The notes beneath the pieces were generated by a model. The model saw nothing but the letters and a program-made list of their open reading frames with translations. It was not told where the DNA came from and ran no database searches. A stretch of DNA of 64,000 bases from Hypomesus transpacificus (Eukaryota > Chordata > Actinopteri > Osmeriformes > Osmeridae): positions 10,573,186-10,637,185 of the forward strand of contig NC_061074.1 in the NCBI RefSeq assembly GCF_021917145.1, read 5' to 3'. Positions 1 through 64,000 of this stretch are shown piece after piece (position 1 is the first letter of the stretch; the number at the start of each line of letters is the position of its first letter). Both the position numbers and the translations under genes were made by a program.

Positions 1-3000
1 TCAGGTGTTTCTGGCTTACATCATCCTCTTGTTTGGAAAATAACTTGTATCTTGTTGTTTTAAGGAGCTTTCATTATTTAATCATATAATTTAATAATTA
101 TCAATACATTGTATGAGCTTAGAATGTTGTTCAATAAGCCTTCACGTATTCAATGCAAAAGGTCCATAACCGTTAAGGTTGAGAACGCTCATCAAGCCTA
201 ATATGTACTTAATACAATGTGTGCAGTTTACTCAGCATGGCTCTGTCCTCTTTTCCAGGTGGTTGGCTTTGGATTCTGAGAGAGGAAGACAGACACTCTT
301 CCTCAGAGCAAAACAATATTAATGTCTTAATCATGAAAAGAAAAAGCGAAATACTTTTACTATTGGAATTAAAGCAGTTATAATGTATCATATTAAAGCA
401 CAGAATATCTCAAGATGGCAATATTCATCAGGTTTAAGTGTTGCAGACACCAACACAAAACAGATATGGAAGGAGGGAGCGACGGCAGATGGGACACTTG
501 TCAGTGGTGTGCAGGCATGAGAGACAGCACAATGTTAAAAGGAATGGTGAATGCCAATGGAACTCGTTACACTGTAACCGCTTGAAAAGACGGAAGAGAA
601 TGATTCTTGTTCAATGTGGATCTGCGTTCTGCACATACTAGATGAGGTCAGGAATCCTCGCCTCGAAAGGCTCAGAAGACTTCAGCAAGAACGCTGACCC
701 CCCCCCCCCCCCCCCCCCCCCCAACACCCCCCTTGCCCCCCCCCTCCCCGACCTCCAACTTGAACTGAAAATCTTAACACGACCGTCCAGTTCTTTTGTG
801 CAAACAAAATAGGAGAATCTGAACAATGGATTTTACCTTGATTTTAACGCTGGTTCAAAAGGGAAGGAATATTCTTTTTTTTGTATAACAATTTTCTTTT
901 TTTTCTTTTCTTTTATTCCATTGTTTTGGGTGTTTACCTGCATTTTCTTTCTAGTTAAAAACTACTGACTACTTGCCTCCATTTTCACTGTTGGGCCTCT
1001 GTCATATATATTAGTGTCACCCTCACTCATGGACTAAAGTTGCCCATTCAGTTGAAATAACTGAAATAACAACAATGGATCCCTTGTGTGCTGAAGTATG
1101 TTGACCTTCCAAATCTCAAAAGCTTAACTAAGCACTTACAAAAAGAACAGTATTGACTGTGCAACCCCAAAATTGAAGACAAATGTAAATATTTATTTAA
1201 CAAAGAGGTTTATTTGAGAAATCCTCCTTGGTGCAAATTCATGAATGATGTAACTACTGTATTTATATTAATTTAAAGAATACAAGGAATACACACACAA
1301 TTGTTTACTTTGGCATTGCCGACACATCGCTAAATTATTCGATCCCATTGCACAGTTTCACTCATGTTAAACCACATGGAGAGTATGACAGCACATCCTG
1401 CCTGAATGATCAGGTTTTTGCCCCTTGTGAGTGTGTATGTGTTCCCTATGCCCCTTGACAAACAGCTTGAGAGGGAACAGCATTGCTTACATTATGGTAC
1501 AACGGTGCAGTACGGTGAAATTCAAGTATGACATCAATTGATGAAGCAGTGATCACAAAATAGTAAGGGAAAAGAGAAGCAAAGGCAGTCGCCCAAGTTT
1601 AACTCCATGTTATATAGTGCTCACCCTGTGCGCACATCCAAGTGTACTCTTTAGATAGATTGTCAGCTAAAGGCATTAATTATCCACCTTCACTATTACC
1701 GCATGTGTGTCTGAGCTGGTCTACAGTATCCTCTGCCTTGTCTTGACAGAATGCTTTATCTACACTGGGCTTAATGAGATATAGGCACACACTTATGGGG
1801 CTTGCAAATGTGCACATAATAATACTGGTAAATCAATAGCCCTGCAGGATCTGTGCCAAATGTGAACAACAAATGTATCCTCGGTTGAAAGCATAGTTTC
1901 CTGTGTGTAACAACCTATATCCAATAATGATTCTCCCAGTTAGGACAAATCGGTCACATTTGTACAGGTTGAAGTTAGTTTTGCCTTACAATAAATATTG
2001 TGACCGTTCTTGGCAATAGCTGGCAAACTGTACTGACAGAAGCACAAGAGGCCAGTCAAATGAATGTGTGAGAAACACAGCTATAACAATTATAAACCTA
2101 CAAATCCTTGTAAACCACAATCAAAGGTGACAAACTGTAAATACTGATAAATAATGACTGGATGTGAAAAAGGGATTTTACAAATGCTCACAGTTTTACA
2201 AATATCAGAATAAATCATGTATAGTTGCGTAGGTTGTTGGAATCAAATAATAATTTACCGCCCTCATTGCATAGCCCCTTAGTCTATCTACTGATAAATA
2301 TATCTAAGACCTGCAGAGCAAGAGCATATGTCAACCAACACAAAACACTCATAAAGAAACATTGTTTTCGAGTCTTTAAAAGCCACCTGTAATTTGCACC
2401 TATGTTTCTGCCCTCCAAAAATAATAATTTAGGGTTTTACCCAATTGTACTTCTGCAGTCATTACTGTCAATTTAAGACAGTGCTTCTTTGAGTAACTCA
2501 AACAGTGCTATTTTATCTCTGTTTGATTTTATTTTATTCACTACTGGTTGTTGACATTAACTGCATGAGACTGAGTTGCACAGATGAGACCCTTGCGCCA
2601 AGAATCAATGTACTTAAATCGGTTCTATTCTTCAAAATGTCAAGCGAGCTCTGTTTATTTATTAAAAGTCAATCTTAATATATTTATTTATGTATTCATT
2701 TCCAGTTTGAATATCCTCTTGTCCTATTTAATGATGATAAAAAAAAAAAAATTTTGTCTGCCCCTTTGGCTCTGTTCAGTTCTGATTCATCTTCTAGACC
2801 TGGCAGTGACACTGCTCAAGAGGTCACATTTATGATCGACCACATTATCTCATTGGTGACAGCCAGCTTGCATGCTATTCAGATACTGTTTGCTGTATTG
2901 CTTTGACCTTCATTGTCTTCATTTTCCTTGTTCCTTGCTCTTCACCGTAATGAGTGTGGAACGCTTGAACACTGAAACAGCATAGCTCCAGTAGTTCAGA

Positions 3001-3460
3001 ATCTTGAGTCTATTTTAGGATCTGGTGGGATAGTGTTCCAGCCCATCTTAAAGTGTGCACCGCTCCTCAGTTGTTTTTGCCAACACATACAGACGAAGAA
3101 CAGAGCAATTCCGTTCTACCAAACAGCTTAGGAAATCGTTGGTAGTAATACAGCACATCCAGTATATAATTGGTCATAGATTGCTTACCTAGGGCAAATT
3201 AAATGACCGGTACCTTAACTCCAATCCCGATTTAGATCCAAGGTCATCTTCCTTCTGTCTTTCTGTGAATCACTGTTCTGCATGTAACTGAAGGTTATTC
3301 ATCTCCCACTCATTCTCTCCATTTCACAGAGAAACTGTCTGACGTCCAGTAATAAAAGACTGAGAACTATCTGACAAGTGTCCTTGTTTCTGTAAATAAA
3401 TATAAAAAAATTATTACAGCACAATGTACAGTTCATCCAAATATATTTATTTTTATTGTG
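1..3460. other. Non-genic flank, no gene recognised
   Basis: I find no exon with homology to a known protein here. Open frames are short and lack splice-compatible neighbours. The stretch is AT-rich with a poly-C run near 698-722 followed by further C-rich sequence to about 750. It lies downstream of the 3' end of the minus-strand galactosidase relic. Confidence 0.6.
698..750. repeat. Poly-C tract
   Basis: An almost uninterrupted run of about 25 C is followed by C-rich sequence with scattered A and T. Similar C or G homopolymers recur at about 4621-4640, 10011-10025, 32538-32566, 37027-37045, 39285-39305 and 62137-62152. They appear to be a general feature of this genome and not of any one gene. 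Confidence 0.9.
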
Positions 3461-3469
3461 ATTGACTTT

Positions 3470-3985
3470 GGAAGGAGCTGCTTTTTTAGCTGCTCCTGCA
3501 TTCTCTAATCCCTGCTCTCCTCTCTGTCCCCCCCCCCCCACACACATTCCCTGTGGTGTGGGGGTTGGAGCTGTCAGGACCTGCTTGGTCGTCGGTCTGC
3601 CAACGTTGGACCAGGTCGTCACCCGGAATCCAGTCTCCATGACGGCCAACAGCGAGTTTCCCGGTCCCATCCAACGTCTATAAAGGCGAACAATGGGTTT
3701 TGGTGTTTCAAAACCCATTGACACTGTATGACTATGTTTAGCTTGTGTTCTGCTCCTCTCTCCTACCAACCGTCTCTGGAGGAGGGGATCCCTCTCTGAA
3801 TTGCTCCTCCCAAGGTTTCTTCCATCTTTTCTCCCATTGGGAGTTTTTCTGGGAGTTTTTCCTTGTCTTCCTTGAGGGTTTAGGTTGGTTGAGGGGCAGT
3901 TCTATGGGCGTATGTGAAGCCCTCTGTGACATGCTTGCGTGTAAAAAGGGCTATACAAATAAATTTGATTTGAAGGAGAAATAGG
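3470..3985 (+). repeat. Probable LINE-type retrotransposon 3' end
   Basis: The stretch ends in a stereotyped sequence: a pyrimidine-rich section, a block reading roughly 'gggagtttttccttgtc', then 'gtgaagccctctgtgacatg' and a terminal 'ctatacaaataaatttg'. From general knowledge, tails of this form (shrinking to 'tataaataaa...ttgat') end many fish non-LTR retrotransposons and the SINEs that borrow their tails. I see no reverse-transcriptase motif, so this would be a 5'-truncated copy. The family name is not established. Confidence 0.5.
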
Positions 3986-6900
3986 CCAACATTTCAGATT
4001 ATTTTCCAGTTTAAGACAAAGTCAAAGGCAGGAAGATGTATTAATAAAACGAATAGATAAAAGCATTTGGTAAATTAATACATTATATATACAGACAACA
4101 TCAGAGACAAAAAATACTTTAAACAGTGAACACAGACATAACCATCCACTCATTATTTAAAGGCCAGCCAATGGAAATTAATGGATGAAGTGGCTGGTTC
4201 ATGGGCTTCAAGCCCAAAAACCTTTACATCATAAAAATCATAAGATCTTCATTCAACTCTTTAAAACACAATAAAATGTAGTCATTTAATTTTTTATTTA
4301 CGAAAATACTGCACAATGAGTGTTGATTTCAACAGTCCTTTGTGATAACATGGCTGTATTGTGGGTGAGTAATAGTCATTACTATTGCACACGAAGAGCT
4401 ATTGTTTCTGAAAATGCGGTGTAAAATGTCAAACAAGATGAACTATCATACATAAAACACCATTCATAGATTCCATATAATGTAATGAAGGGTCGCTTAA
4501 GTCAGAAATTCTCACTGGTCTCGCTCGTTTTCCACACTGGTGTTTCCAAAATAGTAACTAAATGTCATGTGCAGTGATGTGTATCGATTCTGAAGCAGAA
4601 TGACGGGGTGAGAGGCTGAAGCCCCCCCCCCTCCCCCCCAGGCCCCCTCCCGCCCTCACCGAACATCAACAGTCATTCCAAGGTCAGGCCTGCTGGCAAA
4701 ATGGATTTTACCATCGGCCTCCTGCTCTTCAAACACCACGAGCTGAAGAAACAAACCCACATTAGGCTTCAAGTAGAACAGAAGAGGGGTTAGCGGCTGG
4801 GGATGCCCCACCCCGGACTGTTCCGGAAAGCACTGCCGAGTTCAATATTGTCAAAGTCGGGGGTGGCGGTGCCGGGGGGGTTCTCCAGCTATATAAAAAC
4901 TGTTGACCTGTGTTATTTCTAACACGGGCATTGGAATTGGAAATTCTTGTAGAGGACGTGAGGAGATTTCTAGTTAATCCCGAGGACCGGTTAGAGATGT
5001 GGGATGTTGTCAGTACCTGATTAGCTCCCTGCTTCAGCCAGGGGGTAGGGAGGTAGATGGTTTGCTGGGGCCCTATGGACCAGTGGCGTCCAAGATTCTG
5101 CCAGTTGATAAAGACCACTTCTTTACCCTAGCCCTGTGGAGGCACACTGAAATGAGTTACTACTATTCTTCCTAAATTCCTCCCTTCAGAGTTATCTGAT
5201 TACTAACATGCTAACAAACAAAGGACAAAGTATGATCAGGAAGCACTCTCATAACCTGATAAGCTTGTCGGCTTCACTCACAGGAAGTCTTATGAAGGTG
5301 CCTCTGGGAGGGCCATCTACATCCAGACTGGCCTGGAAGAACCCTGGAAAGGAGGCCCTCTGGGAAACTGAGTTCCACTGGCCTGCAATCAGTCTGAAAT
5401 TATATATATTTACCAGGAATGTAAATTGTTTCATGACAAGTTAGGACATTTAGATTTCATTAGCAAGCTTTACAAACAAAAATACAAACGCTGCCCAGAT
5501 TGAGATGATTAATAATAATAATTCATTGATTTCCACTAGCTCCCGGTGTAACTGTCCACTGTGAAAAAGGCGAAGGAAGATAACCTTGATGGAAACAGGC
5601 AGGTGTACTGAAAGAGACAAAAGATCAACAAACAGAGGGGTGAATTAAAAGTAAATGATGGGTACAGACCGGTTCATAAACTCTGGAACCATATCCAGAC
5701 ATAAATGGTAACGTCTCGAAGCGCCACATCATTCAATGCAATATTTCCAACAAGTCCTGGAAAATAAGACAGTTCTGTCCTCGGCTCTGTGGGAGAGGGA
5801 GTTAATTAACTGAAATATCAAACTCCACAACAAGAAGGGGAAACAATTGAATTTGTACCTTTGCGCTGTTTGTCTAAGAGTTTCCCATAATTCCGTTTTC
5901 CACCAGTAAACTCAATGTTCTCTCTCCCTTCAATGGGAAAATGCATTAAACATGAGCAAATTGTTATTGGATAAGCAAGAGCTTTTTATGCTAAGCACCA
6001 AGAGAAAACAGCAAGAAACATTTGCCTTTCACCTGGGCTGCATAAAGTAATTGATCAAGCACAATCTCTGGCTGCACCTTTTGGATAAGCTGCGTGAACT
6101 GTATTTCCAATTGCAAGTGGCGAGTCCAAAGCTGTCTGGTTGTAATTCTTCTTTGTTAGGACAACATTTGTCTGGAAAGTTGCTGTTGGCTTAATCCTGG
6201 CACCTCAGCAACCACATTTATCAGCATCACCAGGAGCTTTCACATCTAACATGGTGCTGAATATTAACAAGAGCAGGTTCTCGGGAACAGACCTCAGTAG
6301 CACTCCTAGAGCCTGTCCACAGAGCACACTAACACACTACCTTCCCATCAGGCATTGCAAACACCTCGGTCTTGTAGTCTAGGATGCCAACAAAATGTCT
6401 GTCCAAAAACACCTGGAACACATATTACGCTATTACGAATAGTCCAAGTCCCCCACTGTCAGTGGGCATTACCATCATGACCAAATCATATTTAATGCAG
6501 CCAAGACAGAGGTGTCCGTGTCCTCACCAGAGCTCTGTCCCTGACGTTGTTCCAGGAGTTCAGAAAGCCTCCATTGGTGATGGTGGTCTCATAGAGAGTG
6601 TAGCCGTATGACTGACCGGACTGGGAGGTTCTCCATGTTGACCGGCCTCTCAGACCTGCATGACTGGGGAAAACAAGGAAGCAAACTAATCCAGCCGTCT
6701 AGCACAGAATGTACAGCTACATCTCTAAACCAAGTGCAAACAGCCTTTTCAATAACAGTCATTACGAAATAGAGTCTTCCGACAAGAGGGCCTATCTGGA
6801 CGGTGGGAAAGTAATTGTTGTCTCACAGGGGAGAAAATTACTGCAGCGGGGAGTGAATAATTAATGATGTAAGCAACTGCCAGACGTGCTACATCTGTCC

Positions 6901-7200
6901 AGAACATAAACTGCCCTGAAGAGCATGTTATAAAGCAGCCTTGTCTGGCCTAAAGATATAGTACAGTACCAGACATCCCAGTTGGTTTAGCATGCACAAC
7001 ATGGGCATCAGCTGACCTTCGTAAACTGTAGGCTCTCCCACAGGGACAGGTGCTGGAGGATGACAGAAGGCTGGTAGACACTCCTGTCCTGAAGAAGGGA
7101 GAGGGGGACCTCTGGAAGCTGATCACCTGACACACACACTTGTATGTGTGTACAATTCCATCCGTGCATGTGTGTGTACCTGACAGTAAATGCCACTCAC

Positions 7201-7228
7201 TGTGGTACCAATTGAGAAGGTTCCTCAG
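7201..7228 (-). pseudogene. Second, partial copy of galactosidase exon 9
   Basis: Directly upstream (minus sense) of exon 10 is a 28-bp piece reading L-R-N-L-L-N-W-Y-H-S, ending in a good GTGAGT donor. It is followed by an intron that closely matches intron 9 of the live plus-strand gene. A complete exon 9 lies 3 kb away at 10288-10208. The end of exon 9 therefore occurs twice, on either side of the Tc1 element, which shows a rearrangement or partial conversion within the relic. Confidence 0.7.
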
Positions 7229-8134
7229 GGCCATACAGTCATTAAACAGTGTCTTACATTTCTGTGTCTGTGGATGCATGCATGTCTGTCCAACTGACTG
7301 ACGGAATTCCAAATAGCATTGTCGAAAAACCAAACCAATCTTCATGCAAGATTTACCCATTCACAGGTGTTGCACATATTAGCCCCATTCTCCAAACTGA
7401 CTCATTTTCCAATATACTGTACCATTATAGCTGGCCGTAGCTGCTCTTGAGAAATGCTATCCAAACCCATTAGCTGTGATAAAACACTCTGAATGTGTGA
7501 ATGTTGAGTCTAGCTCAAGCACTCCCCTACCACCCGTTTGCGAAACACATACGCCTAGTGTTGATGGCCTGTATGCCTCACTCGAAAAGGCTTTTCGAAG
7601 CAGTATTGACTTGTAAACAGCAAACAGGGCTCAGTTAGGATCTTCTTCTCTCAAATTGTGTTCAACATTTTTGTGTTTGACTATCTTTCCATGTTCTATG
7701 TTATTGCCTCCGGAAGGTTCATCCTGGAGTGGTGACAGCTTTGCTGCAGCTTTCTTTGTACTTTCTTCAAGAACCAGACTATTTCATGAGTCAAGGAGTC
7801 TTCAAACAAGTCGTAGACTTTAAAAGGACACCGTTTTCTTTATTCAGGCAAAATAACGGAAGATAATTATTATCATCTGTCATCACAGGCTGGCGTGAGT
7901 CACAGAACGACTGAGAGCTGCTCCGAGCAAAACAATAGGACATATCACATCTGATCTAATTACAGAATTAGGTCATGTGTTTATGGTTGGTGAACAGGAC
8001 ATAAGCCTATCAGATGGTTTAGTGGCTGCTTTCATCCAGGCTAGGGCTTATTGTTCCCACAACACAGAAATGGTTTGTTCTGTGTTTGTTCTCTGAAATA
8101 TGGCTTATCAGGAGACTGGATTCATATGGTTATA

Positions 8135-9795
8135 CAGTGCCCTCCAAAAGTATTGGAACAGTGAGGCCAATTCCTTTATTTTTGCTGTAGACTGAAAACA
8201 TTTGGGCTTGACATCAAACGATGAATGTGAAACCAGAGATCAACGTTTCAGCTTTTATTTCCAGGTATTTACATCAGGATCTGATGCACAAATTAGAAAA
8301 TATCACCTTTTTGTTCAAACCCACCCATTTGTCACGTGAGCAAAAGTATTGGAACATATGACTGACAGGTGTGTTTTGTTGCCCAGGTGTGTCCTATTAC
8401 ATACATTATTCAATCAATAAATACCACTGAATGTCTACACTCAGGTTCAGATTGGGTAAGATAGGTTTTGTCTATGCAGACTGTATTCAGAGGTGAAAAC
8501 AACATGAAAACCGGAGCGCTGTCTTTGGGTGAAAAACAAGCAATTGTGAGTCTTAGAGAAGATGGAAAATCAATCAGAGCCATTGCAGAAACATTGGCCA
8601 TAGCCAGTACAACCATTTGGAATGTCCTGAAGAAGAAGAAAACTACTGGTGTACTAAGTAACAGACGTCGAACAGGTAGACCAAGGAAAACATCAGCAGT
8701 TGATGACAGAAACATTGTGAGAGCTGTAAAGAAAGACCCTAAAACAACTGTTAGTGAGATCAGCAACAACCTCCAGATGGCAGGAGTGAAGGTATCACTA
8801 TCTACTGTTCGCAGAAGACTTCATGAACAAAAGTACAAGGGCTACACCAGAAGATGCAAACCACTCATTAGCAAGAAGAATAGGAAGGCCAGGCTGGAAT
8901 TTGCCAAAAAGTACAGAGATGAACCTCAAAAATTCTGGGACAAAGTTTTATGGACTGATGAGACAAAGATTAACTTTTACCAAAGTGATGGAAAGGCTAA
9001 AGTTTGGAGAAAGAAAGGAACTGCTCATGATCCCAAACACACAAGCTCATCTGTGAAACACGGTGGAGGTAATGTCATGGCTTGGGCTTGCATGGCTTCT
9101 TCTAGGACGGGCTCATTAATCTTCATTGAGGATGTAACACATGATGGCAGCAGCAAAATGAACTCGGAAGTCTACAGAAACATTTTGTCTGCCAATTTAA
9201 GGAAAGATGCAACCAAACTGATTGGCAGAGCCTTCATCATGCAGCAAGATAACGACCCAAAACACACTGCCAAAACAACAAAGGAGTTCATCAGGGGCAA
9301 GAAATGGAAGGTATTAGACTGGCCAAGTCAATCTCCAGACTTAAACCCTATAGAGCATGCATTTTACCTGCTTAAGAGGAGACTGAAGGGAGGAACCCCA
9401 CAAAACAAACAACAACTGAAAGAGGCTGCAGTGAAAGCCTGGGAAAGCATCAAAAAGGAAGAATGCAAAAGTTTGGTGACGTCAATGGGTCACAGACTTG
9501 CTGCAGTTATTGAAAGCAAAGGATTTGCAACTAAATATTAAGTCTTATTCACTTAAATATGTTTTAAGTATATCTGTTCCAATACTTTTGCTCACATGAC
9601 AAATGGGTGGATTCAAACAAAATGTGATATTTTCTTAGTTGTGCATCAGATCCTGATGTAAATACCTGGAAATAAAAGCTGAAACGTTGATCTCTGGTCT
9701 CACGTTCATTATTTGATGTCAAGCCCAAATGTTTTCAGTCTACAGCAAAAATAAAGGAATTCGCCTCACTGTTCCAATACTTTTGGAGGGCACTG
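8135..9795 (+). mobile_element. Tc1/mariner transposon, copy 1 (1,661 bp)
   Basis: The element begins CAGTGCCCTCCAAAAG and ends with the exact reverse complement, flanked by TA on both sides as expected for Tc1/mariner target duplication. The inverted repeats are about 220 bp (8135-8357 and 9574-9795). Each carries the motif 'caaaagtattggaac' near both its outer and inner end, the IR/DR arrangement of many fish Tc1 elements. It encodes an open transposase and sits in intron 9 of the galactosidase pseudogene. It matches the copy at 35328-36988 in length and almost base for base. Confidence 0.97.
8504..9541 (+). CDS. Tc1-family transposase, intact reading frame
   Basis: This DDE transposase excises and reinserts its own element at TA sites. 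Starting at the ATG at 8504 gives 345 residues, close to the usual ~340 for the family; an in-frame ATG at 8474 would add 10. The N-terminal third is a paired-type helix-turn-helix region with a G-R-P-R motif (residues 58-61). The catalytic triad is visible as W-T-D-E (D152), Q-Q-D-N-D (D249) and N-P-I-E-H (E284), giving the D-D-34-E spacing of Tc1. Residue 201 is Arg here but Gly in the copy at 35697. As I recall, Gly is usual at this point in the 'S-G-T-G' stretch, so this copy could be weakened despite its open frame. Confidence 0.95.
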   Translation: MKTGALSLGEKQAIVSLREDGKSIRAIAETLAIASTTIWNVLKKKKTTGVLSNRRRTGRPRKTSAVDDRNIVRAVKKDPKTTVSEISNNLQMAGVKVSLSTVRRRLHEQKYKGYTRRCKPLISKKNRKARLEFAKKYRDEPQKFWDKVLWTDETKINFYQSDGKAKVWRKKGTAHDPKHTSSSVKHGGGNVMAWACMASSRTGSLIFIEDVTHDGSSKMNSEVYRNILSANLRKDATKLIGRAFIMQQDNDPKHTAKTTKEFIRGKKWKVLDWPSQSPDLNPIEHAFYLLKRRLKGGTPQNKQQLKEAAVKAWESIKKEECKSLVTSMGHRLAAVIESKGFATKY

Positions 9796-11095
9796 TATAT
9801 GTTTAGCTTATTCCAGAGACTTGTAGAGATATTGGAGGATTAGATGGTTGAAGCAGCATGGTATTGTCTGTACTTGTGTTAACCGATAGGCTGAAGGAAT
9901 TGTATGTTTTTGCAGCATTGCAACTGATCCTGTATCTCTATTTGAACACATCTAGAAGCTAGCAGTTAAGCATAGGTGTCATTTCTAGACCAAGCCACAG
10001 TTTGGAGGACCCCCCCCCCCCCCCTAGGGGCCGTAATCTCTCTCTCTCTCTTTCTCCCTCCCATACACACTGTAGCCAACCAAACAAGCCTTAAATCAAT
10101 CTCATCCGTCATTAGACAGAGCACATTTCCCAACGGGCCCTAACTACATCACACAAGTTTGGGTGAGAGAGATCCACTAAAGCTGAGGCCCTCTCGGCGA
10201 CACTCACTGTGGTAGCTGCCGAATAAATTCCTCAGAAGATGGTACTTGGTGGTGTAATCCCCAGCCTCGGATAATGGAGCGGCGTAATCTGCAAGATAAT
10301 GCGCTATCAGAACAGCAGGCATGTGAGAATGCGAGGCGCGATGCCTCCTCACGCGTCTGGCGGTTTGGCCCTGCCTTTATCGAACATCTCGATGCAGCAG
10401 GAGTTCCACATTTCCAAGACTATCTCGACAGGTGCTGTTCAGGGAATTTGAAAGGTAGGTGGGAACCCAAGTAGTGATGCAAGTTCACGCAAACATTATG
10501 TCAGTGCAGAGGGTCAAAATGCAGTCTCTTTGGTCTGCTTTTTGAGCCAATTCTACTTGAAGTAGGGAGGTCTTTAGGATGTTAAACCCCAAGGAGGACA
10601 TAAACTCCCCTCTTGTTGCCTTTCATTTGCGTTTCCAAAACGTATTACCAGGGTAATGAATTTGTTAATGAAAGAGCGTTCAACAGCAGCTAGAAGGTTG
10701 CTGTACTGTTAAGGAGTGACAGCACCACCTATTGGCTGACAGAGGCACAATGCAACTACGCATCTCCAAATCAAACAGATCCACAGATCAAAAAACACAA
10801 CAGTGTAGAGAGATTGATATAATGATAACAGTTAAGTCACAACTAACCATAGCTAGTTACCATGGCTTTGGGTCAGCTGTGTGTGGCCAGAGCCCCATTC
10901 ATGAAGCCAAAGTTTGTCCCTCTGTGGAACATGTAGAGGTTGATTGATTTCTGGTTTAGGGATTTCTGTTACAAGAGCCATCATCTCTGTCAAAAGAGGG
11001 ACACAATGACTTCCACAGTTTATGCTGTTGTTTCAGAAACCGCATGTGAAGGTCAGACCTAGGGCTGGAACAACACAGAAAATGGCTACTACTAC

Positions 11096-11286
11096 CTTTA
11101 CATTTAGTCATTCAGCAGACGCTCTTATCCAGAGCGACTTACAGTAAGTACAGGGACATTCTCCCCGAGGCAAGTAGGGTGAAGTGCCTTGCCCAAGGAC
11201 ACAACGTCATTTTGCACGGCCAGGAATCGAACCAACAACCTTCCGATTAATAGCCCGACTCCCTAACCGCTCAGCCATCTGACCCC
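11096..11286 (-). repeat. tRNA-derived SINE, copy 1
   Basis: Read on the minus strand the element starts 'gtcagatggctgagcggtta'. This contains a pol III A box (TGGCTGAGCGG), followed about 35 bp on by a B box (GGTTCGATTCC). A conserved body 'ccttgggcaaggcacttcac' and a tail 'gagcgtctgctgaatgac' follow. The same element recurs at 28066, 42022, 56981 and 63343. It lies between exon remnants 8 and 7 of the galactosidase pseudogene. Confidence 0.85.
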
Positions 11287-12724
11287 GTCCTTTACCTGTA
11301 CACAGTGCCATACTGTCACAAGAGGGACAAAGACCCAAAGGAAATAAGCAGATATATATTTTGTGTTTAAATTCCATTTGGCACTAGCCTTAACAAGCAG
11401 CAAAGCTTGATTCAATTATGCCATTGACCTAAATCCACTGTCGAATGCAATATGGAATGACCTTTGACGCACCTTATTACAAGTGGCTGCAATTTATCAT
11501 CAAGTGACACCTTTTGCATTTCTATTCCCTCCATCACCCCACACTGATTAGCTACACACAATGGGTGCACAGTGAAGTGACTGAGGATAATTATATATTC
11601 AAAATGGGCTGTCTTTAGTGATTCAAATCAAGGGCACAGGGATAATGACTAACAGTGGAAGGGAGTGACTGAGCTTGACTTGATTAGCTTCCTGCGGGTG
11701 GTGCACAAGGTGGGCGGTGTAGGAGTTATTTTTTTCATTTTTTATAAACAATCCTTGAATTGTTCACCGCATGATCTCAAGACAAAGGACCAGGACGTGT
11801 GCTTCAGTGCACGTATGTTTTGCATGGAATAAGGTTGTGCATAGCAGGGTCCAAAGGCGTTTAGAAAAACATGTGGTGAATGGGTTAGTCACTGAATCTT
11901 GCACACAGTGAACTCTCTTCCCTGCAGTGGCGGGTGAGTCACGCTTATCTAACACGGATTCATACCTGCAGTACTTTCTCCCGTAATAAAACCTGTTTTG
12001 CTATGCTTTGCATGTGTGAAAAGAATCAATTCAATGTGCAGATGTTTGGTCCTTTTTTATCAAGAAAACTATCAGGGATCTGGAAGGTTACCAACGCTTT
12101 CAAATTGTATAATTTTCAAAACAAGAAATGCATGGTGTCATACAACAAAATAATGCCAATATACTGATATGAGGGATATTGCAGATACTGGCTTAATTTT
12201 GTTTATATACTGCTGATGGCTCACAAGCCAGTGTGCATAAACATTTTCATACCTGACCAAACCTCAGCACAAAGGACAAGTGACCATCTGCTATTGCTAA
12301 GTTCCAAACAGTTAATAGGATACATGCCATACATAGATGAACCCTGCTGGAAGAGGAAATCAGATTTTTCTTTCAAATTGCTTTCCGTAATTCCTAGTGT
12401 CCTCTCTCCTCATCATCCCCTCAGGGGATGAATCTGAAAATCTCCCCAAAACTTGTACCTACAATGCATTTGGATGTAGACAAGTAGCTAGGACACTGGA
12501 AATGAGTTTTGAGAGCAACTGCTTTCTCAACCTCGGCTGGAAAGAAAGGGTGAAGGTCACCCCTGAGGTCGAACCATCAAGACAAATACTCCATCACCAA
12601 TTTGGGTTTATGTGGCTGTAGGCCAAGTAGAAATGTTTAAGTCAGAGGAAAAAATGTAAAACCACATCATATTAAAATATAACTTTAATTGACTGCAAAA
12701 AGAACCTTATATGTTATTCCAGGA

Positions 12725-12935
12725 CAGGGGTGGGCAATTCCTTAGGGGCCACTGTCCTGCATGTTTTAGATGTTTCCCTGCTCCAACACACCTGATTCAC
12801 ACCTGAATGGTCATTACCCGGCTTCCACAGAGCTTGATAACAACCCATTCATTTGAAACAGGTGTGCTGGAGTAGGGAAACATCTGAAACATGCAGGACA
12901 GTGGCCCCTAAGGACCAGGATTGCCCACCCCTGTT
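12725..12935. mobile_element. Foldback MITE-like element (~210 bp)
   Basis: The two halves are long imperfect inverted repeats: 'caggggtgggcaat' plus 'ggggccactgtcctgcatg' on the left mirror the right end near 12905-12933. The whole element would fold into one hairpin with a short loop. It has no coding capacity. Related sequence, 'ctgtcctgcatgttttagat' and onward, occurs at 63880 to the window end. The arrangement suggests a non-autonomous DNA transposon, perhaps hAT-type, but I could not define a target-site duplication. Confidence 0.7.
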
Positions 12936-15440
12936 ATAGGGCAATTCAAGACAGTGAGACAAGTAGTGACTCATCTTCCTGATTTCCCACATGTACTGTG
13001 TGAGGTCTATCGATTAGAGTGACAGAGCCCTCGTCACATGTCAACATGACACATCCACTTGTATTGCATCTAGATACTTTCAGGACTGAGTTTCTGGAAG
13101 TTGACGGTTTCTAATGCTTTGGAGACACAGCAAAACAAAATTGTCAGCATACTGTAGCAGATTTTGCCTTGTCACTGGGCCTAAAGTAAATGTGCATACA
13201 ATGGCGACAACCCTGTATGGCAGTAAAGATTCAACAACCCTGCACTATTTTCATTTTAATCAGCTATGATACTGTAAATTGATCCTGTTTTCTGAACACA
13301 CAAACTAAATCTGGATCCATCTAAACAAACGGGCTAATCCGCCTCCATTGTACTCAGACTTCAAGTGGAGAGGGAATTAGAGAATTAGAAGGCCCGCTGG
13401 GTTCTCTCAGTGGCTGCCTGACACCAACTCGTCCTTGGCACAGACATGGGTTCTGGTACCAAGCTAACTGCTGCTGCACTGCAGGCTTACTCACCAGGCC
13501 GGTGTTTCTGTGTTTGTGTGTGTATGTGTGTGTGTGTAAATTGTTTGGCCAGAGAGTACAATACCTTCATTCATTCCACCCTGTTAAAGCCCATCCTGGT
13601 AGTCTGAGGTCAAGAGGAGCTCTGTGATTCCCCTGGACAATAGCCCCTGGACACAGCAAGATAATTGTGGTCGGAATGACATCACATACAGTAACACTTG
13701 TTTCAAAGAACATTTTGTGGAGAAATGAAGTTGAAGAGATTCATTTAGGGTGAAGGAGAGATAGAGAGGGAGTCGGTGACAAGAGTTAGTGAATGAATAA
13801 GTGAGTCCAACCTCTTTTACAACCGGCATGTATTCATTGTCTTTTGCGTAAGAGCCATATTCATTTTCCACTTCAACTGCTATAATTGTCCCACCATTGG
13901 AGTACTGCAATTGAAATAGCAAATCAAAGTGTTCGTTCCAGAGCATCAGCATTTTTCTCAATCCCACTTAACAATATCAATCTTTATTTAATCTTTGTAT
14001 AAGAGTTTAGATAAAACACAGTCTGTGATTTCTCTGTGATCACTTGAAATATGTATAAAACAGGATAAAGGTTTCATCTCATCTTGACACATGGTGTACT
14101 GTACCTGATATGGCACAAGTCTAGGAACCAGCTGATCAAAGAAGCAGCTGACAGGATCGGTGAACTGTGGATAAGTTCATCTCAACTTCATGTTCTCATC
14201 ACGCAAATAAATATTCCAGCAACATAATGACACTGATCGTACTGTCCACCTTCTGTGCTGCAATGTAGGCCAAAAATTCTTGAGGGGAAAAATCCTTTAA
14301 AGACTATTATCAGAATCACATAATGGTATATTATTATTATCATCATCACCATTATCAAATTCTCATGACTTCCTGATTTCTCTGATTGCAAAATGATGAT
14401 TTTCTACCTCCTTTTGTAGCTTTCCACTGTGCTGGGTGTTGATAATATGAAGATAACTATCAAAAAACAACATGACGCATCAGCGTTCGTTTATCAGAAA
14501 TTTAAAATAGCAGAGATTAAAGTGATTACGGGGAAAATTAAGATGCAGACAGCATCCCGGTATGCCGCTAAGCTTAATGTCTTTGCTGTATACAATGTTG
14601 AGTTGCTTCATGATTTGAGTTTCTGTGAGGGCTGCATCTGCAAGGAGTTATCACTAACCTGGGCAGCTCTCCTAAATCCATGATGACCCAAAGCCACAGT
14701 TTTGCTGCCAGGCTGATGTATGCTCTGAAAACACACAGAGATTCAGGCAAAATTCAGGGAACACGTCCAAACAGCTTCATATCACTGTCTGAAAGTGTCG
14801 CCCCTTCTTACTCTAAATCCAGCTGGTCCTGGAAGTTGAAGACTCCTCTATCGGGTTCATGCAGGTTCCATGGTACATATGTGGTGAGTGCGTTGACCCC
14901 ACAGGCCTTCATCTTCAGCAGCCGGTCCCCCCAGTAGGCCCTGGGCACACGGAAGTAGTGGATGGAGCCTCCCAGGATGTGGAAGGGCTCTCCCTCCAGA
15001 GTGACCTGGGAAGAGTTGGCCCTCAGACCCTCTGTGCGGCTCATTCTCTTCACTGCTGCAGGATGTGTGGGAAAACGTTAGTTTTGTTATTACTGAGAAT
15101 ATTACCATGAAAACAATAGTCACACATTGCTTTACGAAGAACATACATTTAAAGTAGTCACGTTTCAAAAACCAAAACACTGGTAAAAATTCAACTGGCT
15201 CCAACCACAGACTGAAGTAGAAGAATAAATCGTAAAAAATGTTTGGATATGGTAATTCCATGAAATTCACTGTAGTCATAAAGTAGGTTGTGCCACTGCA
15301 AAATGTAAAATCTAACAGTTACGTCTCTAGGCTACATGAATGTCCAGTTCAAGGGGGTAGGTGAAAGTTTATAATAACCACAGCTATCTTCAGCATTCCA
15401 TATGCTCCTCAACCACTTTAAGTCTTCTTTAAGTATGCGT

Positions 15441-15528
15441 AATACCTTACGTGAGTTAGTATTATACTATTCTTTATTTTGTTAATTAGCAATCACTTGA
15501 GGAACACTTGCAACTCACGTAAGGTATT
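15441..15528. repeat. Perfect 17-bp inverted repeat in the head-to-head intergenic region
   Basis: AATACCTTACGTGAGTT at 15441-15457 is exactly mirrored at 15512-15528, leaving a 54-bp loop. A 15-bp direct repeat, ACTTGAGGAACACTT, lies at about 15494-15508 and 15529-15543. The structure sits between the divergent galactosidase genes. It could be the remains of a small transposon or a regulatory palindrome; nothing else identifies it. Confidence 0.75.
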
Positions 15529-15956
15529 ACTTGAGGAACACTTAAACTTGTCAAGTGCAAACTCTTCACGAACGTCGGGACAACAACAACGTTGAAAACT
15601 GCTCACGACTAATTCCACACCTATTCCTATCCCGGATTATTGGCTATAATCGTATATATTAATCCGAGAACAAATTAAACAGAGAATGGCATAGCGTCGT
15701 TAGAGGACAGAGGGAATACCAAAGTTTTTACTGTTTTCACCCAGCTAGTGTAATGTCACCTTGGTGTTGAAGTAGGGTATTCTATCCGATTTAGTGTAGC
15801 TAAAACACAGTAGCCTACACAACCGCTACATCAAGACACAAAGGCGGTTACATCCACTTTGTAACGTAAGAATGTAGTACAAGATTAGATCGTGCTGGGC
15901 GTTTTTTCCCAGCTGCATGCTGTTTTTCCAAATGTAAATATTTATTTGAATAGTAA

Positions 15957-15969
15957 CCACTAGGGGGCA
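15957..15969 (+). promoter_or_regulatory. Candidate CTCF binding site
   Basis: CCACTAGGGGGCA fits the vertebrate CTCF core (CCASYAGRKGGCR) at every position. It lies between the divergently oriented galactosidase pseudogene and its live paralogue, where an insulator or promoter-anchored site would be plausible. Motif match only; occupancy is unknown. Confidence 0.55.
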
Positions 15970-16711
15970 ACAAACTGTCAGTGCAATTAATCAAATTTTT
16001 AAGACACTCACTGTGAGTTAAACGAAATATAAAGGTACAATAGGCTCATACTGATTTGCCAGTATCTAACTAATAACAATCTCTATTTTTTTTGTATATA
16101 AACTGACTTTGTCCAGTGTCAATCAGCCCATGTCTCTGTCCAGTTGTTTCCCCTCTTTCTGTCATGCATTGGACTGCCTCAACCACTGTCTCATCACAAA
16201 ACAAACAGCACTATATTTGTTTTCTGATACAACAATGGTTCCCCTTGTTTCTGCTATTCTAGACCTTACTACGTACAGCTCTCCCTACGTTTAAGTTGTC
16301 AGTGCCAGCACAGCTTCAACCTTAACAGTAGTTTGTCTGTTGGCAGTTTTCAAAACCTTTTTCTCTGTAAAACTATTCAGATGGATTATTCATTTTAGCA
16401 AGATCATCCGTGGTAAGTTACCCCCAAGTTTTATGTTCATATCGTTTATATTCTTGTCTCAGCAGTTTGGTCAATATTGTATGAGCTTATGTCACACTGA
16501 AAGGATATATTCTGAGTCAGTTGACTCCTGTAGCTTTGATATATGTAAGGATGCTTCAGATGATATGATACAGTACATATAATTCTTAACACAGCCTTGA
16601 TACATTTCATACAGCGTCATAAATATTATCAGTAAAACTCAGGTAATATACATCCATTTTAGTTGTTAGAAGTATAGTTGTATTTTATTTTTTACTTAGT
16701 TTCTCCCCCAG

Positions 16712-19700
16712 ACATCCAGCAGCAGTGAAGAGAATGAGCCGCACAGAGGGTCTGAGGGCCAACTCTTCCCAGTTCACTCTGGAGGGAGAGCCCTTCCACA
16801 TCCTGGGAGGCTCTATCCACTACTTCCGTGTGCCCAGGGCCTACTGGGGGGACCGGCTGCTGAAAATGAGGGCCTGTGGGGTCAACACACTCACCACATA
16901 TGTCCCATGGAACCTGCATGAACCCGAGAGAGGAGTCTTCAACTTCCAGGACCAGCTGGATTTAGAGTAAGAAGGGGCGACACTTTCAGACAGTAATATG
17001 AAGCTGTTTGGTCGTGTTCCCTCCTGGACACGGCCTGAATCTCTGTGTGTTTTCAGGGCATACATCAGCCTGGCAGCAGAACTGGGGCTGTGGGTCATCC
17101 TGCGTCCAGGACCCTACATCTGTGCAGAGTGGGATTTAGGAGGGTTGCCCAGGTGAGAAGTTTCCATTGCCTACTTAAGTTCAAACTTAACTCTAAACTC
17201 AATTACATATATCACATTGTGTTGCACTAAGACTTAGTGTGTCTTCAGCTGGTTATTACGGGACAGAGACATGAGGTTGAGGACCACATACCCTGGTTTT
17301 ACAGAAGCAATGTGCTCCTACTTTGACAAACTCATCCCTATAGTCAAACCTCTGCTGGTGAGTGTACCAGTTTAATGCATACAAATGGCAACAGCCAATC
17401 AGAATATGAGAGCAAAGTTGAGTCGCCCAATGGTTACGTTCACAAGATCCTTCCTTGATAGCGGTTAATGTCTGTTGTTTGTCTTTTGTTAGTATGAAGA
17501 AGGAGGCCCCATCATTGCTGTTCAAGTGGAGAATGAGTATGGCTCGTATGCAAGGGATACAGACTACATGTCGTTCGTAAAAGAGGTGGGAAAACTCCTG
17601 TCACTCTTTATTTTGAAGATACTGCATACTGCACAGATAATATTTACAGGTTATCTATGACAGCTACCTCCAAAACACTGTTACCACTCTGTAGTTTGAG
17701 ATATTGTCCTTTGCAGACACTGCCAATTTTATCCCCACTGAGAAGCCAATGTAGTGTGCTGTTTTTCTCTCTCCACAATGCAGTGTTTTTTGCTGTGCAA
17801 ATTACCTACAGAAAATGATAAAACCAAAATGGTCTCCTCCTTGCCAGGCTTTGCTGTCCAGGGGGATCAATGAGCTGCTGCTGACTTCAGACAATCGGGA
17901 GGGATTGAAATGTGGAGGAGTAGAAGGAGGTATTGAATTTTCTATTTGATCATTTTTTGTTGCATGGATCCATTTGCCATTTAGTTTGACCTCTGTTAAA
18001 TGGTGTTACCTTGTGAAGTTGGTTGTTCATTTTACTCTCTTTCTTTAAAGCTCTCAAAACAATCAACCTCCAAAAGATATCCTATGGGGTTATTCAATAC
18101 TTGGCCAGTATGCAGGTGAGTAATTGTATAAAAACATATCCTTTATTTAGCTGACATATTTTGTTGACATGTGCAAAATGCAACTTGTGTAGTATATTTT
18201 CATAGTATTAATTGTTTTACCTTTAATACTTTTTGAAGCCTGATAAACCTCTGATGGTGATGGAGTACTGGTCAGGCTGGTTTGATGTCTGGGGTGAACC
18301 TCACCATATTTTTCACGCTGAAGGTATGTATGGCATGTGTCCATTTTGTTCCAACCATTTAACTCTTAGGTTTCCCAGACATGAATTAAGCCTATAGTCC
18401 TAAAGTAAGAGAAAAATTCAATGAAGATCTCAACTGAAAACGTTTTTAGACTAGTCTTACTCCATGCCTGGGAAACTGGGCCTAAAGGTATAAATCCAAT
18501 GTAACTTTCTTAGCATCAATCTAATCAAAGGACATCTGTTTAAAGTTGTCGCCATCGTGTCTCTGTTCAGTTTTTTGGTCTGTCTTTGGCAGACTTGCTG
18601 GATGTGGTGGATGAGATACTGAAAAGAGGTGTATCACTCAACCTGTACATGTTTCACGGTGGAACCAGCTTTGGGTTCATGAACGGAGCTGTAGATTTTG
18701 GCACCTACAAACCCCAGGTTGGCAGCTATGGTAGGTTGTATACTACATCCTCTGGCCCATTTCAGCATGGAAAACAAATGGTCTTTCTGAAATCGAAATC
18801 CAACCTTTGAATTGAACTTCAGATTACGATGCTCCGTTGTCCGAGTCTGGGGATTACACCAGAAAATACTATTTACTTAGGAAACTCTTCACCCAGTACT
18901 ACAGTGAGTGTCATTTACTGTCAGTTACATACACATGCATGGATGGAATTGTACACACATACAAAGACACACACACACTTACAGCTGTTTGTGTGTGTCA
19001 GATAATCAGCTTCCACCAGAGGTCCCCCCCCTTCAGGACAGGAGTGTCTACCAGCCTGCTGTCATCCTCCAGCACCTGTCCCTGTGGGAGAGCCTACAGT
19101 TCACTAAGGTCAGCTGCTGCCCATGTTGTGTGTGCTAAACCAACTTTGGCTTCTGGAACCATCTTTATTTGGTATTGAAACTGAACTGCATTTTTGCTTC
19201 TGGTTTAGCCGTACAGATCCGTGAAGCCAGTCAACATGGAGAACCTCCCAGTCCATAACGGGAACGGTCAGTCATACGGCTACACTCTATATGAGACCAC
19301 CATCACCAATGGAGGCTTTCTGAACTCCTGGAACAACGTCAGGGACAGAGCTCTGGTGAGGACACGGACACCTCTGTCTTGGCAGCATTAAATATGATTT
19401 GGTCATGATGGTAATGCCCACTGACAGTGGGGGACTTGGACTATTCATAATAGCCTAATATGTGTTCCAGGTGTTTTTGGATAGACATCTTGTTGGCATC
19501 CTAGACTACAAGACTGAGTCGTTTGCACTGCCTGATGGGAAGGTAGTGAGTTAGTGTGCTTGTGGACAGGCTCTAGGAGTACAGCTGGCTCCAACTTCCA
19601 GTTTTATCATCAATGTATTTTATATTTAAGGGGGCAAGAACATTGGCTCTACTAGTGGAAAACTGTGGGAGAGTGAATTATGGAAAAGCCCTTGATGAAC

Positions 19701-20706
19701 AGCGCAAAGGTACTTTTGTTCTTTGGAATAAAGCTTTGTGTTTTATTTGTTTCTCTTTAGTATGGAGAACTGATCAAATTCTTCTGCAAGGATTTACAGT
19801 TTGGCCTTGCTTCATGTTGTCACTTCAACGCTGCTGTATCTAAGAACACATTCTTCCGTTCTTCCTCCACATTCCTTTTGGTTTTCAGGTCTAGTGGGAG
19901 ACATTTTTTTGAACAACACTCCTCTTATGGGCTTCACAATGTACTGTTTGGACATGAAGCCAGGTTTCATAAACAAGTTGGTCTTTATTTACTTTTATCT
20001 AATAAAAGCAGATTTTAGCCGGTAGTTCATCTTTTATTACAGTTGCTCTCTAATGTTTCAGACTGATTGCAGGCCAATGGAACTCAGTTTCCCAGAGGGC
20101 CTCCTTTCCAGGGTTCTTCCAGGCCAGTCTGGATGTAGATGGCCCTCCCAGAGACACCTTCATAAGACTTCATGTGAGTGAAGCCAATGAGCTTATCTTT
20201 TTATGAGCATGCTTCCTGATCATACTGTATTCTTAGTTATTAGCATCTAATATCAATTAGATACACATAATTAGTTAAGGTTTTAAGAGAAACTCTGAAA
20301 CTTTGAATTCAGGAGGAATAGTTGTCACTCATTTCAGCGGGCCTCCACAGGGCTGGGGTAAAGGAGTGGTCTTTATCAACGGGCAGAATCTTGGACGGCA
20401 CTGGTCCATAGGGCCCCAGCAGTATTTGTATCTACCTGGACCTTGGCTCCAAAGTGGACATAACCAGGTACAGAATCCATTCAAAATAACTAATTTGATC
20501 AAATCTTGCAAGTAATGTCCCCGAAAAGCTGAGACGTCTACAAGAGCAGCATTGTATTGATTGATTTCAGTAAATTCTCATCCATTTTTGTTTAGATTGT
20601 CATCTTTGAAGAAAGCCGAGCTGGTGAGAAGATAATATTTGCTGAAAATCCCACTCATGGTAAAACTGTTGATGTTTACAAACACCTGTTTTGTTCACTG
20701 CTTTAA
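16712..20706 (+). CDS. Beta-galactosidase-1-like protein 2/3, GH35 family (5' end not found)
   Basis: Seventeen exons join in frame: 16712-16966, 17057-17152, 17249-17357, 17493-17585, 17848-17929, 18051-18115, 18239-18323, 18593-18730, 18823-18903, 19002-19108, 19209-19355, 19471-19542, 19631-19709, 19889-19976, 20062-20173, 20351-20467 and 20596-20706. They give 611 residues ending in TAA. Human GLB1L2 has about 636, so a short N-terminal signal/anchor exon is missing upstream; the first in-frame ATG here is 16734. GH35 landmarks are clear: G-G-S-I-H-Y-F-R in exon 1, [10 protein letters not shown] in exon 2, acid/base Glu of N-E-Y (17535-17537), nucleophile Glu of M-E-Y-W (18263-18265), F-H-G-G-T in exon 8 and F-I-N-G-Q-N-L-G-R in exon 16. 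Known GH35 members remove terminal beta-galactose in lysosomal or secretory compartments; the substrate of the L2/L3 branch is not settled. I see no inactivating change. GLB1L2 versus GLB1L3 cannot be decided here. Confidence 0.92.
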
Positions 20707-20775
20707 AATCGTTACTTTTGGAGCTTCATCATTGATGTGGAATACAGTAAAAAGTTTTTATAACAGTTGTTCCAA

Positions 20776-20785
20776 AATAAATAAA
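20776..20785 (+). terminator. Poly(A) signal of the live galactosidase gene
   Basis: Two overlapping AATAAA hexamers occur about 70 bp after the stop codon at 20704-20706. This is suitable for 3' end formation and supports the chosen last exon. Confidence 0.7.
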
Positions 20786-20829
20786 GTCAAAGACTTTCAC
20801 AATGGAGTATTCAACACATTCATCAAGCT

Positions 20830-22400
20830 AAGAAATTAGAAAAGGTACAATACAGAAGTGTTATGCTATTTCTAAATTAGGTATGTTTATATTCTTGACA
20901 TTCATACACAGGCCTATATTTAGGTTAGTCTTGTGTTACTTTTGTGTTTCTAATGAGCAAGAGTGAAAAAACTGTTCTAACAAAAGTTTTGGTAATTATT
21001 TAATTGAGGGGATAAAAGTTTTCAATTATTTTTTGTTTGATGCAATGTTTTACACATACTTCTGACATACTGGTAATAAAGCAACAAACTGTAAGATTGA
21101 AGTGTGATCTGGTTCCTTTTTTATTGCTGAGATTTCAAGAAGAAATCTTGAATCTAGACAAAGACAGTAGATGCTGGATAACTCTTGGTTGGCCCTTCAT
21201 AAACTCTGACACAGAAGTGAATTCCTAAATCTAGCCTATATATATGTATATATATATATATCGCTAGTCCTGCTTGTTGTTTCTTCTGGTTTTACTCTCC
21301 TGTTTCTTATCCTTCAGATTGTTTCGGATGCGACACTAAACGGATGGTTCAACTCGAACAAGAGATTGCTACTATTCACTATATTTCAGATAAACCTGTC
21401 ACCCATTGCGGTTCCAACTGATTGTCAGTGTAGATCTGAACACACAATAGCCAAAGAGAGATAAGAAGCACTGTCAACTGTTCAATGCCAGACTTTGTTT
21501 GACTTTGGTGGTATATTATATAATTTGTCTCTTTAGATTTTGAGAACCGATACAAATTCAGGCCTCCGGTGCATCTGCACCAATGCATCTGCCCAGGCAG
21601 ATAGATATGTATAACCATGTTGAATGTCTGTTTACACTCTTAATTTCTTCTAGAAATTACACTGTTTATATGTTTTACTTTTACATGCCTATTTTTTCTG
21701 TATTATAGTATACTTGGGTTTACACCTCAGGCCTCAATAATTCACCATACCAGGGACACTTGAGAGGCTATAACTTTAAATGGACCATTCGAAACAGAAC
21801 CTACTGTAGCAAAACCCATATATTTATCTCTTTTTTTGTTTGTGTTATGCAGTCGATGATTGTATTGTGGATGATTAAGTTTGCCAACTTCACTGGCAGT
21901 TCGAAAACATTTTTTTGTTTTTTTTTTACAGTCAAGGTAGGCTACTGTAAGATGTATGTGCTGCAAATATAACTAATTAGCCTAGTCCCTTATGATGTTA
22001 CTTATAAAAATAAAAATAAAGGTTTGCCCTGCAAAAATGATCTTGCAAGCACGCCCCCAGTTGCATACGGGATATCTATTGGATAGTTCGCCTGTACGTC
22101 ACAGAGTACATTTTCCTTATTCACAAAGACCCGGTAGTAGCAGAGTACGTCGTATTAGCCATAGGGTTCATGTTGTTGCGACATCTACGGAACTTCAGTG
22201 ACAGCGGCAAGAAGACCGTGTATCGGTCATTTCAAGTTTTAAGAGTCTGTTCAGTCTGCATTTCTCCAGATTGTGAATGGCCTGTTTTTGTAGTTAAAGC
22301 GTACATTTCAAGATTTCTAGGATTTATGGACGTAATGCTTAGCCTATAGATTGAGCCGTAGGGCTGTCTGTTCGATCAGTGAAAACGCCTGCAGCGAGAA
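20830..22400. other. Intergenic, galactosidase to ilvbl
   Basis: No exon recognised. It holds a TA-rich microsatellite near 21237-21262 and AT-rich sequence, rising to more mixed composition at about 22050-22480. That last part would be the ilvbl promoter and 5' UTR. Confidence 0.5.
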
Positions 22401-22489
22401 GCCTTGGCTAGAGTCTAGACAACCCCATTGTAGCCTAAATAACTTTATTGTAAAAGCTAGTAAATTTACGTCTTTATTGCAACTGTGAA

Positions 22490-25400
22490 ATGGATCTATT
22501 GAGCGACGTTGGCACCCTTATAGGGTGTTCTATAGGTTTTGCCATTGGAAGTCTGATATTAGCTACATACAAACTTGGCTTGCTGTACCAGTTGATACAC
22601 AAGGTGAGTCATTTCATATCAACACATTGCTTTGGAGTTTCCGGTTTTAGTACGAAAACTGTATCGAACCAGAGTCCATGTAGGCTATTGTCCCCTGCCT
22701 GGCTTCACCTAACAAGGTGAACGGTAACCAGGTGCAGCAGGAGCAGTTTCATGTAACACGAGAATAGGTAAACTTTGAACTGTCTTTTGCATATCTAACA
22801 CAAAGGCCAAGACAAAACTGCAGGTCAAGTACTAGAATGTCAGTGTGTATGGAAAGATCAATGCCAAAAGTGTTGCAAAATCAGCTGGAGATGCTAAAAT
22901 GCTAGATAACTTCAATGAGCCTTGCCCTTTCCTCTAAATGTTTAGTGTTATAACCTTCAACAAAGAAACATATTATATTTAAGTCAGAAAGTGAATTTAG
23001 ATTCACATCAGACAGTTGAGTCATTCAGTGAAATTCTAATATTATCCGCTGCACACTCGCAAAAATATTGAAGGAAATTGACCTAACCTCTGTTGCAAAT
23101 CCACCTTTTCTTTCCCTCAGACTGAGACAAAGAGCCCACGTCATGGAGGAGAGAGTGTGGCTGAGGTTCTGCGTGCCCACGGCGTCAAATTTGTCTTCAC
23201 CCTAGTTGGGGGACACATTTCTCCCATCCTGGTGGCCTGTGAGAAACTGGGCATCCGCATCGTGGACACCCGGCACGAAGCCACCGCCGTCTTTGCCGCA
23301 GACGCTGTGGCCAGGCTCTCTGGTAAAGACGGTAGCTCTCTATATGCTGTTGGTTCATGGCGCTCTCCCGGTCGCTTCCTTAAGCTCCTACTGTTGTGTT
23401 GATTGTCTTTCCCAGGCACTGTGGGCATCGCTGTTGTGACTGCAGGTCCAGGTCTCACAAACACAGTTACAGCAGTGAAGAATGCCCAGATGGCCGAGTC
23501 TCCCCTGCTGCTAATGGGTGGAGCTGCTGGTACTCTGCTCCAGGTTCGTTTAATTCCTCGTACTTACGGAATACTCTAGGATGGCCCTAGCATACTATAT
23601 AACTATATACCGAGAAGTAAGTCATTAGTACATACTGCTCCAGGGGGTTGTTTTGTTGGAGAGCATTCTCATATCCAACACTCCCTGCTGCCTGCTTATA
23701 ATATCGAGGGGTTGTTGTTGTGCAGGGCAGAGGAGCGCTGCAGGACATCGACCAGATGTCTCTCTTCAAGCCGCTGTGTAAGTTCTGCGCCTCCGTCAGA
23801 ACTGTGAGGGAGATCATCCCCACTGTGCGCAAGGCCCTGGCTATCGCTCAGTCAGGAACCCCTGGTCCTGTCTTCATAGAGTTTCCCATTGACACTCTTT
23901 ACCCCTTCCACCTGGTCTCCAAGGAATTTGGAGTCAAAAATCCGCCCAAAGGGCTGATGGGAAAAGTAGTCACATGGTGAGTTTGGAGATGGGATTGGTT
24001 GGTTATGCTGAAGAAAGTTTGGTCTCCACTAGACCTGTGTGACTGTCAGTTTATGTTCTGGGTTTATAACCAGCTGATTAGAGAGTTAACAAACACCTCA
24101 ACATCAAAATGACCAGGACAGGCACACAATGGTACTTGCAAAGTGTCTCTAAGGCATGAAGGTCGGAGGACAGAATTGATAGTAGAAAGGGAAAAACAAA
24201 GATAACACGGACATGTGACATCAAAACACAATATAGGTTTCAGTAGGAACACATATTGTATATATGAATGACTAGATAGAACATATGAACAGATGAGGCT
24301 TATCTACTGATTGTGATTAAGACCATACATTTAGATGAATTTTGCCCAACATATTGTACACAGACATGAATATCCCAGTGTTACCAACACTGAAGCCTGT
24401 CTTACTGCATACTATGTACTGTACTATATTACTGATGATAGCAACATACTGTTTGATTTCCTTTGAAAGGTATCTTCAAAACCATTTGATGAACCTGTTT
24501 GCCGGGGCCTGGGAAAAGAGAGATGTTTCCCCACTTCCTGTTCACATCCCACAGGCCACAGACGACCAGGTAAATGGGATCCTTCCCTGAGACCCGCGTC
24601 TCACAGGGCTATGAGGCCGCTCCATACGTTAGGGTCAAACAGACACACATGGTACTTCCATGTGTCGCTACACAGTTATTCGATTGACTTTCAATCATTC
24701 GGGCTAGGCGGCAGCAGCAGGAGAGGATAGGGGATCGTGTATTCTGTGGGTTTCTCGTGGCACATCCTCTTTTATAACCTGGCCAGGTCCAGAAGTGTGT
24801 CGAGCTCGTGAGCAGAGCTAAGAAACCTGTTATTCTGCTGGGGAGTCAAGCAACACTGCCTCCAACACCTGCCAGTGATATAAGGTATTTACTACAGGAC
24901 AAATACAATGGACTCCGTAACACCTTATCCACTCAGCACACAGTCTCTTTGAGTGGGTGGTTTACTCTGTTCCAGGAAGGCTCTGGAGGACCTTGGTATC
25001 CCGTGCTTCCTGGGTGGCATGTCCCGGGGCATGCTGGGAAGGGACAGTCCCATCCACATCAGACAGAACAGACGGGATGCCCTGAAGGATGCAGATCTTG
25101 TGCTGCTGGCAGGTGAGACAGACTTACTCACTTACATGCACTCCCAAAGTCTATTGCATTGAATTCACTACAACCCCTGGGCTGGGTTATGATAGTGGCG
25201 AAGTAAAAGTTAGGAATTACATGTTTGTGTATCATGCACACAGTGAAGAACTGATTTATAGGCCCTTGGTGTGGGTAGGTTTACAAGGGAGTTTCTGTTT
25301 GTGTGTTGCAGGTACTGTATGCGACTTCAGATTGAGCTATGGCAGAGTTCTTAACAGGCGCAGCAAGATCATCGCTGTCAACAGAGACAAGACCCAACTA

Positions 25401-27030
25401 CTCAAGAACTCCGACATGTTCTGGAAACCCACTGTGGCCATTCAGGGTTAGTTCATTCAATGTCTGTAGATGCTGTTGTTGATAACGGTCTGTTTGGCCC
25501 ATTGGTGCTCATTGACAAGCCATTGTTGTTGATTCTGTTTTGTTTAGGTGATGCAGGTTCCTTCCTTCTTCGCCTTTCCAAAGGCCTTAAGGGCCATAAA
25601 TGTCCAGAGGATTGGCCCCAGAGTCTCAAGACAGGAGATATCAGCAAAGAAAAGGCCAACAGGTCAGCTAAGTCGACTCATGGACATGTGACATTTAACC
25701 AGTTGGCAAAAGAATGCATTCGTTTATCTTAAGTCATTGAAATTGTTGAGCTTCTGCATAGTATACAGTAGACTACAGTACACGTTTGGACTCTGTGTTG
25801 CGCTGCCTCCCAGGGCCAAGGCTGATGAGAAAACGGACCGACACCTGAACCCTCTGAGCGTGCTCCACCGCGTGGACGAGATGATGGCGGAGGACGCCAT
25901 CATCGTAGCGGATGGAGGGGACTTTGTGGGCAGCGCTGCATACATCATGAGACCGACAGGCCCGCTCCGCTGGCTAGACCCAGGTCAGAGGTTGTATGGA
26001 TTAACGTGTGTCTTTACATCATGTATTTGTAATGGTTTGTAATTGTAATGGAGTAAATTATAATTAAAAAGTAATACATTAAAAGTAGTAAGATACATTA
26101 TTTCAAATATAAAAAAGATTCTAATAAATGATTACTTGATATTAATACATTTCTTCTCATCCCAACAGGGGCGTTTGGGACTCTGGGAGTTGGTGGTGGG
26201 TTTGCACTCGGCGCAAAGCTCTGCCGACCTGAGTCAGAGGTAGGAGGGAAAGGCAGCCATGTTTGTAGTTTGTATTTTCTAAATGGAACTTACACAGTGA
26301 GGGGAATGATGCTGGCCTTCTCATCCAGGTGTGGATCGTCTACGGTGATGGGTCTCTGGGGTACAGTGTGGCAGAATTCGATACCTTCACCAGACACAAG
26401 GTACGTTGCTTGTCTATAGGCCGGTTCTGACATGAGATACCGCATTCTGACATTAACGCTGAGTCGGGAATGGCTTGCAGAAGCCATTTACTTTTCCTCT
26501 CTAACTGTTCCTAGACTCCTGTGATTGCTCTGGTTGGTAACGATGCCTGCTGGAGCCAGATCTCCAGGGAACAGGTGCCCATCCTGGGCAGCAACGTAGC
26601 CTGTGGCCTGGCCTTCACAGGTCGGTCTGCTAGAGCCGCACCCGCCTCATCCCCATGTAGTCAGAACCTCACTCAATGACCACAAGGAACTCTTTAGAAA
26701 TCCTGTTCTGTTCCATGTGCTGCAAATCAATTGTAATCAACGTGAAGCCAAAGTGTGATAGAAAACCCCCTGAGGTGGGCTGCCTTGCTGTAAACAAGCC
26801 CCCTTGCACCGTGACTTTAACGTATCACTTCTACCTTTCCATATGTTGCAGATTATCACATAGTTGCTGATGGTTATGGAGGTAAGGGCTACCTGGTGAG
26901 GCGTGAAGATGAGGACAAGCTGGACGAGCTCATCAAGGCAGCTCAGAAGGAGACCCGAGAGGGAAGAGCAACCCTGCTGAACGTTCTCATAGGCAAGACC
27001 AACTTCCGAGAGGGCTCCATATCTGTGTAG
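22490..27030 (+). CDS. ILVBL, acetolactate-synthase-like ThDP enzyme of the ER membrane
   Basis: Fourteen exons splice in frame to 625 residues (human about 632): 22490-22603, 23121-23322, 23416-23543, 23726-23976, 24470-24569, 24787-24884, 24976-25112, 25312-25446, 25548-25662, 25814-25983, 26169-26239, 26329-26400, 26515-26620 and 26852-27030. Exon 1 encodes a hydrophobic N-terminal anchor (residues about 10-33). The pyrimidine domain follows, with the ThDP-activating Glu in T-R-H-E (E91). The central domain holds L-G-S-Q and the F-L-G-G-M stretch. The C-terminal ThDP/Mg domain has G-D-G (513-515) and, 27 residues on, G-N-D (539-541), as in the family's metal-binding motif. Known ILVBL (HACL2) cleaves 2-hydroxy fatty acyl-CoA at the ER in fatty-acid alpha-oxidation and phytosphingosine breakdown. 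The start is the first ATG before the anchor. No lesion seen. Confidence 0.96.
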
Positions 27031-27208
27031 AGTGGGGCAGATCTCAACCGTCTCAATCTTGCGCCTTCCGATTTTAAAACCTAAAGCTCTTCATGCGTGC
27101 TGTGGAAATGGGTATCTGCTGCCTGTCTTAAGGGAAAAGGTTCAAGTCAGGTACTCCTTTGTTTATCAGCCTTTCCTGGTGTTTTCTAATGTTTTAGACA
27201 TAGAAATC

Positions 27209-27214
27209 AATAAA
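27209..27214 (+). terminator. Poly(A) signal of ilvbl
   Basis: AATAAA lies about 180 bp past the ilvbl stop codon, with T-rich sequence just after it. Confidence 0.7.
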
Positions 27215-28065
27215 CTTATGTGTTTTTTTGCTTGAATGAACCAAACCTGACATGCCTTTTCTGCTGGTGTGACATTGGCTAGTTATATTTACAACTGAGA
27301 TTACTACTATCTATTGGGATATTTATTCAGTTTAGACAAATGCCATATTTTATTGGTGTCTCAGGACCGAGCCGTAGTCCATAAAAGGGGTTGGCTTGAT
27401 AAATAGAGGTAGATGTCACTCACAATGACAACATGTTATCTATTCAGTAGTAGCCTGGTTTGTCAATAGAAAGTCATCATGCCTATTGTTTATGTTACAC
27501 CAAGCACCCCCACAGGTGCTTAAAAAAAAGTGATTTGTTCAATTTGTCAGGGTTACAATAAGTTAATGGACTATGGGTGTGAGGGACCAAATTAAATTGA
27601 TTGTTTTTAGGGAACTTAACTCTGTTTAAAATTGCTCTAGACATTAAATACTTAAATCATCTGGTGATTTTAAGGCCTACTAAGCTACAATATCTAATTT
27701 CTCTACAACACTTAATGCTGGTTGCGGGTGTGTATACTACAAAGGAAGTTTGCTGCATGTGTGAGTAAAAGAGACTTTGCACATGAGTCATTTGTTTTGA
27801 GTTTAAATTCCAGTTGGATGATGTGGTTAAATCGATGTTTAGGGTGGCAACTATGCAGTCTCTATAAGTAATGATTACAGTCAGAATTTGTATTGTGGGA
27901 CACAAATGGAGCACGTTTGCCTTTTGAATGAGATCCTAGGAAGACCTTTATTGATACTACAAAAGGAAACCAAAGTTCCTATCGGGACATTGCTCCCAAT
28001 ACGTTGCAGTAGAATAAAGAATGGCAATCAGGATTTGTGTTGTGTTTTTCTAAGCAAATATGATT

Positions 28066-28222
28066 ACTTTTTGCCACATTTGGCAGAAGCTCTTATCCCC
28101 GAGGCAAGAAGGTTGAAGTGCCTTGCCCAATGACACAACATCATGTTGCGCGGCGGGGAATCGATCCGGCAACCTTCTGATTACTAGCCCGACTCCCTCA
28201 CCGCTCAGCCATCTGACTCCCT
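28066..28222 (-). repeat. tRNA-derived SINE, copy 2 (degenerate)
   Basis: On the minus strand the head 'agtcagatggctgagcggt' and B-box-like 'GGATCGATTCC' remain. The body motif 'ttgggcaaggcacttca' and a shortened tail also survive. It has more substitutions and a smaller body than the other copies, so it is probably an older insertion. Confidence 0.75.
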
Positions 28223-28439
28223 ACCTAATATTATGGTGACGCACATTATGTATTACTCCGCGACGCCTCTGACTGCGGTAGCCGTAATGCTGCAAGCGGT
28301 GCGGCTTTGTAGTTTACAAAAGTCGTTCTAAAACATTTTGACCGAGTGCCGTGCACCACACAAAATCGCTTCGAGGTCAGTAAGCATAACCAGAATTAAT
28401 CCATATATAAAGCGCTCTGGATTATAAAGCGCACTGTTC

Positions 28440-28535
28440 CACGCCTGTACAGGTATCTATGTAGTCTAATCCACACCTGTTCAGGTCTCTATGTAGTCTA
28501 ATTCACACCTGTACAGGTCTCTATGTAGTCTAATC
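28440..28535. repeat. 32-bp tandem repeat, three copies
   Basis: Three adjacent 32-bp units share CACACCTGT-CAGGT-TCTATGTAGTCTAAT with one to three differences each (28440-28471, 28472-28503, 28504-28535). The flanking left sequence repeats 'ataaagcgc' (about 28405-28433), so this may be the end of a larger repeat. Confidence 0.8.
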
Positions 28536-30399
28536 CACACTCCCCTTCACTTCCACACTAATGGGCACAGCTTTTGGATAATGGACATTTGTGTTTGCCG
28601 AAATTGATTGGAGTTATCTGTGATGAGTTAATGTTTCCTCCAACTATATTTTGCTCTCTAATTGCACCACTTCTCCAGAACAGACTTTTACAACTGAACT
28701 GTGCATAAAGAAGATTATGATTGAAGCTTTGACTAAGTTCAAAGAAAGGCATAGGCTTTAGCTTCAACTTGGTAAGAATAACTAGTTCAGGGGGGAATCC
28801 ATTCTTTGTTAGGCTACTTGCAATTGTCTCTCCACTAAGCACATTATGTTTTCAGCAAACTCAGCAGAAAAAGAAAAAAATTATTCTTAGCTCAGCAGTG
28901 CCTTGTTGACCTTTGTCCTAATCTTCTGCAGCTGCCATTCTTTTGTCTACCAGCAGATGGAACCATTTTACCAAATTGGTTTGAAGCGACACCTTCCTAA
29001 AACAGACAGACAAAATAAGGATTGAATCACAGTTTTTATGATAGATAATGTAACTGTCATCGTTAGCTGATGTACATTTATCATTTTCATGACATAGCTG
29101 CACTGATAGACAATTTGTGACCATAGACACACACACACACACACTGTTGAGGCTGATACAAACAACACATGTCTAGTGAGCCACGTAATATTCTATAAAT
29201 GTGTTTATTTTCCTTATCTCCGATTACAACATGCTCACCAATGACACGTCACTATACAAACACGTCTTATAGCTGTTGCACAGTGGCAAGAATTACAGTT
29301 GTGTATGTGTCATCTTAGGAGACAAACAATGGAAAAATGTAGTTGCATCAACTGGATGGAAGTGAATTTCTTATTCAATAGTATGGTCCCAGTCTCAATA
29401 CGCAGATTTATGACTAATGTGCAACACATAACGTAGTCTTCAGGTCTCTTCTGAAGGATTCTAGTGAATAAACTTTGTAAGATGCCACTGTCTCCAAGAG
29501 GCTGGTAGTAAAAAAGCATTTGCCAAATACAAGAGAAGCACACAATTGCAGGGAGAGGTTTATGGTGGGCAACAAATGTCTTATCAGTAGTGTGAGTAAA
29601 TAGTATGGCACCCTTCTCTAATTGATCAGGAACACAGGCACAATACAACACCATATGGCCACACACATTTTCACTGAGAGAACGTTTTTTACACAGACAC
29701 GATCATTTCCTATGTCTGGGAAGGCATTCCGCATTCATTCAATACAGTAAGCTAGTTAAATTAGTTCATTCAAACAACTTTCAGACTTTTGAGTGATTAA
29801 ATATTAGATGTAGTGTAATTTATATTTAAACGTATCTGATTAGACAGTTTCAACAGCTGTGGACTGTGACACCTGTTGACATCCAGTCCTTTTGCAAAGT
29901 GTGGCAGCCTACTGCATTAGGTAGAATACTGTGTTCTGTAACCTTTCTGCTCGTGGACAGACCGTATTAAGCCACAGAACACTTTCCTAAATAATTTAAC
30001 TAGGTGCATAGCAGAAAGTCATAAAATATTCTTAAGATAATTTAAAAAAAGTCTATCGACAAATTGTATGCGTTTCAAAACATCCAACCCGAACAGCGGA
30101 TCAGTGCATCTACCGAGTTAACTCAATGGCGTACTGTACTTGGGGCAGCAGCTGCGCACACTGTCACCAGTACTGAGTGGGTAATATCCAGAACCCCAGC
30201 TGCATGAGAGCCGACAGGTTGTGTACACAGAGGAAGTCAACTGAGAGAATCTGTTAGCTGAATAGATTTGCTAAGGAAAACATCTAGCTTACCGCTTAAT
30301 GCACTTGACATGTCAAGTGAACCAATTGCAATGATCTGATTTTAAAGCGAAGGTATTCTTAATCTAAGTTATTCGTCTTGATCCATCTTCCTTGGATTT

Positions 30400-30548
30400 C
30401 AAAGGCGCTAGTTTAGTTAGTTTAGCTAACTTTAAGGAACTACAATCGGGCTAACTCGTCAGTTTGACTGATCTGATTTGTACCTGCTGAGGTGTAACAG
30501 GCAGGCGGTTTCCACTGACCAAAATAAATAAAAGTGGGATTTAACAGG
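30400..30548 (+). promoter_or_regulatory. Probable fam118b 5' UTR exon
   Basis: A strong donor (aacagG|GTAAGTGT) falls at 30548/30549, upstream of the first coding exon at 31239. A non-coding first exon ending here fits the gene's layout. The transcription start is not defined by sequence. Confidence 0.4.
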
Positions 30549-31245
30549 GTAAGTGTCCATTTAAGTGTCCAGTCTTCATTGCGTAAATCGTGTTGCTCAA
30601 ATGATTGATGGTAGGTAAAAGCGAGCTAGCTAGCTACTTAATGCTAGAGTTCTTCTAGTCATGTTGGCAAAGTTTACCAAAATGAGGAGTGATATACTGC
30701 GTTTTCATTTTATCTGCCCGGGCGGCCGAAAAAAGCGATTAATTTATACATGTCTGCCGACAAGCGAAGGTGATGTTGAAGTTTGCTTCAGCCCGGCCAC
30801 ATGGCGATGTGTTGCCCGGTAGAGTCAAACCAAATTATCCCTTGCTTGTTCTTCTCGCGCGCCATTAGAAACTTTCCTACCTATAGTTCTTGCTAAATTG
30901 GCCAGGTATCCAGTTTGATATCTCGATTTGTTGTATGATCATGTGGCTTTATGTATGGACACAACAGTTTTTGAGAGTTTTGAGTGGGACAGTGCGAGTG
31001 TTGTTTTTTTCATTTCCTTGTAGGTAGAGCTTATTTACATGTGTAAATGTTATACCTTTTAGGTGCAGTTTCATCCTATTATTATGACAAATTAAAAACC
31101 CAAATATGTAAAAAATTAGCTTTACAGCCTTTTATTATGCAGTTGCCTGCCAACTATTGATAGTGGTATGGCCACGTTGTCTTGTTAAGGCTTTTCAAAC
31201 TGATAACAGGTGAAAAACGGATAATGTTCGATTTACAGGAGCCGA

Positions 31246-38167
<6,922 letters not shown>

Positions 38168-38879
38168 CAGGTACACACTTGAGGAGGATCAGTTATTTTC
38201 CTCCAAACCCCCTTTTTTTGGGTTCAGTACTACTAAGGTCCACTTACTTTGGATCTACAACTTAAATTTGGGCCCGGAGAGACTTTATGCCCTCGCACCT
38301 TGTTTCAATTGCATAATTGGTTTGCACCACAAAGGGAAGGAACATGTTTTTTTGTGTCAAGATAACGGTAAAAACATTGCCACACTGCCTTGACACCTGG
38401 AAGAGAGGAAGGAAGAATATACTGCAATGGACCTTCACGCTTACGTCAGCGCTCTACCACCCTCACGACAGAATCAACAATACTGCCCTCTTATACAGCT
38501 ATCTCACACTGGAGGCTTGGCCTTCCATGTTCAGCGAGTACAATCACTGAGAATAGTTCTTGCCAACCAGTTTGACTGGAATATATTAACATGATTCTAA
38601 CTGAAACCAGCAAACTCAATGTGCACTCTCAGAAGCGATACTCGACAGTCTGTTTGTATGTACATATAAAGCAATGTTGGGCATGGACATTAATCTAGTC
38701 TTCAGATGCATATTGGGATATGACTTTCCAGTTAGGAGAGGAACTATGATGACTATGATGAATGATGGCAATCCACTCCTGTGCTAAAACAATAACTTTT
38801 AAAGCCTTTTTGTATTTTTATTATTGTATTGCATGTGTTTCTGTGAAAGGTTTTAGGTATTTATACTTGCTATTTTTTA

Positions 38880-38885
38880 AATAAA
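38880..38885 (+). terminator. Poly(A) signal of fam118b
   Basis: AATAAA lies about 710 bp beyond the proposed stop. It suggests a 3' UTR ending near 38905, about 1.4 kb before the convergent srpra stop codon. Confidence 0.6.
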
Positions 38886-38905
38886 CTTTGGTATCATGTT
38901 AGCCA

Positions 38906-39640
38906 TAAATGTATATTGTCTGTCATTTGAATCATTTCAATGAAGTCTTCTAGATGTTAGTATTTCTGTAAAAAAAAAAAAAAAACAGTACCACAGTTCA
39001 TTTAATGTTAATCCCCCAGCCAATGGCCTGTGGAAAAAACTATTGTGGTTTCTCATGAAATTAAATCCATGTCTAGTTAATTTCAGTTGCTGCCCCTGTC
39101 AGTTTGAATGCAACAGTTGCATAACAAAACATTCCCACTCACAAAAATACTTTACAGGCTATCGTAGCTTTTATTTAGAAATATTTTACATTCTCAAATC
39201 ATGACAGTTCTTTCTTTGCACCACTGCAACATACATGGTATGGAGAAATTTAAGACTTGTATATTCTCAAATTTACAAAGTGTGTGGGGGGGGGGGGGGG
39301 GGGGGAAATAAATTATAGGCCTACAGTGCTCCAGCAGTCAGTCCACACATACAAAGTGTAGCCCATGGAAGCTTCTGTGGGGCCTGTTAAAAACATACAT
39401 ATACATTTTGTGTCCCCTTTTACCTGCTGCCACCACAAATTAAGGTTCTTGATCTCCAATCAAACTGCAGAAGAACTGAGTACTTTTTCATATTAAAACA
39501 AATCAGTGCTACGGTGAACTTATATAGATGACTTCTTCCTCATAAAGACGGCAGCGTAACGTCTATGATTTATTAGGCCCTAATATTCAAGTGTGGGTAA
39601 TGAGTTGAACGACCATAAATACCATTTAAAAAGCACATCA
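38906..39640. other. Spacer between convergent fam118b and srpra
   Basis: No coding exon. Contains a poly-A run near 38970 and a poly-G tract (about 39285-39305). Confidence 0.5.
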
Positions 39641-39658
39641 CGTTCTTATGCCAAAGAT

Positions 39659-39664
39659 TTTATT
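39659..39664 (-). terminator. Candidate poly(A) signal of srpra
   Basis: AATAAA on the minus strand, about 630 bp after the srpra stop codon. It defines a plausible 3' UTR of about 650 bases. Confidence 0.5.
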
Positions 39665-40296
39665 GTTTAATTTCTCGGGGAGTCCATCCCATTAGTGAGA
39701 GACAGACAGTGATACTGGGTGAAGGTCAGACCTGCTGATGTGGTGACTGCAGTGACAATGTTTTTGGGGGGACACTGACAAGGGTTAGGCACTATGGTCA
39801 CTAAGCGTTTCACTGGGACAAGGAGACTGTCACAACCAGACAGTCTTCCACCCGTGACCTTGTTTCATTGAAAATGAGTCGTCTGACAAAAAGAAAAGCC
39901 TATTTAGATCCAGTACACTGAGAAGGAATAATATACTGTAGTCTCGCTTTGATTGGCTGTTGATCTGGGAAAGTCGTCAGCTTTATAAGACGTCACAAGA
40001 TTTTGTCGTAATTTTAAAGATTAAGCACAATTTGAGGTACATGTTTGATTTGGCCCAACGGTTTATAAATTCCTTGTAGCACTATTTCTCTTCTTTCCAG
40101 TTGAGCTTGAAAGTCATTTGTCCATGTTTCCTGGATGGTGGGAGGGAGGAAGCCTGTGTGCATAAGTACAGTAGCCTTTGCTATGATCTCGAAGAAAGGG
40201 TTGGTTAGGATGAGCCGAGGTTTAGCAGGACCATCGAACTTTAAAAGTGTGGTTTTGCGTTTGTCGTGGTAGCAGACGACAGTAACCCCGTATATC

Positions 40297-43200
40297 TCAG
40301 GCCTTCATGAGGGCACTGACCACAGCACGGGCATTGAGGCTGCGCAGGTCGTTGTAGGTTTGTCCAGTGCCCACGAACACGATGGGCTGGCCTGTGATGT
40401 ATGTCATGGAGATGGCAGCACCCACCTGAGGGGGTTGAGGAGGAGGAATGTCAGCGCCCACATGACCCCTCTGAGAGTCAACACTCAAAACGAGGTAATC
40501 AACAGTCATCAGCCAAGTCTTCAATACAGCTTTCAGTACAAAATAAGTGATTTCCTAAACGCTGTAAATAGTACAGTATCAATTGTTCTTTTTACCATTC
40601 AATTTAACATTAAAAGAATTGTATTCATTCAAAGTACAAAAATAATGTTCAATATGGCGTTCTTTGGAATGTTGCATACCTTATCATCGATGGTGTCAAA
40701 CTTTGTAAGAACGATCCCGTCTATGAGGCGTGGTTTGTCAGACATGGAGTGATCAGCCAGAGCCTGGTTAAACTTCACCTGGAAACAGAGCACGAGTCAG
40801 GCAACCTGGAGTCTGAACTATGGGAGGTGTACCAATTATGAGGAATACTAAAGTTTGGTTGGGGAAAACAGCTTTAAAAAAAAATGAATCGACACTGCCC
40901 TCTGCAGGTCAAATGTGACAATACGCCTAACCACTGCGCCATAGATATATTAGCAGAGCTGAACATTTTTCACAAACAAGAGGAAAGATTCTCCCATTTT
41001 AAAGCTGGTGTAGGCAAGTTTTGCGAAGCTAGCTATTTTAGCTTCTATTCGAAACGATCAGAGATGTACAGTAACAAAGTACAAATATTTAGTTACTGTA
41101 AGTAGATAATTATTTACAATTTATATATTTTTCTGACAACTTTTTACTTTCACTCCTTACATTTGTTTACAGAAATATCAGGACTTGCTACTTTAAGTTT
41201 TCAAGCCAGGTTTGTTATCTGTACTTCTACTTGAGTGAAGCGTGTGTACTTTTGCCATTTTTGCAAACGATTCAAACCACAATATCCCACCCCCTTCCTT
41301 CAAAGCCACTCCCACAAAACACAAGACTGTGCTGCTTGACAACAGAACTGCCAGGAGACTCGTCTACAGAGAGAGAGAGACCAGCATAATTTTTTTCACA
41401 AATGACCCCATGTCGCATTCACATGTAAGAACACGCACAACCCTATCATAATGAACATAAACATGGCCAACGATAGTGCTCACTACTTAAAAGCAAGCAT
41501 GTTAGTATTGGGAAAACATTTATAATAGTTTTAACCCATTGCTGGCAAGCTATCAACAGCTGGCTGCGGTAACGTTAGCTAGGTACAGTAAGTTATCAGT
41601 CAAGTGCAGGGGCAGAGTGCACGCAGGTAGGTAGGTAGACAGGTAGCCGGTCCAATCATTAGCTTTGGAACGGTAGATGTAGATGAGGCGACAAGACTAC
41701 CAGTACAACCATAAAGCTGTCTCACCAGCTGGTCCACAGCCTCGTTGCCCACCAGGGCCTCGCCCACGAACAGCACCAGATCAGGCATGTTGACGGCAAT
41801 CAGCTTGGCAAGGGCCGTCATCAGCGGGCCGTTATCCTGCATGCGGCCAGCGGTGTCCACCAGTACCACGTCAAAGACCTGGTTACGCGCTGAGGAAATT
41901 CAATGCAGTCATAAGAACCCTGGGGGGAATCATCCTATTTCTTCCTTGAAATAGGAGGATGCGACGTGATGGCGTGCGTTTCTTTTTGCATATTGCGACA
42001 AAGGATTTCTCCTGTATTTACATTTACATTTAGTCATTTAGCAGACTTACAGTAAGTACAGGGACATTTTTCCCGAGGCAAGTAGGGTGAAGTGCCTTGC
42101 CCAAGGACATGTCATGTGCACCGGCCGGGAATCGAACTGGCAACCTTCAGATTACTAGCCCGATGCTCTAACCGCTCAGCCACCTGACTCCTGTATTTAC
42201 CATAGGCAATAGCCTCCATGGCGATGCCTGCCGCATCCTTGCCGTAGCCCTTCTCGTACAGCTGCACCACGGGGCGGCCCCCGTGCTCCTGGGGGGGCCG
42301 CAGGGAGCAGAGGCGCCGCTGGTGGGTCCTCAGCTGTTCCACTGCCCCGGCGCGGAACGTGTCACACGCCGCAATCAGAACAGTGTAGCCGTTCTCGATC
42401 AGCCAGAAGGAGATCTGGACCCGGGGCGGGAGAAAAGCACAGGGTCAGGGGTGGGGATGTATTGATTTCTTAGTGATGGAAATGATGCCTCTTAAGCTTG
42501 AAGGGGTTTGGGTACAAGCTAGTTGTGTGTTGCACCGGGTAGATAGGGGTCTTCCAATTATTAAAAAATCAATGCATGCATATTAACACAAAATCAATAG
42601 AAGCTGTATTCATGTGGATGTAGTGTTGAAAATAAAAGAACAGGAGGGTAGGTAGGTGACCATTTCGCTTTTCAAGTCAACACAAACAGTGACTGAGGAT
42701 AAAATACAACCCACTCAAATCTTAGCTACTCGACCACAGTCAGGCTGTTAGGGAAGGAGGCTGTTGTGAAAAGGAGTTATGGTGATCAACCATAAGATGG
42801 CGATTTGGGATATAAACCATTGCATGAAAGGTTCAGGGTTGGAGTGGTGGTGTGAGAAGGGGATGAGACGGCCCAGGTTCACAGCCTGTGTGCCGGGACT
42901 CACCTTGGCCAAGTTGGTGGACTTGCCGACCCCGTTGACCCCGCAAAAGGTGATGACGAAGGGCCGGCGCTGGCTGCGGGCCTCCAGGACATCTCGGAGG
43001 ATGTCCACACGCCGCTTGGGCTGCAGGATGTGGACCAGAGAGTCCTGCAAAGCCTGCTTTACAGTGGAGGCCACAGCTAGCGATGAAGAGAGACAGGGAA
43101 GGTTTTAATGCCAAACAATATATTAAATTTGTATAATGTGTTAAAAACCACATTTGAGCATTTGTGTACAACTTACTAGTGAAAGTGCCCATGACTTTGC

Positions 43201-46176
43201 CCTCCAGCTTCTTGGCGACAGAGTCACAGAGCTGGGAGGCTATTTCAGCTGCTACATTCTTTGCTGTGGAACAGTGGGAGGAAAGCATGTTTTTGTCCAT
43301 TATTGGCAAAGACGTTTGTGCGGTGCAAGGGGTTATCTGAAATGAATGAGAGAGAGAGCACACAGGCTGTGGACAACTGCCAAGGAAGAGTGCACGGTGG
43401 AATACCGATGAGGTGGTCCTTCATCTTGTCCAGAACGGGCTCCATGTCCTCGCAGCTCAGGCTCTTGGAGCCCACCAGGCCCTTGAGCATCCCAAACATC
43501 CCCCCAAATCCACCCCCCTTTTTGGAGCTGTAGGGAAAGGGAGAAAGAGACCCTTCAGATGACAGCACAGGATGTCAATGCCACCTCCACATTCAAGTTC
43601 AACTTTCTCTCCAACTTTTCTTTTCGGGTGGGGGGGGGGTCTGACCTTTTTTTACTGGCGTGAGCAACGGCCACCATCTCCTCCTCTTCTTCCTCCTCCT
43701 CCTCCTCCATCTCCTCGTCTCCTCCCTCGCTGGATTCGTTGTCGACTGGAAGCAGGTCTCCTGACATTGGCCTCAGCTGCATGCCCTGCATAGGTGACAA
43801 GGATTGTTTACCTTCGTTACTTGCGGTGGGCACTGATTCTGTTTAGAAAAATGTACTTGACTCTGGGGGTCATGAAAGAACACTTTCTGTCTGTTGGTCA
43901 ATCAATGTGGAGTAACCTGGCAGGGGCCCATAAAAAAAAATAAAACCAACACCTGCCCTGAAAATCATAGGACAGCTACCAAAACAACAGTTCCGCGGAT
44001 GGGGATTGCTCAGTAGTCGTTAACTGCAGATCCAAAGGTCCAATTACGCCATTTCACAATGACCTGACGTATTTTGAAAAAGGCACGCACCAAGTCCACT
44101 TCATGGACATCGTTGCGGTCGTTCCCGTTGCTCTGTCTGTCACTGTAGTCCAGTTCTTTTGTGCTGCTGCCGCCCAACACCCACACACGATTCTCCTTCC
44201 CCTTGGGCTTCTGGGGCTTGGGAGACTTGCTGGAAGCCAAGAAGGACAGGACAGAACACATGACGAAATGAGTGCTTTATCAGATTAACCGAAAAGAACT
44301 CAAGACCCATCTGCTCTTTCTACAGTCGTTATGAGGATGTGATTTCAACCACGCACGAAAAGGGAGCAACATTCGGACACAAGAACGATCCTCACCTGGG
44401 CTTCTCCACAGGAACCCCCATGCGCTTCCGGAAGAACTGCTCTCTGTTCTTCTGCATGATCTCTTCGTTGGTCAAGCCCTGGTTACCGTTCTCCACAGCG
44501 TTCTGGCCACCGCCATGTGCCTTGACTTGTTCCCCTTTCCCCACCTCAGCCGCAGGAGCTGGGGAGAGTGAAAAACACCCACATGGTTATATCCAGAATG
44601 AACCCTAATGAGAGCCGTTCCAGACAAGCTACAGCAATAACAAGTGTTGACATCATGTCCTGTGCGTCATCACTAAATGGTCACTCCAAACTGGAAGGGA
44701 GTGTTAGAAAGGGCATCAATTGGAGTCTTGGTGTGAGTCCCAAGTATTTTTCTACTGCTCTCATTTAGCTAGTAAGTAACTCTTCAAGTACTAAGTAAGT
44801 AGCTACTTGCACACACCACACATATGTTCTAGATATGGAAGTCTTACCCTCTTTTTTGGAATTCTTATTCTTCTTGCTACCCTGTTCCTTGGCCTTGTCA
44901 CCACCCTTCGTCTCAATCATAGACTTCACAGTTTTCTGGGATTTCTGGGACTCCTTGAAAGCCCGCATGGAAACAGGGCCTCGAGATTTGCTGCCCTCTT
45001 CCGCCTCACTGATAAATCATGACCAATACATGTCCACTTCAATATAGCACAAAATACATAGCATAATATTTGGGTCACTTCAAAGGACTGTGTTGTATTA
45101 AGGAACAACTGGTATATGGTGTGGGTGTTGACTGCTCACCGGAGAAGCATCTTGAAGTCATCCTCAAACTGAAAGTTGTTGTTCAAAAACTTGAGAGCCC
45201 CCTTTTGTTCCAGCTCATTCTTGTAGCGATCCCTAAATTTAAGCTGTACGTCATCTATGAACTTGTCCACATATGTCAACGTCAGAATCTTTTGAAAACC
45301 CACCTGAGCATAAAATATAAGTGTGGTTAGCTTGGCAGATGAGTGCAAATTACACTTTTTATCAAATTACTGAGATGTTATCACTCAAATACTGGAACTA
45401 AGGTTTACAAAAAGGTTGGAGAACTTACCACAAAAACCAACTCGAACTCATTGTCCAACTTGTACTTAAGACTTAGGGCATCATGAGTAAAAGAATTGTT
45501 TCCACTGCGTTCCTAAAACACAGAAAACAGTTTCACAATCATTTCAATGAATGCAGTGAATGCAATTCAAAATAATGCTGCAGCTTCAAATGGCCCATAT
45601 ACCTAACCCACAATGTGAAAAAGCCAAAGCAACAGCAAATGAACTGTCAACCCCCTGTAAAGATACTTTCCTTAGTGTCGATTATGCAACAACATGTCAG
45701 TCATTTAGCTAATGTTACTTAGTTATAGTTTTACTTTTAATAGTTTCGCGTGAGCTAGCTAGCCAACTGGCAGACGGTCAGTCAGGACAATCACTCGGGC
45801 ACAAACTTAACAAAGACAAAATTACTTTACAAGTTATTTTACATACGCAGAATATAATTAGCTGTAAAACCGAGCTAGCCAACCCGACTGTGAGGTGATG
45901 TTGATGTGCTAGCCGAGTACCACGATGTATGATGAAAGTGGGTAGGCTAGCTAGCTACTTCTGTTCCACGGCATGCTAACTGTGACCATTCAACACATGG
46001 CTGTGATGCACGTTAACATGACAGCTGTCACTTGATTTCTAAGTATATCTTACCTGTAGGATCACTGAACGGATCAGTGCGTTCACGGGCCCAGTGAAGG
46101 ATTCGGTAACACCAGTTCCCTGAAAACACCACAACACTATGCCTCCCTTACTGAAGATCGTGAAGAAATCCAGCAT
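40297..46176 (-). CDS. SRP receptor alpha subunit (SRPRA)
   Basis: Fourteen coding exons join in frame to 653 residues (human 638): 46176-46054, 45512-45429, 45303-45140, 45008-44848, 44558-44396, 44229-44091, 43785-43646, 43527-43406, 43263-43177, 43076-42904, 42414-42201, 41889-41726, 40778-40680 and 40425-40297. The N-terminal SRX domain (exons 1-3), starting M-L-D-F-F-T-I-F-S-K-G-G, binds the beta subunit on the ER membrane. A charged, lysine-rich linker follows, with an acidic run (about 301-313) coded by exon 7. The NG GTPase domain shows G-V-N-G-V-G-K-S (440-447), D-T-F-R-A-G-A-V-E-Q-L, D-T-A-G-R and T-K-F-D. It docks SRP-ribosome complexes at the ER. A 5' UTR exon ends at about 46304, and the ATG exon starts at 46191. 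A SINE has duplicated the donor of intron 11. No lesion seen. Confidence 0.96.
40893..40912 (-). promoter_or_regulatory. Possible CTCF-like motif in an srpra intron
   Basis: The minus strand reads CCTGCAGAGGGCAGTG, one mismatch from the CTCF core. It lies in the intron between coding exons 12 and 13. Weak evidence, motif only. Confidence 0.3.
42009..42200 (-). repeat. tRNA-derived SINE, copy 3, with 13-bp target duplication at a splice donor
   Basis: The element body spans about 42022-42187, with A box (TGGCTGAGCGG), B box (GTTCGATTCC) and conserved body on the minus strand. It is bounded by perfect direct repeats CTCCTGTATTTAC at 42009-42021 and 42188-42200. On the minus strand the repeat reads GTAAATACAGGAG, which is the 5' splice site of srpra intron 11. 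The insertion therefore sits at intron position 14, with a second copy of the donor on its far side. Confidence 0.92.
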
Positions 46177-46190
46177 CTTGCCACCACGAA

Positions 46191-46390
46191 GCTACACGAA
46201 ATGAAATCAAAAAGGTCAACAAAACAAAAACAATTTTTTTTACGGAAATGTATAAATGATTTTGCGAATGTTTATGGTGTCCTCTTCTTAGAAGAAACCT
46301 TACCAGATATATAGTTTGAGACTGGTCTGATTTTCCTCCAAGTCCTTACACCACCGCAACTACTGCTTCGCTTTAGACACGTCAGTTGCA
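46191..46390 (-). promoter_or_regulatory. srpra 5' UTR exon and leader intron
   Basis: On the minus strand a donor (atatctG|GTAAGG) ends a non-coding exon at 46304. An acceptor (gtgtAG|C) at 46192 opens the ATG exon. The transcription start is probably just beyond 46380. The tirap start lies 1.2 kb further on in the opposite direction, so the two promoters are divergent. Confidence 0.5.
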
Positions 46391-47588
46391 GCACAAGGAA
46401 ATGACGCATTTTCCGGCGATTTTGGGACGTCTGGCTGCGCTGAAAAAAGGCATGAATGTAACAGATACATGATTGATTCGAATTACAATGGAAAGATAAA
46501 ATTGGATAAATAATAGATTGTAACTTGTGTATATACTTGTATGACTGTATTTCCCTGTTGAAGAGTCGTTAAAAAAAGAAAAAACAAAACTTACGGAAGG
46601 CTGCACGAAAAGTTGCGCATAGTGCAAAAACTGAGAGACGCGTGGTGACCAAGGGTGGTGACCCCATGTCAATTTCTAAAGAGGAGCCTTAACCATAAAC
46701 ATAATAAATTCTTTATTATGTCTATGGCCTTAACAGTCTGATATAAAGTCAGGCTCGTGACGTAGACATTGAGGGTTTGGGTAGTTCGAACGAAAAAATA
46801 TTTTTCGGTACGAATTTTCTCATTTTATTAACTGCAATGTACTTCCTGCTTTCTCTTTTTTTTTTAAGTATGTACAGTTTGGCTTCTTACAAAACGCTAA
46901 AATGAATGAATACTTTATTATTAATATATTATTAAGCTTCACCGCAGTAAATTTACTCATCAAAATCCCTGATTCATTGTTTTTAGGAGAGAGAGGTCCA
47001 AGAGTATGTCCAAACTATTTCAGCATCTAAGAATCTTAAAGCTCTTAAGACAATAAACTTGTTTCAACTTTTTAAATATCAAATATAATTTTCAAATATA
47101 TAATTCATAAGTTAATATATAGTCCAAATAATTGATCAGACAGCTGTTTGCAATGGCCTTATGGTAAATTCCGTGTTGTTTTTTCAATCGATTTATCAGG
47201 CTGCAGCTAATGGGGGGAGTAGGTTACTGCTTCTTCCAAAAGAAACAATTTATGACGTCATTTCTGCTAGTTCCCCAAAATTGTATTACTTCCTTGATTT
47301 GAAGTTAGTCATCATGTATACAATTTCCTATAGTTAATTCGAATTTGACTATAAGACGAAACCAATGACATGCTGTCAGCCCAAGCAGCTTTTTCTTTTT
47401 CCTGTCGCTTAAATCAGTGTGTGGAGCACTGCTTTCACACTTGGCTCTCACGCTGTTTGCTTTTGAAGTTAGAGCTTGTTGTAACATGCTGCTTACAGCA
47501 TACAAGGGCAAAGCAGTAAGGGGACCTTCAAATGAAAGGTGTCCTTTTTGATGGCCATGAAAAATAATTGGAGAATGATTTCAACAGC

Positions 47589-48707
47589 ATGTTTGGTAAG
47601 TAGAATTTTGTAAATACATTAATATAGGTAGCCTCTTGGCAAAGTAACCAACAAATGCAGATGGACCTGTATTGAGTAGCCTGCATAGCCTGATTTGTAT
47701 TCATCAACTTAAACTAGGTTGTGTGACATTCTGGGATACTGAACATTACATATTCACACAAATGTGTGTCATCTTGGACAGGATGGTTCCGCCAAAAATG
47801 GCTTCAATCTAAAAGAGAACCTCCAATACAGAACAGCTCTGCACCAGATGACCAGGAGTCATTAGGGACAATCAAGGACACCTCTCCATCATCATCATCA
47901 TCATCATCATCTCCACTCACCTCCCCATCTCCCTCTCTTCCTGCTGTCTTCACCTCACCTGTTCGTCGGACTCGGAAATACGACCTGTGTCTGTGTTATA
48001 GCCATGCAGACATTGAAGTAGCCATGTGCATGGCATCATACCTTGAAGCCCAACCTCGCAGCCTTCGCTGTTTTCTGTGGCAAAGAGATGACTGTCCCGG
48101 AGGTGCCATCTCCACTGAGTTGTGCCGGGCTGTGCAAAGCAGCCACTGCCAAGCGCTTCTCATCAGCCCAAACTTCATCGTGGATGAATGGTGCAAGTAC
48201 TTAATGTATCAGGCACTTGCTGAGGGGCCCATGTCTAACTGCATCATTCCCCTCAGGCTCAATCTTTCTTTCTCTCAGTATCCTTCAGAGCTGCGCTTCT
48301 ACTCATCTATTGACCTGGCAAGGAACACAGAAAAAGGATATGAATTGGTGTTCAAGACAGTGCTTAAGCGTGAGTATTGAAACGATGAAACCACTGTGAC
48401 TTATTATTCTGTCTCTTAAATTAGTTTAAATGGTGTGGTTGTTGAAAAATAACCCTACAATATCATTTTCTTGTTTCACTTTATAGACCTGGATGATATG
48501 ATCAAAAAAGCTCAGGAAACGCATGGCAACATTGACAGTTCTAACAATATATTGAAAGGAGCAAGCTGCTCACAACCAAAAAATTCAGAACTTTTGGAAT
48601 CTGGATGTTCACCGCAAAGATTAGCAAGAGGAGAGTATACACTAGATGGCACACAAGAGATACAACACTTTGAAGACTGTTGTAAATCCCCCTTTGAAAA
48701 TGACTAA
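47589..48707 (+). CDS. TIRAP (MAL), TIR adaptor of TLR2/TLR4 signalling
   Basis: Three exons: 47589-47595 (M-F and one base), 47782-48369 and 48487-48707, totalling 271 residues. The first exon is short; splicing there yields M-F-G-W-F-R-Q-K-W-L, which matches the human start M-A-D-W-F-R-Q. Two upstream ATGs (for example 47554) do not join in frame. A basic N-terminal segment and a serine/proline linker with eight consecutive Ser (39-46, from a TCA repeat) precede the TIR domain. That domain begins K-Y-D-L-C-L-C-Y-S-H (68) and has a BB loop R-D-D-C-P-G-G-A with the Pro at 108. W-C-K-Y and L-R-F-Y follow. The family bridges membrane TLRs to MyD88 through PIP2 binding. After the TIR domain about 70 residues (exon 3) extend past the human C terminus and are of unknown role. 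Confidence 0.92.
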
Positions 48708-48709
48708 TT

Positions 48710-51340
48710 TCATGACCTCATGAACTCTCCTTTTATAGGCCTTTAGCAGAGTGAAGGCAAGTTCAGGCATGGCACTCGGGCAGCACGCTTCATTACACTC
48801 ACCTGTGTTAGCCTGCTTCAAGCTTATTGTCCCTCATCCGATAATGCTTCACGGATACTCCTACACTCACTATCGGTTGTTGTATTACTGTGCTGCTGCT
48901 GCCCTCCACCATCCCCATCTCCCCTGTGTTGTCTATGTGTTGCTATCCATCAGGGGGGATTATTTCTTTATTTGCTCCCTGCATCATATTCTATGTATGT
49001 TACTCACTAATGCTAGAGGAGTGCTTCCTCTAGATACATCCACTCCCCCAAAGTCAAACCTATTTCCATGTCTATGGTGATATCAATAATCAGAATCAGA
49101 AATATAAATGCTCAAATCAAATCATGTGAGTGTCTTGACTTAACGATTCAGGATCAGAATAAGAATTCAGTTTATTCGCCATGTATGTTATACAAACACA
49201 TTTACTGTGGCAGGGAGGTGCAAACATTAAACATATACGAATCTTAAATTAAGTAAAAGTTCAAAAGTTTAACTATTCCTAAGATCTAAACAACATATGT
49301 TGTAGGCTTTTAATAGTTCATAAATGGGTTCCTCCTGGCAGTGGCTTATGTATGTAGATGTATTATGTCTTTGCTTTTGTTATATTCAATCTGAAACCTG
49401 ATTTCCCCTTACATTACAATGTTAATTTGTTTAAAGAGTACTGTTAAGTTATACTTTTGTTGTAGTTAAATGAAACAGCATGCTCTGGTTAATTTATTAA
49501 CCAATGTATCAAAAAATGTATCAAAATACAACTTTGGCTATGACTTATCAAGTCTCTGTCCGAAATAGTGCCCATAGGGATTATCAGCTTTGCTTTATTT
49601 ATCATTGCTTTATCAGAACAAATATCGTACACTTGTGTGGGTTTGTTGAAACTCGAACAACTTCCATTAACTGATCCAATACAATATTCAGTTTGAATTT
49701 CATATTCACATAAAAACTATTAATGTAAAATTATGTTTGTGCTAAAATAGCTCCATGCATGCACATACAGCAGCAAGGGTCAACAACTTATTCCAGGGTC
49801 TGCAAAAGTAGACCTGATACCAGAAAATTGCTCTGGGAAAGAGTTGTTGATGAGAGAGCCTTTTGATAGTTCAGAGCCAAACCAGACATGAGCAAAATTA
49901 CAATGTACACGTTCACCTGATTAGAAAGAGTTAGAAAGAAAGACTTCTTCTGAGAAGAGTTTCTTCCTCAGAAGAAACGTGTTACGGCCACAGCCATGCC
50001 CGGGGATTCTAGGATTGTGGTTCCAATGGAGTTGAAGAACAATATGCTGATGAGAATGAGACATATTGAGCATGGAGGCAACTGCAGGCGAAGAGCAAAC
50101 TTTCTGGCCAAGCCTGACCACAGACAGTGACAGTAATCAGAGCCTGTCCGAAAAAACAGAAACAAACCGAGCAAGGAATTGATGTGGGTTGAGGGAGTTG
50201 ACACAGAACCTCAAGTTGTACCCGGGTTGGTGGAAAATTGAGTTGAAACTCTGGACTCATGGACCCTTATGTAGCACTGATGACATGACCCCTCTATTTA
50301 AACCTGGACTGTCAACAGTAACGGAGTTACAGTTTAACAGACAACTCAGAACTAGGTTACCGGTGCTCCAACAAACTGAAAGTGAAGTGTGACACACTCA
50401 CTCAAAACATAAAGAAGGGGAAAAGGTGTTCAGTAGAATTAATTGTTAAGAATAAATGGCTGCCGTAACTGCTATCCAAATGCTACTGAGATTTTTTTCT
50501 TACATAAACTGTAGTATTGAAACAACTCATACAAATATCAGTGCCAACCGGAACCGGTTCTAAGGGGCGGCTGAGGGGTGCACTGGTTCTTTGTTTCGTT
50601 GTATTTTTTATTTTGGCTCAGCCAATCATAAAAATGTATTGTTAAAAATAATACTTTTTACTAATGCTGATGGGGTTACTTGGGTGGTATAAAAGTCAAG
50701 GACAGCAGTGAGAGAGGTGTGCTGCGAAGTTTACCCCCTACTAAAGTGTGCTAGGACTGGGCTTGGTGCACACCTGCATGTAAAAGCGCACACACACAAG
50801 ACAGGAAAACGGGCATACATTTATAGCATGTATGCAAATATATGAGGAACAATTCTAAACTAAGTGTAACTTTATACATTTTTGTAAACATGTGCAACAG
50901 TTTCAGTTATGAATGTGTTAAATAACATACAGAATGTTCAAAGAACCCACTTGACACTGATTGTTATCTGTGTTACACTCATTCTTTTAACACTTCTAAC
51001 TTCTATTTTTCATTTGTCAATTATGTTACTGTATTTTGTGCTTGCCTGTTTTGTGTCTGGCACTATGTGTTTTTTGGTATGCATCATTAGACCGCAGCAA
51101 AATTATAAAACCTACCTTGCAATAAACCAGTTTCTGTTTCTGAAGTATTATGCATGAGTAGTTAGAGCTAAACATTTATTTATTATTATATGTTGAATAT
51201 ATATATATATGTTCTACACATTAAACCATAAAAGCATCAAAACATAATGCAAAAGAAAACCAAGATTTATAAAGACATTTAAAAAAGCAAGAAATAAAAG
51301 AAAAGTTGCAGTGCAGTTTAATAAATAAAATGCAGGAGTG
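48710..51340. other. Downstream of tirap, no gene recognised
   Basis: No exon with recognisable homology. An open frame on the minus strand near 50204-49968 looks hydrophobic in part but lacks family motifs. Probable tirap 3' UTR occupies the first few hundred bases. A candidate AATAAA lies near 50452. Confidence 0.4.
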
Positions 51341-51342
51341 AG

Positions 51343-51545
51343 ATGCAGAAATCGATATCATTGAATCTGGTTCAATTAAAGGGAACAGCAAACGGTAAAG
51401 TCTTCAATCTGGATTTCAAGGAGCTGAGGGTGTCAGCAGACCTGCAGCTTTCAGGGACCTTGTTCCAGATATGTGGAGCAGAAAAACAGAATTCTACTTC
51501 TCCATGTTTAGTTCTGACTCTTGGAACACAAAGTAGACCAGTCCC
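51343..51545 (+). repeat. Probable dispersed repeat fragment
   Basis: The segment reads 'aagtcttcaatctggatttc', 'accttgttccagatatgtgg' and 'cttctccatgtttagttctg'. From general knowledge of fish sequence, phrases of this form recur as a dispersed repeat, and the open frame across it is probably not a gene. It immediately precedes the inverted-repeat element at 51549. Family not identified. Confidence 0.4.
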
Positions 51546-51548
51546 AAG

Positions 51549-52566
51549 GGCCTATTCCATAAAGGCCGCACAAAAAAAGCTAGACTTAAAGTCCTAAACC
51601 AGACTTGAATAAGTTTAATTAGTCAAGCGGGGCTTAAGCGGTTCCATAAAGGCCAATTTCAGCTCACGCAGTCCTACTAATTCAAGTCAGATTCACGTAG
51701 TCAAGCTAATTGCGCGTGCACCCTAATTTTTATCAGCCCGAGAGGTAAAACATGGATCATACAATCCACCACGGCTAAAGCAAAGCACACGGCCACATGA
51801 CTTCTTCCAGAAAGAGCGTCCCTTTAAATCGTGTAGGCCTACAATGACAGCTTCTTCATCCACCGCTTCAATCAAAGTAAAATGACACGCCATGATTGAC
51901 GTCATGAACGATAAGACCTTCGTTGATTAATTACCCTCTAAACTAATCTAAATTGACTTTTTTGACATCGTTTAAAATAAATAGCCTACTATTAATTACA
52001 ACATTATCCAGTAGCCTAGTGCTAACTTTTTAACATGGGTTTTGTGTCGGGGAAATGGAGGGCGGATTTAGGTTCGTTTTGCAATTGTAGGCTACTGTTA
52101 ACAATTATATTGCTATGATAATTATACTTGGATAATTTAGATTGAGATGTAGGCCTATGCCTGATGCCTAAACATTTGAAATCACAAACTAACATCCATA
52201 CATTTAACGGCTATGGTGCGTAGCCTATCAAAGCGTTCATCATTGTTTAATGCATTAGGCTAAATGTTGTAGCCTATGTAGGCTATTTACGTTGATTTTC
52301 TATCAATGTTGAACTGATGAGAATAAGAAAATTAGAATATAAGTGGTAAATCATCGTCTTCCCGTTGGGTCAGTGTTACAGGGACGTCTGGTTAAGCACC
52401 AAGTCACGCTAAGCCTGACAGTTAGTCTGACCCTGACCAGACTAGCCATAGTAACCGAGTTCGAACTACGTTGAGCTAGCTTTATGGAACCGAATGAATA
52501 AGAAATGAGTCCGACTAACTGACATAAGTCTGGCTTATTCGGTAAACTCGCTTTATGGAACAGGCC
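51549..52566. mobile_element. Non-autonomous DNA transposon with terminal inverted repeats (~1,018 bp)
   Basis: The left end GGCCTATTCCATAAAG (51549-51564) is mirrored by the right end CTTTATGGAACAGGCC (52551-52566) with one mismatch. The end motif is repeated internally: 'ttccataaaggcc' near 51641 and 'ctttatggaac' near 52480, so each end has two copies. The interior is AT-rich and has no transposase frame. The superfamily is unresolved; no convincing target duplication was seen. Confidence 0.7.
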
Positions 52567-52567
52567 T

Positions 52568-52645
52568 CAGGGTTGTTAGTATTCACCAGTGTTGTTAGTA
52601 CCAGTGTTGTTAGTATTCACCAGGGTTGTTAGTATTCACCAGTAG
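52568..52645. repeat. Short tandem array, ~18-bp unit
   Basis: About four units of 'gttgttagtattcaccag' occur, one of them shortened. The array directly abuts the right end of the inverted-repeat element. Confidence 0.8.
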
Positions 52646-52649
52646 GTGG

Positions 52650-55380
52650 GGTGTTTCTGCCATTGTGTGAAAGTGAATGTTCAGTAAAAAGAGTAAAAAG
52701 TTGCTACAGAAGTGTGATATTCTACACCTCTCTCCAAACAGGTTTTTGTTTCATTTAGGTATTTCTGGACTGTTTGGTTTCTGCACAAACACAACTTAAA
52801 ACTTTGATCGCCCACCCACCCACTCACTCAGTCACCCACCATTCAGCTTTTGGCTGACATGCATAGTCATTATGTTAGTGGATGTTTCTTTAGTTAATGA
52901 ATGTGTTTATTAATTGATCTTGTCATAGGCTATCTATGTTTTGTCACAGCCTAATATATAAAAGATTATTTGCTACTAGTATGTACAGTGTTTTCTTTGG
53001 CAATATTTGCCAAACATACCACTTTGAACATTTTTTTTTGATTATTATAATTATAAATGACATGTTACTTGGCTTTATTTAAATGCTTGTGTTATGATGG
53101 ATGATGATTAAGTTCTCTGATTTATATTAATCATTGTAAATGTTGTCCCTTCATTGTGGACTGCTTTGGCAACATTGATAGCCATTGCAAGCCAAGTACA
53201 CAAGATTTCAGCAATATCTGATCTGGAAACACAGTGCTACTATCATATCCCTGCTGTCTTTTTATCTAGATTATATTTAAATATCATCAATAATAGATAG
53301 TTTTAAATGGAATTAGGACTGAGTATAGGCCATGATCTGGGTAACTAATAAGAAAATATTATAAATTGGAATATTAGATTACACATTTACAGTAAATTGT
53401 CTGTCTCCATCAACAGTGTGGCATTCAGGATCTTTGATTTACATACTGGAATATTTGTCAGTCAGTCGAGAGGAGAAAGAGACAAGAATAATTACTTATC
53501 AAAAACACGAAGATGGTCAGTTTGCTAAGTCTCTACGAGCCCTGAATTTTATGAACCCAGTGCAAAGTGCAGAGATTAGACACAGCAGCTGGTTTACAGA
53601 AAACGCAAACAGTATACTATTCCATATAAGACAGTAAGATAAGAGGACAATACGTTTTAGACAGGTGCAGTATCAGCTGTTACAATATGAACAACGTAGT
53701 TTATACATTCGGTATATTCCGAGGCTGTTACCTTTACACATGCACACACACATTCCAACAGTTCACACAGACTGCCATTGTACAATGATTTACATAATAT
53801 GGTCAGTAGGAGTTGTAAGTCATCATAAAGTGTACGTATGTGTTTAGTAGTGAGGTAAACAGCAAAAGTTCAGGGGTTAACCTCTGACTGACGTTAAACT
53901 GGCTTACATGGACAGAATGTTCTGTTGGGTTCTGACAGCTTCTGTTCTAGTCTTAGTACATGCGTACATGCTGACATGCCTGAAAGACTGCAATAGAAGA
54001 ATCAATATAGTAATAGACAACAATCTAAAAATATAACAATTGATTATACATGGTAAAGATGAAAGTAATAAATAAATAAACAAAGTACTAATAACACAAC
54101 ACTTGATCTACTTATTGGAATTAACATAGCATTTAAAATGGTAATTCCTTCAATTTGTCCCACCCAACATTTTTGAAATAACAATAAAGAACCTGCCAGG
54201 GGCAGTGGACACGAGGGTTAAAACCCACAAATAACAGCAGCGTTGTGTGTCAGGGTTTACAGCCAGCCACAAGAACCACACAGGGACACCACAACCGCGA
54301 GGATTAGAGGATTGCTCGGTGGTTTGTTTGGAACCACCAACAGTGTGGAAAAGCACTCCATTCTTTAGCTTCCATGGTGGTCAATGCAGGGTGGAGCAGA
54401 AACCTATACTCTTCTAATTGTGTTTACTGGACTGAGGCACCCTCTGTTCATGGAGCCAAAACCCACAATTAACCATTGGCAAAGATTGAGTTTGCAGAAG
54501 GGATGAGTCTGACATACAGACTTTAAGTCATAGGAGCTAACTGGGTCAAAAGTAATGTTCCTTGTTGTGAATATATCCGCAAACAATACATTTCTGCATT
54601 TGAATTTCAACACTTCAGCTAAGATTATGGTTAAACTTCAATGTGAGGTTTTATTGTGTTAACATGTTTGGCATATTAACTTTTCCCATACAAAGTAACT
54701 GCTCAAAAAGCTAGAACTCTGTTTATTTAAAAGACCTTGACACTGATCTTGGTTGGCATATGCTCACAAGTTCCCTATTGATTTTACAGTACATTTAGTT
54801 TAAAAGTTGTCCTCATTTAAAAAATATATGGCTCAGTAAATGTAAAGTTGAAATCTATTCAGCTCCTATTTACCACTTAATGAGTGTTTATATCTGCTGT
54901 CAGCATGTTGGCACAATCTACAGGGGCTTCACTTGTTCTTGGTTCTGTTCCAACATTGGGGAAGTGAAGAGCAGCCCCCCCCCCTTCCCCCTCCCCCGCA
55001 ACAGTGATATCTTCTCATGCAAGCTCAAGGACAAGCTATGAGAAACAGCGCACTTCTTCTCGATCAACAGACATAACAAATTCCACTGGGGGTGTTAGTT
55101 TTATGCGTGACGAAAACTGGAGACTTTTCTAGACTAAAAGACAGAGTTTTTAGAAAATGTTGCTTAAAATTGCAATTTGAGCTATACGTTTGTTTGGAAT
55201 TGTTTACAGTAGAGTATAATTTTGCAGAACATTTCTGAATGTCTTGATTGAAATATTTAAATAATAATCCAAAACAAATGCATCTAATAATTCATCCAGT
55301 AATATTGATGGATTATTTAGCCTACCTCATCGCCCCCCCGCCCGTTTGGCACACACCCCATGCGCATGCGTCCATGTATT
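52650..55380. other. AT-rich stretch, no gene recognised
   Basis: No coding exon, SINE or transposon recognised. A C-rich run lies near 54975-54998. From about 55,370 the composition becomes more GC-mixed, consistent with the start of the next gene's promoter. Confidence 0.45.
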
Positions 55381-55559
55381 AGGAGTGAGGACGCGGTGTG
55401 CTCAGATTTCATTCCAATGGACCGTTCACTGTCTGAATAGATAACGTTAGTCTTTAGCTATAGCTAATAATGTGTAAAAACATGATGTGTTTCAAGTGAA
55501 ATAGCTTATGCTGCTTGCTCTATGGAAATGAGACATCAAAACCTTATCAGTTGTTGGAC

Positions 55560-55728
55560 GGCGTGGGGACCTCCCACTTCGCTCTTGAAGACGCCTATTT
55601 CACACAAACTGTCTAGTTCAGTGTTGAACCTAACCGTACCAAGTTGGTTGTAGATTTACTGTGCTGTTTTGCTCGTGTCGATATTGAATCGCGGACACTC
55701 TAACTGGATATATTTGATACATCTGGTA
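55560..55728 (+). promoter_or_regulatory. Possible 5' UTR exon of the st3gal4-like gene
   Basis: A donor-like site (catctG|GTAGGTGT) lies near 55727. It follows moderately GC-rich sequence and precedes the first coding exon by 3.7 kb. Proposed from position and splice signal only. Confidence 0.3.
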
Positions 55729-55739
55729 GGTGTGCATTG

Positions 55740-58700
55740 TTTTCCAAGCCTCTTTTTTACATTCTGAAGTGCCAACTAATCAAGGTATGGGTTTTATCAT
55801 TTAACAAATAATGACGGCGCTTGAGCCATGGCGTGATACCACCGCACGCCTGTTAAGAGCAGTATAATTTAGCAAACTTGAGCAAATGCGTAAGTTTGTT
55901 GCAGTAATTTTTTTTTTGCAATTATTTTCCAGAATGTATATGTTCGATCGAATACAATTTTTGTTGATGAAAAAAAATAAACTATTCATTTTATATTTGC
56001 AACAGCTTTGTGGTACAATGTTGCAGTTGAGTAGTTGGATGAGTCTTCCCAGTGTGAAGCTCTGATGTTCCAAACCCAAACACATACTTAAAAAAACAAT
56101 TTCCAAAGCTACATGGTAGCACTTACAACTGAGAAAAGAACTGGGATAGTGCTTCAGTTTCACAACTTTATTTTGGCCATCAATCATGCGAATGTGTCGG
56201 CTTTTTGTTGAGTACAGATACAGGAACAATTGTACCAATTGTGAAGTGGAGGGAATATGCTATATAATTTTTTTTGTATTGGGTTTCTACAATATAATAC
56301 ATAAAATGCATTACATTACTTCCAAGTACATGTATTTCTATAGACATCCCAGGTACCTTTTTCCGTAATAAACCCATTTTTAGGGCAGTAAACTCAGTAA
56401 AAAGATTGTGTCTATGATTGTGTTAAAGGAATTAGCCTACCACACTGGATAGTATTGAGAGTCAAGTTTGGTTGAGTGGGGAACTGTATCCTGTCTGGCC
56501 AGTGTGTTTGATCTAATCTGATACTTACAGCTGGATTAAGGCAGCATGTCAATCCCCTCGCTAGATGAAACACAATGTGAGATGGTGGCGTGGGGGGGGG
56601 GGTTAAGGTTACTTGAACTATCCAATCCAATCCTTATTCATGCCCTGGTATTGGGTTAGCAGGGAGGTGCGTGCTTGGGTTGGTGATCGATGTGTGGTTA
56701 AAGAAAAGAAGAGGCTGACATAGAAAAGTAGAATGGTACTGAACTGCAGTTGCATAGCGTGTTGTTTACCTGTATGATACTCAAAACGCGTTTCACTTTT
56801 GCCTGTCATTCGCCCAGAGTTGGTGACACATCCATTCACACACTTATGGCGGGCGAGCTGCCATGAGGGTGCTGGCTTGCCCGTCAGGAGAAACTTGGGG
56901 TTCAGTGTCTTGCTCATGGTCACTTTGATACACGGACAAACCGCTCTACCTCGTGAGCCACAGCTGCCCCATTAAAGGGGGGTCAGATGGCTGAGCGGTT
57001 AGGGAGTCGGGCTATTAATCAAAAGGTTGTTGGTTCGATTCCCGGTCATGCCAAATTACGTTGTGTCCTTGGGCAAGGCACTTCACCCTACTTGCCTCGG
57101 GGGGAATGTCCCTGTACACACTAAGTCGCTCTGGATATGTCCCCGTTTTGCATGAATGTAGAACATGTCCGGTTGGCATGGTTGTATGGGTTTTAAAGTT
57201 AAATCATTCTCTCACTTGCAAATACTGATCTTACAAGGTCATTTGGAATGAGTACACGTATATATCATATAGTTATACCTTTCAGCCCGGCCTGCCCTGG
57301 CAAATGTGTTCATCAATGGTTTCCGAGGGAGGGTAATGTGCAGTTGCAGATATCCAATATTTTCAGGGGAGTGGATTGGGAGGGAAGTGAAAGAAATGGC
57401 AGTAGTGTATCTTGAAAACCAGCTTTCATTCCAGCGTTTACCAAGAATAACAAAGGTCATGTCGAAGACTTTGTGGTTTAAGCCGACAAACTCTCCATTA
57501 TACAGACTTTTGTGACTTGCAGTTCAAACCATCAACGTTTATTTATTTATTGCATTTTGTATATCAAACTTGAAAGCAACACATTTTCACTTGATAATTG
57601 AAAGAGGGGAAGGTTTCTGAAGACGCTTTACCAGGAAGTCTGTTCTTGAAAATAACGACGCTTATCGTGGTGGAAGCTATTTTGTTAGGGAGGTTCCTAC
57701 GCCATGCCCTCGACAGTGATATTATGTACAGGATGTTGCTCGATACAGACCCGGACTTGAACATTTGTGTCTGTCACATGTACTCCCCCTTGATCCTGAA
57801 TACTTGGACCTCTGCCACCGAGTTTCACCACTGCCATCACCAATGTTGACCTACCCACCACTTGAACCTCCTCCTCTCCTCCTCATCCCGGCCCTCTACT
57901 CCCTGCATGCCACACAGACTGCCATTGTGCTGCCACTCGGTGCAGATTTAGGCCTCCCTGTTCAGGGCCTGTGCCTCCTGCTCTTGGGAGCCTTGTGGAG
58001 CTTGTTATAGAGCCTAGTCAATGAAATCCTCTCATGCTTCGTGTCATGGAAATTGCATGGGGCTAGAACGAGGGGGGTTCAAAAACATTAAGTCATGCTT
58101 GGGCACAGTGGTGGTAAAGGTATGGACTATTGTTGAAAAATCTGCACTTATCTTACATGGATATACTCATGCATGTCACTGTAGATTATTTATTTATGGT
58201 GGTTGCAAATGTTTCATTTTGCATTCGTTTTGCAGAGTGTAGCGGGATGTCTTAGCAAGGTTGCTTTTCAAGAGGAATGGAAGTCAGGTTTTTCTTTGAA
58301 TCAAATGCAAGTACTTTATTTTATCACCAGAGATGCCGACAGTGGGCTTTCCTGATATTGTTGGGTCAAACCTTCGGTCAGTGACTGTTCATCTAAGGTT
58401 CATTCAGTCCTTAAGTCAGTGATAGTTCATATAAGGACAGTCAGATAGTTTAGCTAATAGTTTCATTGTTTTGGGCTGAATAAATTGCCACGGTTCACCA
58501 ACAATAATGTCCTGTCTTCCTTGAAGGTTGTTGGAGCTGTGTTAATTTACACTGTAACAAAACAAACACAGATTACATGATGATGAACCTTCTGTAAAGG
58601 TTGTGGTCTGTGAACAGGAGGAACAGCCACATAGATGGGAAGCCCAACATAATTTATGTTGCCTCAGAAGCAGTATCAGACCCACCAAACCAGAACTTCG

Positions 58701-59320
58701 CGATTCACGATGGGAACTTGTTGGTAGGGTGGTTGGTTAATGCGGTCATAGCTTTGCCCCCGTCTTCACCACTTGGATGTAGTAAGTCTTAAAGTGTAAT
58801 GTGTGCAATGTTTATGATACATTCAGCAGCTGAAAACAGAAACACGAGTCAGCTGCTAGTTTACAGGTTGGGTACTAGGCTACCCAACCAAATAGGAAGT
58901 AAGATTAACCAAGGGAACCAGTGGTTGGTAAAACTGGTGGTTTTGCCACGGTCTCAATGTATCAGTTTTCATGTATTTTAGGGTGACAGTTTGTAGATGT
59001 AATTTATTTATTTATTCAAAAACATGAATGCACCTTCCCAGGGGGCATCTGAAATGTTTGATGGATGAGATCAGTGATGTGATCAAGCAAGTCAAATGGC
59101 ATGGACCCTGTTGGTTAGCCGCATTTAGTTTTGTTTTCAATTTAGACTATCATTTTTTGGTTTTTGAACAATTAGTCTTTTTCTATATTGTATTGATGGA
59201 TTTTAGTGTCAACAGAACTTCGACACAAGCGCCTCCTCAATTTCCCCAGGGTAGTATTCAAAACTATATGGGTGAGAAAAACTGAGTGTTCCATCTGAAC
59301 TATGCTCTTTGTGTTTCTGC
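55740..59320. other. Probable long 5' intron region
   Basis: Apart from a SINE (56981-57138) I recognise nothing. If the exon near 55727 belongs to the downstream gene, this is its first intron. Confidence 0.35.
56981..57138 (+). repeat. tRNA-derived SINE, copy 4
   Basis: This is the only plus-strand copy and shows the clearest head: 'ggtcagatggctgagcggtt', then 'ggttcgattcccgg', then 'ccttgggcaaggcacttcac'. It is truncated in the tail after 'gtcgctctggat'. It gives the reference orientation for the other four copies. Confidence 0.88.
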
Positions 59321-59394
59321 AGGAATCAATCAGTCTACAATCTAGGAATAAATCCATAATCCAGAGACCTGACGTGTTGTTTAAAGGAGTAGAG

Positions 59395-62300
59395 ATGAAA
59401 GAAGGCAAAGGTATGTGCTCCAGTGAAATCCTGTAACATTTTACTGTGAAATTGCGTTCTGCTATAAAATCTGTTGAGATAGACTTTGTCTAGAATTTGC
59501 ATAGGTCTCCTGTTTGAATACAATTAACATGGTAAATACATACGGTACATACATATGGCACATACAATCACACACAAAAAAGATCTACTCGGTACAATAC
59601 ACTGTACAATGCACTCAATACGATGACTTCCATCAAACACAAAGACTGCCATCAACAACTGTAAACATCTCATTGACAAATAAGACTATCTTTACTAAAG
59701 GCAGCATGTACTGCATCGTGCATGTTGGAACTGCTTAGGTCAGACAGAAAGACACTGGTGAACACAATGTTCATTCCATTGACCTTCTGAGTGAACACAA
59801 TGACTATAGTACATGTGAATTCCACCCTAAATGCACATTCAAACATAGATCAATACACATAGGAGAAACGGAAATGTTACACGCAACCTTCCCCAAACAG
59901 ATCTGTTGCATTCCCCAGAGAGAGAAAGCCCAACCAAGCATTGTTGGTTTACAGTTATATGTTCAGTTGGTCTTACAAAAGTTTTGCTGTCACGCCTGTT
60001 TGGGTATGTATGATTACTTAAATGACTGATCCTTTTTATTGTTTTGGCACAAGTATCATCTTGCATAAGAAATGGTGGCGTTGTGTTGGTCTTCTCCTTA
60101 ACTACAGTGCTAATTTGTTTTGCGGTTTCTCGTGTTCAGAACCATAGAGCATTGTCATCCCATCACATCCATGGACAGGCGACAACATCAACCCTATGTG
60201 AACGAGCTAGTCTAGTGTGGATGACATCCTAGACTCTATAATCTCAGCTAAGCTGTAATCAAAACGTTACCATCCTAAAGCACAATTTACAGGAGCAGAT
60301 TGCAGCGAGCTAAAAAGACCGTGGGATTGCATGGTCTCATGATGGCGGAGGCCACCAACCAGTTCATCCTCTTAAACCAATCGGCCCATCCCACTAACCC
60401 TGTTCTCTCTTATTCTTTCTCTCTCCATCGGCCTCCATTGGTCTCCATCTATCTGTTTCATCCCTCCTCTTCACTTTATTGTCTAGCTCCATCTCCCCAT
60501 GCTCTTCTCCTTTCTCCTCACCCACACCATATGTCTCAACGCCCTTCCTAATGTGTCTCCCTTTTGTCCCCTGCTGTCTGGGAAATGGAACACTGATCCA
60601 GCCATCACAGCTTATTTCCCTGTGAGTATTGAGGCGGCGATACTGTGCCATCCATCAGTAACTGCCTCTCTCTCTAGCTGCTACTACCTCTGAGACACCC
60701 CGCCTGGCACTTCACGTTTCATTTTACACCCAGCTCCCTGGTTATTCATCTGCAATGAGGGAATTTAAATCAGCTTTGCGGTGATTGCGCTACAGTCCTC
60801 GCCTCGCACCTATAGCCCTGCCGGAATCATTCAGATGTCAGCATGTGCCTACACTGTTCTACAACTAAATGCAGCCACCGCTCGCCCTTGACCTTTCTCT
60901 CCTTCCCAGGATAACATCATGCGTCCTACAGAGATGATAGGCCGATGGAGCATGTGAAGATGTCCCTAAAGACGACGAAAAGTAAGCTTCGTTTCCACAG
61001 GGTGGTCAAGCACATCCGTCCAAATGAGAAACGATCTGCAGACCTATTTCAACCCTCACTACCAAGGGACACTTCAGCCCAGTGTTCTATGGCCCCGTTC
61101 AATTCTATGTCGTAGAATCTGTCTGTGTTTGGAATGCACATCAGGACCATCTTCTCATCTCCTTTCACAGCTGCAACCTGTAGGACAACTGTCAACATAG
61201 CGTACGGCACCATTGCACGTAATGAACTCGCGTTTGTGGCCTACCACATGCAGTGTTTTGTTCTATAAGCTGAACTCTCTCCTTGCACATAGCATGAGAC
61301 ACATTCCAAGCTCTGCATGTCATCTATAATCCAGATGTTACTCAACGTGCGCTGATCATATGAGAGCACAGCTCTCGGTCTCGCAAGATCTTGAACGGCG
61401 TTTGCTCCTTTTTCATATGCAGGACCAGGTTCTTTCAGCCTTCTGGCGCTCTCGCTAATTTGATGGACTCCTCACCCTTTAAACCAAGTAGCTTTTACAG
61501 TCCGTGTTGTGGCGCTCGTTCAGTTTTTCTCTGGCTCTGTTAATGTAAGTGCCAGAGAGCGATCCAGTCCATGTTTAGTTTAGCTTGACCAGTTTGGTTT
61601 CAGGGTAACTTTTTGTATTTGTGGAACACAAAATAGAACTCAAGCTACAGTACAGGTAGTGAAGGGTATGTTGTTTTTCCAACCTTGCTGTATTTGAGAG
61701 TTAGACAAAGACACAAGACAAAGATGAGATATAAAAATGCATCAGTTTTGTGTAGACGCTAAAATTCCACTATAAAAACTGAAACTACCCTGGGATTTAA
61801 CTACTGGTTCAAGACAGGAAGTGCATATCCGCTTCTGGGTGGAGATGTGGGGCAATGGTTGATCAGTTGCACAGTTTTATACAGTCAACCTGCAGTGTAC
61901 TGAGGCAAAGTAAAATCACACCTTTGGTCTCTCTGTCTCTCTGTGTCTCTGTCTCTGTCTCTCTCCCCTCTCTCTCTGTCTGTCTCTGTCTCTCTCCCCT
62001 CTCTCTCTGTCTGTCTGTCTGTGTCTCCCTCCCTCCAGCATGGTGCCTTAGACTGCTCCCTGTGGTCCTCTTCTTCGTCTCCTACTACTGCTCCTATGTC
62101 TTTCAGAGGTATGGAGGTATGCACCCCGTACACAACCCCCCCCCCCCCCCCCTCCACCCTGTCCTTGAACGGCCCCCACCCCTCCTCTATATCTTGAGGA
62201 GGAAAACCTACCCACACAAGATTCAATTAGAATTTGATTTATGTTTGATTAGATCAATAACAAACTGTCATACCTAGACAGAAACACATATTTTATTTCT

Positions 62301-62499
62301 GTGAGGGTTTTGGAACTACACTCATCTGGCTGTGGCACAGGGAGGTTTTTAGGAATTATAGTCTGTTCCTGACTGAAGTGTATTTTTCTGTGCCCCTGTC
62401 TTTCAGCTGCTATGGAGGCACCAGCAAGACTCCTACTCCGAGCAAGGCCCTGTGTGGTGGCTGGCTGTCACAGAAGAAGTGGGAGAGCCTTAACTTTAA
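59395..62499 (+). CDS. Type II membrane protein 5' end, probably ST3GAL4 sialyltransferase (partial)
   Basis: Three exons join in frame: 59395-59410 (within an exon starting at about 59323), 62039-62108 and 62407-62499. The product begins M-K-E-G-K-A-W, followed by an uncharged hydrophobic stretch (about L9-F28) with a short positive N terminus. This is a signal anchor as in Golgi glycosyltransferases. A luminal stem follows with two Cys and ends W-E-S-L-N-F. In human ST3GAL4, as I recall it, a six-residue first coding exon ends in the same phase just before a Trp and the membrane segment. The human gene also lies near TIRAP, SRPRA and FAM118B. A possible fourth exon is 63177-63227. No sialyl motif is inside the window, so the identity rests on structure and synteny. 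It would transfer sialic acid in alpha-2,3 linkage to galactose. Confidence 0.5.
61925..62038 (+). repeat. Pyrimidine-rich microsatellite forming a polypyrimidine tract
   Basis: More than 100 bases of almost pure C/T/(G) repeat run directly into the acceptor CTCCAG at 62038. A ~38-bp segment ('ctctgtctctgtctctctcc' and onward) occurs twice in tandem. It may act as the polypyrimidine tract of this 3' splice site. Confidence 0.75.
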
Positions 62500-62529
62500 G
62501 TGAGTAATTGATTTCTGTCTCTTAGGACG

Positions 62530-62600
62530 ATGGAGGGTTGTGTGTGTGTGTGTAGTTGATGGAGGGTTGTGTGTGTGTTAAGGAGTGTGTGTGTGTGGGG
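62530..62600. repeat. GT microsatellite with duplicated flank
   Basis: Two GT runs, each preceded by 'gatggagggttgtgtgtgtg', lie just after the donor at 62500. Confidence 0.8.
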
Positions 62601-63342
62601 TGGGGGGGTTCTGGGGTTTGAGGGGTTCTGGGGTTTGAGGGATATCCAGAAGGAACTCACTTTGCCAAAGTTTTTTACTGGAATTTGAGTTGCCAGCCTC
62701 CTCAGAATTTTTTTTTTGCTCTTTTTGCGCCAGTCATCAGTAAAATACTTCATTGTAATGAAAAAGAAAAGTGAAAAGGAAATAATTTTTTACCCATAAC
62801 CATTAAAGTACATGGGGTTTGGAGATTCCTCTGGAACATTCTGCTTTCGTAAGGGGAAAAGATGGATAAAAAAGCTAGAAGGACCAACCCTATCTTTGCA
62901 CTAAGTACACAACACTTTTATTCCTTCGAATAGAGTACATGAGAAAACACTCTTGAACATTTCGTTCTTTGTTTTACCTTGCACTTCAACCTCTTTAGTT
63001 TGGGTTGCCGTATGTCTTGCAGTTATGTTTTGTGACCTGTTCAAAATTAATTTTAAATACAAGAAGTTTGAACACTTGTTGACTCAAGGCCAGTCATGTA
63101 CTATATGTACACTTTCAGAGCTGACACTCAAAACAGCTCATGCAGATCGATTGATTCGTTACAATAACACAAGCAGGAATGTTCGATTCATGCTCTGGGA
63201 ACTGTTTGGGGATGTCCCTGGCGATGGGTAGGTTCTCAAGCGTTCCTGTGTGAGTAACTTTCTGTTATTGATCTTATCCGTGTATGTCAGTTTGCCTCGG
63301 TCCCAGAAGACCCTTCCTTATCAGTACTAACCATACAAAGTT

Positions 63343-63488
63343 TTACATTTACATTTACATTTAGCAGACGCTTTTATCCAGAGCGAGTTACAGTATGTAC
63401 AGGGACATTCTCCCCGAGGCAAGTAGGGTGAAGAGCCTTGCCCAAGGACACAACATAATTTTGCCACGCCCGGAATCGAACCAACATC
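63343..63488 (-). repeat. tRNA-derived SINE, copy 5 (head truncated)
   Basis: On the minus strand only the B-box part ('GGTTCGATTCCGG'), body and tail are present; the A-box head is missing. The tail carries repeated 'acattt' units (three copies), the usual 3' end of this element. Confidence 0.8.
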
Positions 63489-63879
63489 AAACCAAGTCTT
63501 TCTGTCTTCAGATAATATCTCACTCTATGGTGCTTGTGCCTGTCCAAACAGGTCAGCCTGACTGTTTGGAGCAAGTCCCCGAAAGAGCCATTGTCTTAGG
63601 CTCATTTGTCCCTTACTCAAATATGTAATGTTCTCGTTCTGACCTCTGATCACGATCGTTTTTATTACATGATCGTGTAATCAATAGTGCAATTTGGTTT
63701 TTATGCTTGGTTGCGCTATTTTTAAGATAAACTCGTTCACTTGGTAGTTTTCCATCTAATTCATCAATACAGGCCTAGAATGGGGTACGTCATACAGTTT
63801 TGGCCCACAACATTCTCTATGAAGCCTTCTGGGAAGTCACAAAGGCCTTGTTTTTAATTTGGTCTCCAAACCTGTAGGA

Positions 63880-64000
63880 CAGTGGTTCCCAACCCTGGTC
63901 CTCAGGGAACACCTGTCCTGCATGTTTTAGATGTTTCCCTGCTCCAACACACCTTATTCAAATGAATGGGTCATTAGCCAGCTCTGCAGACGCCTGCTTC
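63880..64000. repeat. Partial foldback element, cut by the window end
   Basis: It begins 'acagtggttcccaaccctgg' and continues with 'ctgtcctgcatgttttagat', the same core as the element at 12725-12935. Only the left part is inside the window. Confidence 0.65.

Follow-up and report, generated by a model that had tools for sequence, protein, structure and literature searches.

A live beta-galactosidase-like gene and a dead paralogue beside it in Hypomesus transpacificus are a mosaic of close and diverged segments. We consider it likely that the two form an ancient head-to-head pair of GH35 genes, between which ectopic conversion has copied short stretches of DNA. The copied pieces have sharp borders, look like conversion tracts and were transferred as DNA; the age of intron 15 differs from that of its neighbours. 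The window, i.e. the whole stretch of DNA that was analysed, is 64,000 nt long (assembly GCF_021917145.1, contig NC_061074.1, positions 10,573,186-10,637,185, forward strand). The two genes, and a fragment that is referred to below, are located as follows:

16712..20706, plus strand: live gene L, an intact beta-galactosidase-1-like (GH35) gene of 17 exons and 604 aa, with GT-AG borders in 16 of 16 introns
4656..15066, minus strand: relic paralogue R, exon order as in L
7201..7229, minus strand: exon 9', an incomplete duplicate of the exon 9 end, directly before close tract 2

The protein of L matches the GH35 catalytic domain in Pfam (PF01301, E=1.9e-113) and both beta domains (PF21317 and PF21467). 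It was also aligned to 3thc. With the GH35, all-beta and galactose-binding domains present and the ENEYG motif, which has a catalytic role, intact, L belongs to the GH35 family. The beta-galactosidase-1-like genes of this study are presumably of the GLB1L2/3 type. L and R are placed head to head with about 1.6 kb between their first exons, and BLAST revealed no match inside this spacer. Rebuilding R exon by exon located 17 of 17 exons in retained order. Six in-frame stops were found (exons 3, 5, 6, 7, 8 and 16), two of which, in exons 6 and 8, were read by hand and adjoin insertions of 6 bp and 3 bp, respectively. Frameshifting deletions occur in exons 8 (2 bp), 11 (11 bp), 13 (10 bp) and 14 (1 bp), and the exon 3 acceptor is lost. 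With its reading frame disabled and its exon-intron order kept, R is a duplicated pseudogene. A processed (retro)copy was rejected, since R has introns and the introns of the close tracts were copied as well.

A search of the window's own genome (437 Mb, 376 contigs), in which the best candidates were scored, gave at least three further paralogues: a close one, C, on contig 5 (locus L024), and distant relatives which, among the matches listed, lie on contigs 22 and 29. C has 18 exons and 597 aa, is open throughout and shares 64% protein identity with L; it provides the control that the earlier, sequence-only reading of this locus was without. An intron in codon 55, at a position inside close tract 1, is present in C and in the contig 22 and 29 matches and absent from L and R, in line with copying between the latter two. 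As a separate observation, exon 1 of C is somewhat close to both L and R over bases 25-170 or 25-178.

L and R were aligned exon by exon and intron by intron. An unrestricted alignment of both genes at full length, with long gaps allowed, was dropped because it forced doubtful matches in dead introns. A two-rate hidden Markov model (HMM) over 2284 aligned sites gave 0.044 and 0.353 differences per site and was preferred to one or three rates (BIC 2022 compared to 2283 and 2056). The low rate, about 4.4%, applies to five sharp tracts, and the high one, about 35%, to the exons elsewhere. By exon or intron base, the tracts run from exon 1 (1) to exon 2 (85), exon 9' (27) to intron 10 (35), exon 11 (22) to intron 12 (37), exon 15 (2) to intron 15 (11), and intron 15 (154) to exon 16 (70); an 8-bp cluster in intron 1 was left out of the first tract by the model. 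In the order of transcription of R, the segments are:

14670..15066, minus strand: close tract 1, exon 1, intron 1 and most of exon 2; counterpart in L 16712-17141, 19/385 sites different
10208..14213, minus strand: diverged block, exons 3-9, introns unalignable with L
6982..7203, minus strand: close tract 2, end of exon 9', intron 9, exon 10 and intron 10 up to base 35; counterpart in L 18901-19143, 14/216 aligned sites different
6303..6642, minus strand: close tract 3, exon 11 without its first 21 bases, intron 11, exon 12 and intron 12 up to base 37; counterpart in L 19230-19579, 11/339 sites different
5670..5927, minus strand: diverged block, exons 13-14
5271..5393, minus strand: close tract 4, exon 15 and intron 15 up to base 11; counterpart in L 20062-20184, 3/122 sites different
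5158..5270, minus strand: middle of intron 15, homologous, 26 of 112 sites different
5064..5157, minus strand: close tract 5, end of intron 15 and exon 16 up to base 70; counterpart in L 20327-20420, 6/94 sites different
4656..5062, minus strand: diverged block, last part of exon 16 plus exon 17

Identity between L and R is 0.92-0.97 in exons 1, 10, 11, 12 and 15, 0.89 in exon 2 (not counting a 30-bp in-frame deletion of R) and 0.79 in exon 16, which is mixed; it falls to 0.51-0.78 in exons 3-9, 13, 14 and 17, which the sequence-only reading had indeed classed as diverged. Between L and C, it is 0.49-0.77 across all 17 exons. Most other details of that reading were reproduced. Intron 11 differs at exactly the 3 positions in 115 bp that had been counted; the abrupt switch described within exon 16 is evident from 4 differences in the first 71 bp and 21 in the last 46 bp; and the similarity in intron 12, said to stop after about 45 bp, ends at about 37-46 bp. 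The exons listed there as close are close, with 8 differences in 255 bases in exon 1, 7/87 in intron 1, 4/43 in exon 2 before its deletion, 6/104 in exon 10, 6/72 in exon 12 and 3/112 in exon 15. However, exons 10-12 do not form one block, as exon 11 has 8 differences in its first 23 bp and the similarity of intron 10 ends at about 35 bp. Intron 15, with 28 of 147 positions different, is neither close nor unalignable.

Several lines of evidence indicate that the tracts are due to conversion and not to exon constraint. Synonymous divergence (dS) between L and R is 0.07 (0.03-0.11) in the tracts versus 1.57 (1.12-2.70) outside. In the same columns, dS between L and C is 1.23 (0.92-1.85) in the tracts and 1.68 (1.22-3.19) outside, with wide intervals. 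Since the intact paralogue C is far from L both inside and outside the tracts, exon constraint is excluded as the explanation, and together with the contrast in dS this identifies the tracts as gene conversion between ancient paralogues. The introns follow the same pattern, those in close blocks matching L and the others not: matches were found for 4 of 4 introns between two close exons (introns 1, 10, 11 and 15), for 2 of 5 with one close neighbour (9 and 12; not 2, 14 and 16) and for 0 of 7 without a close neighbour. The six matching introns (1, 9, 10, 11, 12 and 15) align at z 13-70 and the ten others at z -0.5 to 3.2, the best of the latter being introns 5 and 14 at z 3.2 and 2.1, respectively; 2 of 200 shuffles scored as high as intron 5. 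Within the HMM edges, the tract introns differ at 19 of 348 positions, with the exception of intron 15 (28/147).

In a GENECONV-style permutation test, three L-R exon fragments scored above all 2000 permutations, whether we used all sites, sites variable among the three genes or third codon positions. The same test gave one weaker fragment each for L-C and R-C, inside exon 1; at third positions, this fragment was significant for R-C alone (p=0.009), and none was found for L-C. The edges inside exons 11 and 16 lie in ungapped coding sequence with no indels and look like the ends of conversion tracts, while beyond those of introns 10 and 12, R continues with sequence for which no counterpart was found in L. 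Gene conversion between inverted copies, as proposed from the sequence alone, is thus well supported by dS, introns, abrupt edges and the third paralogue. Third-position GC of L is 0.667 in the tracts versus 0.494 elsewhere; C shows the same trend (0.627 versus 0.523) and we therefore make no claim of GC-biased conversion.

The number of events is less clear-cut. The proposal that conversion was repeated is moderately supported: intron 15 is more diverged than the other tract introns (28/147 versus 19/348, p=8e-6), but one late main episode and one older one suffice. The 19% divergence of intron 15 is not conserved background, since the introns 15 of C and L do not align (score 16). In the simplest reading, the middle of intron 15 is an older conversion which was overwritten in exon 15 and at the start of exon 16, suggesting at least two conversion ages. 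The tracts other than intron 15 are of similar age (4-9%), with exon differences of 4.9, 9.1, 4.3 and 3.8% for T1, T2a, T2b and T3. A single episode, in which one long heteroduplex was resolved in patches and intron 15 merely changes fast, is possible, if somewhat unlikely. Homogeneity of these four values is rejected only marginally (p=0.045, with T2a counted past its HMM edge), as a single episode would allow. The divergence of intron 15 speaks against it, as do the halves of tract 3, which differ in an unplanned comparison (exon 11 and intron 11 4/228 versus exon 12 and intron 12 8/109, p=0.02), and the spread of the tracts across 10 kb of R with unalignable introns between them.

Was R already dead when it was last converted? 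With C as outgroup, 28 of the 31 coding differences in the tracts (748 sites) could be placed on a branch; C being far away, single placements may be wrong. On the R branch, 12 of 17 changes are nonsynonymous, one of them a stop. The nonsynonymous share expected is 0.757 without selection and 0.38 at a dN/dS of 0.2, from which R differs (p=0.007). Of the 11 changes on the L branch, 5 are nonsynonymous (R versus L, p=0.25). R has thus probably been unconstrained since the last conversion and was probably dead at that time or soon after, as judged by these neutral-looking changes. To this extent the suggestion that conversion continued after death holds, but death before the last conversion is only weakly supported. 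Stops do lie mainly in the diverged blocks as a simple count (5 of the 6 in-frame stops), but stops and frameshifts together number 8 in 341 diverged codons versus 2 in 253 tract codons (p=0.13), or 9 versus 2 disabling changes when the lost exon 3 acceptor is included (p=0.09); the excess is not significant. Exon indel events are about equal, with 4 in tract exons and 5 in diverged ones.

Conversion may also have occurred at the moment of R's death, or have caused it. At unique first and second positions of the diverged exons, R carries 79 changes and L 66 (p=0.28); R is not significantly faster and its death would therefore be recent and may coincide with conversion. The strongest form of this idea, that pieces of L inserted into a paralogue about 60% identical in protein, next to a misplaced fragment of exon 9, created a useless chimera, appears to us an unlikely account, yet one with some arguments in its favour. 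Exon 9' adjoins tract 2, and the loss of constraint can be estimated at (79-66)/659 or about 0.02, similar to the R-branch divergence in the tracts (17/748). A weak point against it comes from stops caused by substitution in the diverged exons, of which there are three or four (the exon 8 stop is uncertain), compared to 1.1-1.9 expected if death coincided with conversion; p for this excess is 0.03-0.13 for four stops and 0.10-0.30 for three.

Copying probably went from L as donor to R as recipient, as suggested by intron lengths. The fully copied introns of R are short (87, 115 and 148 bp), while the 11 others measure 102-1544 bp and are mostly long (p=0.011, or p=0.014 without intron 12; the partly copied, long introns 9 and 10 were left out). 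The introns of L show no such length split between the tracts and the rest. The opposite direction, in which a still functional R was the donor and died later, is in our opinion quite unlikely. It would be in line with the likeness to outgroups, where L is more conserved than C in the diverged exons (29 versus 12) but not in the tracts (11 versus 12; contrast p=0.106). This missing excess of L, if real, points from R to L and is a weak contrary hint. Exon 17 of R, whose frame is still open and which is nearer to C (61 of 87 bases) than to L (48 of 87), also agrees with this direction, since it resembles C more than exon 17 of L does. Against it stand the short copied introns of R, which are like those of L and unlike its own others, and the neutral-looking R-branch changes in the tracts.

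Trees hint at a conflict between the two classes of segments. In protein trees, the diverged exons joined R and C (support 97/93; forced L+R p=0.039, AU test) and the tracts joined R and L (98/94; forced R+C p=0.027). The AU tests were made after the trees had been seen, with structure bank sequences as outgroups; with two outgroups at a time, support was 95-97 for R+C and 86-87 for the L+R tract branch. The R+C clade depends on the tree model and turns on a small number of residues: the shared-derived ones are 10 for RC, 6 for LR and 3 for LC when any outgroup match is accepted, and 4, 2 and 3 with the outgroup majority. An earlier tree with two distant paralogues anchored on L was replaced, being biased to L by construction. 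L is about as distant from R as either is from C. R and C are each flanked, at their tail ends, by pieces of a GT43 glycosyltransferase gene (assigned by Pfam on two of them). The pieces are ordered and oriented alike at the two loci, which are window -9.1 kb to -0.3 kb for R and contig 5, 5137143-5139051, for C. We take this neighbour to be B3GAT1, which would adjoin GLB1L2/GLB1L3 as in mammals. The R+C tree in the diverged exons and the common GT43 neighbour suggest that the L-R pair is probably at least as old as the R/C split.

Break repair would account for such a pattern: a break in one copy would be repaired on the template of the other, so that a short stretch, here of 94 to 375 aligned bp and with its introns, was pasted, presumably mainly from L into R. 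These lengths fit the yeast range, since tracts average 200-300 bp in most of the yeast follow-up studies covered by the review PMC3924818; according to the same source, conversion operates mainly above 80% identity, with a low rate below. The present background is far below 80%, and the islands would therefore have been kept alike by earlier conversions instead of arising anew. Repeated conversion would have kept them convertible while other segments left the identity range where conversion works, and the last round may have come after selection on R had ended. The full scenario, a regime older than the R/C split in which segments escaped and became saturated, a few were re-copied and R was still copied after loss of function, is a tentative one, to which we lean less than halfway.

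Three further explanations fare worse than conversion between L and R. It is very unlikely that R arose from two old tandem relics fused together, the first reaching to exon 9 and the second beginning at exon 9'. Such a fusion would explain the two copies of the exon 9 end (10236-10208 and 7229-7201); exon 9' matches the exon 9 end of L at 19 of 29 bases and that of R itself at 19 of 29 (L versus R, 18 of 29), and besides R's own exon 9 it is the only site with at least 19 of 29 matches in 11.2 kb. However, just 29 bp of exon 9' are found, the sequence upstream showed no similarity above shuffles to five stretches of R and L, and tracts 1, 3, 4 and 5 would be left unexplained. An assembly or polishing artefact copying L reads into R is hardly credible: the sequence does come from one assembly, but an artefact would tend to identity and the tracts are about 4% different and carry private changes, namely deletions of 11 bp and 30 bp and a stop. 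Finally, an uneven profile produced by exon constraint without any conversion can be regarded as refuted, since, despite good conservation of exon 1 between L and C too (19 differences in 146 sites, bases 25-170), introns follow the tracts, dS differs about 20-fold and third positions yield no L-C fragment.

Conversion between a gene and a pseudogene is known from GBA/GBAP1 and CYP21, and as in those pairs live and dead neighbours exchange short tracts here. Pairs of the GBA/GBAP1 type are young and highly identical throughout, whereas the L-R background is near saturation (dS about 1.6). PMC2720389 mentions a pseudogene as conversion donor in Gaucher disease and describes mosaic concerted evolution in the mammalian pairs BMP8A/B (inverted), DDX19A/B and TUBG1/2. 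As in L and R, some exons of these old pairs co-evolve together with intron similarity and others diverge, and one pair is inverted; in contrast, both partners there are genes and orthologues give the age, while here one partner is a relic and one species is considered. Blocks of high and low divergence are also described, in PMC3728101, for GOT1 paralogues of the copepod Tigriopus californicus. In one pair, conversion is largely restricted to exons, with an intron too diverged to align, and one pair is not functional in every population; unlike here, population data are available, and the exon-restricted pair shows no substantial divergence in its coding parts. Sex-chromosome palindromes of mammals likewise convert from arm to arm between inverted copies, but their entire arms are more than 99% identical (PMC8981503), compared to islands only in L and R. 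None of the titles and abstract beginnings listed dealt with this gene pair.

The kind of pattern, mosaic concerted evolution, is therefore already known, and L and R are a further case of it, with a dead partner and a nearly saturated background. A pseudogene partner is a record of conversion without selection. Because of the background, tract edges are unusually clear, and tract age and later neutral changes can be read. The pair may show how islands stay convertible long after the rest has escaped. When such genes are placed in a tree by exons 1, 10-12 or 15, a recent duplication would be suggested that never took place.

Intron 9 of R also carries a mobile element:

8132..9798, plus strand: Tc1-like transposon with an open transposase frame of 357 aa

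This copy is 99.76% identical to 35325-36991 of the window.

The intron that interrupts codon 55 in C, the intact third paralogue on contig 5, is absent from both the intact galactosidase-like gene L and its dead neighbour R, and it is visible also in matches on contigs 22 and 29. Its absence from L and R is an exact intron loss, located inside a converted tract, one of the short stretches over which the two copies are nearly identical. The regions concerned are the following.

16712-16966, plus strand: exon 1 region of L, lacking the codon-55 intron
14812-15066, minus strand: exon 1 region of R, lacking the codon-55 intron
7201-7229, in R: exon 9′, a second, truncated copy of the end of exon 9
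20596-20706, plus strand: last exon of L
contig 5, L024:3020-7640: paralogue C

The end of exon 17 is common to R and C, unlike that of L, whose final exon has drifted and carries a longer tail at its end. Exon 9′ sits directly ahead of the second close tract, which includes exon 10.

The frame of C is open from end to end. Alignment with L and with solved GH35 enzymes showed the motif ESKYG in C where these carry ENEYG, the second Glu, the catalytic acid/base, being replaced by Lys. As judged from its sequence, C may be a pseudoenzyme.

The flanks of R and C share a translated match of 40 residues (77.5%), situated beyond the tail of R but ahead of the head of C. Its contig 5 copy is interrupted by a stop, and it is perhaps a repeat. 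This match and the remaining features are listed here.

contig 15, window -175 to -56; contig 5, 5147699-5147818: 40-residue translated match
8132-9798 and 35325-36991: Tc1-like elements
11093-11294, 28093-28220, 42044-42191, 56973-57137 and 63344-63486: short interspersed element, five copies
12724-12934 and 63879-63994: palindromic repeat
47730-48377: TIR-domain open frame (PF13676, E=1.3e-14)

The two Tc1-like elements differ at 4 of 1667 bp (99.76% identity) and both contain a 358-codon stop-to-stop open frame, possibly representing a recently active family. The first, placed within intron 9 of R, looks younger than the close tracts.

The five-copy element is presumably a tRNA-derived SINE, its other four copies being 87-92% similar to the first (11093-11294). 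The palindromic repeat, with arms about 80% similar, was found again close to the window end and on contig 5 near 5104320-5104536. The TIR-domain frame is a gene or exon of innate-immunity type.
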